Below are positions 1 to 64,000 of a stretch of DNA of 64,000 nt, one piece after another (positions within the stretch are counted from its first letter, which is position 1; every line of letters starts with the position of its first letter). The stretch is from Candidatus Eremiobacter antarcticus. Lineage in GTDB: Bacteria; Vulcanimicrobiota; Vulcanimicrobiia; Eremiobacterales; Eremiobacteraceae. The stretch is taken from NCBI GenBank assembly GCA_003244105.1, contig QHBK01000017.1:70907-134906 (forward strand), in the 5' to 3' direction. The notes under the pieces are model-generated. The model saw only the letters and a program-made list of their open reading frames with translations, searched no databases and was not told the DNA's origin. The position numbers were made by a program, and so were the translations under genes.

Positions 1-2475
1 GTTCTTACGAATCAAGAACTCCGTGCCTTTGATGCGCGCCGCGCCGAAGTTGAATCCGGTCACGAAGCTCGGGGAGGTCGGGTTCACGGGCAGGTTCAGC
101 ACTTGACCACGCGTGTTGCGGAAGTAGGGCGTGATCTTCATGGATAGCCCGCCAGCGAAGTCGTGCTCGTACGATAAGTCGTAGTTCGTGCTGTCCTCAG
201 GCTGCACGTTGTGCACCACGAGGAAGCCCAAGCCGTCGTAGAACTGGTTCAGCCGGCGAATGGTGCGTCCTGAGCCGTAGGCCGGGTTGTCGCGGTACTG
301 CTCAAACGCCGAGTTCGGCGGTTGCACGAAGCGGCCGACCGAGAAACGAATGACGTCGGTCGGAGATGCGCTGAACGTGACGCCGAAGCGCGGGCTTGTC
401 TGGTTGAACGTCAGCTCCGCAGGGGCGTCAGTCCACTTTGCTGCTCCCGGCGCGTCGACGCCGCCGATCCCGTTGAGGATGTCGAAGCAGTTCTGCGTGC
501 CGTTGCCGATGTTGCGCGTATCGTTCGGGCTGTAGTTGAAGCCGTGGAGACAATCACCGAACTGCTGCTCGGCTTGAACGGCCAGGCCGCCCGCCCCAAC
601 GATCTGCATCGGCATCAGCTTGTACTTGAATTGATCGAAGCGCAAGCCGAGATCGAACAGCAGCTTCTCGCTGGGTTTGAAGGTGTCCGAGATGACGAAG
701 TCCGTATTCACCGGTTCGACGGTGGACCAGTTGTTCGAGGGCGCGCCCACGTGGGTCACAAGGGCCCCTGGTACGCAGGGTCCTCCGACACAGGCCGGCG
801 GAGCGCTCGTGTAGTTGAAGTAGTTGCTGCGCAGCGTGCGGTCTCTCGAATAATCTCCGGTCAGCTTCAAGAGATGCTGCTGGTTGAGCTGGTTTTGGTA
901 GATGCCGGTAAAGCCGCTCAGATAGTCGTGCAGCTGGTAGAAGCTCGAGCCGATGATGCCGTTGAGCGGCTGGTCGAGCGTCCAGTACGAGTACATCTGA
1001 TAGCCATACAGGCGCAGGAACGACGACTGTGTCAGCGCGCGCGTGTAGCCCAGCTTCTCGATGCTGTACTGCGTGCTCTGGCTGTCGTTGAAGTTCGCGG
1101 GTATGGGGCCGGTCGAGTTTCCGGAGGACGGCCACGTGAGTGTCGTCAAGAGCGCCGGATTATACGGCTGGCCCACTACGCCGCGATAGAAGGTGCCGGT
1201 CGGCCAGTCGTTCTCACCGTTCGGTCCGATTACGCCGCCGCTGTACGCTGTGTAGATGGACGGGTCTAGCTGGAAGCCTGCGTACTTGCCGTAGGGCGCC
1301 GCAGCTGTGGTCCCGACCATGTACAGCGCTTGGACGTCGTCGTTGAGTCCCGCGTGGTTCAGGGTCCAGTGAAGGTTGGCCACCGTGTCGCGCGTGGCGT
1401 TGAACGGATTCACGCCGTACGCCGCGATCGACTGCGGTTGGCTGAGGTCATTCGCGACAGCACAGTTCAGCGCCGGGCCGGGCGTGACCGCCGGCGTTAT
1501 GGTATTGAACAGCGCGCAACCCGGGTCGTTCGCAGCCACGTGAACGGCCGAGTTGTCGAGGTCGTTACGATCGCCGAATTGATAGGCCTGGTTCGCCGCC
1601 AGCGTCGCGAGGTAGTACGTGAAGCGGTTATCGGGGGTGCCGCCGTAGACATCGGCTTGCACGGTATGCGCGAATGTCGGAGAGCCGATGACACCGGTGA
1701 TGTCTCCGCCGCCTGGATACTTGCCGCGCTGAATCGTCTCGTTGATGAAGCCCGACATGGCGCGGCCTTCAGACGAGGGCGCTCCACCGGTGTAGACTTC
1801 CAGGCTCGCGAGCCCGTTGGTCACAAACGCGGTGCCGTTGTAGAAGTCGAATCCACGGTTCAACGGAACGCCGTCGAGCTCATAGCCGACTTGGTCAAAG
1901 GCGCCTCCGCGCAAGCTGAGCTGGCCCTGACCGCCATATCCGCCGCCGGTGCCACCGGATCGCACGACGCCCGGAAGCGATCCGACGACGCCGTTTTGGC
2001 TATAGAGCGTCTCAGCGCCGCCTGCGCTGCCCGCGTACGAATTGATGGCCGCGGCATTGACGGAATACAGATCGCCCGTCACCGTGCGGCTTACCACTGA
2101 GGCTGTCGCGGTCGTCGTCACCCGGCCGAGGGTTTTGGTTCCGGCCCGCAGTGTGACATCCGCGCGGCTGATTTGGTCGGCCTGAACGGTTATGCCGTAG
2201 ACCTGTGCAGTATCGTAGCCCTCTTTCGAGGTGGTGATGGTGTAGGTGTCGGGAGAGAGATTGAGTGCAGAGTAAAAGCCGTTCGCTGCCGACGTCAACG
2301 TTTCCGATTGCGACGGGGAAGCGATCGTGACTCTTGCTCCCACGATTCCATTGCCATTCTGATCCGTCACCTTGCCCGAGATGCTGCCGGTCGTGCCTGC
2401 CAGTGCCCATGTTCCCTGGAAGAGCAGTACCATCAGCGCCAAGAGCGCGATGCGGAGAAGGCCCTTATTTGACAT
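1..2475 (-). CDS. TonB-dependent receptor with N-terminal carboxypeptidase-regulatory-like domain (3' end outside window)
   Basis: An open frame runs from ATG 2475 to the left edge without a stop, giving 825 residues; the C-terminal end of the barrel lies outside. It begins with a signal peptide (about residues 1-27, hydrophobic core ending in WALAG). Residues about 28-115 form a CarboxypepD_reg-like beta-sandwich (GSISGKVTDQNG...). A plug-type segment follows at about 130-240 (LRGGAFDQVGYELDGVPLN), then a long Tyr/Asn/Gly-rich barrel. AGGAGG at 2485-2490 is spaced 9 bases from the ATG. By family it is an outer-membrane active transporter; the substrate cannot be read. It is divided from sucD by about 200 bases. 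No neighbouring ExbB/ExbD/TonB is visible. Confidence 0.85.
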   Translation of the reverse strand, partial: MSNKGLLRIALLALMVLLFQGTWALAGTTGSISGKVTDQNGNGIVGARVTIASPSQSETLTSAANGFYSALNLSPDTYTITTSKEGYDTAQVYGITVQADQISRADVTLRAGTKTLGRVTTTATASVVSRTVTGDLYSVNAAAINSYAGSAGGAETLYSQNGVVGSLPGVVRSGGTGGGYGGQGQLSLRGGAFDQVGYELDGVPLNRGFDFYNGTAFVTNGLASLEVYTGGAPSSEGRAMSGFINETIQRGKYPGGGDITGVIGSPTFAHTVQADVYGGTPDNRFTYYLATLAANQAYQFGDRNDLDNSAVHVAANDPGCALFNTITPAVTPGPALNCAVANDLSQPQSIAAYGVNPFNATRDTVANLHWTLNHAGLNDDVQALYMVGTTAAAPYGKYAGFQLDPSIYTAYSGGVIGPNGENDWPTGTFYRGVVGQPYNPALLTTLTWPSSGNSTGPIPANFNDSQSTQYSIEKLGYTRALTQSSFLRLYGYQMYSYWTLDQPLNGIIGSSFYQLHDYLSGFTGIYQNQLNQQHLLKLTGDYSRDRTLRSNYFNYTSAPPACVGGPCVPGALVTHVGAPSNNWSTVEPVNTDFVISDTFKPSEKLLFDLGLRFDQFKYKLMPMQIVGAGGLAVQAEQQFGDCLHGFNYSPNDTRNIGNGTQNCFDILNGIGGVDAPGAAKWTDAPAELTFNQTSPRFGVTFSASPTDVIRFSVGRFVQPPNSAFEQYRDNPAYGSGRTIRRLNQFYDGLGFLVVHNVQPEDSTNYDLSYEHDFAGGLSMKITPYFRNTRGQVLNLPVNPTSPSFVTGFNFGAARIKGTEFLIRKN

Positions 2476-2681
2476 CAAGGGGTTCCTCCTAAGTGATGAG
2501 ATACGTAAGCCGAGCCGACAAACCAAGACAGACGGACACAGCCGCCCCTTTGACGCCTGCCGCCCTAACTTAACGTGCGCTAAAAGTTCGCTCAAGCCCC
2601 ATCCATACCTGCTCTAAGGCCCTTCCGGCGGGCTGTAACGGGGGCCAATGAAAGCAGCTGATTTTCATATTCGGTAGCGTT

Positions 2682-3566
2682 TCAGGGGTGCGGAGCCGGC
2701 CGCAGCACCTTCGAGATGAGGTCCGGTATATGGGCCGGACTGTCCGCCACCTTAACCCCTGCCCGCTCGAAGGCTGCGACTTTGGCTTGGGCGGTGCCGC
2801 TGCTGCCGCTGACAATCGCACCGGCGTGCCCCATGCGCTTGCCTTCGGGGGCGGAGCGCCCGCCGATAAACGCCACGACGGGCTTGCTGAACTCCCCTCG
2901 GGTGAGGAGCGAAGCGGCGTCTTCTTCATCTGTCCCACCGATCTCACCCACGAGGACCACCGCCGCGGTCGCGGGGTCCTTTTCAAAGGCGCGCAGGCAG
3001 TCGACGAACACGGTGCCGATGATGGGGTCCCCTCCGATGCCCACGCACGTGCTCTGGCCAATGCCGGCGCGAGTGAGCAAATCCACGATCTCATAGGTCA
3101 AGGTTCCGCTGCGCGACACCACTCCCACATCACCGCGCGAAAAGACATGGCCCGGCATGATGCCGACCAGCGCTTCTCCAGGGGATACCAAACCGGGGCA
3201 GTTGGGGCCGATCAAACGCGCGCCGGGCGGCAGGCTCGCGACCGCCTTGAGCATGTCGTGCACTGGGATGCCCTCGGTGATGCACGCCACCAACGCGATG
3301 CCTGCGTCGGCTGCTTCCAAAATCGCGTCGGCCGCAAAAGGCGGCGGCACGAAAATGATGCTGACGTCGGCGCCCGTCTGCTGCTTGGCTTCGCTCACCG
3401 TGTCGAATACCGGAAACTTGTCCACGGTTTGACCACCCTTGCCGGGTGTCACTCCGCCTGCGACCTTTGTGCCATACTCGCGCATCCGGCTGGCGTGGTA
3501 CAGCCCCTCACGGCCGGTGATGCCCTGCACGATGACGACGCTCTTGCTATCGAGATATATCGACAC
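2682..3566 (-). CDS. sucD: Succinyl-CoA synthetase (ADP-forming) alpha subunit
   Basis: 294 residues, normal family length. It makes the alpha half of the TCA-cycle enzyme converting succinyl-CoA to succinate with substrate-level phosphorylation. The N-terminal CoA-binding Rossmann domain shows [10 protein letters not shown] near residue 16 and GGVTPGKGG near 38. The ligase domain carries [11 protein letters not shown] with the phospho-accepting histidine at about residue 247, and GPNCPG near 125. It starts at GTG 3566, one base after the sucC stop, so the subunits are probably translationally coupled. It is the last gene of hbd-acd-sucC-sucD. Confidence 0.96.
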
Positions 3567-3567
3567 G

Positions 3568-4713
3568 TTAGGTTTTCGCCAACGCGACCGCGCGCTTCGC
3601 GCCCTCGTTCATCGTATCGACCGCAACGATGCCGTTGCTCTCCAATATGTCACGCGCTTCGCGTTCGTTCGTCCCCGTGAGGCGGATGACAAGTTTGTCC
3701 TTGCTCCACTTGCCGCCGTCGAGTGCTGTAATCAGGCCCCTTGCCACCTCGTCGCCGCGCGTGATCCCGCCGAAGATGTTGATAAACAGCGCCTTTACAT
3801 TCGGGTTGGACGTCACGATGTTGACCGCTTCCCGCATGATCTCGGCCTTCGCTCCACCGCCGATGTCCAAGAAATTGGCAGCCTCGCCGCCGGCGGACTT
3901 CACCGCGTCCAGCGTGCCCATCACGAGCCCCGCTCCGTTGCCGATGATGCCGACGTCTCCGTCCAGCGCGACGTAGTTGTTCTCGCCCAGGCCGGCTTTG
4001 ATGGCACGAGCCTTCAGCGCATCGGATTCAGCGTCGGTCTTCCACTGCGTGAATTCCGGGTGCTTGAAGAGAGCGTTGTCGTCGAGGTCGACCTTAGCGT
4101 CGGAGGCCACCAGTTTGCCGTCACCTGTGATCGCAAGCGGGTTGATCTCGAGCAGCATCGCGCCCACCTCGAAGAACAGCGCGTACAGCTTGCCGAGAAT
4201 CGCCGCGAATTGAGCGAGCGCTTCGATGGGGATGCCGGCTTCGCGCCCGATGCGCCGCCCCACAAACGGCCAGTAACCCGCCGCGGTATCGATGGGGCGT
4301 TTGGCGATCGCCGACGGTTCACGCGATGCCACTTCTTCGATGTCCATGCCGCCCATCGCAGACGCGATGATCACCGGCTTCTTGCTCGCGCGATCGACGG
4401 TGATCGAAAGATACAGCTCTTTCTTGATATCCATGCGCTGTTCGATCAAGACGCTTCTGGCGATCTCGCCTTTGATGTCCATGCCCAAGATCGCGCGCGC
4501 AGGCGCGACGACGTCGTCTGCATCGCTGCAGAACTTGATGCCCCCCGCCTTGCCGCGGCCGCCGATGAGGACCTGAGCTTTGACGACCGATGGGGCCGGG
4601 TTGGCGCGCATGATCGCCACTGCTTCGTCGACGGAGTGCGCGACCCGTCCGGGCGGCACGGGTATGCCCGCCTTTGCGAACAGCTCTTTGCCTTGATACT
4701 CCAGCAGCCGCAT
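3568..4713 (-). CDS. sucC: Succinyl-CoA synthetase beta subunit
   Basis: 381 residues. It starts [20 protein letters not shown], the usual opening of the ATP-grasp domain, with the nucleotide-binding segment [16 protein letters not shown] near residues 43-58. The C-terminal ligase domain has [18 protein letters not shown] and [16 protein letters not shown], both conserved in SucC. Together with SucD it forms the succinate-CoA ligase. The ATG at 4713 overlaps the acd stop codon (TGATG), showing tight coupling to acyl-CoA dehydrogenase. Adenine or guanine nucleotide preference cannot be told from sequence. Confidence 0.96.
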
Positions 4714-5966
4714 CAGCCGGCCGCGTCGGGTGAGAGCTCGGCAGCGGGCTCGACGATGCCGGCAAGACCGTTGTTGACGGCGCCGCTCATCGGTTGCGCG
4801 CCGCGTTGCTTTTGCATGCGCTCCTCGAGCCGTCCGAGCAGCTCCCGCGCGATCACGATGCGCTGCACTTCAGACGTTCCTTCATAAATCTCCGTGATCT
4901 TGGCATCGCGGTAATAGCGCTCGGCCGGAAACTCCGTCGTGTAGCCATACCCGCCCAGGATCTGTACGCATTCAGCGGCATGCTTGCGCGCGGCGGTCGA
5001 AGCGAACAGCTTTGCCTTTGAAGAACTTTCGATGACGGGCATCCCTTGATCGCGCAGCCAAGCGGCACGATAGAGCAAAAGGCGCGCGGCGTCAAGATCG
5101 ACGCACATGTCGGCGATCTTGAACGACACGGCTTGAAATGCGCCGATGGCCCGGCCGAACTGGTGCCGCTCTCGAGCGTAGCGCTGTGACGTCTCCAAAC
5201 AGGCTGCCAGAATGCCGACCGCCTGTGCGGCGATCCCCAATCGCCCGGTCCCCAGGCTTGCCAAAGCGATCTTATAACCGGCGTCTTGCTCGCCCAGCAA
5301 ATGCGCAGCTGGAATGCGCGCGTCTTCAAACGTGAGATCGACGGTATTCGAAGAACGGATCCCGAGCTTATCCGTCACGCGGCCAATCGTGAATCCGGGC
5401 GTGTCGCGATCGACCAGAAAGGCCGAGATGCCCTTCGAGCCGGCGGCACCGGTGCGCGCGAAAACGACGAAAGCTTGGGCAAACCCGCCGTTTGTCACCC
5501 ATTGCTTCGTGCCGTCGAGCACATAGCCGTCGCCATCACTGCGCGCGCGCATTCTCAGGCTGGCCGCGTCCGATCCCGACTCAGGCTCCGTCAATGCGAA
5601 CGCGCCGACCCATTCTCCGGTGCACATCTTGGGCAGATACTTCTGTTTGATCTCTTCCGATGCGAACGCCTCCACAATCCGAGTGGTCAAGCCGGCGTGG
5701 ACGGAGACGGTGACGCCGATGCCCGCGTCTGCTTTGCTCAGCTCTTCGATCGCGAGGACCGTGCTGATCGTGTCCAACGCTCCGCCGCCATACTTGTCCG
5801 AGACGGACATGCCCATAAGTCCGAGCTGACCGAGCTTTGCGAACAACTCCAAGGGGAAGGCGTGCGCGCGGTCCCAGTCGCCCGCGTTCGGCTGGATCTC
5901 ACGCTGTGCGAAAGCGGCGACCATCTGACGGACGGCTTTTTGTTCTTCCGCGAGCTCAAAGTGCAT
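4713..5966 (-). CDS. Acyl-CoA dehydrogenase (short/medium-chain type)
   Basis: 417 residues of an FAD-dependent acyl-CoA dehydrogenase, which makes the trans-2-enoyl-CoA in beta-oxidation or related degradation. The FAD-binding segment FALTEPESGSDAASL is near residues 123-137. The C-terminal helical domain ends in ITEIYEGTSEVQR with the catalytic glutamate at about residue 362, as in butyryl-CoA dehydrogenases. The final 35 or so residues after the conserved helix are a poorly conserved tail. It sits between hbd and sucC. Chain-length specificity is inferred from family resemblance only. Confidence 0.93.
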   Translation of the reverse strand: MHFELAEEQKAVRQMVAAFAQREIQPNAGDWDRAHAFPLELFAKLGQLGLMGMSVSDKYGGGALDTISTVLAIEELSKADAGIGVTVSVHAGLTTRIVEAFASEEIKQKYLPKMCTGEWVGAFALTEPESGSDAASLRMRARSDGDGYVLDGTKQWVTNGGFAQAFVVFARTGAAGSKGISAFLVDRDTPGFTIGRVTDKLGIRSSNTVDLTFEDARIPAAHLLGEQDAGYKIALASLGTGRLGIAAQAVGILAACLETSQRYARERHQFGRAIGAFQAVSFKIADMCVDLDAARLLLYRAAWLRDQGMPVIESSSKAKLFASTAARKHAAECVQILGGYGYTTEFPAERYYRDAKITEIYEGTSEVQRIVIARELLGRLEERMQKQRGAQPMSGAVNNGLAGIVEPAAELSPDAAG

Positions 5967-5997
5967 GATTCACCGCCGGCCGCTCGCAAAGCCGCGC

Positions 5998-6840
5998 TTA
6001 CGAGTACTGATAGAAGCCACGACCGCTCTTCTTTCCCAAGTATCCGGCAGCCACCATTTTCTTGAGAAGCGGACACGGTCGGTATTTCGGGTCGTTGAAA
6101 CCGTCGTACAGGACCTGCATGATCGCAAGGCAGGTGTCCAGTCCGATGAAGTCCGCTAGCTCGAGCGGTCCCATCGGATGATTCATGCCGAGCTTCATGA
6201 TCGTGTCGATCGCTTCTGCGCTGCCTACGCCTTCCATATTGGCGAACATCGCTTCATTCAACATCGGCATCAAGATGCGGTTGCTCGCAAAGCCTGGGAA
6301 GTCGTTGATCTCGACGGCGACTTTGCCGAGCGCTTCGGCGAACTGCTTGGCGAATGCGAAGGTCGCCTGAGACGTGGCGATGCCTCGGACGAGTTCCACC
6401 AAACGCATGAGCGGCACGGGGTTCATGAAGTGCATGCCGATGACTCGGTCGGCTCGCTTCGTGACAGCCCCCAACACGGTTATGGAGAGCGATGAGGTGT
6501 TGCTCGCCAAGATGGCGGCTGGAGGCAGGGCGGCGTCGAGCGCTTGCAAGACGCGGGTCTTGAGATCCAAGCTTTCGCTGACCGCCTCGATGGCGAGGTC
6601 GGCCTGCAGGGAGCCCTCGATCGACGGCAGTTCTGTGATGCGCTGGAAGCTGCGCTCCGAATCGGCAGCGCTGATCTTGCCTTTCTCGACGGACCGCTCG
6701 AGGTTTCGTCGGATCGCGGCGCAACCGTGCGCCAGCGCATTCGCCGTGACGTCGTTGAGCTGCACCTCGTTGCCCGCCACGGCGCACACCTGTGCGATGC
6801 CGCTTCCCATCTGGCCGGCGCCGACCACCAACACGCGCAT
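5998..6840 (-). CDS. hbd: 3-hydroxybutyryl-CoA dehydrogenase
   Basis: 280 residues, a standard short-chain 3-hydroxyacyl-CoA dehydrogenase. The N-terminal NAD-binding fold begins VLVVGAGQMGSGIAQV; the catalytic histidine is in GMHFMNPVP (His at about 137); the C-terminal helical domain has NHPMGPLELADFIGLD. It oxidises (S)-3-hydroxybutyryl-CoA to acetoacetyl-CoA, or the reverse. It is the first gene of the hbd-acd-sucC-sucD operon. A strong hairpin with a U-run lies only about 40 bases upstream of its ATG on the same strand, so its transcription may be attenuated. Confidence 0.95.
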   Translation of the reverse strand: MRVLVVGAGQMGSGIAQVCAVAGNEVQLNDVTANALAHGCAAIRRNLERSVEKGKISAADSERSFQRITELPSIEGSLQADLAIEAVSESLDLKTRVLQALDAALPPAAILASNTSSLSITVLGAVTKRADRVIGMHFMNPVPLMRLVELVRGIATSQATFAFAKQFAEALGKVAVEINDFPGFASNRILMPMLNEAMFANMEGVGSAEAIDTIMKLGMNHPMGPLELADFIGLDTCLAIMQVLYDGFNDPKYRPCPLLKKMVAAGYLGKKSGRGFYQYS

Positions 6841-6878
6841 CGGTCAGGGCTTTCCTTTCAAGCGCAGCGCCGCCTGTC

Positions 6879-6907
6879 AAAGAAAAAGGGCCGCTTTGGG
6901 GCGGCCC
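6879..6907 (-). terminator. Strong intrinsic terminator hairpin just upstream of hbd
   Basis: On the minus strand a perfect 7-bp GC stem (GGGCCGC / GCGGCCC) with a 6-base loop is followed by TTTTTCTTT. It is 39 bases upstream of the hbd ATG and about 220 bases downstream of the preceding same-strand gene. It is either the terminator of that upstream gene or a regulated attenuator for hbd. Confidence 0.8.
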
Positions 6908-7010
6908 AGATCGCGAATCGCAGATGTTCCTCGTAATGCCTTGCTCGCCAGAAGTGCGAGCCGGCTTTCCGGCGGCGGCGCTCGCCGGATCTCCGCAGAA
7001 CCGGCCGCCC
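6879..7010 (-). promoter_or_regulatory. Candidate attenuator leader (terminator plus possible antiterminator) of hbd-acd-sucCD
   Basis: About 100 bases before the terminator, the minus strand carries GGGCGGCC (plus-strand complement at 7003-7010), which is exactly complementary to GGCCGCCC in the 5' arm of the terminator. The two structures are mutually exclusive. The segment between them is also rich in GC inverted repeats. I recognise no known riboswitch class. In a GC-rich genome an 8-bp complement can occur by chance, so this is a hypothesis. Confidence 0.35.
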
Positions 7011-7130
7011 GTTTTCAATCTATCGAATCGCCATAGAAGGATACCACCCGGCCTAGTGCGCTTCAAGGCGCGGTTGGACCACCGCACCGCATAAGACTGT
7101 CCCCAATCGCGGGATTTTTTCTTTGGCGCA

Positions 7131-7793
7131 TCATAACCGCCAGCCGGCCGCCGGCCAAGCGAGCCTCGCCAGCACACACCCCACCATCAAGATGAAGTAT
7201 GCAAGCGTGATGACCTCAGCCTTGAGGATGACCTGGCCTTGCCACTTGCCCAGCTGCTGGCGCGGCGGCAACGGCCTTTTCAGCGGCAGCAAGCGCGGCA
7301 CGTTATCTCGATAGCGCCGGTACGCGGCGCCGAAAACGTCCATCAGGTACGATTCTTCAAGCGGAATGATGGCTGCATACACTCCGACGACAAGGGCGGC
7401 CACCCACAACAGCAACAAGAGCGAGACGCCTACTGACAGGCGCCCACTAAACGCGATCCAGAAACCCAGTGCGATCACGGCGTTTCCCACATACAGCGGG
7501 TTGCGTATCTTGCTGTAGGGACCGGCCGTGGCCAGCAAGGGCGCAGTCACGGTGTCGGCGCGCGTCGTCGTGCCCGAATAACCAACGGCCCAGATGCGCA
7601 GAGCCTCCCCGGCAAGCGCCACAAGGATGCCCGCCAGTGCGCTTGTGACTGACGGGCTTCCGAACGCCACCAGCGCAATCGCTACCGGCACGAGCAGCAG
7701 GCCGCGGTTCTTGAAGATGAAGGTCCGCCAGCCGCCTGCAGGCGGGCGCTCCTGTGGCGCAACTGCCTGCGGCTTTTTCCTACGCCGGGTCAT
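7131..7793 (-). CDS. Isoprenylcysteine/phospholipid methyltransferase-family membrane protein
   Basis: 220 residues with about five hydrophobic segments. The C-terminal half has the family signature GPYSKIRNPLYVGN (about residues 91-104) and the closing EESYLMDVFGAAYRRYRDNVPR, typical of ICMT/PEMT-like integral membrane methyltransferases that use SAM. The N-terminus is basic (MTRRRKKPQ) and cytosolic. The gene overlaps the 3' end of the upstream rmd-like gene by 14 bases, so it is probably co-transcribed with gmd/rmd. The substrate is unknown; a lipid or polyprenyl-type acceptor is plausible. Confidence 0.8.
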   Translation of the reverse strand: MTRRRKKPQAVAPQERPPAGGWRTFIFKNRGLLLVPVAIALVAFGSPSVTSALAGILVALAGEALRIWAVGYSGTTTRADTVTAPLLATAGPYSKIRNPLYVGNAVIALGFWIAFSGRLSVGVSLLLLLWVAALVVGVYAAIIPLEESYLMDVFGAAYRRYRDNVPRLLPLKRPLPPRQQLGKWQGQVILKAEVITLAYFILMVGCVLARLAWPAAGWRL

Positions 7794-8736
7794 GCATGAA
7801 ATAATCGAGCAGATCGCTCAGCGTCTGCTCCAGCGCGATGGCAGGGCGCCATCCAACGTCTGTTTGTATGAGCGTCGGATCGCCGAGCAAGACGGGGGTT
7901 TCCACTGCACGCACGAGCGCGGGATCTTGCGTGACCTCCGCCTGGACCCCGGCGATGCGCAGCAACCGCTCGACGATCTCCCCCATGCTGGGCGCGTTGC
8001 CGCTGCAAATGTTGTACACGCGGCCCGCATGACCGTGCACCCCGAGCATCGCATACGCGTGCACCACGTCGCGCACGTCGGAGAGATCGCGGCGCGGCAC
8101 GAGCGATCCGGTGCGCAACGGCGGCTCCTTTCGCTTGCGCTTGATGTCGGCGATCTGCTTGGCGAACGATGCGACGGCGAAATTTGTCGTCTGCCCCGGA
8201 CCTGTGTGGTTGAACGAGCGCGTCACCACGACACGCGCCCACCCAGCCTGAGCGTACTGCAGGGCGACGTATTCGGCGGCTGCCTTCGAGGCCGCGTACG
8301 GATTGCGAGGACGCAGCGGCGCGTTTTCACGCAGGGGCTCGCTGCCGGCGCCCGGTCCGTAGGCATCCGAGGACCCGACGACGAGAACGGTTGGGTCAAG
8401 CCGGCTTGTCCGGCACGCTTCCAGGAGCGCGGCTGTGCCCAGCACGTTTGCCTCGAAGGTACCGACCGGGTTTTGGATGCTGGCTGGGACCGAGGACTGC
8501 GCAGCGAGATGGAAGACGACGTCCGGTCTGGATTGATCCAACAGCGCGCGCGCCCCATCGACATCGCCGAGTCGAAAGGGCCGCCAGTCGACCAACGTAG
8601 CGCGAGCGGCGTCGAGCGTCGTCAGGTCCGGGTGTTCTCCGCGGATCAATCCGGTTATCTCGTGGCCTTCTTCGATGAGATGGCGGATCAGCCACTGGCC
8701 GACAAACCCATCGGCGCCTGTGACCGTTGCGCGCAT
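7780..8736 (-). CDS. rmd: GDP-6-deoxy-4-keto-mannose reductase-like NAD(P)-dependent SDR
   Basis: 318 residues from ATG 8736, chosen because the Rossmann motif TGADGFVG starts at residue 6 and because the codon overlaps the gmd stop (TGATG). The catalytic YxxxK is at Tyr147-Lys151 (NPYAASKAAAEY), and SSDAYG near 122 is typical of this family. Paired with gmd, it most likely reduces GDP-4-keto-6-deoxymannose to GDP-rhamnose. A GDP-fucose-type epimerase/reductase is the alternative. The in-frame extension upstream to 8820 lies inside gmd and is not needed. Confidence 0.85.
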   Translation of the reverse strand: MRATVTGADGFVGQWLIRHLIEEGHEITGLIRGEHPDLTTLDAARATLVDWRPFRLGDVDGARALLDQSRPDVVFHLAAQSSVPASIQNPVGTFEANVLGTAALLEACRTSRLDPTVLVVGSSDAYGPGAGSEPLRENAPLRPRNPYAASKAAAEYVALQYAQAGWARVVVTRSFNHTGPGQTTNFAVASFAKQIADIKRKRKEPPLRTGSLVPRRDLSDVRDVVHAYAMLGVHGHAGRVYNICSGNAPSMGEIVERLLRIAGVQAEVTQDPALVRAVETPVLLGDPTLIQTDVGWRPAIALEQTLSDLLDYFMHDPA

Positions 8737-9707
8737 CAGACAAGCATGCGTGCGTGACGCGCCAAGTCTGCATCCACCATCTCGGCGATCATCTGATGGA
8801 AGCTCACGCAGGGCTCCCACTGCAGCAGGCGCCGCGCCTTCGAGGCATCGCCGACCAGCGCATCGACTTCTGCCGGCCTGATGAGCTCCTGATCGATGAC
8901 GACATGGTCGCGCCAGCGAAGGCCGGCATGGTCGAAGGCCGTCTCGACCAGCTCTTGCACGGTTCGCGTCTTGCCTGTGGCGATGACGTAGTCGTCAGGG
9001 CGGCCTTGCTGTAGCATCAGCCACATGGCTCGCACGTAGTCGGCCGCGTGACCCCAGTCGCGGCGCGCCTGCAGGTTGCCCATGCGCAGTTCCGTCGCTT
9101 TCCCGAGCTTGATGCGGGCGACCGCGTCGGTGACCTTGCGGCTGACGAATTCCAATCCACGCCGCGGGCTTTCATGATTGAAGAGAATCCCGGAACAGGC
9201 GTACAGGTCGTATGACTCGCGGTAGTTCACGGTGATCCAATGGCCGTACACTTTCGCGACGCCGTACGGACTGCGCGGATAAAACGGCGTCGTCTCGGTT
9301 TGCGGCGTCTCTTGGACCTTGCCGAACATCTCGCTGCTCGAGGCCTGATAGAAGCGCGCGTCCGGTTTCGCGGAGCGCATGGCCTCCAGCAGCCGGCTCA
9401 CCCCGACCGCTGTGAACTCCGCTGTCAGCACGGGCTGCGACCACGATGTGGGCACGAAGCTTTGCGCTGCGAGGTTGTAGACCTCGTCGGGACGCGCTTG
9501 GCGAATGGTGGACGCAAGCGAATGCTCGTCCAGCAGATCGCCGGACAGCAGCGTGACCTTGTCGATGATGTGGGAGATGCGGTCGAACGAATTCGTGCTG
9601 GAACGGCGCGTCATGCCGTAGACATCGTAGCCTTGTTCCAACAGGAACTCGGCTAAAAAGGATCCATCCTGGCCGGTGATGCCGGTGATCAGCGCTCGCT
9701 TGGCCAC
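8736..9707 (-). CDS. gmd: GDP-mannose 4,6-dehydratase
   Basis: 323 residues from GTG 9707, which places TGITGQDG at residues 8-15, as in known Gmd proteins. The catalytic set is visible: SSSEMFG near 123-129 and [12 protein letters not shown] with Tyr148-Lys152. The stretch [15 protein letters not shown] is a Gmd hallmark. It converts GDP-mannose to GDP-4-keto-6-deoxymannose in the cytosol, feeding the downstream reductase. The frame stays open far upstream (to 10391), but that part is antisense-like coding over the transporter gene. The transporter stop is 35 bases before this start. Confidence 0.93.
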
Positions 9708-9742
9708 AGCCGCCGCTTTACGTTCTGCGACGCGGCCGTCCT

Positions 9743-10681
9743 TTACATCACGACCGGTGACGCCTCCGCGACGTAACGCTCGTTTGCGTATGCGACGACG
9801 CCGATGCCGAGCAACGCCACCGTGCCGCCGAGCGCCGTCGCAACCGCCACGGCTTGATGGAGAAACAGCAGCGCAAAACCGGCCGTCATGATCGGCTGCG
9901 ACAAAAACGCAACGGCGACGACGACGGCGGGCATGGCCCCCAGCGACTGCGACACGATGGTGTGGCCCACAACGGTTGCGACCAACGCGAGCGCGAGGCA
10001 CACGAGCGCATCGTGAGCGCCGATGACAGGGGAAGTTTGCGATGCGACGAGCGCGATCCACACGCAGGCGGCGCAGGCGGCGTACACGACGCTCGCATAG
10101 CGCAAGGCGTCGACGCGCCGGCGCACGTATCGGCCCAACAAGAGATAGCCGGTCTCTGCAAACGCCGCGCACAACGCCAGAGCGTCGCCGAGCAGCGCCC
10201 GGCCGGAGATGTGGAAGTCGCCGACCGTGATGATCACCGCGCCGCACGCGGCGATGGCCATGCCGCCGACCATAAGCGGACCTGGCCGCTCGCGCAAGAA
10301 CAGCGCGCCGAAGGCGGCGACGAAGATCGGATCCATGCTGACCAAGAGCGCAGCGCTCGAGACGCTCGTGAACTGCAAGCTCAAGGCCCACAGCGTGACG
10401 TCGAGCGCGAAGAGCGTTCCCGATACCACCGCCGCGAGCACATCGCGAGGCGCGAACCGGGAGCGGCGCTGAGCGCCGCCGCCCCGAGCGAACGCCACCA
10501 GCGGCAGCATGAGCAGCGCCGCCATCACCATGCGGTAGGCCACGATGGCGATGACCGTGGCGCTGGCGAGCTTATAGAAAACGCCGGCCATCGAAAGGCC
10601 GGCGATTCCGACTGCCAGCAGCGCGTAGCGCGCTAGCGAGCTGTGCGGCCGGTCAGCCGGGCCTTGCCGAGCTGCGTTCAC
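9743..10681 (-). CDS. EamA/DMT-family transporter
   Basis: 312 residues with about ten hydrophobic helices arranged as two EamA repeats. The first includes [14 protein letters not shown] and the second has AAGTVALLG-type Gly/Ala-rich helices ending in [14 protein letters not shown]. It is an inner-membrane exporter or permease of the drug/metabolite superfamily with unknown substrate. It starts at GTG 10681, overlapping the end of the thioesterase gene by 29 bases. Its place before gmd/rmd may hint at a metabolite linked to sugar nucleotides, but that is only context. Confidence 0.85.
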
Positions 10682-11219
10682 GCTGGCGCTTTTCCGCCCG
10701 CTCCTTGTAGCGAGCCTGACCGTCTCGAAAGCGAGCCTGCTCTTCGGGCGTTTCGGGGATCACCGGCGGAACGGTCACCGGCCTGCAATTCTCGTCGAGC
10801 GCGACGAAGATGAGCAACGCCGTCGCGACGTGCTTGCGCTCGCCCGTCTGCAATCGCTCGGCTTCGATGCGCACGCCGACCTCCATCGAGCTGCGGTGTG
10901 TGTAGTTGACCGCGGATTTGAGCTCGACCATGTCGCCCACTCGCACCGGGTTGAGGAAGTCGAGGCGATCGATGCTCGCGGTCACACATATATGCTGAGA
11001 GTGGCGGATAGCAGCTGCCGCGGCCGCTTGGTCGGCCAACTTCATAATGACGCCGCCGTGGATGTTGCCCATCGGGTTCGTGTCGGCAACTTCCACGAGC
11101 GTTGCCAGAACGGACGCCGAGGCAGCTACCGGTTTGCCGGGCAGCTCAGACGCGGAGCCCAAGACGGCCGTCGCCGGAGCGCCTCCTGTGGACCGCCGGG
11201 CGGCCTGCTTTTCTTGCAT
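10653..11219 (-). CDS. Acyl-CoA thioesterase (hotdog fold)
   Basis: 188 residues. The hotdog signature NPMGNIHGGVIMKLADQAAA is near residues 50-70, with the Asn/His/Gly turn and the catalytic Asp of YciA/BACH-type thioesterases. RVGDMVELKSAVNYTHRSSMEVGV follows as the central strands. The C-terminal 45 residues are highly charged (Arg/Glu/Lys) and probably disordered. The N-terminal 40 residues are low complexity. It would hydrolyse acyl-CoA to free acid. It begins the minus-strand group running toward rmd, and is divergent from the sigma-factor gene. Confidence 0.88.
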   Translation of the reverse strand: MQEKQAARRSTGGAPATAVLGSASELPGKPVAASASVLATLVEVADTNPMGNIHGGVIMKLADQAAAAAAIRHSQHICVTASIDRLDFLNPVRVGDMVELKSAVNYTHRSSMEVGVRIEAERLQTGERKHVATALLIFVALDENCRPVTVPPVIPETPEEQARFRDGQARYKERAEKRQRERSSARPG

Positions 11220-11263
11220 GTGCGGGCTTTCGCGGCGCCGGATGAGAAACCCGGTCGAAACTT

Positions 11264-11941
11264 TTGGGGCGCTTTTCGGTACACATCACCGACGGAGGAC
11301 GCACGATTTACGCGCAGGCAACGGACGAGGAACTCGTGGCCCGCGTCCTGACCGGAGACGGCACAGCCTTCGCGCCGCTCGTGGAGCGTCATAAGCGTGG
11401 CATACTCAACTTCATCCATGCGGTCGTGCGATCAGCCGAAGACGCAGACGACCTGAGCCAGGAGACCTTCATGCGGGCGTACGCGCACCTGAGAACCTTC
11501 AATCCCAAACTTGCGAAGTTCTCGACCTGGCTGTACCAGATCGCGCGCAACACCGCCCGGACGCATCTGGCCAAAGAGCGCCGCCGGCCGCCGAGCGAAG
11601 ATCTGTTCGAAGATGAGACGCTCGAGCAAAAGCTGCCCGATCAGCACCACAGCTCCCCCGACGAGCGCGTCATCGCGCGCGACGACGAGCGTCTGCTCCA
11701 CTCGGCGCTGCAAAAAATCCCTGAGAAAATGAGGACGGCTCTCGTCCTGCGCTATTATCGGCACCTGGAATACCAGGAGATCGCCGATACGATGCGCGTG
11801 TCATTGGGCAACGTCAAGACGTTGATCCACCGCGGCAAGTCTGCGCTCTCACACGCCCTATCGGCCGTTGAAGCGACGCAACTCGCACGCGCACAACACG
11901 CTAGACCGGAGGTTGCTCACCGTGAAGTGCTCTGCGTGTAA
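11264..11941 (+). CDS. ECF-type RNA polymerase sigma factor
   Basis: Up to 225 residues. Region 2 is DEELVARVLTGDGTAFAPLVERH...DADDLSQETFMRAY, with RNTARTHLAKERRR after it. Region 4 is EKMRTALVLRYYRHLEYQEIADTMRVSLGNVKTLIHRGK, a helix-turn-helix for the -35 element. The given start is TTG 11264. However, GGAGG at 11294-11298 lies 7 bases before ATT 11306, which would give the usual short ECF N-terminus, so the true start may be that rare AUU. The next gene is a zinc-finger anti-sigma factor overlapping its end, a standard sigma/anti-sigma pair. Confidence 0.93.
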   Translation: MGRFSVHITDGGRTIYAQATDEELVARVLTGDGTAFAPLVERHKRGILNFIHAVVRSAEDADDLSQETFMRAYAHLRTFNPKLAKFSTWLYQIARNTARTHLAKERRRPPSEDLFEDETLEQKLPDQHHSSPDERVIARDDERLLHSALQKIPEKMRTALVLRYYRHLEYQEIADTMRVSLGNVKTLIHRGKSALSHALSAVEATQLARAQHARPEVAHREVLCV

Positions 11942-12461
11942 GGCGCGGCTGGCGCGATATCGCGAAGGCGATCTGAGCGCTGCGGCCGCAAGCGCCGTGC
12001 GCGATCATCTGGAGCGCTGCCAGGGGTGCCAAGCGTTTCTCGCAGAGTTGAGCGCGCTCGAAGCGCGCCTCGCGCGAGTCCGCGAGATAGAGCCGCGCAG
12101 CGACTTCACACAGCTTGTGATGGCGCGCATCGCCGCGCTCCCTTCACCTGCGAGAGCCGGGCAGCGCAGCCGTCTGTGGTGGCTGGGCATGTATGACGTC
12201 GTCGCCTGGGTCTTGTTGGCGGCACTGGCTGCGACCGGCATCCTCCACTGGCAAGCGATCGTCGGCGAGGGCGGATTGCTCGCGGGCAGACTTGCGCTGG
12301 CCGGCGCCGACCTCTACCGCATCGCCGGGCATTTCCATCTTGGCGTGTATGCGGCCGCCGGCGTGCTGATCGAATCTCTTGCTGCGATCGCCATCGCCAT
12401 CGCCGCTCGGCGAACGCTTCGCAACGTGGGAAACAATCTGCTGGGAGCGCGCGCGATATGA
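11922..12461 (+). CDS. Zinc-finger (zf-HC2) transmembrane anti-sigma factor
   Basis: 179 residues from GTG 11922, supported by GGAGG at 11908-11912 (9-base spacing) and by overlap with the end of the sigma gene. It has CSACKARLARYREGD at the start and HLERCQGCQ at about residues 29-37, a HxxxCxxC zinc-binding anti-sigma domain. Two hydrophobic segments follow at about 83-107 and 137-160. It would hold the ECF sigma factor at the membrane until a signal arrives. An in-frame ATG at 11868 lies inside the sigma gene and has no clear ribosome site. Confidence 0.88.
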   Translation: MKCSACKARLARYREGDLSAAAASAVRDHLERCQGCQAFLAELSALEARLARVREIEPRSDFTQLVMARIAALPSPARAGQRSRLWWLGMYDVVAWVLLAALAATGILHWQAIVGEGGLLAGRLALAGADLYRIAGHFHLGVYAAAGVLIESLAAIAIAIAARRTLRNVGNNLLGARAI

Positions 12462-13447
12462 AGAAGCTGTTCGGAATCATCGCTGCGGCCGTGCTGATGT
12501 CGTTCTGGCTTGCGCCTGGGGCGCCCGCGCTGGCCAAGGACAGCAGCGACGACCTGGTTGTGTTCGGCGGCGATCAAACGGTCAAGGAAGGCCAAGTCGT
12601 GCACGGCGATCTTGTCGTGCTGGGCGGAAACGCCGACGTGTATGGTCAGGTTGAGGGAGACGCCGTCTGCATCGGCGGACACATCTATATCGCGCCGCAG
12701 GGTGCCGTGCTGGGAAGCCTGGTCAGCCTGGGCGGATCCATTGACAACGAGTCGACCACGGCGCCGCATGCGCGCAGAGCATCCCCGACGCCGATGCCCG
12801 AACCGACCGAGCAACCCGAGGTTGCGCCGGCCACACCGGTGCCAGTGCCTATGCACGTACACCGCCACATGGGATCGAGCTTCTGGCAACATTGGACGTC
12901 GTTCATCGTGATGGATGCGCTTTTCGTGCTGCTGGCATTCCTGCTCTTCCCGCTGCGAACGCGCAGCACGATCGATCATCTCATCGAGTACCCGCTGATG
13001 GCGGCTGTCGTCGGCTTCTTCTCCCCTGTGATCTTCGTGCTGATGGCCGTCGCGCTATGCATTACAGTCATCGGGATACCGCTGTTGCCGCTGCTCGCGA
13101 TCGTGGCATTCCTCGGCTACCTGGTCGGCAAAGCGGCGCTCGCCGCCATTATCGGTGACCGGCTGTTTCAAGTCGCAAAAGCCGAGCCGCCGAAACCGGT
13201 CGTGGGGATGCTCGTGGGACTGCTCATCCTGGTCGTCATCTCGACGACGGGCTGGCTCGGGGTCGTGTTCTACTGGGTCATAATGGCGCTGGCGCTGGGC
13301 GCGGCTCTGTATGCCATGACGAGAACCGCTCAGATCCACCGTCAGGCTAGGATGGCGGCTGCGCCTGGTCCGCCGCCTCCTCCGGCAGCTGCCGGCTTCG
13401 CGCCGCCGGTCGGACCGGCGCCCACGGGGCCGCCCGCGGTCCCCTAA
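12458..13447 (+). CDS. Membrane protein with polymer-forming (bactofilin-like) repeats, third gene of sigma/anti-sigma operon
   Basis: 329 residues overlapping the anti-sigma gene by ATGA. A signal peptide (about 1-26) is followed by short beta-helical repeats (DLVVFGGDQTVKEG, DLVVLGGNADVYG, DAVCIGGHIYI, SLVSLGGSIDN) like those of the polymer-forming/bactofilin fold. A Pro/Glu/Thr-rich linker comes next, then about four membrane helices (about 148-290) and a Pro/Ala-rich tail. The repeats should lie outside the cytoplasm. Co-transcription with the sigma pair suggests it senses or is controlled by envelope state; that is inference. Confidence 0.75.
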   Translation: MKKLFGIIAAAVLMSFWLAPGAPALAKDSSDDLVVFGGDQTVKEGQVVHGDLVVLGGNADVYGQVEGDAVCIGGHIYIAPQGAVLGSLVSLGGSIDNESTTAPHARRASPTPMPEPTEQPEVAPATPVPVPMHVHRHMGSSFWQHWTSFIVMDALFVLLAFLLFPLRTRSTIDHLIEYPLMAAVVGFFSPVIFVLMAVALCITVIGIPLLPLLAIVAFLGYLVGKAALAAIIGDRLFQVAKAEPPKPVVGMLVGLLILVVISTTGWLGVVFYWVIMALALGAALYAMTRTAQIHRQARMAAAPGPPPPPAAAGFAPPVGPAPTGPPAVP

Positions 13448-13451
13448 ACTC

Positions 13452-14672
13452 TCACTTCAGCGTCGACAGCAAGCTTTTGTACAACGAGGCGAACTGGGTC
13501 GCGTCAAGAGCCTTGCTGTCGTTCCAGGTCGCCGCGACGCAGAACCGTCTGCCGCTTGCGCTCACGAGCTATGTCGTGAAATTCAGGACCCCTGGCTCGG
13601 ACCCGCCCTTGTAGGCGACCTTCTTCCAGTCGCCCGGATCAGCGACGCCGGGAGTGATGCTCATGAACGAGAGATCAGCGACCCGCTGCATGAGCCCGCA
13701 CAATTCGCGCGCGCTGAAGAACCACTCGACGTCCGGCGCGAGTGGGCCGTTGTCGAAAATCGATACGGCAGGCAGCGCGCGTCTGTCGGCGTCGTCGAGG
13801 ACGTGACGGCGCTGCGCCGCTGATCCATGCCGCCAGCGTTCCAACAGGTCGGCATTTTTGGGATCTTTGAGCACGAACGCTTCGCGCGTGCGCAGCATCG
13901 GGTGGTCGGCTTGCGAGAACGCTTCGACAGCGGGCCGCCCCAGGTAGTTGGCGAGCATGTCGGCCGCTGTGTTGTCGCTCTGCGAGATCATCAAGGCAGC
14001 CAAGCTGTACACGCTGAGCTGCGCGCCGTCCGGCCATGCCTGCAGAATGCCTGTGGGCAGGCTTTTCAAGGAAGGCTGCAAGCTCAAGGCCTGACCCCAC
14101 TGCAGCCGCTTCTGATCCACGCGCTGTTGCAGCGCAGCCGCGATGGCCAGCTTGAACGCAGAGCCCACCGCTAAAGTAAGGTCGGGCCGCAAGGAAGCTC
14201 GCTGTTCGCCGTCTGCCAACACGTCGAGGCTCACTTTGCCCGGCAGCTTTGTGAACTCCGCAACGGCCGCGTCCAGGTTTGCGACCTTCTGCTCCGGCGC
14301 CTGAAAGAACAACCCCGCGATGCGTCCTTCCCGCAGGTTGATCGTGGCCGTATCTTCACCGCGGGCGAACGAGATGCGGAACTTGTCGCCTTGTGCTCGC
14401 ACTCCGCGGTAAGCACCCAGTTGCGACTTGATTTGGACGATGATCTGCGTGAACTGCGTGGTTGTCACGGCTTTCAAGAACTCAGGCGTGAACCAGTCCT
14501 CGCTGATGCTCTCGGCTGTGAACAGTCTTTCCAGCGCTGTCTGCGCGGTGATGCCGGCGGTGGCTGCCGGACTTGCGTCTGGGCGCGCGCGCTCCGGCGC
14601 CAGTGACATGATGAAGGCCGCAATGCAGGCGACCGCGCCGCAGAGCACGGTCCAGCGTCTTGAGCCGCTCAT
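13452..14672 (-). pseudogene. Serine hydrolase / class A beta-lactamase-like protein interrupted by an in-frame amber codon
   Basis: A secreted protein (signal peptide about 1-28) with an N-terminal DUF3887/Orf12-like domain (about 40-135) and a class A beta-lactamase/transpeptidase-like domain. The catalytic SxxK is SAFK, the SDN loop is SQSDNTAAD, and the KTG-equivalent is YKGGSEPG. A TAG at 13571-13569 stops the frame at 367 residues, right after the KGG strand. Beyond it the same frame continues for 38 residues (LVSASGRRFCVAATWND...) to TGA 13454-13452, matching the expected last strand and helix. So it is a nonsense-mutated gene, a read-through gene or a base error. ATG 14672 overlaps the CoA-transferase beta stop (ATGA). 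Confidence 0.75.
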
Positions 14673-15418
14673 TCTCCCCTCTTTCCGATGTACAAGCGGT
14701 CGACATCTAGCACGTCGCGCAACAGATGCAGCTCGCGCTCGGTGGGCGGCAATATCGGCTCGAGGGTGCTTGCGACCGCAAGCGGCCAGCCTGCTTTCTT
14801 GCGCACTGCATCCGCATCCAGTCCGGGATAGACACCGACCAACTCAAGCTCGCCGCTGCCATGCGACGGGGCCAAGATGCCCATGTCGGTGACGATGCGC
14901 ACGGGACCCGCACCGGGCAGCCCGAGCGACTCGCGCGTTCCATATTTTCCGTTGAGACCCGGCGACGTGATGAAGTCCACCGCTTGAGGGAACGAGCGGG
15001 GCGAAAGCGGCGCCACCACGACGACGCGCTGCGCGTGGATGGCGATTTCGCAAGCTCCTCCGCTGCCCGGCAGCCGCACTTTGGGATGCAGATAGTCGCC
15101 GATGACGGTCGAGTTGATGTTGCCGTAGCGGTCGATTTGCGCACCGCCCAAGAATCCGACTTGTATGCGGCCGCCCTGCAGATAGTACTGGAAGATGTCG
15201 GCCATGGGCGCGACCGCAAGCGACCCGGTCACAAGGGCGGGATCGCCGATCGAAACCGGCAAGCGGTCTGGCACAGCTCCAACGGCGCCGGACTCATAGA
15301 TGAGCATGAGGTTAGGCGCATGAGTGGCGCGCGCCAAATTGCACGCCAAGTTCGGCACGCCGATGCCCACGAACACGACCTCGCCGTCACGCAGCTCGTG
15401 CGCCGCGCGCACCGCCAT
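14669..15418 (-). CDS. CoA-transferase subunit B (GctB/IpdB-like)
   Basis: 249 residues of a family I CoA-transferase beta subunit. LIYESGAVGAVPDRLP carries the glutamate (about residue 42) that forms the CoA thioester in glutaconate-type CoA-transferases, and GGAQIDRYGNINSTVIGDY is the typical core. It pairs with the alpha subunit gene 31 bases upstream. In-frame codons before the ATG encode RAYTNSEL, resembling the family N-terminus, so the real start may be upstream at a non-standard codon. The acid substrate is not evident. Confidence 0.9.
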   Translation of the reverse strand: MAVRAAHELRDGEVVFVGIGVPNLACNLARATHAPNLMLIYESGAVGAVPDRLPVSIGDPALVTGSLAVAPMADIFQYYLQGGRIQVGFLGGAQIDRYGNINSTVIGDYLHPKVRLPGSGGACEIAIHAQRVVVVAPLSPRSFPQAVDFITSPGLNGKYGTRESLGLPGAGPVRIVTDMGILAPSHGSGELELVGVYPGLDADAVRKKAGWPLAVASTLEPILPPTERELHLLRDVLDVDRLYIGKRGE

Positions 15419-15449
15419 CAGCTCGGAGTTCGTGTAGGCGCGGCCCGTT

Positions 15450-16373
15450 TCAGAACCCGTAATTGACCCCTTCGGACATCAGCGGCGATGCGGTGAGCCG
15501 TTGTTTGCGCTCGGGCCCGAGCTTGGCCATGTACTCGGAGCGGCCGGCCACGCCGTACACGAACTCATCCAGCCACGTGGCCAGGCGCTCCGGGTCTTTT
15601 GAGATGTCTTCCCACTCGATGTAGAAATCGTTATCGCGATCGTAGTAGCCTTGCGCGTACGACGGGTGTGCTCCCCACGGCTCGCAGACAACCGCGTCGA
15701 CGATGATGCCGGGGATGAGCGTGCGGTTCGGATCCGAGCGCAAGACGCTCTCCGCGATGATCTCCTCAGCGACGAGGATGACGCGATCGGAAGCAAACGC
15801 CGCTTCTTTCTGCACCCCGTACAGGCCCCACACCTGAGCGTTGCCGCTTGCATCCGCGCGCTGCGCGTGGATGACCGCGACGTCCGGGTTGAGTGCCGGC
15901 ACCGTCGCAAGCTCCTCGCCGGTGTACGGACACGTCACCGTCTTGATGAGCGGGTTCGCGGCCGGCAAATCGCTGCCGCGGTAGTCTCGCATCGGCCAAA
16001 ACGGCAGCTGGGCGGCGCCGGCGCAAAAACGCGCCACCAGGCCGAAGTGGGAATACTCTTCAAGCTCGAGCGGACGGTCGGGATTTTTTTCGATGCTGCG
16101 GCGCAACGCATGCAGCGATCCAACCCCCGGATTGCCGGCCCACGAGAACACAAGCTTCTTCGCGCAGCCGGCTGCGATCAGCTGATCGTAGATGAGATCC
16201 GGCGTGAGGCGGCACAGCGTGAGGTCGCGCCTGCGCTGACGGATGATCTCGTGCGCGGCCGCGAAGCAGATGAGGTGCGTGAAGCCTTCGATGACGAGCA
16301 CGTCCCCGTCTCGGACGAAGCGCCCAATGGCATCGCTCATCGTCATGAGCTTCGAGCCCGACGGGTGCGCCAC
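15450..16373 (-). CDS. CoA-transferase subunit A (GctA-like)
   Basis: 307 residues from GTG 16373. The opening DAIGRFVRDGDVLVIEGF and FAAAHEIIRQRRRDLTL match glutaconate CoA-transferase alpha subunits. LVFSWAGNPGVGSL and AVIHAQRADASGNAQVWG are also core family blocks. It forms a heteromer with the next gene and transfers CoA between carboxylic acids in the cytosol. It starts 5 bases after the stop of the class-III aminotransferase, so amino-acid catabolism is the likely setting. Confidence 0.9.
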   Translation of the reverse strand: MAHPSGSKLMTMSDAIGRFVRDGDVLVIEGFTHLICFAAAHEIIRQRRRDLTLCRLTPDLIYDQLIAAGCAKKLVFSWAGNPGVGSLHALRRSIEKNPDRPLELEEYSHFGLVARFCAGAAQLPFWPMRDYRGSDLPAANPLIKTVTCPYTGEELATVPALNPDVAVIHAQRADASGNAQVWGLYGVQKEAAFASDRVILVAEEIIAESVLRSDPNRTLIPGIIVDAVVCEPWGAHPSYAQGYYDRDNDFYIEWEDISKDPERLATWLDEFVYGVAGRSEYMAKLGPERKQRLTASPLMSEGVNYGF

Positions 16374-16378
16374 GCTTT

Positions 16379-17722
16379 CTACGCCGCTACCCGCAGCTCC
16401 ATCAGCGCTTCATCGAGGATGCGCAGTCCGTTGGCGGCATCTTCCTCGTCGATCACAAGCGGCGGCGCGAGCCGTATCGTGCTGCGGCCGCAGCCAAGCA
16501 GGAGCAGCCCGCGCTTGAATGCGGCAAGCTCGAGCTCGGGGACAAGGCCATGATACGGTTCTTTGGTGATGCGGTCGCGGACGAACGTGATGCCGATCAT
16601 CAAGCCCGCTCCGCGCACGTCACCGATGATGTCGTGCTTTTGCTGCAGCGCTCGCGCGCCTTCGATCAGCTTCGCGCCCACCCGAGCGGCATTTTTCATC
16701 AACGACTGCTCGATGAGGTCGAGCGTCGCCTCCGCGGCCGCGCAGCACACGGGATTGCCGCCAAAGGTGCTGCCATGCGAGCCGCGCCCCCACGTCATGA
16801 CCGATTCTTTCGCGATGATCGCGCCCAGCGGCATGCCGGATGCTAGGCCTTTCGCCAGCAGCGTCACGTCGGGCGCGATGTCGAACATGTCGGCAGCGAA
16901 CATGTGGCCGGTGCGGCCCATTCCCGACTGCACTTCGTCGAACACGAGCACCGCGCCGTGCTCGTCGCAGAAGTCACGCCAGTACTGCAAGAACTCGCGC
17001 GGCGGGATGATGTAGCCGCCTTCCCCGAGGATCGGCTCCATGAAGACGGCCGCCACTTCGCTTGGGTCGAGCCGCTCGTGGAAGAGCGAATCGGCCTCTT
17101 CGAGCGCGCAAGAGAGAGGATCGCCGCACTCCGACGGCTTGTGTCCGACCGAACAATGATACGGGTCCGCGTAGGGCAGGTGGTAGACGCCCGGGAGCAG
17201 CGGACCGAAACCCGCGCGATATCTGACCTTGCTGGAGTTGAGCGAGATCGCGCCCATGGTGCGGCCGTGAAAGCCGCCGCGAAACGCGATGATGTTCTGC
17301 CGCTTGGTATGTGCGCGCACGAGCTTGATCGCGCCCTCGGTCGCCTCCGTCCCCGAGTTGGTCAGAAAAACGCGCTTCGGTTCCGGCCCGGGCGCAAGTC
17401 TGGCGAGCCGCTCGCACAACCTGGAAAAGCCCGCGTAGTAAAAATCGGTCGCGCAAATATGCAGGAACTTGTGGGCTGCTGCCTCGATGGCGGCGACGAC
17501 GTTCGGATGGCTGTGTCCGGTCGAAGCCACAGCGATGCCGGCCATGAAGTCCAAGAAGCGATTGCCGTCCACGTCCTCGATCATCGGGCCCTCGCCCCGT
17601 TCGACGACCAGCGGATACTCTTTGATGTAGGATGGCGACGAGTACGCCTGATCCAAAGCGATGATGCGCCGCGCGTTTGGTCCGGGCGGCGGCGTGGCGA
17701 TGTACGGGTAGTTCTTGGCCAT
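16379..17722 (-). CDS. Class-III pyridoxal-phosphate aminotransferase (4-aminobutyrate aminotransferase-like)
   Basis: 447 residues from ATG 17722, preceded closely by AGGAG. The PLP-binding lysine is in LLAKGLASGMPLG (Lys291), with the cofactor Asp in FDEVQSGMGRTG (Asp262) and NSGTEATEGAIK near 122. STFGGNPVCCAAA is a class-III hallmark. It most likely moves an omega-amino group (GABA, ornithine or a beta-amino acid). An alternative GTG start overlaps the P5C dehydrogenase stop and would add 22 residues. Its neighbours are P5C dehydrogenase upstream and a CoA-transferase downstream. Confidence 0.92.
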   Translation of the reverse strand: MAKNYPYIATPPPGPNARRIIALDQAYSSPSYIKEYPLVVERGEGPMIEDVDGNRFLDFMAGIAVASTGHSHPNVVAAIEAAAHKFLHICATDFYYAGFSRLCERLARLAPGPEPKRVFLTNSGTEATEGAIKLVRAHTKRQNIIAFRGGFHGRTMGAISLNSSKVRYRAGFGPLLPGVYHLPYADPYHCSVGHKPSECGDPLSCALEEADSLFHERLDPSEVAAVFMEPILGEGGYIIPPREFLQYWRDFCDEHGAVLVFDEVQSGMGRTGHMFAADMFDIAPDVTLLAKGLASGMPLGAIIAKESVMTWGRGSHGSTFGGNPVCCAAAEATLDLIEQSLMKNAARVGAKLIEGARALQQKHDIIGDVRGAGLMIGITFVRDRITKEPYHGLVPELELAAFKRGLLLLGCGRSTIRLAPPLVIDEEDAANGLRILDEALMELRVAA

Positions 17723-17784
17723 GGCTCCTGCTTTGCGGTGTCGGGGCGGCAGTGAAGAGGTCGTCGCGGGATCTGTCGCTTGGC

Positions 17785-19371
17785 TCACACCATTCGCGTT
17801 CGGCTCTGCTCGCGCAAGAACTGAGCGACGTAATACGGACCGCAGCCGCCTTTGCCCGTGATGCCGGAGCCCTTCCAACCGCAGAACGACTGGACGCCGG
17901 GCCAAGCACCAGTGGTCGCACCGGTCCGCCGGTTGACGTACAGCACGCCCGCTTCCATCTCATCGAAAAAGCGCTCGATCTCGGCGTCGTCTTGTGAGAA
18001 CAAACCACCGGTCAGGCCCAGCTGCGAATGGTTTGCCTGGGCCAAAGACTCGTCGAACGAGCGCGTCACGCCGACCGAAAGGAACGGCAGGAACAGCTCG
18101 CGCGTGAACAGCTCGTCGTCCAAGGGGAGCCGGGCGATCGCCGGCGAGACGTACCAGCCTCGCTCGAGCCGCCCTTCCGTCAGCCGTTCTCCGCCCGTCA
18201 AAATCGCGCCGGCCGCGCGCGCGGTGGCGACGACCTGCTCGTATTTTTGCGCGGCGTGCTCGCTGATGACGGGGCCGAGATAGACGTCGCGCTGCGTGGG
18301 ATCGCCGATGACGATGGCTTTGGTCTTGCGCACGAGCTGGCTCAGGAATTCGTCGGCTACTTTTTCGTCGACGTATACGCGCGAGCAAGCGCTGCACTTC
18401 TGGCCTTGCAGCCCGAAAGCCGAACGCATCACGCCGTCGCTTGCCATGTCGAGATCCGCGGTGCGCGCGACGATGGCGGCATTCTTGCCGCCCAATTCGC
18501 CGAGGCACGGTTTGGGATAGTGGCCGCCTGCACCGAACTCGCGCATCAGCCGCATGCCGACGTCCTTAGACCCGGTGAAGGCGACGCCGTCAAGGCCTGG
18601 ATGTTGGATGAGCCGCTCGCCGACTTTTTCTCCCGAGCCGAACAGCAGATTGAAAACGCCGGCGGGAAGGCCCGCTTCGTCGTACATCTGCGCGAGCTTG
18701 GCTCCGGTCAGCGGAGCCTGCACCGAAGGTTTGTAGACGACGGCATTGCCGGCGACCAGGGCGGCGCTCGACATGCCGGTGGATAACGCCAGCGGAAAAT
18801 TGAAGGGCGCGATCACGACGAAGACGCCGTAGGGCCGCAAGACATCCGTGGTGCGCTCGTTGGCTGAGAGCTGACCCAGCGGACGGGTGAATCCGTTCGA
18901 ATTTTCCACCTGATCCGCGTAGTAATCGACCAGATCAGCTGACTCTTCTGCGTCTCCCAGCGACTCGAAGCGGTTCTTCCCGATCTCGATGCTCATGATC
19001 GCCGACAGCTCGAAGCGATGCTCGCGGATGGTCTCCGCGGCACGGCGCATGATCGCGACGCGCTCTTGCCATGGCATCTTGCCCCAAGCTTTCTGCGCGC
19101 GCTTGGCGGCCCGAACGGCCGCGTCGATCTGCGCGCTGTCCGCGCTCGTGAACTCACCGATCGTTATGTCGCGGTCGATCGGCGTCTTCGTCACAAACAG
19201 CGCTCCGCCGCCCCTGACTGCGGCTCCGTCGATCAAGAGTTGATGGCGTTCGGCCAGGCGTGCGCGGACGCTCGTCAGCGCCTCGTCAAACGATGCGTGA
19301 ATCTCATCCAGGTTTCCGCCGACGGCGGAATAGGTGATTTTGGGCTGCCTGACGGGTGCTTGGATGCTCAT
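17785..19371 (-). CDS. 1-pyrroline-5-carboxylate dehydrogenase-type aldehyde dehydrogenase
   Basis: 528 residues, the P5CDH/RocA size class. The NAD-binding and catalytic features are APFNFPLA (near 188), GSGEKVG (near 245), GELGGKN with the general base Glu292, and GQKCSACSR with the catalytic cysteine at 326. It oxidises glutamate-semialdehyde/P5C to glutamate in proline and arginine catabolism. AAGGA lies 8 bases before ATG 19371. No proline dehydrogenase domain is fused and none is nearby. A different semialdehyde substrate is possible. Confidence 0.9.
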   Translation of the reverse strand: MSIQAPVRQPKITYSAVGGNLDEIHASFDEALTSVRARLAERHQLLIDGAAVRGGGALFVTKTPIDRDITIGEFTSADSAQIDAAVRAAKRAQKAWGKMPWQERVAIMRRAAETIREHRFELSAIMSIEIGKNRFESLGDAEESADLVDYYADQVENSNGFTRPLGQLSANERTTDVLRPYGVFVVIAPFNFPLALSTGMSSAALVAGNAVVYKPSVQAPLTGAKLAQMYDEAGLPAGVFNLLFGSGEKVGERLIQHPGLDGVAFTGSKDVGMRLMREFGAGGHYPKPCLGELGGKNAAIVARTADLDMASDGVMRSAFGLQGQKCSACSRVYVDEKVADEFLSQLVRKTKAIVIGDPTQRDVYLGPVISEHAAQKYEQVVATARAAGAILTGGERLTEGRLERGWYVSPAIARLPLDDELFTRELFLPFLSVGVTRSFDESLAQANHSQLGLTGGLFSQDDAEIERFFDEMEAGVLYVNRRTGATTGAWPGVQSFCGWKGSGITGKGGCGPYYVAQFLREQSRTRMV

Positions 19372-19469
19372 GATTCGTTCCTTTATAGGGGAACCGTTGG
19401 TTGACGCGAGGGATAGTTGATTCTTTGTCGCGCCGGGTCGAAGCGCCTTGACCGCCTGCTACTTTGCCG

Positions 19470-20894
19470 CTAGCCGGGGCTCGCAACTGTGGGCACTTGC
19501 AGGCTTTCGCCGATGGCGGCCGCGACGTCCGCAAGACTGTCGCGCAACAGCGCCACCAGCTCTTCGATCTGCGCTTCCGAAATGGTGAAGGGCGGCGCCA
19601 CGAGCACGAGGTCGCCGTTGACGCCGTCGGCGTGACCCGTGTTCGGCCACAGCACGAGGCCGCGCTGCAATCCCGCGTCGACGACGCGCTCGGCGATCTT
19701 GAGCGCGCGCGAAAAGGGCTGCTTCGTCGTGCGATCCGCCACGAACTCGGCACCTGCGAGCATGCCGACGCCCCGGACGTCGCCGACGAGGTGAGCGCCC
19801 CTGCCGTCACTGGAAAGTGAGCGCAGCCGCTCCTGCAGCCGCGCACCCACCGATGCCGCGCGCTCGATCAGATGATGATCGTCCATGTAGCGCAAGGTGG
19901 CGAGCGCGGCGGCCGCACCGACGGCATGGTGAGAATACGTCTGCGCGTGCATCAACCCGCCGTACTTGCCCTCGCGCATGGTCTCGAAAATGCGCGCCGT
20001 GGTGAGCACTGCTGAAAGGGCGACGTAGCCGCCGTTGAGCCCTTTGCCCATAGTGATGATATCCGGAACGATGGGGCCGCCGTCACGGGCGGCATAGTGG
20101 TCGATCGCGAAAAACTTTCCGGTGCGGCCTGCTCCGGTCAAGACCTCGTCTGCGATGAAGAGAATCCCGTGGCGATCGCAGATGTCGCGGACGCGCGCGT
20201 AGTACCCGGCCGGCGGCAGCGAGGCGCCGGTCGACGACCCGCCGATAGGCTCGGCGATGAAGGCCGCCACCTTGCTCGGTCCGGCTTGTTCGATCGCCTC
20301 TTGCAAAGCATCGCCGGTCATGGCCGGAGCAGCATCGCCCAAGGGTCCCGCGCGGTATGGATAGGGCGCATCGATCATGCGCACTTCCAAAAGCCAGGGC
20401 TCGAACAGCTCGCGGTAGTGCGCGCGCGCAGAGGCCGAAAGCGCGAGCAGGGTGTTGCCGTGGTATCCCGGCGTACGCGCGATCACGATCGAGCGCTCCG
20501 GCTGGCCGCGCTGAACGTGATACTGACGAGCCAGCTTGAGCGCGGCCTCGACCGCTTCCGAGCCGCTGCTCAAGAAATATGCCTTTTCTATCCCCGCCGG
20601 CGAACGAGCGACGAGCGTGTCTGCGAGCGCCTCGACCGGCTCGTTGCCGAACATCGTGCCGTTGACGTATGCGAGCGTGCCGGCTTGCCTGCCGACGGCG
20701 TCCGCGATCTCCTTCACCCCATGGCCGACGTTTGCCACCATGGCGCCGCCGCACGCATCCAGATAGCGCTTCCCATGCTCGTCGAAAAGATAAACGCCTT
20801 CGCCGCGCACGATGATGGGCAGCGCCCGGTTGAGCTTGCGGTAAAAGACGTGACCGCCAAACGAATAGGGGGCGGAGTTGGGGGGCAGGTCCAA
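19470..20894 (-). CDS. Second class-III aminotransferase
   Basis: About 474 residues. The PLP lysine is in ITMGKGLNGGYV (about Lys284), the Asp in FIADEVLTGAGRTG (about 249), and FLSSGSEAVEAALK near 108. After the upstream flippase stop no ATG or GTG lies in frame before the conserved N-terminus (FYRKLNRALPIIVRGEG). TTG 20894 is therefore the best standard start, though it has no well-spaced ribosome site. It resembles the YhxA/adenosylmethionine-8-amino-7-oxononanoate-like branch, but the substrate is unknown. It is not a close copy of the aminotransferase at 16379-17722. Confidence 0.88.
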   Translation of the reverse strand: MDLPPNSAPYSFGGHVFYRKLNRALPIIVRGEGVYLFDEHGKRYLDACGGAMVANVGHGVKEIADAVGRQAGTLAYVNGTMFGNEPVEALADTLVARSPAGIEKAYFLSSGSEAVEAALKLARQYHVQRGQPERSIVIARTPGYHGNTLLALSASARAHYRELFEPWLLEVRMIDAPYPYRAGPLGDAAPAMTGDALQEAIEQAGPSKVAAFIAEPIGGSSTGASLPPAGYYARVRDICDRHGILFIADEVLTGAGRTGKFFAIDHYAARDGGPIVPDIITMGKGLNGGYVALSAVLTTARIFETMREGKYGGLMHAQTYSHHAVGAAAALATLRYMDDHHLIERAASVGARLQERLRSLSSDGRGAHLVGDVRGVGMLAGAEFVADRTTKQPFSRALKIAERVVDAGLQRGLVLWPNTGHADGVNGDLVLVAPPFTISEAQIEELVALLRDSLADVAAAIGESLQVPTVASPG

Positions 20895-20929
20895 GCCTCG
20901 AAAGCTTTCGTTGATGGATGGTCGAGGGT

Positions 20930-22282
20930 TTAGGGGATTGAAGCAGCGCCTTCGGCACGCACTGGGGTCGCTGCCTGCGGTGCTGCGGCCAGCGAGCGCC
21001 ATGCAAGCGCCCAGACGACAGGCACCAAGAGCGCGTTGACCGTGATCGCGATGCGCAGCAGATGCAGCGGCGTTCCTCCGAATAGGGCCATGCAGAGCGA
21101 CTCAACCACCGCCGCCGCTAACAGATAGGCGAAGACCTGGTAGCGCGCAATCGCCACCAAGTAGCTGACCGCCACCGCGAAGATCGAGAACAATGCCTCG
21201 TCCAGAGCGTACACGCGCAGGATAGGAACGGCCGCCAGATATTTCGCGCCGTAGGTGACGGCGATGATCTCGCGGGGCAAGGCCATGATGAACGCGAGGC
21301 TCAGCGCGGTGAGCGCCAGCGCAATGGCGCCGGCCATGATCAGGATGCGCCGCAGCGAATCGCGGCTGGCATGCTGCGCGGCTGCAGCTTTGGGCATCAA
21401 GACGAGCGCGACCAGCCCGACGCCGTAGGGAATCGTTCGCGCCACCGTGCCGGCCGCACTGAAATAGCCCGTGACCACCCCCGAGAAGTGGTGTTTTGCG
21501 AACAGCATGTCGACGAAGAGCAAGGCGCTGGTCGTCGCGGTCACCGTGAGCACCTTGGCGGCCTCGCCTTGGAGACGCACTCGCTCGCCGAGATGCGACG
21601 CGTCATGAGCGCCGCCGAACACCATAGGCGCAAAGACGATGCCAACGCCGATGACGACGCCGCAGATCAGTCCGCCCAATGCGCCCCCGACGCCGAAGCC
21701 CAGCGAGACGAAGGCGACGGCGAAGACGACTTTCGCGACGCCCTCGCTCACAAGCGAGGTGGCGAAGATGCCGAAGCGGTGAGCGCCTTGGGCCGCTCCG
21801 CGCGCGAATCCGGAAAAGATGGCGGCACCGACGTAGACGGCTAGCAAAAGCCACAGCAGCGGGTCGGCGACATGCAGGTAGGTCTGCAGCGGCAAGCTCA
21901 ACAGCGCGATCGCGGCCGCCACCAGGCCGGCCAGGGCGAGCACCGATAGGCCGGTGCGGCGCACAAACGGTGCGATGCGCCGGTCCAAATGAGAGGCCCA
22001 CATCCTCGCCGTCTCCTGCATGGCGACGGTCCCAACAGCGGAGCCGAGCACACCGAGCATGCCGGAGATCGCGATCATGGTCGCGAGCGTGCCGTAGTGA
22101 TCCGGACCCAACCGGCGCGACAGTATGAAGTGAAAGGCGTAGGAGAAGACATTCGCCACCAGCGCGGCGCCGATGACCAGCACGGCATCGCTCGAAAAAC
22201 GCCGCAAGTCAAAGGAGCCGCGCAGCGGCGCTTGCAGTGTCTGAACGCTGACGGCGGACTCCGCGCTTTCTATCGCATCCAT
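20930..22282 (-). CDS. Polysaccharide-type MOP-superfamily flippase
   Basis: 450 residues with about 12-14 membrane helices. SYAFHFILSRRLGPDHYGTLATMIAISGM near the N-terminus and FSGVVTGYFSAAGTVARTIPYGVGLVALVLMPKAAA in the middle are typical of Wzx/MATE-like lipid-linked sugar flippases. It is an inner-membrane protein that would move an undecaprenyl-linked glycan outward. It lies upstream of the aminotransferase genes rather than inside the main glycan region, with only 35 bases to the next gene. The exact substrate is unknown. Confidence 0.85.
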   Translation of the reverse strand: MDAIESAESAVSVQTLQAPLRGSFDLRRFSSDAVLVIGAALVANVFSYAFHFILSRRLGPDHYGTLATMIAISGMLGVLGSAVGTVAMQETARMWASHLDRRIAPFVRRTGLSVLALAGLVAAAIALLSLPLQTYLHVADPLLWLLLAVYVGAAIFSGFARGAAQGAHRFGIFATSLVSEGVAKVVFAVAFVSLGFGVGGALGGLICGVVIGVGIVFAPMVFGGAHDASHLGERVRLQGEAAKVLTVTATTSALLFVDMLFAKHHFSGVVTGYFSAAGTVARTIPYGVGLVALVLMPKAAAAQHASRDSLRRILIMAGAIALALTALSLAFIMALPREIIAVTYGAKYLAAVPILRVYALDEALFSIFAVAVSYLVAIARYQVFAYLLAAAVVESLCMALFGGTPLHLLRIAITVNALLVPVVWALAWRSLAAAPQAATPVRAEGAASIP

Positions 22283-22312
22283 GCTGTCGTCATAGAGGTT
22301 CCTGGACGCAGC

Positions 22313-22333
22313 GAAAGCCGCCTTGCGGCGGCT
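22313..22333 (-). terminator. Hairpin downstream of larC, likely terminator
   Basis: A perfect 7-bp stem (AGCCGCC / GGCGGCT on the minus strand) closed by a GCAA tetraloop lies 29 bases after the larC stop. Only a short T-run (TTTCGC) follows, so it may be a weak intrinsic terminator separating larC from the flippase gene. Confidence 0.5.
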
Positions 22334-22361
22334 CGTCTTTGGGAAAGCGTAAGCCCGAGGT

Positions 22362-23585
22362 TCAGCGCGGCTGCTTTTCCAGCCAGGCCGCCACGTCGCG
22401 TTCGACGACCCTCATCACCTCGTGCAGAGGCAGCTCGCGTTCGGCGGCGATCCTTGCGCAGTCGTCATATTCGGGTTTGGCGCGCGCGCCATTGGAAGCT
22501 CGCACGACTTTCGCGCGCACCGGCCCAAGCGTCGTCTCAACCACGCTGATCCGTCGCGGGAGCACGACTCTGCCGGCGTTCCAACGCCGCACCCCGATGC
22601 TCGTGGTCTCAGCCAACACCACATTCGTCAGCTGATCTGCGAGCGCGACGGGCGCGAGCACGGAAAGCGTATGCGCCGGCCTGCTCTTCTTCATGCCGAT
22701 GGCCTGCGTCCAAACGTCCAGCGCGCCGATTGCGAAAAGGCGCTCGATGACATGCTCGTACAATTCGGGGTTCATGTCGTCGATGTTGGTCTCCAACATC
22801 ACGACCTCGTTGCCGGCCGCGCCTGCCTGCTCTTGTACGATCGTATCTCCGATCAGGACGCGCAAAACATTGGGAAAAGGGAAATCCGACCGTCCGCTCC
22901 CGTAGCCGATCGACTCAACCGTCATGGGAGGCCGGGCAGCGAACGAGCCGATCGTCGTCAGGATGGCGGCGCCTGTGGGCGTCACGAATTCGGCGTCGAG
23001 CTCGAGCTGACACGTCGGAGCGCCGCGCAGCAGCTCCATCGTCGCCGGCGCGGGCGACGGCATGACGCCGTGCGCGCTGTGCACGCGACCGGTGCCGCAC
23101 GGAAGCGAGGAGCAGTGAACGGCTTCCACGCCCATGAGGTGCAACGCGAGCGCTGCACCTGCGATATCGACGATAGCATCGATCTGCCCCACCTCATGGA
23201 AAGCGATCGCCTCAACGCTGCGCCCGTGGACGACCGCCTCGGCCTGCGCCAGCCTGCGATAGATCCGGATCGCGGTGTCCTCAACCGGTTGTGGAAAACG
23301 CGCTGCGCGCACGATCCCGATCACGTCGGCTAAGCGCCGGTGCGCGCCGGCTTCGTGGTGGTGCGGGTCCGCCTGCGCGCCGTCTTCACCGGGAACGTCG
23401 ACGTCCAGATAGAGCGCCGCCAAGCCGCGTTTTTCCACTTGGTGCGCCCGCATCGTCCAGCCGCTGACCGGCAGACGGCGCAACTGGCGTTCCAGTTCGT
23501 GCCGATCCAGACCGGCGTGGACGAGACTGCCGAGGATCATGTTGCCGCTGGCTCCGGAAAAGCAGTCGAAGTAAGCGATTCTCAA
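22362..23585 (-). CDS. larC: Nickel-pincer cofactor biosynthesis protein LarC (DUF111 family)
   Basis: About 407 residues from TTG 23585, which gives the canonical N-terminus RIAYFDCFSGASGNMILG. HEVGQIDAIVDIAGAALAL and LPCGTGRVHSAHGVMPSPAPAT are conserved, and the C-terminal half starts at NEVVMLETNIDDMNPELYEHV. In lactate racemase biosynthesis LarC inserts nickel into the pyridinium dithiocarboxylate pincer cofactor. Here it is one continuous gene without the programmed frameshift reported in Lactobacillus. No larA, larB or larE is visible in the window. Confidence 0.9.
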   Translation of the reverse strand: MRIAYFDCFSGASGNMILGSLVHAGLDRHELERQLRRLPVSGWTMRAHQVEKRGLAALYLDVDVPGEDGAQADPHHHEAGAHRRLADVIGIVRAARFPQPVEDTAIRIYRRLAQAEAVVHGRSVEAIAFHEVGQIDAIVDIAGAALALHLMGVEAVHCSSLPCGTGRVHSAHGVMPSPAPATMELLRGAPTCQLELDAEFVTPTGAAILTTIGSFAARPPMTVESIGYGSGRSDFPFPNVLRVLIGDTIVQEQAGAAGNEVVMLETNIDDMNPELYEHVIERLFAIGALDVWTQAIGMKKSRPAHTLSVLAPVALADQLTNVVLAETTSIGVRRWNAGRVVLPRRISVVETTLGPVRAKVVRASNGARAKPEYDDCARIAAERELPLHEVMRVVERDVAAWLEKQPR

Positions 23586-23692
23586 CTGGCGTACGCAACC
23601 CGCCGTCGGCAGACAACTATCATGGCGCGCGTCACAGTTCTTCTCATATTCAACTGCGACCCGCGTGCCGCTGCTCGCTTTCTCGCGGGGAT

Positions 23693-24970
23693 ATGCAAAA
23701 ACGCCGCAGAACGGTCGATGCCAACCACATGTCGCTTGCTGCACCCGATCCGCTCGTCGACGCTTCGGTCTTCCGATTCGCGCAGCGCATGGGGCGCCTC
23801 CGCGCGAGCGCGATCCGAGAGATCCTCAAAGTCACTGAGATGCCGGACGTCATCTCCTTCGCCGGTGGACTGCCCGCGCCGGAGTTGTTTCCGGTCGAGC
23901 AGTTCGCGTTGGCCTGTGCCGAGGTGCTGGCCGACGACGGACCAGCGGCCTTGCAGTACAGCGTGACCGAAGGATACCCACCCTTGCGCCATTGGGTGTG
24001 CGAATATCTTGAGCGCACCAACAACATACACTGCACACCGGACCAAGTGCTCATCATCAGCGGATCGCAGCAGGGCCTCGACCTCATCGGCAAAGTGCTG
24101 CTGGATCCCGGCGATTCCGTCATCATCGAGAACCCGGCGTATCTCGGGGCGATCCAAGCATTCGACGCGTATGAGGCCAACTACCTCAACGTCGGAACTG
24201 ACGACGAAGGCATCGTCACCGAAGACCTCGTCCGCGTCTTGCGCACCGCCAAACACAAACCCAAGCTTCTGTATCTCGTGCCGAACTTCCAGAATCCAAG
24301 CGGCATCACGCTGACGCTGCGCAGACGCCAAGAGGTCGTCGCCATCGCCGAGGAGCACGGCATTCCGATCTACGAGGATGACCCGTACGGCCGCTTGCGT
24401 TACTCTGGCCAACACATCCCATCCCTGACCGCATTGTCCGCTTCGCGCCACTGCATCTATATGAGCACCGTCAGCAAGACGATCGCCCCTGGCGTTCGAG
24501 TGGCGTGGCTCGTGATTCCGGAACCGGCGGTCTATGAGAAAGTGGTGCCCGCTAAACAGGCGGCCGATCTGCACACGTCAAGTTTCACGCAGCGCGCTGT
24601 ATACGCATACGCCCGCCTGCCTGGCGTTTTCGAGTCGCACATCAAGGAGATACTCCCGGTGTACGCGCGCCGGCGAGATCTGATGCTCGAAGCTTTGCAG
24701 CGCGACATGCCGCCGGGCTGCACCTGGACGCGCCCCGACGGAGGCCTCTTTTTGTGGCTGACCGTTCCGCCAGAGGTCGACACCGAAGAGCTGCTCGCAT
24801 TGGCTTCAAAGAGCAAGGTCGCGTTCGTGCCGGGCGCGCCGTTTTGGGTGAACTGCGACGTGCGCAACACGATGCGTTTGAACTTCAGCAATGCATCGGA
24901 TGAGATGATCGTCGAGGGCATCGAGCGCATAGGGAATTCGGTGAAGGCGTATCTCGACGGAGCACGGTGA
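23693..24970 (+). CDS. PLP-dependent fold-I aminotransferase (LysN / 2-aminoadipate-like)
   Basis: 425 residues. The N-terminus ISFAGGLPAPELFPVEQF and LQYSVTEGYPPLRHWV are typical of the MocR-like/LysN aminotransferase group without a DNA-binding domain. ISGSQQGLDLIGKVLLDPGD is near 121-140, LVPNFQNPSG near 199, and the Schiff-base lysine is in STVSKTIAPG (Lys262). It probably transaminates aromatic, branched or 2-aminoadipate-type substrates. It is divergent from larC, and its stop overlaps the next gene's GTG. Confidence 0.9.
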   Translation: MQKRRRTVDANHMSLAAPDPLVDASVFRFAQRMGRLRASAIREILKVTEMPDVISFAGGLPAPELFPVEQFALACAEVLADDGPAALQYSVTEGYPPLRHWVCEYLERTNNIHCTPDQVLIISGSQQGLDLIGKVLLDPGDSVIIENPAYLGAIQAFDAYEANYLNVGTDDEGIVTEDLVRVLRTAKHKPKLLYLVPNFQNPSGITLTLRRRQEVVAIAEEHGIPIYEDDPYGRLRYSGQHIPSLTALSASRHCIYMSTVSKTIAPGVRVAWLVIPEPAVYEKVVPAKQAADLHTSSFTQRAVYAYARLPGVFESHIKEILPVYARRRDLMLEALQRDMPPGCTWTRPDGGLFLWLTVPPEVDTEELLALASKSKVAFVPGAPFWVNCDVRNTMRLNFSNASDEMIVEGIERIGNSVKAYLDGAR

Positions 24971-26589
24971 AGCCCGACTGCCGAGGGGCGCCGCCATGGT
25001 GCCGTTGGACAGGCGCGGTGCTCGCGGCCGCCTGTCTTGCGCGACCGCTTCCGCTCAGGAGCGAGGCAGCTGTCCTGCATCCGACCGTCTCGGTGCAGGG
25101 GGCCGTCGTGACATTCTATGCGGGCCACTTGGTCTTGGACGCGCGAGCAGGCTCTCTGTCTGATGGCGTCCTGACCGTTACGGCCGATCGCATCATCGTG
25201 GATTTGCGCGCAAACCGCTACGTCGCTGCCGGCTCCGTCACGGTGCTCGGATCTCGATCGGCACACGGAGACGCCTTGGGGATGGACCTCCTCAGTCATC
25301 GAGGCGTGTTGATCAGCAGCGGCGCGGCCACGCAGAAGCTTTACCTTGACGGCGCTTCCATGCCGCTTGCTCAGAACAGTGAGGTCCCCGGACGGGGCGC
25401 GGCGGCTCAGCCCGCAGACCCGCTCTCATTGCCGGACGTGGGGACGGAGCAGCCGTACGCCGTGGCGCCGTCGGCGGTCGCTCATCTCGGAGCCGACGTC
25501 CGCTTGCGCCGCGTGCGCGTGCTGGTCCCCGGCGGCCAGACCGTTCCCCTCCCCTCGTACGTATACACGTTCTCCACCGACAGCGGCTATGTGGTCAGCA
25601 ACGTCAACGCAGGGGCCGAGGATCTGCCCATCTACTTCGGAAGCACGCCGAACTCGATCCAAGGAGCGCACTTCTTCTACAATCCGCTCGTGAAGCTGGG
25701 CATCGGATTCGACGACCACATCGTGTTCGGTCAGCGCGCGTACGATTTGATCTCGCTCTCGCCCGTCAACGGTCCGACGAAGACCTTCAACGTCACGTGG
25801 CAGCAGCACATCAACGATCACGCCAGCCAGACGTTTTTCTCCTCGACTACGACCGGCATCGGCACGTCGGACAATTACGACGTCCGCGACTCCATCCACC
25901 GTTCGTTTTTGGAGCTGACCGCGAGCCAGTTCCGCGGCAATCACGGCTCGACGCTCGCGTGGCAAAGTTACGACCAACCTCTGGGCGCCACCGCCTCAAG
26001 CAGCGTCTACTTCCATCTGCGCAGCGAGTACGGGTACCAGCACGTGCCGGAAGAATTTTCGTTCGCGCCGTTCGCGTTCGACGCCGTGCTCCCGCGGACG
26101 GTTTTCCATAAAGCCGTGGAAGGGTACATCGCGTCGCAGCCTTGGCGCTTGAACCCATCGACGAGCTTGGGACCTTCGATCGATGTGCGCGCTGAAACCG
26201 ACACGCTGCCGCACCGGCAAACCTCTGAGACCTACATCGTGACGCTGCAGCACCGTTGGACTCGCGACATCCTCACCACCGTGTCGGCAAGCGAGACCCC
26301 TATCCTCGACCGCTACCCATCGGTCGCGACCGGTTACCGCACACACTTCAGCGAGCAGACGGTGCAAGTCTACTACGACCGCGGCGATGCGTTCTCGCTC
26401 TTCTTGACGGGCGTGCACAGCGCGGCTCGCAGCGACAATCCGTCGCCCCCTGCCGTGCCCCCGTGGACGTTGTTGGCCGACGTGCGCTTCCGCGTCACGC
26501 CGTCGCTCTCGTTGGACCTGAGCCGCTCATATTTCTTCGGGTACAACGGCCGGCGCTTCGGCTCGTTCGGATTTCAGATACTGCCATGA
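24967..26589 (+). CDS. LptD/OstA-like outer-membrane beta-barrel protein (paralogue 1)
   Basis: 540 residues from GTG 24967. An N-terminal hydrophobic export segment is followed by an OstA/LptA-like beta-jellyroll (VTADRIIVDLRANRYVAAGSV, about 65-95). The remainder has alternating polar/hydrophobic strands rich in Tyr, Phe, Ser and Asn, ending SLDLSRSYFFGYNGRRFG, a barrel-type C-terminus. It resembles the longer protein at 44310-46052 in plan and in blocks such as the strand pairs around the start of the barrel. Family knowledge suggests a role in bringing a glycolipid or glycan to the outer surface. The substrate is unknown. Confidence 0.7.
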   Translation: MKPDCRGAPPWCRWTGAVLAAACLARPLPLRSEAAVLHPTVSVQGAVVTFYAGHLVLDARAGSLSDGVLTVTADRIIVDLRANRYVAAGSVTVLGSRSAHGDALGMDLLSHRGVLISSGAATQKLYLDGASMPLAQNSEVPGRGAAAQPADPLSLPDVGTEQPYAVAPSAVAHLGADVRLRRVRVLVPGGQTVPLPSYVYTFSTDSGYVVSNVNAGAEDLPIYFGSTPNSIQGAHFFYNPLVKLGIGFDDHIVFGQRAYDLISLSPVNGPTKTFNVTWQQHINDHASQTFFSSTTTGIGTSDNYDVRDSIHRSFLELTASQFRGNHGSTLAWQSYDQPLGATASSSVYFHLRSEYGYQHVPEEFSFAPFAFDAVLPRTVFHKAVEGYIASQPWRLNPSTSLGPSIDVRAETDTLPHRQTSETYIVTLQHRWTRDILTTVSASETPILDRYPSVATGYRTHFSEQTVQVYYDRGDAFSLFLTGVHSAARSDNPSPPAVPPWTLLADVRFRVTPSLSLDLSRSYFFGYNGRRFGSFGFQILP

Positions 26590-26632
26590 ATGCGCAAGCA
26601 CGCTCGAGCCCGCAGCTTCGCTGGGACGCGCG

Positions 26633-27691
26633 ATGAAGGTCCTCGTGACGGGCGGCGGCGGCTACATCGGCGCCGTGCTGTGTCAACGGCTGCTCGATGC
26701 AGGTCATGACGTGCGCGTGCTCGACCGCTTGTACTGGGGCCGCCAACCGCTAGAATCGCTGGTCGACCGGGTCGAACTCGTGCAAGCGGATGTCCGGGGC
26801 TTGGACTCCTCGGTGCTCGCTGGAATCGAAGGCGTCGTGCATCTTGCTGGGCTCTCGAACGATCCCACCGCCGAGTACCGCCCCGACGCCAACTGGGAGA
26901 TGAACGCCGTCGCCACGCAAGAACTGGCGGCTGCCTGCCGCCGGGCGGGCATCCGGCGCTTCACCTTCGGATCGAGCGCGTCGATCTACGACGGGCTCGG
27001 AGACGGCCTCTTCGATGAAACCACCGACGTGAAACCGCGCGGCGCGTATTCTCGTTCGAAGCATGCCGCGGAAGAAGCGCTGTTGCACTTGGCGGGGAGC
27101 GAGTTCGCGCCGGTCATCTTGCGGCAAGGCACCGTCTACGGTTTCAGCCCGCGCATGCGTCTCGATCTCGTCGTCAACACCTTTATCAAAGACGCCTTGC
27201 AGCGCGGCAAGCTCTTTCTGCACGGCGGCGGCTGGATGTGGCGCCCGCTCGTCGACATCCTCGACGTCTGCGAAGCCCACATCCGCTGCCTGGAAGCACC
27301 GTCGGGCTCGCTCGGCGGGGAGATCTTCAATGTCGTGCATCAAAATTTCCAGATCCGCCAGTTGGCCATGCTCGTGGCGGGTTCGCTCTCGCTGCGCGGC
27401 CGGCCGGTGCAACTCCAAGATGCGCCCTTGCCGGCGCTCAACCGAAACTATCGCTGCACGAATCGCAAGCTGCACGACAGACTCGGCTTCACGCCGCACG
27501 TGACCGTGCTGGAGTCCATAGAAACCATTTTGCAGGAGCTCGACGTCGACAATCCGATGAGGCTCGCGCACCCGCGCTACTACAACATCGAATGGATGAC
27601 CATGCTGGAGGAGATCTTCCAGTCGCGAGGAGGCTTCACGTCGGTGTGGTCGTCCGATCAAGAAGAACCGCAGGCCCTGACGGCTCGCTAA
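26633..27691 (+). CDS. NAD-dependent sugar-nucleotide epimerase/dehydratase (SDR)
   Basis: 352 residues. It begins MKVLVTGGGGYIGAVLCQRL, an extended-SDR Rossmann motif. HLAGLSNDPTAEYR and FGSSASIYDG give the active-site serine region, and YSRSKHAAEEAL gives YxxxK. LYWGRQPLESL and the C-terminal half suggest a UDP-glucose-epimerase-like or GDP/dTDP-sugar enzyme, but the reaction cannot be assigned. It lies 43 bases after the LptD-like gene and converges with rfbD, overlapping its end by 4 bases. Confidence 0.85.
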   Translation: MKVLVTGGGGYIGAVLCQRLLDAGHDVRVLDRLYWGRQPLESLVDRVELVQADVRGLDSSVLAGIEGVVHLAGLSNDPTAEYRPDANWEMNAVATQELAAACRRAGIRRFTFGSSASIYDGLGDGLFDETTDVKPRGAYSRSKHAAEEALLHLAGSEFAPVILRQGTVYGFSPRMRLDLVVNTFIKDALQRGKLFLHGGGWMWRPLVDILDVCEAHIRCLEAPSGSLGGEIFNVVHQNFQIRQLAMLVAGSLSLRGRPVQLQDAPLPALNRNYRCTNRKLHDRLGFTPHVTVLESIETILQELDVDNPMRLAHPRYYNIEWMTMLEEIFQSRGGFTSVWSSDQEEPQALTAR

Positions 27692-28563
27692 CGCGTGTAG
27701 CCTTTCTCCTGCAGATAAGTCTTCAGCGCCTCAGTCCAGGGCCGCGGCTGCAACCCGATATCGTGCAGCTTGGTGCTTGCGAGCACCGAGTAGGGCGGAC
27801 GCCGAGCCCCTGCCGGATGCGCCGAACTGTGGATCGGGCGCGGCCGCAGAGCTGAGCCTGTCATCTCAAAGATCGCGCAGGCGAATTCAAACCAGCTGCA
27901 CTGTCCGCTGTTCGCCAGATGATAGACCCCGAACGCAGCGCGCAGCCGCAGCAGGTCGATGAGCAGGCTCGCGGCATCGTGCGCGAAGGTGGGCGCCATG
28001 ACCAGGTCGTCGACCACCTCGGGAGCCTGGCCGCCGCGCGCTTTGGCGACCATCGTCTCGACGAAGTTTCCGCCCTTGCCGCTGCTGCCCGCGGTTCCGA
28101 AGACGGACGAGATGCGCACGATGTAATGCTGAGGGTTGGCAGCAGCGACGAGCATCTCGGCCGCCGCCTTGCTCGCCCCGTACACGTTGAGCGGATGCGG
28201 AGCGTCGGTTTCCACGTACGGCACGCTCTGCATGCCGTCGAACACGTAATCCGAACTGATCTGAACGGCGTGCGCGCCTGCCTGCGCGGCGGCCGCAGCC
28301 ACATGATAGGCGCCTGAGACGTTCACCTCGAGGGCGCGCTGGGGTTGGGCCTCGCACTCATCAGTGCGGTGGAAAGCGGCGGTGTTGACGACGACGTCGT
28401 CGGGCGCAAGCGAGGCGATCGCCTTGCGGACGCTTTCACCATGGCGTATCTCGAGGTCGCGGTGCGTCCACTCGACGATTGAGAAGCCTGCGCGCCGGCC
28501 CGCTTTGACGATATCGCTCCCCACTTGCCCGTTCGCGCCGACGACCGCGATCGTGCGGCTCAC
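27688..28563 (-). CDS. rfbD: dTDP-4-dehydrorhamnose reductase
   Basis: 291 residues from GTG 28563. IAVVGANGQVGSDIVKAG, VVNTAAFHRTDECEAQP, ISSDYVFDGM and YGASKAAAEML (YxxxK) are the RmlD/RfbD signature blocks, with HLANSGQCSWFEFACAI near the C-terminus. It makes dTDP-rhamnose from the 4-keto intermediate. No rmlA, rmlB or rmlC is visible here, so those steps must be encoded elsewhere or the enzyme acts on a related keto sugar. It follows the punA stop by one base. Confidence 0.88.
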   Translation of the reverse strand: MSRTIAVVGANGQVGSDIVKAGRRAGFSIVEWTHRDLEIRHGESVRKAIASLAPDDVVVNTAAFHRTDECEAQPQRALEVNVSGAYHVAAAAAQAGAHAVQISSDYVFDGMQSVPYVETDAPHPLNVYGASKAAAEMLVAAANPQHYIVRISSVFGTAGSSGKGGNFVETMVAKARGGQAPEVVDDLVMAPTFAHDAASLLIDLLRLRAAFGVYHLANSGQCSWFEFACAIFEMTGSALRPRPIHSSAHPAGARRPPYSVLASTKLHDIGLQPRPWTEALKTYLQEKGYTR

Positions 28564-28564
28564 G

Positions 28565-29446
28565 TCAGCCGGCCAGTTCGTCGAGGACGCCTTCGATGAC
28601 GGCGCGCGCCTTGTGAGCGGAGCGCTTCACCGTCGCCTGCACGTCTTCATGATCGACATCATGACCTCGATGGGCGGCAGGCGCCTCGTCGGCGACGATG
28701 CCGCTCGCGACGGTGGCATCGGGACTCGGAGAAGCGCGGTTTGAGATGACGCTCAGCGCCAGAACACGCAAGCCTGCATGCCGTGCGGCGATCACCTCCG
28801 GCACGGTCGACATGCCGACGGCGTCTGCTCCGAGCGTCTGCAGCATGCGCAGCTCCGCTTCGGTCTCGTACATGGGCCCAGCGACCGCCGCGTAGACTCC
28901 TTCCCTCAGCCGGACCTTGCACGCGGCAGCCGCGCGCCGCGCGGCGTTCAACAGCGCTGGGTCGTACGCGTTGCGCATGCTGGGAAAGCGGATTCCCACG
29001 CCGCCGTCTTGCGGTCCGCGCAAAGGGCTATCGCCGATGAGATTGATGTGGTCGGTCACAAGCATCACGTCGCCCGGCTCGTAGTCGGCGTTGATGGCGC
29101 CCGCCGCATTGGTGACGATCAGCGCTTGCGCGCCCAGTTCTTTGGCGATATACGAGGGGTACGCGACTTGTTGCAGAGCGAGCCCTTCGTAGAAGTGCGA
29201 CCTCCCCTCGAACATCGCGACCTCGACCCCTCGCCATCGCCCGAGCAGCAGGCGACCGGCGTGCCCCGCAACGCTGGTGGCCGCGAAGTGTGGAATATCC
29301 TTATAGGCCAATACGCACCTGGCGTCGACCGCTTCCGCCAGCTCCGCGAATCCCGAACCGAGTATGAGCGCGACGCCGGGACGCTCCGCCCTGCGCGATG
29401 CGAGGAAGGCTTGCGTTTCGGAGATGCGCTGCGCCAATGTGGACAT
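28565..29446 (-). CDS. punA: Purine-nucleoside phosphorylase (trimeric type)
   Basis: 293 residues. LILGSGFAELAEAV, FAATSVAGHAGRLLLG, MFEGRSHFYEG and VTNAAGAINADYEPGDVMLVTDHINL are the phosphate- and purine-binding blocks of the trimeric PNP family. EVIAARHAGLRVLALSVISNRA is near the end. It cleaves inosine/guanosine-type nucleosides with phosphate. The gene is embedded in the glycan region between murJ and rfbD; the partner pentose enzyme, DeoB, is encoded about 19 kb away. Confidence 0.93.
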   Translation of the reverse strand: MSTLAQRISETQAFLASRRAERPGVALILGSGFAELAEAVDARCVLAYKDIPHFAATSVAGHAGRLLLGRWRGVEVAMFEGRSHFYEGLALQQVAYPSYIAKELGAQALIVTNAAGAINADYEPGDVMLVTDHINLIGDSPLRGPQDGGVGIRFPSMRNAYDPALLNAARRAAAACKVRLREGVYAAVAGPMYETEAELRMLQTLGADAVGMSTVPEVIAARHAGLRVLALSVISNRASPSPDATVASGIVADEAPAAHRGHDVDHEDVQATVKRSAHKARAVIEGVLDELAG

Positions 29447-29512
29447 GTGATGCCGACTATCTGATTCCGAGGGGCTAAAACCTGCGCTTGCGTTGCGATC
29501 CGCCGGCGCGCG

Positions 29513-31141
29513 TTAGGTCTCCGCAGCGCTCGAGCCGGCAGCCGGACGCCGGCGCAGATATGCCCGCATCAGATCGACCAGTGACGCGAGCTCGGGGATG
29601 CGCAGGAACACCGCGGCCGCGAGAAACGTTGCCGCACCGCTGACGATGGCAGCGCACAGGATGGCGGCATGCTGCCAGAAGGGCGCCCGCACGTGCCACA
29701 GCAGCGTGGAGACGCCGGAAGCCGTGGCGGCCATGACGGCAGACGCCGTCAACGTGCTGACGAACGACGAGCTGACCGGTTCGCCGTCCAACGCCCCGAT
29801 GCGATGCCGGAAGAGATAGCCGAGGATCAACGCCTCCGCGAGCGATGAGATGGAATTGGACGCGGCCAGCCCATTGACGCCGAAGGGCCCTACCGTGATC
29901 GCGGAACACACGACATTCAGCGCGACGACCGCGGTCGCCACGAGGACCGGCGTCTTGGAGTCGTGCATGGCGAAGAAGCAGCGGGTGAGGACGATGCTGG
30001 CCGCGATCCCGAGCAGACCTACGGCGTAGAACTGCATGGCGCCGGCCGTCCGCACCACGTCGCCCGGCGTGAACTCGCCGCGTTCGAACAGCACGCTGAT
30101 CAGCGGCCGCGCCAACGCGATCAGGCCGAAGGCTGCCGGAATCGTGATGAGCGCGGTCATGCGCAGACCGTTGAAAGCCGTCGTACGGAGGCCGGCGGGG
30201 TTGCTGGACGCGTACTGCGCGGAGAGGATGGGAAAGATGACCGTGGCGATCGCCACGGCGAACAGCTGTTGCGGAAAGCCGACCACCTTGGTCGCGTATT
30301 GCATGGTGGCGATGTTGCCCGGCTCGAGCGTGGACGCGAAGAACTTGTCGAAGAGCAGATTCACTTGGCCGACCGCTGAGCCGACGACGATCGGTCCCAG
30401 GATGAGGCCCAATGTCCGCAAGCCCGGATGCCGCAGATCGAGCACGAACCGGTACTTGCAGCGGCGCAGGTAGTTGGGAAGCTGCACCAGCAGCTGCGCG
30501 AACAATCCGGCGGCCGTGCCGAAGACCAGCGCGTAGATGCCGTAGGCTTTGAACAGCACGAGCACGCCCACGATCGTGCACAGGTTCAGCGCCGCTCCTT
30601 GCAGGGCGGCGGCGCGATAGCTGCGCTGCGCGTTGAGCAAGGCTTGCAGCACGCCGGCGATCGACGTCGCGACGATGGCGGGCAGCAGTATGCGCGTCAT
30701 CCGCGTGGTCACGCCCGCTTCCGGCGCGGGAAAGCCTTTCGCCACGACGTGCACGAGCCAGGGGGCCGCGATCCAGGCGATGGCCGCGCACACCGAGAGC
30801 ACGATCAGGATGCCGTTGATCACGGTGCTCGAAAAACGCCAGGCCTCTTCGTCTTCGCCTGCCGCGAAGTACCCGCTGAAGATCGGGACCAACGCGCTGA
30901 CCAACGCCCCGCTGAACACGCCGAAGACGAGCGTCGGGATGATCGCCGCGACCAAAAACGCGTCGAGCTCCCAGCGCTCGCCGAAGTAGCGAGCATTCAC
31001 GACCTCGCGTCCGAACCCCAGGACCATGCTCAGCAGCGTCGCCAGCATCACAGCGACGGTGGATGAGGTCACGCTCGGGGTTGACGGCCGTGTTTCGAGC
31101 GCCTCCGCCGATCCCCGCGCCGTTCGCTCTGCGGTTTCCAC
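29513..31141 (-). CDS. murJ: MurJ-family lipid II flippase
   Basis: 542 residues, about 14 membrane helices. The N-terminal block GREVVNARYFGERWELDAFLVAAIIPTL and SGALVSALVPIFS are MurJ/MviN hallmarks, and EPGNIATMQYATKVVGFPQQLFAVAIATVIFP is the conserved mid-protein block. It would flip lipid II for peptidoglycan synthesis at the inner membrane. Because it sits in a sugar-nucleotide gene group, service to another lipid-linked glycan is also possible. It starts at GTG 31141, 14 bases after the SDR stop. Confidence 0.9.
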   Translation of the reverse strand: METAERTARGSAEALETRPSTPSVTSSTVAVMLATLLSMVLGFGREVVNARYFGERWELDAFLVAAIIPTLVFGVFSGALVSALVPIFSGYFAAGEDEEAWRFSSTVINGILIVLSVCAAIAWIAAPWLVHVVAKGFPAPEAGVTTRMTRILLPAIVATSIAGVLQALLNAQRSYRAAALQGAALNLCTIVGVLVLFKAYGIYALVFGTAAGLFAQLLVQLPNYLRRCKYRFVLDLRHPGLRTLGLILGPIVVGSAVGQVNLLFDKFFASTLEPGNIATMQYATKVVGFPQQLFAVAIATVIFPILSAQYASSNPAGLRTTAFNGLRMTALITIPAAFGLIALARPLISVLFERGEFTPGDVVRTAGAMQFYAVGLLGIAASIVLTRCFFAMHDSKTPVLVATAVVALNVVCSAITVGPFGVNGLAASNSISSLAEALILGYLFRHRIGALDGEPVSSSFVSTLTASAVMAATASGVSTLLWHVRAPFWQHAAILCAAIVSGAATFLAAAVFLRIPELASLVDLMRAYLRRRPAAGSSAAET

Positions 31142-31155
31142 GTTCGAGGGCTGGC

Positions 31156-32115
31156 TTACGACTCGCCTGATAGCCGTCCCTTGAAGTCGGCGACCGTCAT
31201 GCGCAAGCCCGTCTCTAAGGAAACCGCCGGTTCAAAGCCGAGCAGCTGCCGTGCTCGAGAGATATCCGGACATCGTCTGGTGGGATCGTCTTCCGGCAGC
31301 GGCCGGTATTGAAACCGCGGCTCCGAACCTACCACCCGACAGATCGCCTGCGCCAATTCCACAATCGTCTGCTCGTTCGGATTCCCGAGGTTCACGACTA
31401 ACCCGCGTGTGCGATCGCTTGCGGCGCACCGCACGACACCTTCGACGAGATCGTCGACATAACATAAGGAGCGCGTCTGCTGGCCGCGGCCGAAGAGCGT
31501 CATCGGTTGGCCTGCCAGCGCCTGGCAGATGAAGTTGGGCACGACTCTTCCGTCGTCAAGCCGCATGCGTGGCCCGTAGGTGTTGAAGATCCTGATGATG
31601 CGAGCGTCGAGATCGTGCCAGCGAGCAAAGCTTGAAACCATCGCCTCTGCAAACCGTTTGGATTCGTCGTAGCAGGAACGCACGCCCACGGGGTTCACGT
31701 TCCCCCAGTACGATTCGCTTTGCGGGTGTTCCAGCGGCTCGCCGTAGGCCTCCGACGTCGAGGCGAACAGCAGCCGTGCGCCGTGCTTGGCGGCAAGGCG
31801 GCAGCATAGTTCTGTGCCTCTGCTGTTGACGAGCATGGTCTCGATCGGATAACGCGTGTAATCGACGGGACTTGCCGGCGATGCGAAATGCAGCAGGAGA
31901 TCGGTGCCGCGCACATCCGGATGTTCGATCCAAGACGGCTCGCTGACGTCCAGCCGAAGATGCTGGAACTTGCCATCGCCGAGCGCTGCGTCCAGGTTGG
32001 CGCTTGCGCCGGTGAGCATGTTGTCGACGCCGATCACGTGATGGCCGTCGCGCAGGTAGCGATCGACCAAGTGCGAGCCGACGAAGCCGGCCGCGCCAGT
32101 GATGACGACGTTCAC
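31156..32115 (-). CDS. UDP-glucuronate decarboxylase-like SDR
   Basis: 319 residues from GTG 32115, overlapping the ugd stop (GTGA). VVITGAAGFVGSHLVDRYL, HFASPASPVDYTRYPIETM, FASTSEAYGEPLEHPQ and SCYDESKRFAEAM (YxxxK) match UDP-glucuronate decarboxylase (UXS) proteins, as does RIFNTYGPRMRLDDGRVVPNF. Directly after ugd, it most likely makes UDP-xylose from UDP-glucuronate. A UDP-glucuronate epimerase is the alternative. Confidence 0.88.
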   Translation of the reverse strand: MNVVITGAAGFVGSHLVDRYLRDGHHVIGVDNMLTGASANLDAALGDGKFQHLRLDVSEPSWIEHPDVRGTDLLLHFASPASPVDYTRYPIETMLVNSRGTELCCRLAAKHGARLLFASTSEAYGEPLEHPQSESYWGNVNPVGVRSCYDESKRFAEAMVSSFARWHDLDARIIRIFNTYGPRMRLDDGRVVPNFICQALAGQPMTLFGRGQQTRSLCYVDDLVEGVVRCAASDRTRGLVVNLGNPNEQTIVELAQAICRVVGSEPRFQYRPLPEDDPTRRCPDISRARQLLGFEPAVSLETGLRMTVADFKGRLSGES

Positions 32116-33491
32116 GCGGACGGTGTTATGGTCTCGGTCGTCTCATGCCCGCGAGCTGTCTGCGAGCTCGCGCGTTCCGGCTCATTGACGGCACCCGTGC
32201 TTCGGACGCCCGCGTACATGAGATCGTGCGAAGCCACCGTTTCTGGATCGTAGACGTTGCGCAAATCGAACAGCACCACGCCGGCCATCTGCGCCCGCAG
32301 CCTTGTGAAGTCGAGCTGTGTGTACTCCCGCCACTCCGTCGCCACAATGACTGCATCGGCATCTGCCGCTGCGTCATACGGACTGCCCGCATACCGCACC
32401 GAGTCGCCCAAGACGCGAGCCGCCTTCTCCGTGGCGACCGGATCGTGGACGGTCAGCTGTGCGCCCTCGCTCGCGAGTTGCTTGGCCAGCGCGATCGCCG
32501 GGGATTCGCGGATGTCGTCCGTCTCCGGCTTGAACGAGAGCCCGAGCTGTGCGAGGCGCTTGCCGTTCAAACCGTCCAGGAGCTCGCTCAAACGCTGCAC
32601 CGCGCGGTCGACGCGTTCACGGTTGACCTCCAGGGCCGCTCGCAGCACTCGGGCCGGGACCTGCGACTTCTCTGCGATCTGCACGAGCGCCCTCAAGTCT
32701 TTGGGAATGCACGAGCCCCCGAATCCGAGACCGGGGTTCATATACTGCATGCCGATGCGCGCGTCAGAGCCGGCGCCGGCGATGACGTCGTTGACATCCG
32801 CGCCGTTGTGCTCGCAGATATTGGCGATCTCATTGATGAACGAGATCTTCACCGCCAGGAACGCGTTGGCCGTCAATTTTATCATCTCTGCCGTGCGCGC
32901 GTCAGTGACGACGATGGGCGCATGCAGCGGCGCATAGAGCTCCCGCAATGCGGCTTCCGCATGCGCATCGCCGACGCCGATGACGATGCGATCAGGCTTC
33001 ATGAAATCTGCAACAGCGGAGCCCTCGCGCAAGAACTCCGGGTTGGAGACCACGCTGACCGGATGGTCGCCACGGTTGCGTTCGCTGATGATCCCGGCGA
33101 CCAGGTCCGCCGTCTGGACGGGAACGGTGGACTTATTGACGACGATCTTTGGGCCGTCGAGAGACTCGGCAATCACCTGCGCGGCTTCGCGGATGGCGCG
33201 CAAATCGAGTTGTCCATCCGGGCCGGTGGGAGTGCCAACGGCGATGAAGACGATCTGCCTTCCTTTGATGCCGTCAGCGACGTCCGCGCGGAACCCGAGG
33301 CGGCCCGCTGCCTGATTGCGCGCGACCAGCTCTTGCAAGCCCGGCTCGAAGAACGGCACTTCGCCCTCCCGAAGCGAGGCGAACTTTACAGGGTCGTTGT
33401 CGATGCATGTGACGACGTTGCCGAGTTCGGCCAGGCAGGCGCCTGTAACCAACCCGACATAGCCGGCACCGACAACCGCTATTTGCTGCAC
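32112..33491 (-). CDS. ugd: UDP-glucose 6-dehydrogenase
   Basis: 459 residues from GTG 33491. IAVVGAGYVGLVTGACLAELG is the NAD-binding start, and GFGGSCIPKDLRALV holds the catalytic cysteine at about residue 261. NKSTVPVQTADLV and ESPAIALAKQLASEGAQLTVHDP complete the family pattern. It oxidises UDP-glucose twice to UDP-glucuronate. It is the first gene of a minus-strand group with the SDR, murJ, punA and rfbD, and is divergent from the glycosyltransferase group. The last 35 residues are a poorly conserved tail. Confidence 0.94.
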   Translation of the reverse strand: MQQIAVVGAGYVGLVTGACLAELGNVVTCIDNDPVKFASLREGEVPFFEPGLQELVARNQAAGRLGFRADVADGIKGRQIVFIAVGTPTGPDGQLDLRAIREAAQVIAESLDGPKIVVNKSTVPVQTADLVAGIISERNRGDHPVSVVSNPEFLREGSAVADFMKPDRIVIGVGDAHAEAALRELYAPLHAPIVVTDARTAEMIKLTANAFLAVKISFINEIANICEHNGADVNDVIAGAGSDARIGMQYMNPGLGFGGSCIPKDLRALVQIAEKSQVPARVLRAALEVNRERVDRAVQRLSELLDGLNGKRLAQLGLSFKPETDDIRESPAIALAKQLASEGAQLTVHDPVATEKAARVLGDSVRYAGSPYDAAADADAVIVATEWREYTQLDFTRLRAQMAGVVLFDLRNVYDPETVASHDLMYAGVRSTGAVNEPERASSQTARGHETTETITPSA

Positions 33492-33624
33492 ACCTCACCT
33501 TACCCAAAAGATGCGGCGTGAAATGAACTCGTGGTTCGAGCCTCGTGCGTTTTGACGAAAGTCCAAAGGTCGGGACGAGAAGCTGTTATGTTCGCCTGGT
33601 CGTGCGCCGATTATGGGAGGTAAC

Positions 33625-33651
33625 ATGTGGCAGGAACAGGTTGATGATTAG
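33625..33651 (+). CDS. Candidate leader micro-ORF 1 (8 codons)
   Basis: ATG TGG CAG GAA CAG GTT GAT GAT TAG encodes MWQEQVDD. It is preceded by GGGAGG (33615-33620) with 4-base spacing, a far better ribosome site than that of the following glycosyltransferase. Its stop abuts the ATG of the next micro-ORF. There is no family evidence; it may be a regulatory leader. Confidence 0.3.
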   Translation: MWQEQVDD

Positions 33652-33690
33652 ATGCACAGAGGTTGTGTAAGCGCTAGAAAGTTGCATTGA
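33652..33690 (+). CDS. Candidate leader micro-ORF 2 (12 codons)
   Basis: It encodes MHRGCVSARKLH. The ATG directly follows the stop of micro-ORF 1, and its TGA overlaps the TTG start of the glycosyltransferase (TTGA). It could couple ribosomes from the strong upstream site to the weak TTG start. It is short enough to arise by chance. Confidence 0.28.
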   Translation: MHRGCVSARKLH

Positions 33691-34442
33691 TCACGCAGAA
33701 AACGCGCGTCGCTCGCGCGCACGAACAGGTGGAAACGCCCGCCGACGTACGAGTCGCGGATGTTTCCATCGTGATTCCTGTCTACAACGAGGCGCGGATC
33801 CTGCAGAACCTCATTGAGGAGCTTCAGGAGCACTTCGACAATTACTATTTCCCCTACGAGATATTGATCTGCGAGAACGGCAGCGCCGACGCATCAAAAG
33901 AGATCGGCGGGACGCTTGCGCGCGCCTACGACAACGTCGAGCTGCTCACCCTGGACCAGCCGTCGTACGGGGCGGCCATCCGCAACGGGATCTTGCACTC
34001 GTCGAGCGAGTACGTGTTCATCTTCAACGCCGACCTTTGGTGCCTGAACTTCTTCTCGAGCGCCCTCAAACGGCTCAAAAGCGGCACGGATCTCGTGATC
34101 GGCTCCAAGCTGATGCCGGGATCGGTGGATAATCGCCCATTCCTGAGGCGCGGCATCACTCGCAGCTTCAACGCGCTGCTGCGCACGTGCTACGGCTTCA
34201 CCGGCAGCGATACGCACGGGCTCAAGGCGATGCGCCGCTCGCGGATCGTGCCTATTCTAGAGCAGTGCCGCACCGACCGCGAAGTCTTCGACACCGAGCT
34301 GGTTCTGCGCGCGCAAAGAGCCGGCTTGGGCATTTCCGAAGTGCCCGTCACGGTTTTGGACCGCAGGGCTCCGCGCATGTCGCTGCTGCGCCGCGTGCCG
34401 TCGACCATCCGCGACCTCGTGCTCATACGCAAGACCTTATAG
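33687..34442 (+). CDS. Family 2 glycosyltransferase (dolichol-phosphate-mannose-synthase-like)
   Basis: 251 residues from TTG 33687. VSIVIPVYNEARILQNLIEEL and EILICENGSADAS are the GT-A nucleotide-binding start of GT2 enzymes, and SYGAAIRNGI is the conserved central block. The place normally held by a DxD/DADL metal motif reads FNADLW, with Asn in the first position. The C-terminus has no clear membrane helices. It probably transfers a sugar to a lipid phosphate or a growing glycan. It heads the central plus-strand run of glycan genes, after two micro-ORFs. Confidence 0.85.
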   Translation: MITQKTRVARAHEQVETPADVRVADVSIVIPVYNEARILQNLIEELQEHFDNYYFPYEILICENGSADASKEIGGTLARAYDNVELLTLDQPSYGAAIRNGILHSSSEYVFIFNADLWCLNFFSSALKRLKSGTDLVIGSKLMPGSVDNRPFLRRGITRSFNALLRTCYGFTGSDTHGLKAMRRSRIVPILEQCRTDREVFDTELVLRAQRAGLGISEVPVTVLDRRAPRMSLLRRVPSTIRDLVLIRKTL

Positions 34443-34474
34443 CCGCTCCTGGCACTTCGCACGTTTCGCTCGAC

Positions 34475-35719
34475 GTGCTGCGGATATGCATGCTCTCACC
34501 CTATCGGCCGCCGCAGGGCGCCGAGCTCTCACATGCCGGCGATTCAGCGCTCAACTGGTATACCCGGCGCCTCGCGTTCGCGCTCCGAGATAAAGGCGTC
34601 GACGTGCGCGTGGTAGCTCCGCGCCACGCGGATGAAGCCCCATGGCTCGATTCCGGCATCCGCATTTTGCCGACATACCGCCGCGGGTCTCCATTCGCGG
34701 CCAGCGAGATCGCGCGCGCGCTCCCCGCCGCCGGAGCTCCGCTCGTCCACATCCAGCACGAATTGTTCGCGTACGGGGGACTGGCCAGCGCGTTCTTGCT
34801 GCCTGCGGCGATGCGCGCGACGCGCTGCCGGGGCATCCGCGTAATGACGACCCTTCACGGAGTGCTGCCGCTTCACAAGCTCGACCGCGAGTTCATGCGT
34901 GCCAACGGCATCGGCGGACCGCTGAGCTTGGCGAGAAACGTCTGGCGGTCGCTGCTGCGCCGCATCGCTACCCACTCGGATCTCGTCCATGTGCATGAGA
35001 GCGCTCACCGCCGCTGGCTCGAAGAAGAATACGGCCTTCGCGGCTCAAGGATCGCAGTGATACCACTCGGTGTGGACGGCGTCGGCAGCCAGGATCCGGC
35101 GGCTGCACGCTCGGCCCTTTCGATTCCGGCCAACGCGGAAGTCGCGCTTTTTTTCGGGTACTTGGCTGGATATAAAGGCATCCACCAGTTCCTCGACGAC
35201 ATACCCGCGCTGCTGGACAAACGCCCGGCAGTCCACATCGTCATCGCGGGCGCCGTACCTCGCCGCCTCGCCCACGGGTCAACGCTCAGCGCACGTTTGA
35301 AGAACCTGGAATCGCACGATCGCGTTCACGTCTTGGGTTTCGTTCCTGAGGGGCGCGTCGCCACCGTGTTTTCCGCCGCAGACGTAGCGGTTTTGCCCTA
35401 CACGCTTGCGATATCGGCCAGCGGCCCGATGTCGCTCGCCATATCGCACCGCATTCCGGTGCTTCTTTCTGACGCATTCGCAGAGTCCTATCCGGACGCT
35501 CCCGGCATGTACCAGGTCAGCCACGGACGCATCGCAGCGGCTATCGACCGCTTCTTCGAGGATGCGCTGCTGCGCACTCGCTCGCGGGACTACCTCGCCG
35601 GGCTCGCCAAATCCAAAACGTGGCCACTCGTGGCCAGTGCATTTGCCTCACTATACTCGGGAGCGCTGAAAGCTCACACGGCCGAGCAACAGCGCGTGCA
35701 AGGCGATGAGTATGTTTGA
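34475..35719 (+). CDS. Family 4 (GT-B) glycosyltransferase
   Basis: About 414 residues from GTG 34475, which puts the first strand (LRICMLSPYRPPQGAE) at the N-terminus. The frame stays open upstream only as a shadow of the preceding gene. HIQHELFAYGG and TLHGVLPLHKLDREFM belong to the N-domain; VIPLGVDGVG and ALFFGYLAGYKGI belong to the C-domain. SAADVAVLPYTLAISASGPMS replaces the usual E-x7-E loop with a Ser/Gly-rich form. It would transfer a nucleotide-sugar glycosyl group. The end overlaps the next methyltransferase by 14 bases. Confidence 0.85.
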   Translation: MLRICMLSPYRPPQGAELSHAGDSALNWYTRRLAFALRDKGVDVRVVAPRHADEAPWLDSGIRILPTYRRGSPFAASEIARALPAAGAPLVHIQHELFAYGGLASAFLLPAAMRATRCRGIRVMTTLHGVLPLHKLDREFMRANGIGGPLSLARNVWRSLLRRIATHSDLVHVHESAHRRWLEEEYGLRGSRIAVIPLGVDGVGSQDPAAARSALSIPANAEVALFFGYLAGYKGIHQFLDDIPALLDKRPAVHIVIAGAVPRRLAHGSTLSARLKNLESHDRVHVLGFVPEGRVATVFSAADVAVLPYTLAISASGPMSLAISHRIPVLLSDAFAESYPDAPGMYQVSHGRIAAAIDRFFEDALLRTRSRDYLAGLAKSKTWPLVASAFASLYSGALKAHTAEQQRVQGDEYV

Positions 35720-36455
35720 CTATGAGAAGTATGCGCAGACGAGCCCGACCTGTTTTGCCGAAGGTGGATTTCCGCCGCAGCTGCTGCCTGCGATGGACGG
35801 CGCGTCAGGCACGTTCCTCGAAGTCGGCGCAGGAGACGGGATCAAGCTGCAAGCGCTCATGCAAACCGGCGCACTCTCGAACTTCACTCGCATCATGGCG
35901 ACCGACATCTCTCAATTGCGGGTCGCGCGCATCGCGGCCAACGTCGCAAGCGTGGAGGCCTTTCAGTCCGACGCTGAAGCGCTGCAACTCCCGAGCGACA
36001 GCGTCGGCTTTTATTACTCGGACCAAGTGATCGAGCACGTCCCGAGTGACGATCGCATGGCGCGAGAAGCGTTCCGAGTGCTGGCTCCCGGCGGCAGAGC
36101 GTTCATCGGTTCTGTGTTCAAGACCAAGGGCGCTTGGTATTACTATCGTGCCAACGGCCGCTGGGTCATCGATCCATCCCACGTTCGCGAGTACACCGAT
36201 TCTGCGGCATATCGACGCATCTTCGAAGGAGCGGGGTTTCAGGTGCGATCGATCGAGCTCGACCCGGTCGTCACGAACGCGTCGGAGCTGCTTGTTCGAG
36301 GGTTCTCTCGCTTGAAGCTGCTCGATGTCGACAAGCATCCCGACCTCTACCGCACGCAGCCATGGTCCTCGTTGCGCAAAGTGCGCCTGCGCGTTCCGCG
36401 GTATTTCTACATCTTCGCGAGCCTACAAAAACCGCTGAACGGCAGCCCTGCTTAA
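35706..36455 (+). CDS. Class I SAM-dependent methyltransferase
   Basis: 249 residues. Motif I is FLEVGAGDGIKLQAL (about residues 36-50), the acidic loop follows near ATDIS, and YYSDQVIEHVPSDDRMAREAFRVLAPGG is the motif II/III block of the UbiE/Methyltransf_11 type. It begins at ATG 35706 inside the end of the glycosyltransferase gene. Its place among glycan genes suggests methylation of a sugar or of a lipid-linked intermediate, but the substrate is not known. Confidence 0.85.
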   Translation: MSMFDYEKYAQTSPTCFAEGGFPPQLLPAMDGASGTFLEVGAGDGIKLQALMQTGALSNFTRIMATDISQLRVARIAANVASVEAFQSDAEALQLPSDSVGFYYSDQVIEHVPSDDRMAREAFRVLAPGGRAFIGSVFKTKGAWYYYRANGRWVIDPSHVREYTDSAAYRRIFEGAGFQVRSIELDPVVTNASELLVRGFSRLKLLDVDKHPDLYRTQPWSSLRKVRLRVPRYFYIFASLQKPLNGSPA

Positions 36456-36522
36456 GCCCGCTCTCTCACCGGCCCGCTGGGCGGCGTTCGCGGCGCTCGC
36501 ATTCTGCGCTATTCCGTTACTG

Positions 36523-39207
36523 TTGGCCGTCGATCCCCATCGCTTGCTTTTGGGCGGCGACATCGATGGAACCGTGCTGAGTCCAGATTTGGCGTTAAAG
36601 AGAGCGCTCGGAGCCTGGGTCTTCTATGAGGGGCTTGGCGGGAACGGCGCCGCTTCCATCGGACAGATACCCGTTCTGACGCTCGAATCGCTCTTGTCGC
36701 ATGCCAGCGTTGCTCCCGCCGCGATCCAGTGGATCGTCGTCCTCCTCCACCTCATCCTCACTCCGGTCGGAATGGCTTTCTACACCGCTGTCGTGTTCCG
36801 CGACAACAAGCTCGTCGTCTTCGTCTCGACGTTGGCCGTCTTTTTCAACCTCTACGTGGCCGTCACGAACAACACGACGCCGTACCTGGCATTTGACGCC
36901 GCCTTGGCGGCCGGGCCTTTGCTCGCAGCGGCCATCCTCTGCTTGGGCCAGAGCTTTCGGCTGCGCAATGTGATGCTGCTTTTGCTGGCGGCCATCGTCA
37001 CCGCGGAAATCGGCGCAAACGCCGCGGGCGCACTGCTCGCGTTTGTGACGGCGCTGATCCTCGCGGTGGCCGGCGCGCGCGAACTGCGGATGCCGCTTTC
37101 GCGGCTCACGGCGCCGTGCGCAATGCTCATCGGTCTGAACGGCTATTGGATCGTGAGCACCATCCACTACGTCATCGCCGATGGAGCGCGCATCGCCGCC
37201 TCGGAATACGCGCTACGATGGGGCGAAAGCACGCTGCGCGCCATCTCAGACTCAGCTAGCCCAGGCAACGTCGTGCGTCTCGTGAGCACGTGGGAATGGC
37301 TGCACGCCGATGAGGCCGGCCGTGCCTACACGCCATTCGCGCCGATGTTCAGCCACAGCCGCTTGCTTTTTTCCGCATCGTTCTTGCCGGCGTCGCTTGC
37401 GCTCGTGGGCGCGATTGCGTACCCGCGTCGCCTGTCTCCGTACGCGCTCTGCGCGCTCGTCTTTCTCTTCTTGATGAAGGGCACTGCGCCCCCGCTCGGG
37501 GGCCTCTATGACTTCTTGTACCACCACCTGCCGGGATTTCAGGTGTTCCGTGACCCCTACACCAAGTTCGGGATCGGAGTCGTGCCCGCTCTTGCGATCC
37601 TGGCCGCCTTCGGAGTGCAGTTTCTGAGTACGCGCGTGGATTCGGCCGCATACCGCACCGCCGTCGTCGCGGCTTGCGTGGCGCTCATCTTAGTCACGCC
37701 GTATCATTATTGGACCGGCCATATGTTCAAGCGGGAAGGCTACCCAATGGATGATTACGTTGTCATGCCGCCGGGCTATGCCGCGCTTGCGAACTATCTG
37801 AACGAGCAGCACGACCAAAAAGGTCGCGTCATCGTATTTCCGTTTTCACCGGCGCTGAGCTATACCGCGTTACGCTGGGGGTTCGTCGGCCCCGATCCTT
37901 TGAGATTCATGATCGCGCGGCCCACGGTTTTTGAAGTCAACGGCTTTGCCGATCCGTACGTCGGCATCGCGTTTCACAACATCGACAGATCCAACAACGC
38001 CTTGCGCCGCGCCGCCGACCGGCTGTCAGTGAAGTATATCGTCGTGCACCGCGACGTGGACACAGCTTTCTACGGTGCCGATCGCTACGACGACATCAGG
38101 CGCCTGATCGCAGATACGGGCGCTCGTCACGTGCGATCGTTTGGCGAGCTCGAGTTGTACGAGCTTGGGCCGGCGCTGAACAGAAATGGCTATTCTCTCG
38201 TGCGCTTCGAGGGCGCGCCGCCTTTCGTGCATGACCTATCGGCACAGAGCCTTTATTGGCTGGGAAACCGGACGCTGACGAGCGATCCCGCTCCGGCCCC
38301 GCGGGCCCCCGATGGGGTGATCGTGCTGCCCAATCACATCACCAGTGACATCGTCGGCGCCGTCCCCCCGCTTGGAGCCGGCGGGTACGTGCTCGACGGC
38401 CAACTGCTGACGCGCACCGTGGCCGCCGACGCACAGACCGGGCGCTCGCACCTGACGGTTCTGAAGTCAATTCGCAGCGCGCCGGCCCGCTCGCCGGCGC
38501 TTGCCGCGCAAATCCGCCTGCCGGTCACCATCCAACCAGGCGATCGGGTCTATGGGTTGACGTACGAAGCGAACATGAAGGCCAGCGTCATCGGCTCGCG
38601 ATTCACAGCCTGTCCGGGAACTGCCGCTCAGCGAGACTCGTACCTGAAGCTCGACGGACTCCGGCGCGGCGTCGCGTTTGAGGCCCGCGCAGAAACCGCC
38701 TGCCCCGGCAGTGTGTTGCTGTTCGGTGACGATCTGGGCCCCCTGTTTCACTCACAGCTGCAATTGTTTTCCGCCGATGTCTCGATGCGCGAGGACGTGG
38801 TTCTGCCCGAAGCCGTTCTCACCAGCTGGGCACGCCTGCCGCCCGCAGTTCCGGTGTCCAACGTCTTCACACCGTACAAGGCGACTGGACCAAGCGGACA
38901 AGTCAGCGTTCTGGACCGCGATGAATGGCGAGACCAACTGAGCGTCATGGTATACCATCCCGGCGTCATAGCTTTCGCGACCGCTGCCAACGGCGATTGG
39001 CGCGCAACGCAACAAGAAGCGACTCTGCGCCCGGTGCTGGTCGACGGCGTCCTCAACGGGTGGTATGTGCCGGCGGCGGGCCCGTTAACGCTCTCATATG
39101 GAGCTGCGGATTTGCGCACGCTGGGTCTCGCGATGTCCGTCTTGAGCTTGCTCTTCGGAGTTGCCGCGTCGCTCAAGGGCCCGCATCGAAATGGGGCTTG
39201 CCCTTGA
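36523..39207 (+). CDS. Large polytopic membrane protein, GT-C/YfhO- or AftD-like
   Basis: At least 894 residues. The first 400 or so hold about 10-12 hydrophobic helices; GGDIDGTVLSPDLAL is an acidic first external loop as in GT-C glycosyltransferases, and PGFQVFRDPYTKFGIG is a FRxP-type motif seen in YfhO/AftD-like proteins. The C-terminal 450 residues are mainly soluble, probably periplasmic, with a final helix near the end. The TTG at 36523 falls inside a hydrophobic helix; in frame upstream, the codons from CTG 36448 encode the rest of that helix, so the true start is likely upstream. It is probably a lipid-sugar-dependent glycosyltransferase. Confidence 0.65.
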   Translation: MAVDPHRLLLGGDIDGTVLSPDLALKRALGAWVFYEGLGGNGAASIGQIPVLTLESLLSHASVAPAAIQWIVVLLHLILTPVGMAFYTAVVFRDNKLVVFVSTLAVFFNLYVAVTNNTTPYLAFDAALAAGPLLAAAILCLGQSFRLRNVMLLLLAAIVTAEIGANAAGALLAFVTALILAVAGARELRMPLSRLTAPCAMLIGLNGYWIVSTIHYVIADGARIAASEYALRWGESTLRAISDSASPGNVVRLVSTWEWLHADEAGRAYTPFAPMFSHSRLLFSASFLPASLALVGAIAYPRRLSPYALCALVFLFLMKGTAPPLGGLYDFLYHHLPGFQVFRDPYTKFGIGVVPALAILAAFGVQFLSTRVDSAAYRTAVVAACVALILVTPYHYWTGHMFKREGYPMDDYVVMPPGYAALANYLNEQHDQKGRVIVFPFSPALSYTALRWGFVGPDPLRFMIARPTVFEVNGFADPYVGIAFHNIDRSNNALRRAADRLSVKYIVVHRDVDTAFYGADRYDDIRRLIADTGARHVRSFGELELYELGPALNRNGYSLVRFEGAPPFVHDLSAQSLYWLGNRTLTSDPAPAPRAPDGVIVLPNHITSDIVGAVPPLGAGGYVLDGQLLTRTVAADAQTGRSHLTVLKSIRSAPARSPALAAQIRLPVTIQPGDRVYGLTYEANMKASVIGSRFTACPGTAAQRDSYLKLDGLRRGVAFEARAETACPGSVLLFGDDLGPLFHSQLQLFSADVSMREDVVLPEAVLTSWARLPPAVPVSNVFTPYKATGPSGQVSVLDRDEWRDQLSVMVYHPGVIAFATAANGDWRATQQEATLRPVLVDGVLNGWYVPAAGPLTLSYGAADLRTLGLAMSVLSLLFGVAASLKGPHRNGACP

Positions 39208-40031
39208 TCTCGGATTTCGAAGCCTTCTATGAAGAGCGCAACGCCCAGAAATACATCACATCGGATAATCCGGACAACGTGCTCTTGGTCAAGCGCATGG
39301 CGCGTTGGCTCGACCTGCAGCCGAGCGACAGCATCTTGGATTTTGGGTGCAGCGACGGCTACTTCTTGCAGCGCCTGACGGACCGCTGCCGAGTGGCTCG
39401 CGCGGTCGGCATCGACCTTTCCGACCTCGCGATCCGCAGAGCGCGTCAATTGACGGTAGGCAGCCGTCAGCAGTTCGAGTTCTTGAGGACGGCTGGGGAT
39501 ACGATTCCGTTCGCAAATGAAACGTTCGACAAGATCATCGTTAATGAAGTCATCGAGCACGTGCCGGACGCCGCCGGAACGCTCAGCGAAGTCGCGCGAG
39601 TCGCAAAACCCGGAGCCTTGATCTACATCACCGCGCCGAACTCGCTCGCCGACGTGCTGCCGTTCTTTCGTGCCTATTGCCGCAAAGTTGATGGGGTTGA
39701 GGGTCATCTGCGCCGGTACTCGCTGGAGCAATTCCGCCGCGCCGCAAACGAGGCGGGGATGGTCGTCCTGCGGCACACCTATCACGGCTTTCTGGCATGT
39801 TTTCTTTGGTATAATTTTGTGATTTACAACGAGCGCTTGAAGACGGCGGCGATGCGCTCTATCACCAGCAGCGCTCCGCGCTTCGATGACGAATCGACGC
39901 ACCGACCTCGCTTCAATGCTCTTTGCGCGTTGCCGTTCGGTGTGATGCATCTGGTGAACGCCTTGGATGCGCCGTTCCGCGCTTTTTCAGGTTGCCTGGG
40001 GATCCACGTACTGCTCAGAAAGCCGCGGTGA
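39204..40031 (+). CDS. Class I SAM-dependent methyltransferase
   Basis: About 275 residues from TTG 39204, overlapping the previous stop (TTGA), with GGGG 7 bases upstream. Motif I is ILDFGCSDGYFLQRL (about 44-58), the acidic residue is in GIDLSD, and IIVNEVIEHVPDAAGTLSEVARVAKPG is motif II/III. The C-terminal part has a hydrophobic stretch (GFLACFLWYNFVIYN) that may touch the membrane. It is distinct from the methyltransferase at 35706-36455. A role in modifying a lipid-linked sugar is inferred from context. Confidence 0.82.
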   Translation: MISDFEAFYEERNAQKYITSDNPDNVLLVKRMARWLDLQPSDSILDFGCSDGYFLQRLTDRCRVARAVGIDLSDLAIRRARQLTVGSRQQFEFLRTAGDTIPFANETFDKIIVNEVIEHVPDAAGTLSEVARVAKPGALIYITAPNSLADVLPFFRAYCRKVDGVEGHLRRYSLEQFRRAANEAGMVVLRHTYHGFLACFLWYNFVIYNERLKTAAMRSITSSAPRFDDESTHRPRFNALCALPFGVMHLVNALDAPFRAFSGCLGIHVLLRKPR

Positions 40032-40041
40032 CGCCGTTTCC

Positions 40042-41199
40042 GTGAGGGTCCTCATCGTCGCGCCGGAGTGGCCGCCCAACGTCGTGGGCGGCGGGGGACC
40101 TGTGTACGAGCGAATCGGGCGCTTTCTCGCGCAGCGTGGTCACACCGTGAGCGCAGCCTTCACGGATACAAGCCGTCTAGGATGGCGAACGGAGCCGTGG
40201 GAACGCAGCGTCGGTTCAGTCTCGTTGCTGGGCCTGCCGCCCGCACCGGTGCTGTGGAACATGAAGTGGCTGAGGCCGGCCCTCCCCCCCAATGCGAGAG
40301 GCTTGAGGCGGTTCCGGCGGTTACTCGCCCAGCCCTGGGATGTCGCGCACTTGCACGCGGTGGGATTCCCGCTGGTCGATTTCGCCGCTTGGGTTTTACG
40401 CGGGCGCGGCATACCGTATGTGTTCACCGCGCACGGCATTCCAGCATCGCCGCTCTCTCGCGGGTTCGCTGCCCGCACCGCCCTCATGAGTTACCTGCAA
40501 TTGGTCACCGGCGCCACGATCCGGCATGCGGCGCGCTACACCGCGGTTTCCGCCGCGGTCGCGTGCAGTCCGATGTTGCCGCGGCGCGATGCGATCACCA
40601 TACATAACGGCATAGACGAAAAAGATTTCGACGGGGCAAGCGATCACCGTGTTGCTGCACGGCCTCTGCGAATCGTTTCGCTCGGAGGGCTGTCGCTCGT
40701 CAAAGGCGCGGACACCGTCTTGCGGGTGATGGCGCAGCTGCGGTCGATGGATATCGATGCGACCGCCGCCATCTACGGACACGATCACGGCGATGCCCCG
40801 TTGCTGCTCGCGCAGCGCCGCGAACTGGCGCTGGATTCCGCGGTGGAATTCAAGGGACCATTTAACGATGAGGAGCGGCGCGCTTTGCTTCGCAATGCGG
40901 ACGTGCTTTTGGCGCCGTCGCGGGTCGAAGGTTTCGGCATTGCGGCAGTCGAGGCGCTCGCCGCGGGCTTGCCGGTCGTCGCCTCGCGGGTGGAGGGCAT
41001 GTCAGAGGTCCTCGAAAGCTGCGCGTTGCTCGCGCCGCCGGGCGACCCCGCGGCTTTCGCCGCTGCAATTCGCGATCTGCTGGACCCCGCGCGGCGCGCG
41101 ACGATGATCGAGCACGGACGATCTGCAGCGCGGCGATTTTTGTGGTCGGACATTCTGCCGCGTTACGAAGCAGTGCTGGAGTCCGCCGCTCGGTGCTGA
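40042..41199 (+). CDS. Family 4 (GT-B) glycosyltransferase
   Basis: 385 residues from GTG 40042. VRVLIVAPEWPPNVVGGGGPVYERI is the glycine-rich N-domain opening. VFTAHGIPASP and TIHNGIDEKDFDG are typical GT4 blocks, and PSRVEGFGIAAVEALAAGLPVVAS carries the E-x7-E motif of retaining GT4 enzymes. It would add a sugar to the lipid-linked glycan on the cytoplasmic face. It starts 10 bases after the methyltransferase stop and overlaps the start of the next membrane protein. Confidence 0.88.
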   Translation: MRVLIVAPEWPPNVVGGGGPVYERIGRFLAQRGHTVSAAFTDTSRLGWRTEPWERSVGSVSLLGLPPAPVLWNMKWLRPALPPNARGLRRFRRLLAQPWDVAHLHAVGFPLVDFAAWVLRGRGIPYVFTAHGIPASPLSRGFAARTALMSYLQLVTGATIRHAARYTAVSAAVACSPMLPRRDAITIHNGIDEKDFDGASDHRVAARPLRIVSLGGLSLVKGADTVLRVMAQLRSMDIDATAAIYGHDHGDAPLLLAQRRELALDSAVEFKGPFNDEERRALLRNADVLLAPSRVEGFGIAAVEALAAGLPVVASRVEGMSEVLESCALLAPPGDPAAFAAAIRDLLDPARRATMIEHGRSAARRFLWSDILPRYEAVLESAARC

Positions 41200-43553
41200 A
41201 GCGCTGGCAGCTGACCGCGAGCATGGCGTTCTGCTCCCTCGCCCTTGGGTTCGCGCTCTGGGCGCACTCTGGAATCCCAGCCTACCGGCACGACTGGCAA
41301 TGGCCGCCGCTCTCGGCCATGTTGGCTCACTCCCTGCCGGCGCGTCTGGCCGCCTGGAACTGGAACGGTTTGGGTGCTCCCAACTTGGCCTTGCAGGTGC
41401 ATCCGTTCTTTGTCCTCACTGCGGGCTTGGCATCGGTGTGTTCACCCAAGGCTATTCTGATCGGCTGCATGGTCGTTTACGCGTGCATGGCGGCATCCGG
41501 AGCCACGGTGCTGAGCATGCGCCTCTTGCAGGCCACGCCTGACGGCGCTTTGGTGGCCGGCGTCTTATACGCGTTGGCGCCGCTCGTCGTCAACGAACTC
41601 GTCGCCGGCCATGTAGAAGTACTCCTGGCGTATGCAGCAGTGCCATGGGCGATTGCAGCGTCTCTGTCGTCGCAACGAAGCGCCGCTTTGCTCTTGGGCA
41701 GCGCGCTTGCATGGACCACGCTCCACATCCAGTATCTGCTCTTCGCGGTCGTGCTCATCGCTATCGTCGGCAAAGTGCGCGTCAACCGACTCACGGCCGG
41801 CCCGTTGGCCTGCGCGGCCGTGGTCGCCCTCTTGGGGTTGTGGTCGGTGCTGAACGAGCATGCGCAGACGGTCGAGGCGCAGATGCGCACGAGCCTGCCA
41901 TGGGTGGTCGTGCAGTCCGCGGATCCGATCGATGCGATGCGGGCCGTCGGATACTTCGCGCGCTATTGGGAGACTGCCGCCGCTCATCTTCCACTGCAAT
42001 GGTTGTATCCGTGGATATATCCGGCTGCAGTGCTGGCGGCGGCTGCAGTACGGCGCGGGCCCACTACGCTGCGTCTGTTGGCGGCGTACGCTGTCGGCTT
42101 TCTCGTGCTCAGCGGAACGAAGGGCCCTGCGGCGCCGGCGTTCTCCTGGCTCTTCTCCCATAGCCTGGGGGCGTCGGCCCTGCGAGAACTCTACCATGGC
42201 GCGATATTCGTGGTATTGCCCGGATCGGTCGCGGCTGCTTGGGCACTCTCCGCCTTACGGTGGAGGCCGATGCGGCTAGCGCTCGCAGCCGCGGTCGCGG
42301 CGCTTGCGGCGGCGCCCTTCTTCACGGGTTCGGCCCTGGGCCAAACCGGCTCGATCACAAGGCAAGACGTTGAAGCGTCGGCGGCATCATTTGAACACGC
42401 CGGCGCAGCGCGCTTTTTTCTGCGTCCAGGCGTGAATCCGATGGGGCCGGTCAGCTTCGATTTCGGAGGCGCAGATCCGCTCGCGTTTTCTGTCGGCGAG
42501 GGGATGCCGTTTTCCGTTTACTCCGCGTCTGGTGGCGATGCCGCCACCGTCTTCACCTTGGAACGAGCATTTGTCGGCTCAGCAGAGATCACGAAAGCGC
42601 TCGGGATAGGTTTGATTCTCGACCGCAAGGGTTTCGAGACCAAATTCTCACCCAACGTACCCTTTGGCCACGCGTTCAAAATCCGCGAGCTGCCCGGAGA
42701 GGCGCCCTTGCCTGCCGGCTGGCGCGTGATCCACGCAGACGCGGCTAGCCGGATCTCGGTGAGTCCGTCTCCGGCGTCTATCGTACGTCTGCTCAAAGCG
42801 CCGACAGGCCGCGGGGACAAACGCGAAGTTGTGTCCTTCGACGTTATCCACGGCAGCGACATCGGACGTGCATGGGCACCCGCTCAAGATTTCTGGTACC
42901 TCGCGCTTCCTGCGGCGATAGCGGCAGCCGACGGTGCGCTGACCTTTGCGCGTGATGCGGCCGTCGGCGTGCAATGTATACCCGGCGTTCGAACGGCTGA
43001 TGTGTACCGGTGGGAAATCTCTCAGCCGCCCGCATCATCCGGCTCGCTGGGCTGGCATCTGCAACGACCGCCGTGCGGCGCAACGCTGCGTTCGGCGTCG
43101 CGAGCCCCGACTCTCACGATTCTGACCGCTGCGTCCGCGCTCCAAGGCTGGAGGGAGCTGGTGGCTTTGGGCCGCCGCGAGGAGGCGACGCTCAAAAACG
43201 TCAGCCGCAGCCCGAGCGCGGTGAGCGCCACTTCCGCCGAGGACTGCCGGCGCTGTGAAGTCGTCTTGGCGGAACGATGCGACGCCGGCTGGGCGCTGTC
43301 TGTTGACGGTCAGACCGTGCCGCGTCGAGGTGAACCCTGTTTGTTCGACACTTTGAATGTCTGGAGCGTCTCTCTCAAACCGGGCGCGCGTCTACTCGTT
43401 CGCTATGGGCCGCAGCGCATCGCCTCGTTTCTTGAAGTGGCGGCGGCAGCTGCGTGGTTCTACCTACTTGCGTGCGCCGTTGGACTTGCCTTGCAGGCTC
43501 GCAGAGATGCCATCATTGCAGATCGGCCCAGCGATACACCGTCGCGTCGATGA
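41193..43553 (+). CDS. Large polytopic membrane protein, GT-C/YfhO-like (second copy)
   Basis: 786 residues from GTG 41193, overlapping the glycosyltransferase stop. The first 420 residues contain about 10 hydrophobic helices with an early charged external loop (GIPAYRHDWQWPP). The segment SLGASALRELYHG corresponds in position to the FRxP region of the protein at 36523. A soluble C-terminal portion (about 430-740) and a last helix near 765 complete the same architecture. It is probably a membrane glycosyltransferase using polyprenyl-phosphate sugars. Its 3' end overlaps the convergent CBM-like gene by 41 bases. Confidence 0.62.
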   Translation: MLKRWQLTASMAFCSLALGFALWAHSGIPAYRHDWQWPPLSAMLAHSLPARLAAWNWNGLGAPNLALQVHPFFVLTAGLASVCSPKAILIGCMVVYACMAASGATVLSMRLLQATPDGALVAGVLYALAPLVVNELVAGHVEVLLAYAAVPWAIAASLSSQRSAALLLGSALAWTTLHIQYLLFAVVLIAIVGKVRVNRLTAGPLACAAVVALLGLWSVLNEHAQTVEAQMRTSLPWVVVQSADPIDAMRAVGYFARYWETAAAHLPLQWLYPWIYPAAVLAAAAVRRGPTTLRLLAAYAVGFLVLSGTKGPAAPAFSWLFSHSLGASALRELYHGAIFVVLPGSVAAAWALSALRWRPMRLALAAAVAALAAAPFFTGSALGQTGSITRQDVEASAASFEHAGAARFFLRPGVNPMGPVSFDFGGADPLAFSVGEGMPFSVYSASGGDAATVFTLERAFVGSAEITKALGIGLILDRKGFETKFSPNVPFGHAFKIRELPGEAPLPAGWRVIHADAASRISVSPSPASIVRLLKAPTGRGDKREVVSFDVIHGSDIGRAWAPAQDFWYLALPAAIAAADGALTFARDAAVGVQCIPGVRTADVYRWEISQPPASSGSLGWHLQRPPCGATLRSASRAPTLTILTAASALQGWRELVALGRREEATLKNVSRSPSAVSATSAEDCRRCEVVLAERCDAGWALSVDGQTVPRRGEPCLFDTLNVWSVSLKPGARLLVRYGPQRIASFLEVAAAAAWFYLLACAVGLALQARRDAIIADRPSDTPSRR

Positions 43554-44313
43554 TCTGGGCGTCGCCGCCCGCCACAAAGAGGCTTCTCGACGCGCGCTGC
43601 AGACCGGCGCGGTCGCGCTCCACCGTGCTCCAGGTGCCGCGCGTGAAGACGTAGCGGATGTCGCTGCCGCCGCGAAGCTCCATGCGGATTTGGAAATGCA
43701 AACCGTCCAGCCGCTGCATCTTGATGGCTTGCGCGTTCCATCCGCTCGTGTCGGTCGCCATGTAAACGTCGTCGGAAAATGGCGTGTTGGGAGGCACGGC
43801 AACCGTGACGGTCACCGTGACCGCTTTCGACAAGATGCTCGGATGCAGCCCTTGGCGCGGCGCGAGATCGGGGTTCGGCTTGGGTGAAGACAGCGTTACG
43901 ACATAGCGCCGGGGCACGAGCGCCGCGGGCGTGCCGACGACGAGCGGCTTGCGCGACGTGCGCACGGTTTGTATCTCACCGCTCGCCGCGTCCAGCGTCA
44001 CGACCGCGTAGATGCCCGGACTGATGGCATATGCGGGTGCGGCGCCACTGCCATAATCCGTGATCGCCGCTCCGGAAGCGAGTTTGAGCGCATCGCCCGT
44101 TGCGAACACGATGAAGCCGCTCTCAAGGTCCACGATCTGTCCGCTCAGCAGCAAAGGCAAGGGCGTCGGCGATGGAGCGGCTCGATCAGGTGGGGCGGTC
44201 TGCACCGCTTGAGGCACGGCCGGCGCGGCGCCCGCCATGCTATGGGAGATGAAACCCGGCTGGAGCGCAGCCGCAAACGCAATGGCGGCAAAAATCATGC
44301 TCCATCGTCTCAT
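43513..44313 (-). CDS. Secreted protein with CBM48/CBM20-like carbohydrate-binding domain
   Basis: 266 residues from ATG 44313, which overlaps the barrel gene stop (ATGA). The signal peptide is about 1-28. The first half (about 50-160) is a predicted beta-rich domain of unknown type with a Pro-rich lead-in. The C-terminal 100 residues hold VYMATDTSGWNAQAIKM and IRYVFTRGTWSTVERD, the W- and F-containing blocks of glycogen-binding-like (AMPK/CBM48, CBM20) domains. No catalytic domain is present. As last gene of the ligase/barrel operon, it may bind the exported glycan. Confidence 0.65.
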   Translation of the reverse strand: MRRWSMIFAAIAFAAALQPGFISHSMAGAAPAVPQAVQTAPPDRAAPSPTPLPLLLSGQIVDLESGFIVFATGDALKLASGAAITDYGSGAAPAYAISPGIYAVVTLDAASGEIQTVRTSRKPLVVGTPAALVPRRYVVTLSSPKPNPDLAPRQGLHPSILSKAVTVTVTVAVPPNTPFSDDVYMATDTSGWNAQAIKMQRLDGLHFQIRMELRGGSDIRYVFTRGTWSTVERDRAGLQRASRSLFVAGGDAQIIDATVYRWADLQ

Positions 44314-46052
44314 TGCTCCGACACCTGAATCGAAAAAGCCGGCGACCAGCGTTGACCGGCCCAATCGAAATAATACGCTCGGCCGATGTCGACGAATAGG
44401 GTCTTGCCCAGCCTCGTGCGGATGTCGGCTGCGGCTTGATAGCGCGGTGGGCCTGCGACGAACGGCTGCTGGATCGGACGATAGTTGTTTCGCTGTGCGC
44501 TGACCGTGAACTGAAAAGCGGGCGACGGCGCCACAGCAGCTGTCAACACGAGCGCCTGATTTGAGACGTGCGGAAACGCCGTGAGGGTGCCTGCAAGCAA
44601 CGGCAGTCCGTTGGGCGACGCAGGCTGGGGTACGAGCCCCGTCGAGCTGTTGGGTGATGCGAGCGTCTCATCGACGCGCCGGGTGATGACCGATTGAAAA
44701 ACCCAGGAGGCCGTCAGCGCGAATTTGGACGAGAACCGCTTGCTCTCGCTCACCGTCACCGTCTGGAAGTCCATGCTGTTCGGATAGCTCAGCCAAACAT
44801 GTTGCCCTTGGTAGATCCCGTTGAGTCCAGTGCCCCAGGGCGCGCGATATACAGGCGTCGAGACGATCGCGCCGACATAGAGCGACTCGACATCGCGCTT
44901 GGCGCTGCCGCCGACGCCGAAAACATCGCGCGTGTGGCCGGCGCCGGAAAGCAGACGAAACGTCAAGCCTGAGCGGCCGGCGCGCTGATCGTATCCTGAC
45001 CACGCGACGCCTTCGGTGGTCGGATGATTCTGTGTGTAGCTGTGGCTCGGATCGCCGTAATATCCGAGATCGTTTGGTGCGAGCAGGTTGCCGTATGCTT
45101 GCGACACCTCGGCGGTCACCGACGAGTTGCGCAGCGCACGCGTGAGGCGCAGGTCCGCAAAGCCGTTGGACGAGAGCGGTTGGATCAGCCCGTACTGATA
45201 CGTGAAGAGCTGCGCATCAAAAACGAGGGCGCTGCTCGTTCCCGTGGGCAGATACGTCAGCCAGCTCCACTGCTTGGCGGGCTGCGTGATGGGATTGACG
45301 CTGAAAACGGCGTAGCCGGCTTGTCCGAAGACGGAATGATGCTCGAACGAGAAGTATGTCTTGCGCTGCTGGTCGTAACGGAAATGAGCGGTGTCGAGCG
45401 ACGTGGACGAGCCGGCGATGCCATAGGGAATGTCATAGGTAGCGCCCGCCAGTGAATTGACGCCGAAGTTCTGGTTGTGCGAGAAGTTTCGCACGTAGCG
45501 CGGCAGCGCAGGCGTTTGGATGCCGCCGTTGAGAAACACGAACGACGCGGCATCGAACCGGACATAGTTCTCAGGGTCGATCACGGCCTCTTTGGCGACG
45601 ATGAATGGTCTGGCGTCGCCGAGATCCGTCAAGAAGAAAGCGTCACCCGGCATCTCGCGTCCCTTTTCGGGATGGCCGTAGTCGTCGTTGAGAAATGTCC
45701 AACGATCCGGAGTGGGGCTGAGCGGGACGAAGTACGCGCGCCGAAACGCCAAGAAATCGGCAAACGCCGCCCCCCCATAGCTCGCTCCCGGGGCATTCAG
45801 CCGCACGTGGCCGGCCACGACGATGCGCCGCAAACTGAGGTCGATAGAACACGCGTCGCCCCTGACCGTGACGCCGTTCGAGAGCGCGGCCACCACGTCG
45901 CCGCGAGCTTGGATGGTGGCCGAGTCGCTGAAGTAGTTGACGCGTTGCGCTCGCAGATCGATGGTGACGGAAGAATGTTGCGGCGCTTGCTCAGCCCGCG
46001 CGCATAAGGCTGAGGCGAGTGCGAGTGCAATCCCAGCGATCGCAGTTTTCAA
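44310..46052 (-). CDS. LptD/OstA-like outer-membrane beta-barrel protein (paralogue 2)
   Basis: About 580 residues from TTG 46052, which gives a clean signal peptide (KTAIAGIALALASALCARAEQ). An OstA/LptA-like jellyroll follows (VTIDLRAQRVNYFSDSATIQARGDVV, about 28-100), then a long barrel with many Tyr/Phe/Asn/Ser strands, ending TLFVDIGRAYYFDWAGQRW. Only one cysteine is seen after the signal peptide, so the disulfide pattern of Escherichia coli LptD is absent. It starts 17 bases after the O-antigen-ligase-like stop. It is a candidate outer-membrane exit or assembly factor for the glycan made by this operon. Confidence 0.72.
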   Translation of the reverse strand: MKTAIAGIALALASALCARAEQAPQHSSVTIDLRAQRVNYFSDSATIQARGDVVAALSNGVTVRGDACSIDLSLRRIVVAGHVRLNAPGASYGGAAFADFLAFRRAYFVPLSPTPDRWTFLNDDYGHPEKGREMPGDAFFLTDLGDARPFIVAKEAVIDPENYVRFDAASFVFLNGGIQTPALPRYVRNFSHNQNFGVNSLAGATYDIPYGIAGSSTSLDTAHFRYDQQRKTYFSFEHHSVFGQAGYAVFSVNPITQPAKQWSWLTYLPTGTSSALVFDAQLFTYQYGLIQPLSSNGFADLRLTRALRNSSVTAEVSQAYGNLLAPNDLGYYGDPSHSYTQNHPTTEGVAWSGYDQRAGRSGLTFRLLSGAGHTRDVFGVGGSAKRDVESLYVGAIVSTPVYRAPWGTGLNGIYQGQHVWLSYPNSMDFQTVTVSESKRFSSKFALTASWVFQSVITRRVDETLASPNSSTGLVPQPASPNGLPLLAGTLTAFPHVSNQALVLTAAVAPSPAFQFTVSAQRNNYRPIQQPFVAGPPRYQAAADIRTRLGKTLFVDIGRAYYFDWAGQRWSPAFSIQVSEQ

Positions 46053-46069
46053 GCGGCGGGCGAAGCCGT

Positions 46070-47467
46070 TTACGATGGGCTGCCCAGGCTTTCCGCGACC
46101 GGAATGGAGCGCGTCAGATCCGTTCGGCCATCGGGGGAAGCTTGTTTGACCTCGAAGAGCGGCGACGCGGTGGCCGCGCCCAGCAAAAGCCAGCACAGCG
46201 CCGCCACTTTCGGGAAGAAAAAGAGATCGTCAACGAGTTGGTGCGCGAGCAAGCTTGCGATGGCGAGAAAAGCGGCCAAGCTCAGCGCCGATGTCTTGCT
46301 CAGCGCAAACGTCTGTCTCAAAGCCACCACGGCGAAGGCGGAAAGTGCAGCCAGGCCGACGATGCCCTGTTCCGCGAGGGTCTGCAGCCACAGGCTGCTC
46401 GCCTGCGTCTGTACGCCGTGCAATCCCACTGTCGGCAGAAGCAGCTCGTAATTTCCAGCCCCGACGCCCGTGAGCGGATCGCGTTTGAACAAGGCGATCG
46501 CGGCCCGCCACAGCTCGCCGCGCGTGCCGACGCCGCCAGGCTGCTGGAGACTGGCGAACAAGAGCCGCCGTTCCAGACCGGTCAAGCCGGCATGCGCCCA
46601 GTAAAAGAACCACAGCCCCGCGACGATGCAGCCGAACGCGACACCGATGATCATCGGCAGCGCCGCAGTGCGGGCGCGCGCGCGGTCCAACCTCCACAAG
46701 AAGGCGTAGCTCAAGGCGGTCACAAGCGCACCCGTCCGCGACAGCGTGAGGACGAAAGCCGACGCGGATACGCCTGTGGCCCAAGCGCGCGCAGGTGTCA
46801 AGAAACCCGGCAACACCGGGGCGACCCACAACACCGGCAGTGCCGCTTCCAAGAACCCTGCCAATTGGTTGGGCCCTTCCAACTGGCCGGCGACTCGCGG
46901 CAAGGGATGATCGTTCAACCAGATGCCCGACGGCGCTCCTCCCAAGACGGCCTGCGAAACCGCAAAGATGCAGACGATCAGCGACGACGCGACCACTCCG
47001 TAGATGAAGGCGTGTTGGGCGCGCGCTGTCCGCTCCACGAGCGTGGCGGCGCACCAGAACAGCACAAGGTACTCAGCCTGCTTGAAGAACTCGCGCGCGA
47101 CGTGCACGGGATAGGGCGCATGCACCACCGACAGCGCAACGGTCAGCATGATCGCCGCGCCGGCAAGCAAGACACAGCGAGCCGGCCGAGAGCGTGGGAT
47201 CAGCGGAACTCCCGAGCAGAGAAGTCCAACAGCAGTTCCAAGCGCTAAGCATTTCTCGATGGTGATGGTGGTGCTGCCGACATCGCGATAAGCGGCGAAG
47301 GGCACGGCGAACGCAAGAACACCCAAGAGCCAGGCCTTGCGATGAAATGCGCAATAGGTGGACGCTGCCACGATCGCCGCAAACGCCAACGAGGACCATA
47401 GGTCGAGTGGCGTGCGATGGATCGTCTGATCGATAACGGGCGGAAACGGTGGGAATGCCGCGGTCAC
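46070..47467 (-). CDS. O-antigen ligase / Wzy-like polymerase
   Basis: 465 residues from GTG 47467, which overlaps the sugar-transferase stop. About 11-12 membrane helices surround a large periplasmic loop. LEGPNQLAGFLEAALPVLW is the conserved G-P-N block of the Wzy_C/WaaL family; TGVGAGNYELLLPTVGLHGVQTQASSLWL is the loop block with the conserved His. It joins or polymerises undecaprenyl-linked glycan on the periplasmic side. Polymerase and ligase cannot be told apart from sequence alone. Confidence 0.85.
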   Translation of the reverse strand: MTAAFPPFPPVIDQTIHRTPLDLWSSLAFAAIVAASTYCAFHRKAWLLGVLAFAVPFAAYRDVGSTTITIEKCLALGTAVGLLCSGVPLIPRSRPARCVLLAGAAIMLTVALSVVHAPYPVHVAREFFKQAEYLVLFWCAATLVERTARAQHAFIYGVVASSLIVCIFAVSQAVLGGAPSGIWLNDHPLPRVAGQLEGPNQLAGFLEAALPVLWVAPVLPGFLTPARAWATGVSASAFVLTLSRTGALVTALSYAFLWRLDRARARTAALPMIIGVAFGCIVAGLWFFYWAHAGLTGLERRLLFASLQQPGGVGTRGELWRAAIALFKRDPLTGVGAGNYELLLPTVGLHGVQTQASSLWLQTLAEQGIVGLAALSAFAVVALRQTFALSKTSALSLAAFLAIASLLAHQLVDDLFFFPKVAALCWLLLGAATASPLFEVKQASPDGRTDLTRSIPVAESLGSPS

Positions 47468-48195
47468 CAGGCTCCTTCGCGGCGCAACACCGCCGGAATC
47501 GTCTCGCAACAAAGCCAGAGATCGATCAACGGCGACCAGTGATTGACATACCAGATGTCCATCGCCATCCAACGCCTGAACGGCACGGCGGTGCGTCCGC
47601 TCACCTGCCACAGGCCCGTCAATCCGGGCCGAACGGTCAGCCGCTGATGATAGTGCGGCGCGTAGCCCTTCACCTCGTCGGGCAAAGCCGGTCGCGGCCC
47701 CACCAGCGACATCTCCCCGCGAAGGACGTTCCACAGCTGCGGAAGCTCGTCAAGGCTGCTTCGCCGCAAGAAGGCGCCGAGCGAATGGAGGCGCGGGTCG
47801 CGGGCGACTTTGAACGCCGGCCCGTCGATCTCGTTCAAGTGGGCGACATGCTCGTGCAACAGGTGCGCACCGTCCTGCATGGTGCGAAACTTATACAACC
47901 GGAACGGATGGCCGTCTTTGCCTACCCGCTCTTGTGAGAAAAACGCCGGACCAGGAGAGGCAATCTTCACCAAGAGCGCGATCAGTGCCAACAGCGGCGC
48001 CATCAGCACCAAGAGCACCGCTGAGGCGAGTGCGTCGACGGATCGCCTGTAAAGGATCCACGCCGGAGGAACCGTGCGCTGGGCGCGGCGCCAATATTCG
48101 CAGCGCTGCTCCAACGACAGCCGCTCGATGACGCGCACGTTCCCGCGCGCCGGCGCAGCAATGTGTTGCTGAACGGTCTTGTTCGCGATCGCCAT
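47464..48195 (-). CDS. Undecaprenyl-phosphate sugar-1-phosphate transferase (WbaP/PglC-like)
   Basis: 243 residues from ATG 48195, overlapping the deoB stop (TGATG); a GTG just upstream is the alternative. After one hydrophobic helix (about 52-76) come FFSQERVGKDGHPFRLYKFRTM, SLDELPQLWNVLRGEMSLVGPRPALP and RPGLTGLWQVSGR, the catalytic core of the bacterial sugar transferase family with the Asp-Glu pair. The extra N-terminal domains of full WbaP are absent. It begins glycan synthesis by moving a sugar phosphate to undecaprenyl phosphate. Confidence 0.93.
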   Translation of the reverse strand: MAIANKTVQQHIAAPARGNVRVIERLSLEQRCEYWRRAQRTVPPAWILYRRSVDALASAVLLVLMAPLLALIALLVKIASPGPAFFSQERVGKDGHPFRLYKFRTMQDGAHLLHEHVAHLNEIDGPAFKVARDPRLHSLGAFLRRSSLDELPQLWNVLRGEMSLVGPRPALPDEVKGYAPHYHQRLTVRPGLTGLWQVSGRTAVPFRRWMAMDIWYVNHWSPLIDLWLCCETIPAVLRREGAW

Positions 48196-49355
48196 CACAC
48201 GGCCAGCTCTTGCGCGGGCGGCGGCACGCCAAAGCTCGCGAGCACTCTCATCCCAACTTGAGAAAACGAGTCGACAGTGCCGTGCCCAACGCCCTTTCGG
48301 CCCGGCGTATAGTCGAGCAGCGGAGCGAATTCTCTGGTGTGATCCGTACCTGGCGCGGTCGGGTCGCAGCCGTGGTCCGCGGTGAGCAGCAGCCGGTCGT
48401 CCGGCCGCATTTCGTTTACAATGTCGGTCAATCGGTCGTCAAGCATTAGCAACGCTTTGGCAAAGCCGTCAGCGTCGCGTCGATGTCCGTACTTCGAATC
48501 GAAATCGTTCAAATTGGTAAAACAAAGGCCGCGTTGCCCGGCGCGCAGCCATTCGACCGTTTTGGCCAGTCCTTCAATATTGTCGGCCGTTCTGCTTCCC
48601 GACTCGATGCCCTGGCCGCAATAGATGTCTTCGATCTTGCCGATCGCATGCGTCGGTATGCCTGCTGAAGCCAGACGCTCGAGCATGCTCGGCGAGGGCG
48701 GCGCCACGGCGTAATCGCGCCGGCCGGCGGTGCGTTGGTATGCGCCCGGCGTTCCGCTGAATGGCCGCGCGATCACCCGGTTGACGCGGTTTGGCGGCAC
48801 CAGCACAGCGCGCGCCTTCTCGCACCACTTCCACAGGGTCTGCACGCTGACGACGTTCTCATGGGCGGCGACCTGGAAGACCGAGTCCGCCGACGTGTAC
48901 ACGATCGGATAGCCTGTGCGCGTGTGCTCCGGTCCTAGCCGCTCGATGATCTCCGTTCCAGACGCCACCACGTTGCCCAACACCGGCCGCCCGATGAGCG
49001 ATTCGAAGCGCTCGATGATGGACGCCGGAAAGCCGTGCGGATAGGTGGGAAAGGCATTGCGTATGTGGATGCCCATCATCTCCCAGTGGCCGGTCACGCT
49101 GTCCTTGCCGTTGCTCGACTCGCGCAAGCGCGCCCACGAAGCGAGGGGATCGAGCGCAGCTTCAACGCCTTGCATGCGCGTGATGCAACCTAAACCGAGC
49201 CGCTCCAAGTTCGGCAGTTGCAACCCGCCGGCAGACCGCGCGACGTTGGCAAGCGTGTTGGCGCTGCTCTCATCGCCGTAGCGGCTGGCATCCTCACTTG
49301 CACCGGCGCCCCCACCGTCGATGACCAGTATGATGACGCGCGCTCTTTCTTCCAT
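48195..49355 (-). CDS. deoB: Phosphopentomutase
   Basis: 386 residues of the alkaline-phosphatase-like phosphopentomutase family. The N-terminal metal site is VIDGGGAGASEDASRYGD, where most homologues have a DSFGIG-type sequence. KDSVTGHWEMMG holds the threonine nucleophile region, IEDIYCGQGI is conserved, and LLLTADHGCDPTAPGTDHTREFAP gives the C-terminal metal ligands. It interconverts ribose-1-P or deoxyribose-1-P with the 5-phosphate. It overlaps both neighbours, making a nucleoside-salvage enzyme part of the glycan operon. Confidence 0.93.
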   Translation of the reverse strand: MEERARVIILVIDGGGAGASEDASRYGDESSANTLANVARSAGGLQLPNLERLGLGCITRMQGVEAALDPLASWARLRESSNGKDSVTGHWEMMGIHIRNAFPTYPHGFPASIIERFESLIGRPVLGNVVASGTEIIERLGPEHTRTGYPIVYTSADSVFQVAAHENVVSVQTLWKWCEKARAVLVPPNRVNRVIARPFSGTPGAYQRTAGRRDYAVAPPSPSMLERLASAGIPTHAIGKIEDIYCGQGIESGSRTADNIEGLAKTVEWLRAGQRGLCFTNLNDFDSKYGHRRDADGFAKALLMLDDRLTDIVNEMRPDDRLLLTADHGCDPTAPGTDHTREFAPLLDYTPGRKGVGHGTVDSFSQVGMRVLASFGVPPPAQELAV

Positions 49356-50107
49356 TAGATCAACACTCGGATAGGAACGCTGCGTTGCACGGACGCCCCG
49401 TCGGTGCGGATCGCCGTGACGACCACGTTCACCGTCTGCCCGGGGATGAGCACGTGTGGGACCGTCACCGACAGCGCGAAAACGCCGGGCGCCGTCTTCG
49501 GCACGCTGACCACGTATGTGCCGATGCGAGCGGTCACCGAAGCCGCGTTGCTCGTGGTGATGACCTTGGCGCTGGCGACCTCGCCGCCTCGAACGGTGTC
49601 GGATGACAGCGCGATCGATTCAATGCGTATGGGGTCAGTATCGGACGCGTAGGCCACGCCCCGCGGCAGCCCATCGCTGCCGACTGAAGGCGACGCCGTT
49701 GGCTGGACGGATGAGCCTCCTTGATGACTCAGAAGCGCAGCTTTTTTCGGCGTTGCGATACGCGCTTCGCTTGCGGACGGTAAAGGTCGGGCGGAGACTG
49801 TTGTGATAGGCACGGCGCCCAAGCTGGGCTTCGCCGCAGGCGTGACCCGTTTTGATACGGCGACCGGTGGTTTGGGCTGCACGGTTTGCTTCGACGAAGC
49901 CCGGGGAGCGCTGACCCCTGCCGTTGCTGCGCCCGTGCTCGGCAACCGTAGGGGCAGCGCTGATACTGGAGGCGCGCTCGACGGCCTGGGGGCGACACGC
50001 GTCCTATGCACTACCGCCACATTCTTCCAAGACAAAAAAGCCAGCGTCAGAACAACCGCCAGACTGAAAACGATCGGGCCAATGCGCCCCAACGCTGAGT
50101 GTCTCAT
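49355..50107 (-). CDS. Membrane-anchored protein of unknown function
   Basis: 250 residues. A single N-terminal membrane helix (about 9-27) is followed by a Pro/Ala/Ser-rich disordered region to about residue 150. The C-terminal 95 residues look like an Ig-like or bacterial beta-sandwich domain (IGTYVVSVPKTAPGVFALSVTVPHVLIPGQTVNV, cited in part as key strands). I recognise no family. It is the first gene of the right-arm operon and its stop overlaps the deoB start (TAATG). It may be periplasmic and anchored in the inner membrane. Confidence 0.6.
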   Translation of the reverse strand: MRHSALGRIGPIVFSLAVVLTLAFLSWKNVAVVHRTRVAPRPSSAPPVSALPLRLPSTGAATAGVSAPRASSKQTVQPKPPVAVSKRVTPAAKPSLGAVPITTVSARPLPSASEARIATPKKAALLSHQGGSSVQPTASPSVGSDGLPRGVAYASDTDPIRIESIALSSDTVRGGEVASAKVITTSNAASVTARIGTYVVSVPKTAPGVFALSVTVPHVLIPGQTVNVVVTAIRTDGASVQRSVPIRVLI

Positions 50108-50279
50108 CGAACAGACAAGCCGCTACCTTTCCACGCACCGCTTTACCTCGTTCGAGGTCTCGCTGGAACGTCGCCCCCGAATATGCAGGGCAGATTTACA
50201 AGCCAAGTAAAAGAAGAGCGCTGGTTCATCTTCAGGCCGGGTCGCGCGCGATCCGGCCCTGCGTCGTTGGAGTCACACG

Positions 50280-53200
50280 TTGCTTTACGAGTTGGGTGCG
50301 GCCATCGCCGCGGGCATCGCATCGGGAGGCGAAGCGCTAAAGCCCGTGGCGCAGGCGCTCGGGGTGAAAGCATCCGTCGACATTGCTGAGGTCGCACAAT
50401 CCGCCCGAGCGGCTGCTATCTCAGCGCTGTGGCGCAACCTCGGCGGTCAGTTCCTCACGTGGCACTCCACGATCGAGGCGGCCGATCGCTTCGCGAACGA
50501 CGCCTCATTCTATCTGAGCGCAGCGGGGTCGCCCGTGCACGTTTTGCGCCCGCGCGACGACGGCTCGAGCGTCCTGGTCAATCCGACTGAGCGAAGCGAG
50601 CGCCTCAGCACGCTCCATCTGCTGCTCTCAGGCCGCCCCGGAGTGTATTGCCTGCCGCACGTCACCGTCCGTCAGGCCCTTCCTGATGTGAAGGGTGCTC
50701 GCAAGGCGGTGCGCCGTTATTCGGTGGGCAAAGACTACGGCTGGGATGATGTTCTAGGGGCGCTTGTCGATCTGGGGTACGAACGCGCCGAGGTCGTCAG
50801 CGCCGTCGGCGAGTTCGCAGTGCGCGGCGGCTTGATCGACGTCTTTCCGGCGACCGCGGAGTACCCGCTGCGCTTGGAATTCTTCGGCGACCGGCTGGAA
50901 CAAATCCGGGCGTTCGCATTGACGACCCAGCGCTCCCTCGGCTCGCACGAAGCCATCGAGATCGGACCATGGACTGAGACCGGCGCCGCAGGCGCGGGTG
51001 CGCGTATCTGGGATTACGCCCCCGACGCGCCCGTCTTCATCGACCACGCGGACATGATCGTCGCGGTCGACGAAGGCTTCGCCCGCGTTCGCGACGACAC
51101 GACCGTTGCCTCGGCGGACGCCTCAGAAGCCGATCCAGACGAAATTGATGCGATCGAAACAGGCGAGGAGCCGGAGAATCGCGCCGAAGCAGAAGACTCG
51201 CCGGGTGGAGATCCTGGACGGGCTCACATCTTTGATCTGCCGGAGCTGAGCGCTGCGCTCGATGCCCGAGCCGTCGTCTCATTCGTCTCGAGCATCCACT
51301 CCGCGCGTCTGGCGCGCAAGGCCGACATCGCCGTGGCTTTGCCGTGCGAGCCCGCGCCCGCGTTCGAGCGCAGCATTGAGAAATTCATCGAGTACGTGCG
51401 TGAGAGGAGCGCGCGCGGCGCCACAGTCTGCGTCGCGTCCGTCGGCCACCGGCGCATCGCCGAAGTCCTCGAGGAGCACGACATCTCGCGCGCGCCCGTC
51501 GGGTCGCGGCTGCATCTTCCGTCGGAAGCCGGCGCGGTGCTGTGCGCCGATGGCCTCATCGACGCCGGGTTCGTCATCCCTGGCCTGCATCTGGTGGTGC
51601 TGGGCGACAACGAATTGTACGGCCATCCTGCTCGACGTCAAAAGCTCAAAGCGGCTAAAGAAGGCGTGCCGCTCAGCGAATCCGACCTCAAGCCGGGCGA
51701 GCACTTCGTCCATGCCCATCACGGCATCGGACAATACGTCGGCCTCGAGCATCTCACCATCAACGCCGTCGAGCGCGACTTCATGCAGCTCAGATACGCC
51801 GGTGAAGATCGCCTCTACGTGCCGATCGATCAGATGCACTTGGTGCGCAAGTACGTCGCCTCCGACGGCGCTGCCCCGCGGCTCTCGAAGATGGGAGGCA
51901 GCGACTGGGCTCGCACCAGGGGCCGCGTCGTCGAAGCTGTCGAGAAGATCGCCGAAGGACTCGTGCGCTTGTATGCCGCGCGCGAGCTTGCCGTCGGGCA
52001 TCCGTTCTCCCCTGACACCCCCTGGCAGTCCGAACTGGAAGAGTCTTTCCTGTATGATGAGACGCCCGATCAGCACGAAGCCATCGCCGCCGTGAAGTCG
52101 GACATGGAGCGCCCCCGCCCGATGGACCGCCTCGTCTGCGGAGACGTCGGCTACGGCAAGACTGAAGTGGCCATTCGCGCGGCATTCAAGGCCATCATGG
52201 ACCGCAAACAAGTCGCCCTGCTCGCGCCGACCACCGTGCTGGCCGCTCAGCATTTTCGGACGTTCAGCGAGCGCTTCGCAGCCTTTCCCGTGAAGATCGC
52301 GCTGCTCTCGCGATTCCGCTCCAAGGCCGAGCAGAAGGAAACGCTGCGCGATCTGCAAGCGGGCAGCGTCGATCTTGTGATCGGCACGCACCGGCTGCTG
52401 CAGAAAGATATCGGTTTCAAGCAGTTGGGGCTCGTCATCGTCGACGAGGAGCAGCGCTTCGGCGTCATTCACAAGGAACGGCTCAAGGAGATGCGCCAGT
52501 CGGTCGACGTCTTGACGTTGTCGGCCACGCCGATCCCCCGCACGCTGCACATGGCTATGGCCGGCGTTCGCGAGATGTCGCTCATCGCTACTGCGCCCGT
52601 CAACCGCGTCGCCATCAAGACGATCGTGGCACCGAGCTCCGATGGCCTGATCGCGTCGGCGCTCGCTCAGGAGCTCGAGCGCGGCGGCCAAGTCTACTTC
52701 GTGCACAACCGCATCGAGACGATCTACGGGGTCACCGCGGCGGTGCAACGCCTGGCGCCACGCGCCCGCATCGCCATCGGGCACGGCCAGATGAAAGAGC
52801 ACGAGCTGGAAAGCGTGATGCTCGCATTCGTCAACGGTGAGATCGACATCTTGGTCTCAACCACCATCATCGAGAACGGCCTGGACATCCCCAACGTCAA
52901 CACGATCGTCGTCAACAATGCCGCGCATTTCGGCCTGGCACAGCTCTACCAGTTGCGAGGGCGAGTGGGCCGCAGCACCCATCAAGCGTACGCGTACTTC
53001 TTATATCAGCCGCATCGCGCGCTGACCGAAGTCGCGCGCAACCGCCTCGAGGCCATCCGGGAATTTTCGCATTTGGGCTCCGGCCTGCAGCTGGCCATGC
53101 GCGATCTCGAGATCCGCGGCGCCGGCAACCTCTTGGGCAGGGAGCAGCACGGTTTTATCACGGCGGTCGGATTCGAGACGTACTGCAACATCTTGCAAGA

Positions 53201-53675
53201 GGCGGTCGCCGCACGCCGCGGTCAGACGCTGAAGCAGCCGGAAGCGCCGCCCGTGCTCGATCTGCATGTCAGCGCTTACTTCCCGAGCGAGTATATGAAG
53301 GGCGCGAATCAAAAGATCTCGTTCTATCAGCGCTTGGCCGCGGCGCAGTCGACCGATGAGGTTGATCGCATCGGCGAAGAACTGCGAGACCGCTTCGGAC
53401 CGCTCCCCACTCAAGCACAATCGCTGTTGGATTTGACGAAAGTCCGAGTGATCGCAGCGCTGAAAGGAGTACAAAAAGTTTCGCTCGAAAGGCGGCGCCT
53501 GACCCTAGATATCGGGCCTAAGTTTTCATTGTCCGAACAGGCGCTTCCACACCTCACGTCGCTCACCAGTGGAAACTTCAGGTTCGTTCAGGACGGGATT
53601 GTCGCTGAGCTGCCGAGCAACGGCAGCGGCGCCGCCGGTCTCGCAGCTGTCAGCGAGCTCATCTCCGCCCTCTAG
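50280..53675 (+). CDS. mfd: Transcription-repair coupling factor
   Basis: 1131 residues from TTG 50280, with GGAG 7 bases upstream. The N-terminal UvrB-like region is followed by the RNA-polymerase-interacting CarD-like domain (KPGEHFVHAHHGIGQYVG, near residue 475). The translocase has Walker A GDVGYGKTEVA at about 620-630 and the Walker B VDEEQRFGV at about 720, then a TRCF C-domain. It removes stalled RNA polymerase and recruits UvrA. An acidic insertion of about 50 residues lies at about 265-315. The gene heads a run with the foldase, mazG and rqcP-like genes. Confidence 0.96.
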   Translation: MLYELGAAIAAGIASGGEALKPVAQALGVKASVDIAEVAQSARAAAISALWRNLGGQFLTWHSTIEAADRFANDASFYLSAAGSPVHVLRPRDDGSSVLVNPTERSERLSTLHLLLSGRPGVYCLPHVTVRQALPDVKGARKAVRRYSVGKDYGWDDVLGALVDLGYERAEVVSAVGEFAVRGGLIDVFPATAEYPLRLEFFGDRLEQIRAFALTTQRSLGSHEAIEIGPWTETGAAGAGARIWDYAPDAPVFIDHADMIVAVDEGFARVRDDTTVASADASEADPDEIDAIETGEEPENRAEAEDSPGGDPGRAHIFDLPELSAALDARAVVSFVSSIHSARLARKADIAVALPCEPAPAFERSIEKFIEYVRERSARGATVCVASVGHRRIAEVLEEHDISRAPVGSRLHLPSEAGAVLCADGLIDAGFVIPGLHLVVLGDNELYGHPARRQKLKAAKEGVPLSESDLKPGEHFVHAHHGIGQYVGLEHLTINAVERDFMQLRYAGEDRLYVPIDQMHLVRKYVASDGAAPRLSKMGGSDWARTRGRVVEAVEKIAEGLVRLYAARELAVGHPFSPDTPWQSELEESFLYDETPDQHEAIAAVKSDMERPRPMDRLVCGDVGYGKTEVAIRAAFKAIMDRKQVALLAPTTVLAAQHFRTFSERFAAFPVKIALLSRFRSKAEQKETLRDLQAGSVDLVIGTHRLLQKDIGFKQLGLVIVDEEQRFGVIHKERLKEMRQSVDVLTLSATPIPRTLHMAMAGVREMSLIATAPVNRVAIKTIVAPSSDGLIASALAQELERGGQVYFVHNRIETIYGVTAAVQRLAPRARIAIGHGQMKEHELESVMLAFVNGEIDILVSTTIIENGLDIPNVNTIVVNNAAHFGLAQLYQLRGRVGRSTHQAYAYFLYQPHRALTEVARNRLEAIREFSHLGSGLQLAMRDLEIRGAGNLLGREQHGFITAVGFETYCNILQEAVAARRGQTLKQPEAPPVLDLHVSAYFPSEYMKGANQKISFYQRLAAAQSTDEVDRIGEELRDRFGPLPTQAQSLLDLTKVRVIAALKGVQKVSLERRRLTLDIGPKFSLSEQALPHLTSLTSGNFRFVQDGIVAELPSNGSGAAGLAAVSELISAL

Positions 53676-53732
53676 ATGGCGGTGCTCAAATGGCCGCACC
53701 GAGATGGTCGAGCGTGATCGCAAGGAGAAAGA

Positions 53733-54686
53733 ATGACGTCTAGCTTTCGAAACCGCGCAGTCGTGTTTGCCGCCGTCTCGTTGTTCTGCATACCTGCACT
53801 GGCAGGGTGCGGAGGCGGCGATTCCGCCATCGCGACCGTCAACGGTCAAAAGATCACCAAGGGAGAGCTCGACGGGCGGCTCGAGGGTCAAGCCGGCAAA
53901 CCGACCTTGCAGCAGATGGTCGATCAGGCGCTCGTGCTCCAGTACGGAAAGGCGCAGAACATCGACGTCTCCGACAAAGAGATCCAGGATCAGCTGAACA
54001 CGCTGCAGCAGCGCTTTCCTCCGGGCCAGTTCGAGACGATCCTCAAACAGCAAGGGCTGACGCTCGACGATGCCAAGACGATCGTGCGGGTGCAGCTGAT
54101 CGTGAAGAAAGCGGTCGACCGGAACATCAAGCTGGGCGACGCACAAGTGGCCGACTTCTACAACAAGAACAAGACGCTGTTCAGCACTCCCGCCCAGGTG
54201 CGCGCCCGCCATATCCTGGTGAAGACGAAAGCCGAAGCTGACTCCATCGAGGCGCAACTGAAAAAAGGTGCAGATTTCGGACAGCTGGCGCGCAAACTTT
54301 CGGTCGACACCGGAACCAAAGACAAGGGCGGCGACTTAGGCTTCTTCGGTCAAGCGCAGATGGTGCCGCCGTTCTCGGCAGCCGCGTTCGCTATGCGCCC
54401 CGGTCAAATCAGCAAGCCCGTGCAAACGCAGTTCGGCTGGCACATCATCCAAGTGCAAGAGAAACGGCCGGCCCACAACGCATCGCTTGCGGAAGCGTCA
54501 CCAAAAGTGAGAGCCAACCTGCTGCAACAGCAGGAGACCACTATGAGCGGGCCATTCCTGCAGCAGTTGCGTTCACAGGCGAAGATCGTCGTGGCCGACG
54601 ACCGCTTCAACCCGCTGTATCCAGCGACGCCTGGTCCGGGCGGAGCACCGGGCGGCGGATCACCGGCCCCCGCAGCGAGCCGCTAA
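53733..54686 (+). CDS. Lipoprotein peptidyl-prolyl isomerase (parvulin, PrsA/SurA type)
   Basis: 317 residues. A lipoprotein signal peptide ends in LAGC (lipobox, Cys at about 27). A SurA_N-like helical region (about 30-140) is followed by the parvulin rotamase domain (ARHILVKTKAEADSI to FGWHIIQVQE, about 150-245). The C-terminus is Pro/Gly/Ala-rich. It would assist folding of exported proteins, outside the inner membrane. AAGGAG is well placed before ATG 53733. Its place right after mfd recalls the foldase near mfd in several lineages. Confidence 0.9.
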   Translation: MTSSFRNRAVVFAAVSLFCIPALAGCGGGDSAIATVNGQKITKGELDGRLEGQAGKPTLQQMVDQALVLQYGKAQNIDVSDKEIQDQLNTLQQRFPPGQFETILKQQGLTLDDAKTIVRVQLIVKKAVDRNIKLGDAQVADFYNKNKTLFSTPAQVRARHILVKTKAEADSIEAQLKKGADFGQLARKLSVDTGTKDKGGDLGFFGQAQMVPPFSAAAFAMRPGQISKPVQTQFGWHIIQVQEKRPAHNASLAEASPKVRANLLQQQETTMSGPFLQQLRSQAKIVVADDRFNPLYPATPGPGGAPGGGSPAPAASR

Positions 54687-54694
54687 CAGGCGCG

Positions 54695-54735
54695 AGGTAA
54701 GCACAAGGCGCGGGTCAAGCCCGCGCCAAACCTCA
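54695..54735 (+). other. Intergenic stem-loop between foldase and mazG
   Basis: A perfect 8-bp stem (GGCGCGGG 54708-54715 / CCCGCGCC 54721-54728, loop TCAAG) is wrapped by an outer GAGGT (54695-54699) / ACCTC (54731-54735) pair. No T-run follows, so it is not a classic terminator. It may stabilise an mRNA end or set relative expression. Confidence 0.45.
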
Positions 54736-54742
54736 AGCAGAC

Positions 54743-55936
54743 ATGCCTCATGCCAACATCGTCGGGCTGGGCCCGAGCGACGCCCAACTCCTGACCGTTG
54801 GCGCGCTCGATTGTCTGCGCAAAGCGTCGGCGGTCTTTCCCTGCAACGCAGCGCCCGCGACGATCGACTACTTGCGCGAACATGGGACCCTGGTGGAAAA
54901 CCCTACCTTTGACGGGGGCGCTTTGCTGCGCGGCGTCGACGCTGACGTCAAAGCCGCCGCCGCATCGCTTCAGCGCGGCGGCGCAGCGCTGGCGGTTCCG
55001 GGCCACCCGCTGCTCGACTTCCCCGGGCTTCCCAACCTATTGCATCAGTTCTCACGGACCGGCATCGAGGCGACGATCGTCGCCGGCGTGCCGCGCAGCG
55101 CGCTGTCGGCCGCCGCCGTGACGCCGCTCTTGCCCTTGCCGCCGACGGCGGTGCATCACAGCTGGGAAGAGCTCGTGGAGATCATGGCGCGGCTGCGTGC
55201 CTGCTGTCCCTGGGATCGGGAGCAGACGCATGAGACGCTGCTGCCATATCTCGTCGAAGAGGCACATGAGGTCGTCGAAGCGGTCGATGAGGGCGACCCG
55301 AAGAAGCTGTGTGAAGAACTCGGGGATTTGCTGCTCCAGATCGTCTTTCACGCTGAGATCGCATGCGAGCAAGGCCGCTTCTCAGCCGCGGACGTCATCG
55401 ACGCGCTCGCCAACAAGATGATACGCCGTCATCCGCACGTCTTCGGCGACGCGAGCATCTCCACGTCGCAGGAGCAGATGCGGTCGTGGGAGCTGATCAA
55501 AACGCAAGAGAGCTCGATCCGCCACCGCAACTCGCTGCTGGATGGCATACCCAAAACCATGCCGTCGTTGCTCTACGCGCAGCGCGTGCAAGAGAAAGCC
55601 CGCACCGTGGGCTTTGATTGGCCGCAGGCCCACGACGTCTTGGACAAGCTCCGCGAAGAGATCAGCGAGTTGCACGGGGCCATGCAGCAGCGCGACGACG
55701 CCGCCATCCGGGAAGAACTGGGTGACGTGCTCTTCACGATCGTAAACCTAGCGCGGCGGTGCGGCGTGGACGCCGAGGCGGCGCTGCGCTCCGCCAACGG
55801 CAAATTCCGGTTGCGCTTCGCAGCGATGGAGAAAATCGCGGGCGGGGGAGCGACGGCGCTCGCGAACAGAAGCTTGGAAGATCTGGATGCGCTCTGGCAG
55901 CGCGCCAAGGAATATGAGACTGGACAAGTTTCTTAA
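54743..55936 (+). CDS. mazG: MazG nucleoside triphosphate pyrophosphohydrolase with shortened N-terminal methylase-like domain (YabN-like)
   Basis: 397 residues. Residues 1-135 look like a shortened tetrapyrrole-methylase-type domain (IVGLGPSDAQLLTVGAL and VPGHPLLDFPGL). The rest is MazG: LRACCPWDREQTHETLLPYLVEEAHEVVEAV with EExxE metal ligands, ELGDLLLQIVFHAEIA with ExxD, then a second repeat EELGDVLFTIVNLARRCGVDAE. It hydrolyses NTPs to NMPs and pyrophosphate. The fusion and the following S4 gene mirror the yabN-yabO order of Bacillus. Confidence 0.9.
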   Translation: MPHANIVGLGPSDAQLLTVGALDCLRKASAVFPCNAAPATIDYLREHGTLVENPTFDGGALLRGVDADVKAAAASLQRGGAALAVPGHPLLDFPGLPNLLHQFSRTGIEATIVAGVPRSALSAAAVTPLLPLPPTAVHHSWEELVEIMARLRACCPWDREQTHETLLPYLVEEAHEVVEAVDEGDPKKLCEELGDLLLQIVFHAEIACEQGRFSAADVIDALANKMIRRHPHVFGDASISTSQEQMRSWELIKTQESSIRHRNSLLDGIPKTMPSLLYAQRVQEKARTVGFDWPQAHDVLDKLREEISELHGAMQQRDDAAIREELGDVLFTIVNLARRCGVDAEAALRSANGKFRLRFAAMEKIAGGGATALANRSLEDLDALWQRAKEYETGQVS

Positions 55937-56171
55937 AGTGGCGCGGCTCGCCAAGCGGCGCGCCGAGGCCAAGGAGGCGCTCGACGCCGGCAGGATCGAG
56001 TGCGGCGGACATCCCGCGAAGGCCTCGCATCAAGTGAAAGCGGGTGACGAGCTGCTGATCCGCTATGCCAGCCGGAACGTTCGCATCCGCATCGACAGCG
56101 TCCCCGAACGGCCGAACACGCAACGCAGCGCGGAGAAGCTGTACACCGTCTTGGACGGCGGCGATTTCTGA
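55914..56171 (+). CDS. S4-domain RNA-binding protein (RqcP/Hsp15-like)
   Basis: 85 residues from ATG 55914, nested in the end of mazG. MRLDKFLKVARLAKRRAEAKEAL and the GRIECGGHPAKASHQVKAGD block form an S4 RNA-binding domain. Firmicute RqcP (YabO), which acts in ribosome quality control, is the likely orthologue because it also follows a mazG fusion gene. The S4 start sets the reading: a 9-residue extension upstream has no support. A tiny charged C-terminus ends DGGDF, and its stop overlaps the next ATG (TGATG). Confidence 0.85.
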   Translation: MRLDKFLKVARLAKRRAEAKEALDAGRIECGGHPAKASHQVKAGDELLIRYASRNVRIRIDSVPERPNTQRSAEKLYTVLDGGDF

Positions 56172-57334
56172 TGGCCCGGCATCATCTGACCATCGGGATG
56201 TTCACCGATACGTACTTGCCGCAGACCAACGGCGTCGTCAGTTCGCTGCTGGCGAGCGCTGACGCGCTGCGGCGGCGCGGACATCGCGTCATCATCGTCG
56301 CGCCGGGGCTGGGTGAGGTCGACGAAGCGCATCCCGACGTCTTCTACCTGCGCTCGGCATCGTTTCCGTTCTATCCCGAGTTCCGCATGGCGTTTCCGTT
56401 GCCGGCAAAACTCGTCGCCAATCTGCCGCGCGTTCCTTTTAATGTGATCCATGCGCACTCGTTTTTCTTCATCGGCTGTCTGGGCGCTTATCTGGCGCGC
56501 GTTCGTAACGTGCCGCTGGCGTACACCTATCACACGCGCTTCGTCGATTACGCGCACTATCTGCCCGTACACCAGCGCGTCACGAAGACGCAGGCCGTCT
56601 GGATTTCCCGTGAGTTCTGCAACCACTGCGACCGCGTGATCACGCCCACGACGGACGTCGAGCGGCTGCTGCGCTCCTACGGCGTCGAAAAAGCGATCGA
56701 CATCATTCCCACCGGCATCGACCTCGCGACGTTCGCTGGGGACGGCGAGGTCCCGCGAACCATTGCAGCATTGCAAGGACACCCGATCCTGTTGAGCGTC
56801 GGACGGATCGCCAAGGAGAAGAACCTGGATTTCCTTGCTGATGCATTCGCTCATCTCGTGACGCGCCGTCCGGATGCGCGGCTGGTCATGGTCGGCGACG
56901 GACCGTACCGTTCAGAGCTCGAGCAGCGCTGCGTGTCGCTGGGTTGTCGCGAGCTGGTCAGCTTCGTCGGCGATCTTCCGCAGCAGCAACTGGGTGGATA
57001 TTACAGCAACGCGGACTGCTTTGTGTTCTCTTCAAAGACGGAAACCCAAGGGTTGGTGTTGTTGGAAGCGATGGCGCACGGCCTGCCCGCGGTAGCGGTC
57101 GACTGTGCGGTGACGCGCGAAGTCCTGCGCAGCGCTGCGGGCACCTTGACCGATGACGATCCGCACGCGTTCGCGGATGCGGTCGAGCTGTTCTTGCGCG
57201 AGGCGCCGGCGCAGCGTGAGGCGCGCCGCCAAGCTGCGAGAACAGCCGCCACGCCGTACAGCAGCGATGCCCTTGCCGTCGTGCTCGAGCAGTTGTATGT
57301 GGACGCCGCCGGCTCGTTCGCGGTCGCGCGTTAG
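56171..57334 (+). CDS. Family 4 glycosyltransferase, diacylglycerol-glucosyltransferase-like
   Basis: 387 residues. IGMFTDTYLPQTNGVVSSLLAS is the classic opening of the GT4 group containing diacylglycerol and phosphatidylinositol glycosyltransferases. IHAHSFFFIGCLGAYLARV, YTYHTRFVDYAHYLP and IIPTGIDLATF are core blocks, and SSKTETQGLVLLEAMAHGLPAV holds the E-x7-E motif. It probably adds glucose to a membrane lipid. It is outside the main glycan region, coupled to the S4 gene by overlapping codons. Confidence 0.87.
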   Translation: MARHHLTIGMFTDTYLPQTNGVVSSLLASADALRRRGHRVIIVAPGLGEVDEAHPDVFYLRSASFPFYPEFRMAFPLPAKLVANLPRVPFNVIHAHSFFFIGCLGAYLARVRNVPLAYTYHTRFVDYAHYLPVHQRVTKTQAVWISREFCNHCDRVITPTTDVERLLRSYGVEKAIDIIPTGIDLATFAGDGEVPRTIAALQGHPILLSVGRIAKEKNLDFLADAFAHLVTRRPDARLVMVGDGPYRSELEQRCVSLGCRELVSFVGDLPQQQLGGYYSNADCFVFSSKTETQGLVLLEAMAHGLPAVAVDCAVTREVLRSAAGTLTDDDPHAFADAVELFLREAPAQREARRQAARTAATPYSSDALAVVLEQLYVDAAGSFAVAR

Positions 57335-57445
57335 ACGTTTCGCGCGCTGCACCGCGGCACGCACGCTGCAAGCAAGAGGTAACGCCCAAGCCAAGAGCGG
57401 ACTAGCATGGTCCAAAGTTCTCGCATGGATCGGAGGCATCGCATC

Positions 57446-58474
57446 GTGTCAACCCGAGTAGCCATCAATGGCTTCGGACGCATCGGCCGGCAGGCGCTGC
57501 GAGCCATCAACGAGCGTCACATGCACTTGGATGTGGTCGCGCTGAACGACCTGATGGACACCAAGACAGCCGCGCACCTTTTCAAACATGATTCGACCTA
57601 CGGCAACTATCCGGGAAGCGTGAGCGCGGGAGACGGCGTGCTCACGATCGACGGCAAGACGATCAAGCTGCTCGCGGAGCGCAGCCCGGCGAACCTGCCC
57701 TGGAAGGAGCTTGAGATCGACCTCGTCTTGGAGTCGACCGGCCTGTTCACCGACGCGACCAAGGCCAAGGCTCATCTAGACGCGGGCGCCGGCCGGGTCA
57801 TCATCTCCGCTCCCGCCAAGAATGAAGACGTCACAATCGTGTTGGGGGTCAACGAAGACACCTACGACCCCGCCAAGCACAAGATCATCTCGAACGCGTC
57901 CTGCACGACGAACTGTCTAGCGCCCGTCGTCAAAGTGCTTGTCGACGAGCTGGGCGTCCTCAAAGGTACGATGACGACCGTGCACTCGTACACGAACGAC
58001 CAGCGCACGCTGGATCTGCCGCACGAGGATCTTCGCCGCGCTCGCGCCGCGGGGCTCAACATCATCCCCACGACGACGGGCGCCGCCAAAGCCTTGCACT
58101 TGGTCGTGCCCGAGGTCAAAGGTAAGATGGACGGCATCTCGTTGCGAGTGCCCACGCCGACCGTCTCTATCGTCGACGTGGTGGCGGAGACGCAGAAGCC
58201 GACGACCAAGGAAGCGCTGAACGATCTCTTCCGGCGCTACGCGCGCGACCGCATGAAGGACATCCTGGGCGTCAGCGATGAGCCGCTCGTCTCCATGGAC
58301 TATAAGGGCGACTCCCGCTCTTCGGTCGTGGACGCGCTCTCGACGACCGTCGTGGCCGACAATCTCGTGAAGGTCCTCTCGTGGTACGACAACGAGTGGG
58401 GGTATGCGTGCCGCCTCGCCGACCTCGCGGCCTTCGTCTTGCAAAAAGAGGCGCAGTGGGCGACGCCCGTCTAG
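57446..58474 (+). CDS. gap: Glyceraldehyde-3-phosphate dehydrogenase
   Basis: 342 residues from GTG 57446, with GGAGG at 57432-57436. [16 protein letters not shown] is the NAD fold; [13 protein letters not shown] holds the catalytic cysteine at 153; the C-terminus has [16 protein letters not shown]. It makes 1,3-bisphosphoglycerate. It starts the gap-pgk-tpiA-gpmI series. In-frame ATGs upstream (57407, 57425) are less good because the family N-terminus begins right at the GTG. Confidence 0.96.
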
Positions 58475-59649
58475 ACACCGCTGATCTCGCCGGCAAGCGG
58501 GTCCTGCTGAGGGAGGACCTCAACGTTCCTTTGGAAGCCGGCCGCATCACTGACACGACGCGCATCGACGCGGCCGTCCCCACGGTGCGCATGCTGCGCG
58601 AGCGTGGCGCCAGAATCATCGTCATGTCGCATTTGGGCCGCCCTGACGGCAAAGTCGTCGACGCATTGCGCATGGCGCCGGTGGCCAAGGCGCTGTCAGA
58701 TGCTTTGGGGTGCGATGTGAAGTGCGCCGCCGATTGCATCGGCCCCCAGGTGGAGCCGATGGTGTCAGCGCTACGCGACGGGGACGTGTTGCTGCTCGAG
58801 AACCTGCGCTTTCATGCAGGCGAGGAAGCGGATGATCCGCAGTTCGCGCAGGCGCTGGCGGCGCTCGGCGATCTTTATATCAACGATGCATTCGGCACGG
58901 CGCACCGCGCCCACGCCTCAACGGTGGGCATCACCCGTTATCTGCCCTCCTACATGGGGCCGTTGCTCGCGCGCGAAGTCGAGATCCTCGATGAACTCTT
59001 GGAACACCCCAAGCGCCCTTTCGTCGCCGTGCTGGGCGGGGCCAAGGTCTCCGACAAGATGGGCGTCATCCAACGACTGCTGACGTTGTGCGATGCGCTT
59101 GTGATCGGCGGCGGCATGGCCAACACACTTTTGGCCGCGCAAGGCTTCAACGTGGGCGCCTCGCTGCGCGACCGCGATTTGGAGCCCGCAAAACGCGTGG
59201 TGGCGGCCATCGAGCATGACGCCTCCGACGTGGATGTGCACCTTCCCAAAGACGCGGTCGTCGCGAAGAAGCTCGAAGCGGACGCGGATTCCCGCGACGT
59301 CGACATCGACCAGCTGCTGCCTGACGACATGATCTTGGACATCGGCCCCGGCACCGCGATGGACTATCGCGGCGTCATCCTCAACGCCAAGACGGTGTTG
59401 TGGAACGGGCCCATGGGCGTCTTCGAGAACGACGCGTTTGCGGCGGGCACGGAAGCCGTGGGCCAGGCGATCGTCGATTCCGGCGCCCGCTCCGTCGTGG
59501 GTGGCGGGGATTCCGCAGCCGCCGCGCACAAGCTCGGCTTCGCCGACAAGATGACTCACATATCGACGGGCGGGGGCGCGACGCTCGAGTATCTCGAGGG
59601 CAAAGAGCTGCCCGGCATCGCCGCGCTGCGCAGCTCGGCCCCAGCGTGA
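58456..59649 (+). CDS. pgk: Phosphoglycerate kinase
   Basis: 397 residues from GTG 58456, overlapping gap by 19 bases, with AAGAGG just upstream. The N-terminal block reads [13 protein letters not shown] (commonly RVDFNVPL). [26 protein letters not shown] and [11 protein letters not shown] are the substrate and nucleotide sites, and [13 protein letters not shown] is near the end. It passes phosphate from 1,3-bisphosphoglycerate to ADP. It is the second gene of the glycolytic series, and the overlap with gap suggests translational coupling. Confidence 0.96.
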
Positions 59650-59698
59650 GCGCGCCCGCGCTGCTGTGCTGCCAGCCTGACCGGCCGAAGGCGGGCGT

Positions 59699-60463
59699 GT
59701 GAGACGCAGGCGTCCGCTGTTCGCGGCCAACTGGAAGATGCACAAGTCGCCGCAGGAAGCCCGCGCTTACGTCACCGCGTTCTTGCCGGAGGCGGAGTCG
59801 CTCGTGGCCAGCGTCGACATCGTCTTGCTCGCGCCGTTCATCGACTTGGAATGCGTTTGCGATGCGCTCAGCGGATCGACCATCGGCTTCGGCGCGCAAG
59901 ACTGCTTTTGGGAGCGCGAGGGCGCCTTCACTGGCGAGGTCAGCGCCTCGATGCTCAAAAAGATCGGATGCTCTCACTGCGTCGTCGGCCACTCAGAACG
60001 GCGCCGGCTGTTCGGCGACACCGACGAGACCGTCGGGCGCAAGGTCACCGCTCTGCTCGCCGAGGACATCACGCCGATCGTCTGTGTTGGTGAATCGCTC
60101 GACGAGAACCGGGCGGGCCGCACCGCGGAGAGAGTGCAGGAACAGCTGCGCGCCGGCCTCGGCTACCTGAGCGATGCGGAGCGTGCGGTGCTCGTCATCG
60201 CCTACGAGCCGGTGTGGGCGATCGGCACGGGGTTGGCCGACAACCCGAAATCCGCCAACAACACGATCCAGACCATCCGATCGGCGGCGGGCGGTCTGGG
60301 CGAGGCGCGGATCTTGTACGGCGGTTCCATGACCGCTGAGAACTCTGCGGCCTTTTGCGCCGAGTCGGACATCGACGGCGGCCTGGTCGGCTCGGCCAGC
60401 CTGGACCCGAACAAGTTCGTGCGATTGATCGCGAGCGCGACGCAGGTCTTTGACGCCCGCTGA
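59699..60463 (+). CDS. tpiA: Triosephosphate isomerase
   Basis: 254 residues from GTG 59699. FAANWKMHKSP has the substrate lysine (about 13), VVGHSERR the catalytic histidine, and AYEPVWAIGTG the catalytic glutamate. The C-terminus has RILYGGSMTAENS and DGGLVGSASLDP. It interconverts DHAP and glyceraldehyde-3-phosphate. The 49 bases between pgk and this gene hold no other feature. The 3' end overlaps gpmI by 14 bases. Confidence 0.96.
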   Translation: MRRRRPLFAANWKMHKSPQEARAYVTAFLPEAESLVASVDIVLLAPFIDLECVCDALSGSTIGFGAQDCFWEREGAFTGEVSASMLKKIGCSHCVVGHSERRRLFGDTDETVGRKVTALLAEDITPIVCVGESLDENRAGRTAERVQEQLRAGLGYLSDAERAVLVIAYEPVWAIGTGLADNPKSANNTIQTIRSAAGGLGEARILYGGSMTAENSAAFCAESDIDGGLVGSASLDPNKFVRLIASATQVFDAR

Positions 60464-62006
60464 CACGAGCGGCGCAGCGCCGTCCGCGCGCCGCGTCATC
60501 CTGTGCGTCTTGGACGGCTTCGGATGTTCCGACGAGACGCGCGGAAATGCCGTGGAAGCCGCCAACCTGCCCAACTTCGATCGGCTCGTGGCGAAATATC
60601 CGCACACCCGCATCGGCGCAGCGGAAGAAGCCGTCGGGCTGCCGCCCGGTCAGCAAGGCAACAGTGAAGTCGGCCATTTGAACCTCGGGGCTGGCCGCAT
60701 CGTGCTGCAAAGTGTCACGCGCATCGACGCGTCCGTCGACGATGGAACGTTCGCGAATAACCCGGTCTTGCGGCAATGCTTCGCTCATGTCACGCGCACC
60801 GGCGGTACGCTGCATCTCCTTGGACTCGTGTCTTCCGGCGGCGTGCACTCCTCGCTCAAGCATCTGACCGGATTGATGGATGCGGCCGAAGGCGAAGGCG
60901 TACCGGTGAGGATCGCAGCGTTCTTGGACGGGCGCGACACTCCGCCGCGCAGCGCCGGATCGTTCCTGCAGTCCATCGTGGACCGCTGCAACGCGCAGGG
61001 CGACGCCGGCATTTCGATGATCTGCGGCCGCTATTATGCGATGGACCGCGACAAGCGTTGGGAACGGACGCAGCTTGCTTACGATGCTTTGCTCAATGGC
61101 AAAGGCCAGACGGCCGGCACGGTCGCCGAGGCGCTGCAACGCGCCTATGACGACGGGCTGACGGATGAATTCGTCAAGCCGGTCATCATCGGCGAGCCGC
61201 GGCCTATCATCAGAGACGGCGATGCGGCTCTGTTCTTCAACTTCCGGCCGGATCGAGCTCGCCAGCTGACGCGCGCCCTGTCGCAGCCGGATTTCGCCGA
61301 ATTCCCGGTTCGACATCTGACCGATTTTCTGTTCGCCTCGATGACGTTGTACGATCAGTCCTTTTCCAACCCCGTGATGTTCGGCAAGCTCTTCGAGGAC
61401 TGGACGCTCGGCCAGGTGGTCGCGGAAGCATCGTTTCCTCAGCTGCGGTTAGCTGAGACTGAGAAATACGCACACGTCACCTACTTCTTCTCGGGCGGCC
61501 GCGAGGAACCGTTTGCCCAAGAGGACCGAGTCCTCGTGCCGTCCGCGCGCGATGTCGGGACTTATGACAAGCTGCCCCAAATGCGGGCGCGCGAGATCAC
61601 CGACAAAGCCGTCGAGGCCATTGCGTCAAAGCGCTACCCGCTGGTCATCATGAACTTGGCAAACCCTGACATGGTAGGGCACTCAGGGAAGTGGGATGCG
61701 ATCGTCAGCGCACTGGAAGTGGTCGACGAATGCATCGGGCGCTTGGTGACCGCCACCCTGGAAAGCGATTCCATCTTGCTGGTCACGGCCGATCACGGCA
61801 ATGCAGAGCAGAAGATCGATCTCGCGACCGGCAGCGAGCTGACCGCCCACACGTGCAACCCGGTGCCTTTGATCGCGGTCAGCCGGGAGACGCTGGGTTC
61901 TTTCAAATCGGGTGGGAAGCTGTGCGACGTTGCCCCGACCATCTGTCAATTGCTGGAGCTTCCTCAACCGGCCGTCATGACCGGTCACACGCTGCTGACC
62001 GCCTGA
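60450..62006 (+). CDS. gpmI: 2,3-bisphosphoglycerate-independent phosphoglycerate mutase
   Basis: 518 residues from TTG 60450. VILCVLDGFGCSDETRGNAV carries metal ligands (Asp22), and GQQGNSEVGHLNLGAGRIV holds the phosphoserine nucleophile at about residue 72. GRYYAMDRDKRWERT, FFNFRPDRARQLTRAL and LLVTADHGNAEQ are conserved GpmI blocks. It converts 3- to 2-phosphoglycerate with manganese-type chemistry. It completes the run gap-pgk-tpiA-gpmI; eno is not in the window. Confidence 0.96.
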   Translation: MTPADTSGAAPSARRVILCVLDGFGCSDETRGNAVEAANLPNFDRLVAKYPHTRIGAAEEAVGLPPGQQGNSEVGHLNLGAGRIVLQSVTRIDASVDDGTFANNPVLRQCFAHVTRTGGTLHLLGLVSSGGVHSSLKHLTGLMDAAEGEGVPVRIAAFLDGRDTPPRSAGSFLQSIVDRCNAQGDAGISMICGRYYAMDRDKRWERTQLAYDALLNGKGQTAGTVAEALQRAYDDGLTDEFVKPVIIGEPRPIIRDGDAALFFNFRPDRARQLTRALSQPDFAEFPVRHLTDFLFASMTLYDQSFSNPVMFGKLFEDWTLGQVVAEASFPQLRLAETEKYAHVTYFFSGGREEPFAQEDRVLVPSARDVGTYDKLPQMRAREITDKAVEAIASKRYPLVIMNLANPDMVGHSGKWDAIVSALEVVDECIGRLVTATLESDSILLVTADHGNAEQKIDLATGSELTAHTCNPVPLIAVSRETLGSFKSGGKLCDVAPTICQLLELPQPAVMTGHTLLTA

Positions 62007-62026
62007 TCTGCTCCCCGGCCGTGCCA

Positions 62027-62045
62027 TTGTGAACGGCGTTCACAA
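62027..62045. promoter_or_regulatory. Perfect dyad operator candidate between gpmI and the flagellar genes
   Basis: TTGTGAAC-GGC-GTTCACAA is an 8-bp perfect inverted repeat, followed by a TCACAA half-site at 62051-62056. It is 21 bases after the gpmI stop and 79 before the flagellar start, without a T-run, so a regulator site is more likely than a terminator. Confidence 0.45.
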
Positions 62046-62094
62046 CTCGGTCACAAACCTGCGCCACTCCGTCTAAATCTCCATCGTAGGGTAG

Positions 62095-62115
62095 CCTCCA
62101 TCGCTCCTTCGGAGG
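62095..62115 (+). promoter_or_regulatory. Ribosome-binding site in a hairpin before the first flagellar gene
   Basis: GGAGG at 62111-62115 is 8 bases before ATG 62124 and can pair with CCTCC at 62095-62099 or in a tight CTCC-TTC-GGAG stem (62104-62114). Translation of the flagellar genes could therefore be held back by RNA structure. Confidence 0.4.
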
Positions 62116-62123
62116 CTCTTCTC

Positions 62124-62807
62124 ATGGATCTTTCCGATGCTCTTTCCACCGCGGCCGGCGGCATGCACGTGCAATCCGATAAGCTCGACGTCATCGCAGA
62201 GAATCTCGCCAACGCTTCGACGACGGGGTATCGCGCGCGTACGTTTGAGGTCGCGGCGTCGTCCGGAAGTCTTCGTTCGAGCACCGCATCGGTCGAAAGC
62301 CAAGGCGCTCTGCGGCGCACCGGCGTCTCAACCGACGTGGCGTTGGTTGGGCCCGGATACTTCTGCCTGGCGACGCCCGATGGAGTGCGCTACACGCGCG
62401 ACGGCCGTTTTTCGGTGGACGCCGACGGATACTTGGCGAGCGCACAAGGCCACCGGGTGCTGGGATCGTTCGGAGCGGTCCGCTTTCCGCATGGCGCGAG
62501 CATCGACGCCGCCGGCAATGTCATGACCGGAAAAAGGGCCTTCGACCGTCTGCGCATTGCGGCGTTCGATCGTCCCTTGCAAAGCGGCGACTCGTCAGGG
62601 CTCTTCGCAGAGATGCGCAGGGTGATATCACGCTCGCCGGCGCGCGTGCAATCGGGCTTCTTAGAAGACTCCGGCGTGGACGCCATCTCCCAGATGACGG
62701 CGCTCATCACGGCGCAGCGCGCGTTTGAAGCCAATCAGAAATCGGTCCAGCAGGCCGACGAGACTTTGAAGCGCGTGGTGACCGACGTGCCGGCGGTACG
62801 CTCGTGA
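62124..62807 (+). CDS. Flagellar basal-body rod/hook protein, FlgF/FlgG family
   Basis: 227 residues, slightly short for FlgF/FlgG. The N-terminus (LSTAAGGMHVQSDKLDVIAENLANASTTGYRAR) carries the rod ANLANxxTxGY signature. A middle domain includes YFCLATPDGVRYTRDGRFSVDADGYL. The C-terminal helix is ISQMTALITAQRAFEANQKSVQQADETL. It would form part of the periplasmic flagellar rod. It is followed by a second family member with a 4-base overlap. Which is FlgF and which FlgG cannot be told without an alignment. Confidence 0.88.
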   Translation: MDLSDALSTAAGGMHVQSDKLDVIAENLANASTTGYRARTFEVAASSGSLRSSTASVESQGALRRTGVSTDVALVGPGYFCLATPDGVRYTRDGRFSVDADGYLASAQGHRVLGSFGAVRFPHGASIDAAGNVMTGKRAFDRLRIAAFDRPLQSGDSSGLFAEMRRVISRSPARVQSGFLEDSGVDAISQMTALITAQRAFEANQKSVQQADETLKRVVTDVPAVRS

Positions 62808-63535
62808 ATCGCACGCTCGCGGTTGCGGCGGCAGGCATGGCCACGCAGCAGCTCGTGCTGGACGACATCGCGGCCAATCTGGCCAACGTGGACGTCCCCG
62901 GCTTTCGCGTCAGCCGAGCGGACTTCGCCGCCCTCATCACTGCGGACGGGCGTGCCATCGCTCCGCAAACCGCGGCTCCGCAACGGCTCTTCACCCAAGG
63001 ACGCTTGGACTTCACGAACAACGATCACGACCTCGCCGTCGACGGCGAGGGATTGTTCGCCGTGCGCACCACTGGCGGCCAACTCGCTTTTACGCGAGCC
63101 GGCAACTTCGAAAGCGATCGAAACGGCCGGCTGCGCCTGCCGAACGGGGCCGCCTTGGACGGCGTGAGGCTGCCGGCGGCGACGACGTCCGTTCGTGTCG
63201 ACGAGAACGGACGGATCGCGTGCCAGGTCGCGGGTCGTCGCGGCGACATCCCGGGCGGCCGCGTTCGCCTCGTGACGTTTGACGACAACGCCGCCCTGCG
63301 CTTGGATCCCGACGGTCTCTTCCATCCGGCTGCCGCCGCCGGACACATGCATCGCGCAAGCGACAACAATCCGCTCGGCCGCATCAAGCAACGTTATCTC
63401 GAGCGCGCCAATGTCACCGTGGTCTCGGCGATGATGGCCGTGCTCGCCGCGCAGCGCGCTTACGAGGCGAACGCGAAGGCCGTGCAAGCGGCCGACGAGA
63501 TGCTGCGGCTGGCGAACAATCTGGAACGCGGCTAG
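62804..63535 (+). CDS. Flagellar basal-body rod/hook protein, FlgF/FlgG family (second)
   Basis: 243 residues from GTG 62804. The N-terminal signature is TQQLVLDDIAANLANVDVPGFRVSR. DLAVDGEGLFAVRTTGGQLAFTRAGNFESDRNGRL is the core hook-type domain, and VVSAMMAVLAAQRAYEANAKAVQAADEML is the C-terminal rod helix. With the previous gene it builds the distal rod. It ends one base before the ATG of the FlgJ-like gene. The two rod genes share only family-level similarity, so a recent duplication is unlikely. Confidence 0.9.
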   Translation: MNRTLAVAAAGMATQQLVLDDIAANLANVDVPGFRVSRADFAALITADGRAIAPQTAAPQRLFTQGRLDFTNNDHDLAVDGEGLFAVRTTGGQLAFTRAGNFESDRNGRLRLPNGAALDGVRLPAATTSVRVDENGRIACQVAGRRGDIPGGRVRLVTFDDNAALRLDPDGLFHPAAAAGHMHRASDNNPLGRIKQRYLERANVTVVSAMMAVLAAQRAYEANAKAVQAADEMLRLANNLERG

Positions 63536-63808
63536 ATGAATCAGCCGCAGCTGCTCGGCCTGTGCCGCCAATTCGAAGCGGTGCTGTTGCGATGCATCCT
63601 GCCGTCGTCGATGTTCGCAAAGCGCGATCTGGGAGCGAGTTCGTCGAGCGACGGTGCGGGCGAGGACAGCGCAGCCCGGCCCAGCCCGCTCGATGGGCTC
63701 TTCGCCGACGCGTTTGCCCAAGCGCTCGAGCGCGCGGGCGGCGTCGGTCTGGCCGCCGATCTTTACCGTGGCCTCAGCCGGGAACGGTCATCGCCTGAAA
63801 ACCGATGA
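63536..63808 (+). CDS. Rod-binding protein, FlgJ N-terminal-domain-like
   Basis: 90 residues. LGLCRQFEAVLLRCILPSSMF near the start and LFADAFAQALERAGGVGLAADLY near the end are the two conserved blocks of the FlgJ N-terminal (Rod-binding) domain, separated by a Ser/Gly/Asp-rich linker. The muramidase domain of enterobacterial FlgJ is absent. It probably caps or scaffolds rod assembly. Its end overlaps the next start (ATGA). Confidence 0.8.
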   Translation: MNQPQLLGLCRQFEAVLLRCILPSSMFAKRDLGASSSSDGAGEDSAARPSPLDGLFADAFAQALERAGGVGLAADLYRGLSRERSSPENR

Positions 63809-64000
63809 AAGCAGCGCTGGAAGACACCATCGAGGATCTGGCCCGCACATTCGCGGCGTCGCGCGCCCGTGAGGACCGCGAACGGCTCTGCGAAGCCGCG
63901 CTGCCGATGGTGCGCCGCCTCGCGACCGCCGTGCTGCGCCGATTGCCGGCTCACTTCGCGCCCGATGATCTCGTAGGCGACGGCTGTTTGGGCTTGCTGC
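63805..64000 (+). CDS. Sigma factor, probable FliA/sigma-28-like (5' part only)
   Basis: Only the first 65 codons lie in the window. MKAALEDTIEDLARTF leads to LCEAALPMVRRLATAVLRRL and FAPDDLVGDGCLGLL, which matches sigma region 1.2/2.1-2.2 (the P-V-R-x-A and DDL-x-x-x-G-x-x-GL pattern). Its position right after rod genes, overlapping the FlgJ-like gene, supports a flagellar sigma factor. A SigB/SigF-type factor cannot be ruled out without the rest. Confidence 0.72.
   Translation, partial: MKAALEDTIEDLARTFAASRAREDRERLCEAALPMVRRLATAVLRRLPAHFAPDDLVGDGCLGLL

Follow-up and report, generated by a model that had tools for sequence, protein, structure and literature searches.

In the 64-kb window (the whole stretch of DNA analysed, 64,000 nucleotides) six minus-strand open reading frames adjoin or overlap, at the positions and on the strand reported in the first-pass annotation (Table 1). 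Reading of the DNA confirms an ATGA overlap between the BARREL stop and the CBM start (44313-44310) and a GTGA overlap between the PGT stop and the WZY start (47467-47464). WZY most likely starts at 47467, giving 465 residues. The likely start of BARREL is the TTG at 46052 chosen in that annotation, 17 bp after the WZY stop; a start at 46073 was rejected because the codon there is GTA. For alignments A2 and A3 and the structure model, BARREL was taken from 46073; the seven extra residues that this puts before the signal peptide leave the conclusions unaffected. Family searches bear out the assignment of deoB (NF003766, 469 bits). The proposed WbaP-type initiator matches Bac_transf (E 7e-64), but aligns with WbaP models over their C-terminal catalytic part only, and the protein described as Wzy/WaaL-like does match Wzy_C (E 2e-16). 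A homologue of the anchored protein was found in 47 of 92 barrel loci. The flippase, BARREL2 and the nucleotide-sugar and glycosyltransferase genes (27688-41199) were absent from the earlier list.

Table 1. Genes of the barrel operon and other glycan genes in the window (window coordinates).
Feature	Position	Strand	Remarks
CBM20-fold secreted protein, 266 aa	43513..44313	-	signal peptide, small N-terminal beta domain, C-terminal CBM20 fold; barrel partner
LptD-like outer-membrane barrel (BARREL), 580 aa	44310..46052	-	signal peptide, LptA/OstA-type jellyroll, ~19-20 predicted strands
Wzy_C membrane protein (WZY), ~465 aa, polymerase-like	46070..47467	-	without ligase histidine
Phosphoglycosyl transferase (PGT), 244 aa	47464..48198	-	Bac_transf catalytic domain only
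Phosphopentomutase deoB	48195..49355	-	family match; conserved beside PGT
Membrane-anchored protein	49355..50107	-	conserved C-terminal domain, Ig-like by eye
BARREL2, ancient paralogue of LptD-like barrel	24967..26589	+	no CBM partner here
RmlD-type dTDP-sugar reductase	27688..28563	-	
MurJ-like flippase (Wzx candidate)	29513..31141	-	homologue adjoins deoB-PGT in most family f2 relatives
NAD-dependent sugar epimerase/dehydratase	31156..32115	-	
UDP-glucose/GDP-mannose dehydrogenase family enzyme	32112..33491	-	nucleotide-sugar supply
Family 2 glycosyltransferase	33687..34442	+	
Group 1 / family 4 glycosyltransferase	34187..35719	+	
Group 1 glycosyltransferase	39967..41199	+	

Neither BARREL nor the CBM protein of the window has a meaningful match of its own in Pfam, NCBIfam or PHROGs, and sequence searches with the barrel and CBM profiles gave no matches among PDB chains, so a comparison of folds was needed. 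The AF2 model of BARREL (pLDDT 88, pTM 0.77) shows an LptA/OstA-type N-terminal domain and a single outer-membrane barrel, in which about 19-20 strands are predicted to follow the jellyroll, as against 26 in LptD. In a Foldseek search of the PDB the best 13 matches to this model are all LptD (E 1.3e-12 to 1.5e-9), full-length LptD structures ranking above barrel-only ones and TonB-dependent receptors lower. This agrees with hhalign alignment of the BARREL profile to the phylum's own LptD (probability 95, E 2.4e-8, 424 columns). The earlier call of an LptD-like barrel is thereby upheld. BARREL as the cell's only LptD was rejected, since a canonical LptD is encoded separately in all 61 genomes tested. 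Two cysteines are present in 27 of 27 canonical LptD proteins of the phylum, whereas 47 barrels have between none and four, many having none, and LptD's two conserved cysteines are absent. The best explanation is that the barrel derives from LptD by an old duplication. It is a second LptD relative, of which our literature search, largely outside subscription papers, turned up no description, and possibly an unrecognised exit for surface polysaccharides.

The downstream partner had been annotated as a secreted CBM-like protein, and both a signal peptide and the predicted fold agree with this. The best structural match is the CBM20 domain of STBD1 bound to maltotetraose (E 1e-4, TMt 0.70). The CBM20 family profile gives weak matches in four of 30 members (best E 0.0024) and none in the window copy. 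Two tryptophans, candidate counterparts of CBM20 site residues, are kept in most homologues (W192 in 35 of 41, W262 in 40 of 41).

A barrel gene was found in 108 of the 117 genomes examined from a single class of Eremiobacterota, while 32 genomes from outside it gave three weak matches. The members of this class are mostly uncultured soil bacteria. The CBM gene lies directly downstream of the barrel in 104 of 105 informative cases, and 19 loci have two barrels. Homologues of deoB, PGT and the flippase were found within the fetched flanks of 75, 76 and 67, respectively, of 92 barrel loci. The conserved biosynthetic block is deoB-PGT, extended by the flippase in family f2, and to this block (deoB-PGT-Wzx in family f2) the barrel pair often stands in divergent orientation. 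In family f1, BARREL2 lies away from the PGT block; its neighbours are genes for an aminotransferase and an epimerase, and no CBM gene accompanies it. WZY is directly against BARREL in only five of 41 genomes (its own, G004, G005, G008 and G011), while elsewhere it sits at a distance of 4-10 kb or was not detected in the neighbourhood. The polymerase-barrel-CBM order for which a neighbourhood survey had been suggested is thus confined, in its polymerase-barrel part, to close relatives, and the near-invariant unit is the barrel with the CBM20-fold protein. What survives of the first-pass interpretation is the LptD-like fold, the glycan locus and the glycan-binding-type partner held together as a conserved pair, but not a general gene order, and export by the barrel is a proposal.

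Barrel-linked and lpxC-linked Wzy_C proteins differ in one residue associated with ligases. The conserved ligase loop histidine (H338 in E. coli WaaL, H349 in PglL; PMC3643930), a residue also seen at that position in some Wzy (PMC3485256), is present in none of 48 barrel-linked Wzy_C proteins and in all 18 of the lpxC-linked ones checked. As the histidine is missing, WZY as an O-antigen ligase was rejected. The lpxC gene is present in 40 of 41 genomes, with a Wzy_C gene 5.4-6.8 kb from it in 39 of 41. In the window's own genome the lpxC-linked Wzy_C belongs to an lpxC-fabZ-lpxA-lpxB operon, which continues into an LptB-like ABC gene (names assigned by eye).

By family searches of the assemblies, 16 of 41 genomes have neither Wza nor Wzc (Wzz-family), and 15 of these 16 keep the barrel, so the OPX and PCP families are absent in many carriers. 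In eight of the 16, each with a completeness of at least 95%, exactly two Wzy_C proteins are encoded; the first belongs to the lpxC region and the second lies close to the barrel. A complete Wza/Wzc system elsewhere, serving the same polymer, had been named as evidence that would tell against a dedicated barrel. This holds in part: there is a Wza/Wzc locus on a separate contig of the own genome, which carries the genome's single PF02563 (Poly_export) match, none being in the barrel locus, but it has its own Wzy_C, and the 15 relatives retain the barrel with neither Wza nor Wzc. For the barrel itself, neither a separate inner-membrane energy source nor a periplasmic bridge was found.

Taken together, these data suggest that BARREL and its CBM20-fold partner form a dedicated, LptD-derived outer-membrane module exporting or assembling the neighbouring Wzy polymer, to which we assign a probability of about 0.45. 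In such an assembly PGT would put the first sugar onto undecaprenyl phosphate, the MurJ-like flippase would turn the repeat unit over, and Wzy would polymerise the units in the periplasm. The chain would then reach the barrel by way of the jellyroll, and the glycan would be held or guided at the pore or surface by the CBM20-fold protein. Synteny is the only connection between barrel and polymer; we infer that the barrel carries this polymer, that the CBM20-fold protein binds the polymer, and at which face of the membrane that protein might act. Wzx/Wzy genes without Wza/Wzc are also the usual O-antigen layout, in which the polymer exits via WaaL and canonical LptD, and this counts against the export reading, as do the frequent divergence of the barrel pair in family f2, the failure to find a separate energy source or bridge for the barrel, and the weakness of the CBM20 sequence matches. 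More tentatively, an LptD-derived barrel with a CBM20 partner could constitute, throughout the class, a further exit route for Wzx/Wzy polymers that dispenses with an OPX or Wzc-type protein. Such a route may deliver a lipid-anchored polymer to the outer leaflet on the principle of LptD's lateral gate.

The main rival to this export module is that the product of the glycan genes is LPS O-antigen, with the WaaL-like Wzy_C from the lpxC operon as its ligase, and that BARREL is a second LPS translocon, for instance for LPS that bears O-antigen or is modified in some other way. The jellyroll of BARREL would then receive this cargo from the shared LptB2FGC-A bridge. The near-universal lpxC and its histidine-bearing Wzy_C neighbour agree with this, as do the LptA-type jellyroll retained in BARREL, the single LptA/LptD-type set seen in the LptD_N search, and the LPS-covered outer membrane described in a cultured member (PMC9758169). 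We nevertheless consider it less likely than export, as BARREL lacks the two invariant cysteines of LptD and has fewer than 26 strands, and its CBM20-fold partner is unlike LptE. Moreover, smooth LPS needs no second translocon in known systems.

Two further explanations would detach the pair from polymer synthesis. A role in the envelope unrelated to the glycan genes, such as delivery of another lipid or a lipoprotein, has a precedent in LPS-less Borrelia, for which an Lpt system that includes an LptD orthologue has been described (PMC10353723), and would suit the family f1 BARREL2, apart from the PGT block and without a CBM gene. It is made improbable by the glycan-binding fold of the partner and because deoB, PGT and the flippase stay close to the barrel even in very diverse genomes. 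Least probable of all is that the pair acts as a channel for the capture and uptake of glycans, SusCD-like in function, with the glycan genes mere neighbours. The typical ligands of CBM20 domains are alpha-glucans acquired as food, and the almost constant pairing of a secreted binding protein with a barrel also speaks for this reading. However, the model has an LptD-type jellyroll and matches LptD above TonB-dependent receptors, the conserved neighbours are biosynthetic, and the neighbours examined include no recognisable glycoside hydrolase or sugar transporter.

LptD is regarded as LPS-dedicated, and a second, class-wide relative tied to polysaccharide genes bears on how Wzx/Wzy polymers exit without Wza and on what else the LptD fold carries. 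As the phylum has a cultured member, the question is experimentally accessible. Among known systems, Wza/Wzc export serves Wzx/Wzy polymers and is present in this genome, but outside the barrel locus. In the OPX/beta-barrel composite translocons (EpsX/EpsY, WzpX) a barrel serves a Wzx/Wzy pathway whose OPX protein is unable to span the outer membrane; these barrels have 18 strands, are nearest to AlgE/PgaA and are paired with a short OPX (PMC9601211, PMC9603273), whereas the BARREL locus has no OPX gene and 16 of 41 genomes have no OPX at all. GfcD/YjbH of the group 4 capsule is, like BARREL, an outer-membrane barrel in a polysaccharide operon, and an LptD-like lateral gate has been proposed for its release of lipid-anchored polysaccharide (PMC11494523). 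GfcD, however, comprises two barrels (12 and 13 strands) with a periplasmic domain between them, and has Wza- and Wzc-type proteins in its operon (PMC11494523), in contrast to the single barrel and jellyroll of the BARREL model, and 32 BARREL members gave no match to the GfcD/YjbH-type Pfam families. The partner shares the fold of its C-terminal domain with CBM20 starch-binding domains, but differs in its weak sequence match, its extra N-terminal domain and the lack of an attached amylase. With LptD of the LptDE translocon, its best PDB match, BARREL shares the succession of an LptA/OstA-type jellyroll and a large barrel, as well as profile homology. It departs from LptD in being a second copy beside the canonical one, in its cysteines and strand number, in its conserved CBM20-fold partner and in the position of its gene in a glycan locus.

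The six minus-strand genes of the first-pass annotation were recovered when ORFs were read from the sequence (the window lies on contig C17; assembly 2.64 Mb, 96% complete). Their junctions are tight: the anchored-protein gene overlaps deoB by 1 bp and deoB overlaps the phosphoglycosyl transferase (PGT) gene by 4 bp, the PGT/Wzy_C and barrel/CBM junctions are GTGA and ATGA overlaps, and 17 bp separate the Wzy_C gene from the TTG start of the barrel gene (46052). The anchored protein has no second copy in the genome; a role as the barrel's lipoprotein partner in the outer membrane is possible, as some of its relatives near the barrel in families f2 and f3 have a lipobox-like Cys close to the start.

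Coordinates of the features discussed
Feature	Location	Coordinates	Strand	Remark
Nickel insertion protein	window	22362-23744	-	PF01969
Aminotransferase	window	23693-24970		
Barrel paralogue (BARREL2)	window	24967-26589	+	
Epimerase	window	26633-27691		
MurJ-like flippase	window	29513-31141	-	
Large membrane protein, unknown family	window	36523-39207	+	894 aa
Large membrane protein, unknown family	window	41142-43553	+	803 aa
CBM20-fold protein	window	43513-44313	-	
LptD-like barrel	window	44310-46052	-	
Wzy_C protein	window	46070-47467	-	PF04932
PGT	window	47464-48198	-	
deoB	window	48195-49355	-	
Anchored protein	window	49355-50107	-	
SurA/PPIC-type chaperone	window	53733-54686	+	after mfd
Canonical LptD	contig C3	L036:5417-7708		
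lpxC-linked Wzy_C	contig C3	L228:1022-2269		WaaL-like

The call of an LptD-like barrel holds, both in predicted fold and in profile homology. The AlphaFold2 model, built on an alignment of 47 sequences, is confident (mean pLDDT 88, pTM 0.77) and places jellyroll-type strands at N-terminal residues 38-180 before some 19-20 mostly long barrel strands. Its top 13 Foldseek matches in the PDB are all LptD, from several species (E 1.3e-12 to 1.5e-9), and full-length LptD scores far above barrel-only LptD structures, an indication that the modelled N-terminal domain contributes to the match; global TM-scores are low (~0.35), in keeping with the difference in barrel size. The barrel profile is colinear over 424 columns with that of the phylum's canonical LptD, the sole family compared (probability 95, E 2.4e-8), and two of 32 barrel family members weakly match the LptC and OstA_2 models.

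The barrel is nevertheless a paralogue of LptD and not LptD itself, because a separate canonical LptD, with invariant cysteines that the barrel lacks, has orthologues in 61/61 genomes. On contig C3 of the same genome this LptD adjoins an LptF/G permease gene (E 1.5e-85), with an LptC-like gene nearby and LptA on the same contig. LptD has an inter-domain disulfide, and that of E. coli has two. In canonical LptD of the phylum (L036 and relatives L128-L157) the invariant cysteines number just two, C223 and C729, which fits such a disulfide and suggests one per protein, against two in E. coli; the barrel family alignment has no conserved cysteine. A separate canonical Lpt system fits the LPS-covered outer membrane of cultured Vulcanimicrobium (PMC9758169).

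When 149 genomes of the phylum were searched with the barrel profile, the family was found in 108 of the 117 belonging to the class, with just three weak traces among the 32 outside it. Organism-labelled relatives are mostly Candidatus Eremiobacterota/Vulcanimicrobiota, with one UBP12 record; two MAGs titled Rhodospirillales (L081, JANYGA010000181.1; L088, CAJCIN010000014.1) bear the Eremiobacterota locus and look mislabelled, since the L081 locus is the same as in a genome of the class (G015). The 92 loci hold 111 barrel ORFs, 6 broken off at contig ends, and 104 of the 105 informative ones are directly followed by a CBM-family ORF in the same orientation. Two barrels occur in 19 loci, typically as barrel-CBM-barrel-CBM. 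In a tree, the 18 second copies of the tandem loci and the 7 BARREL2 copies of f1 (that in the window included) form a single split that holds these 25 sequences and no others (support 0.86), so the family appears to comprise two old paralogues. BARREL2 has no CBM partner in the window; its neighbourhood, with flanking aminotransferase and epimerase genes, is conserved in f1, where the nearby Nickel insertion gene also keeps its place in the order.

The secreted CBM-like partner is likewise upheld, by a signal peptide (read by eye) and a predicted CBM20 fold. In the model, residues 54-120 form a small N-terminal beta domain, and the C-terminal domain has pLDDT mostly >90. Its structural matches are to CBM20 starch-binding domains, among them STBD1 in complex with maltotetraose (E 1.1e-4, TMt 0.70); in sequence, 4/30 family members give weak hits to Pfam CBM_20. 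Position W192 holds W, F or Y in 41/41 members and W262 is retained in 40/41; these may or may not correspond to CBM20 ligand contacts.

The proposed polymerase-barrel-CBM order stands only in its barrel-CBM part. Fetched flanks contain homologues of deoB (75/92 loci), PGT (76/92) and the flippase (67/92); in f1, deoB-PGT(-Wzy_C) runs into barrel-CBM on a single strand, whereas in f2 the deoB-PGT-flippase block and barrel-CBM are divergently oriented in most cases, so the full order is local. Among 41 genomes surveyed, one set of Wzy_C proteins lies 5.4-6.8 kb from lpxC (39/41) and another within 12 kb of the barrel (22/41); others are near Wza or elsewhere. In our genome the lpxC-linked copy sits within the lipid A operon (lpxC-fabZ-lpxA-lpxB) and precedes an LptB-like ABC gene, into which that operon continues (names other than lpxC given by eye). 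A loop histidine important in WaaL (H338) and conserved in PglL (H349) (PMC3643930) is present in 18/18 lpxC-linked copies versus 0/48 barrel-linked ones, which mostly have Asn. Its absence from these sequences argues against a ligase role, short of proving a polymerase, because some true Wzy polymerases also require the His and some have Asp there (PMC3485256).

The barrel operon itself contains no Wza/Wzc, as first noted, but the genome does: Wza and a Wzc-type protein are encoded on C3, 12.6 kb from a further Wzy_C gene, a locus that most simply serves a different polymer. Family searches of the 41 draft genomes found Wza (PF02563) in 25, a Wzz/Wzc-type protein in 24 and neither in 16. Fifteen of these 16 keep the barrel. 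In eight of the 16, each with a completeness of 95% or more, the Wzy_C proteins are just two, one lpxC-linked and one barrel-linked.

We propose, at a probability of roughly 45%, that PGT, flippase and Wzy_C protein would produce a polymer which the barrel and its CBM20-fold partner carry through, or fix to, the outer membrane; gene neighbourhood links barrel to polymer, and the barrel is a predicted model. The principal rival, that the glycan is an LPS O-chain and the barrel a second LPS translocon, is a weaker candidate. Less likely again are an envelope role unrelated to the glycan genes and, least of all, a glycan uptake channel. Also in the glycan region are the two large membrane proteins; the gene for the 803-aa one overlaps the 3' end of the CBM gene convergently, and its product has a weak match, well short of cut-off (E 7e-4), to the model of the trehalose lipid delivery protein MmpA (NF053599). 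The SurA/PPIC-type gene lies 3.6 kb from the barrel operon, a position kept in several relatives; SurA assists LptD folding in E. coli.

Wzx/Wzy pathways served by barrels are on record (PMC9601211, PMC9603273), GfcD has been proposed to release lipid-anchored polysaccharide by a lateral gate like that of LptD (PMC11494523), and Borrelia, which is LPS-less, has an Lpt system (PMC10353723). The pairing of an LptD-type jellyroll barrel with a CBM20-fold protein distinguishes the present locus from all of these as described in those papers.
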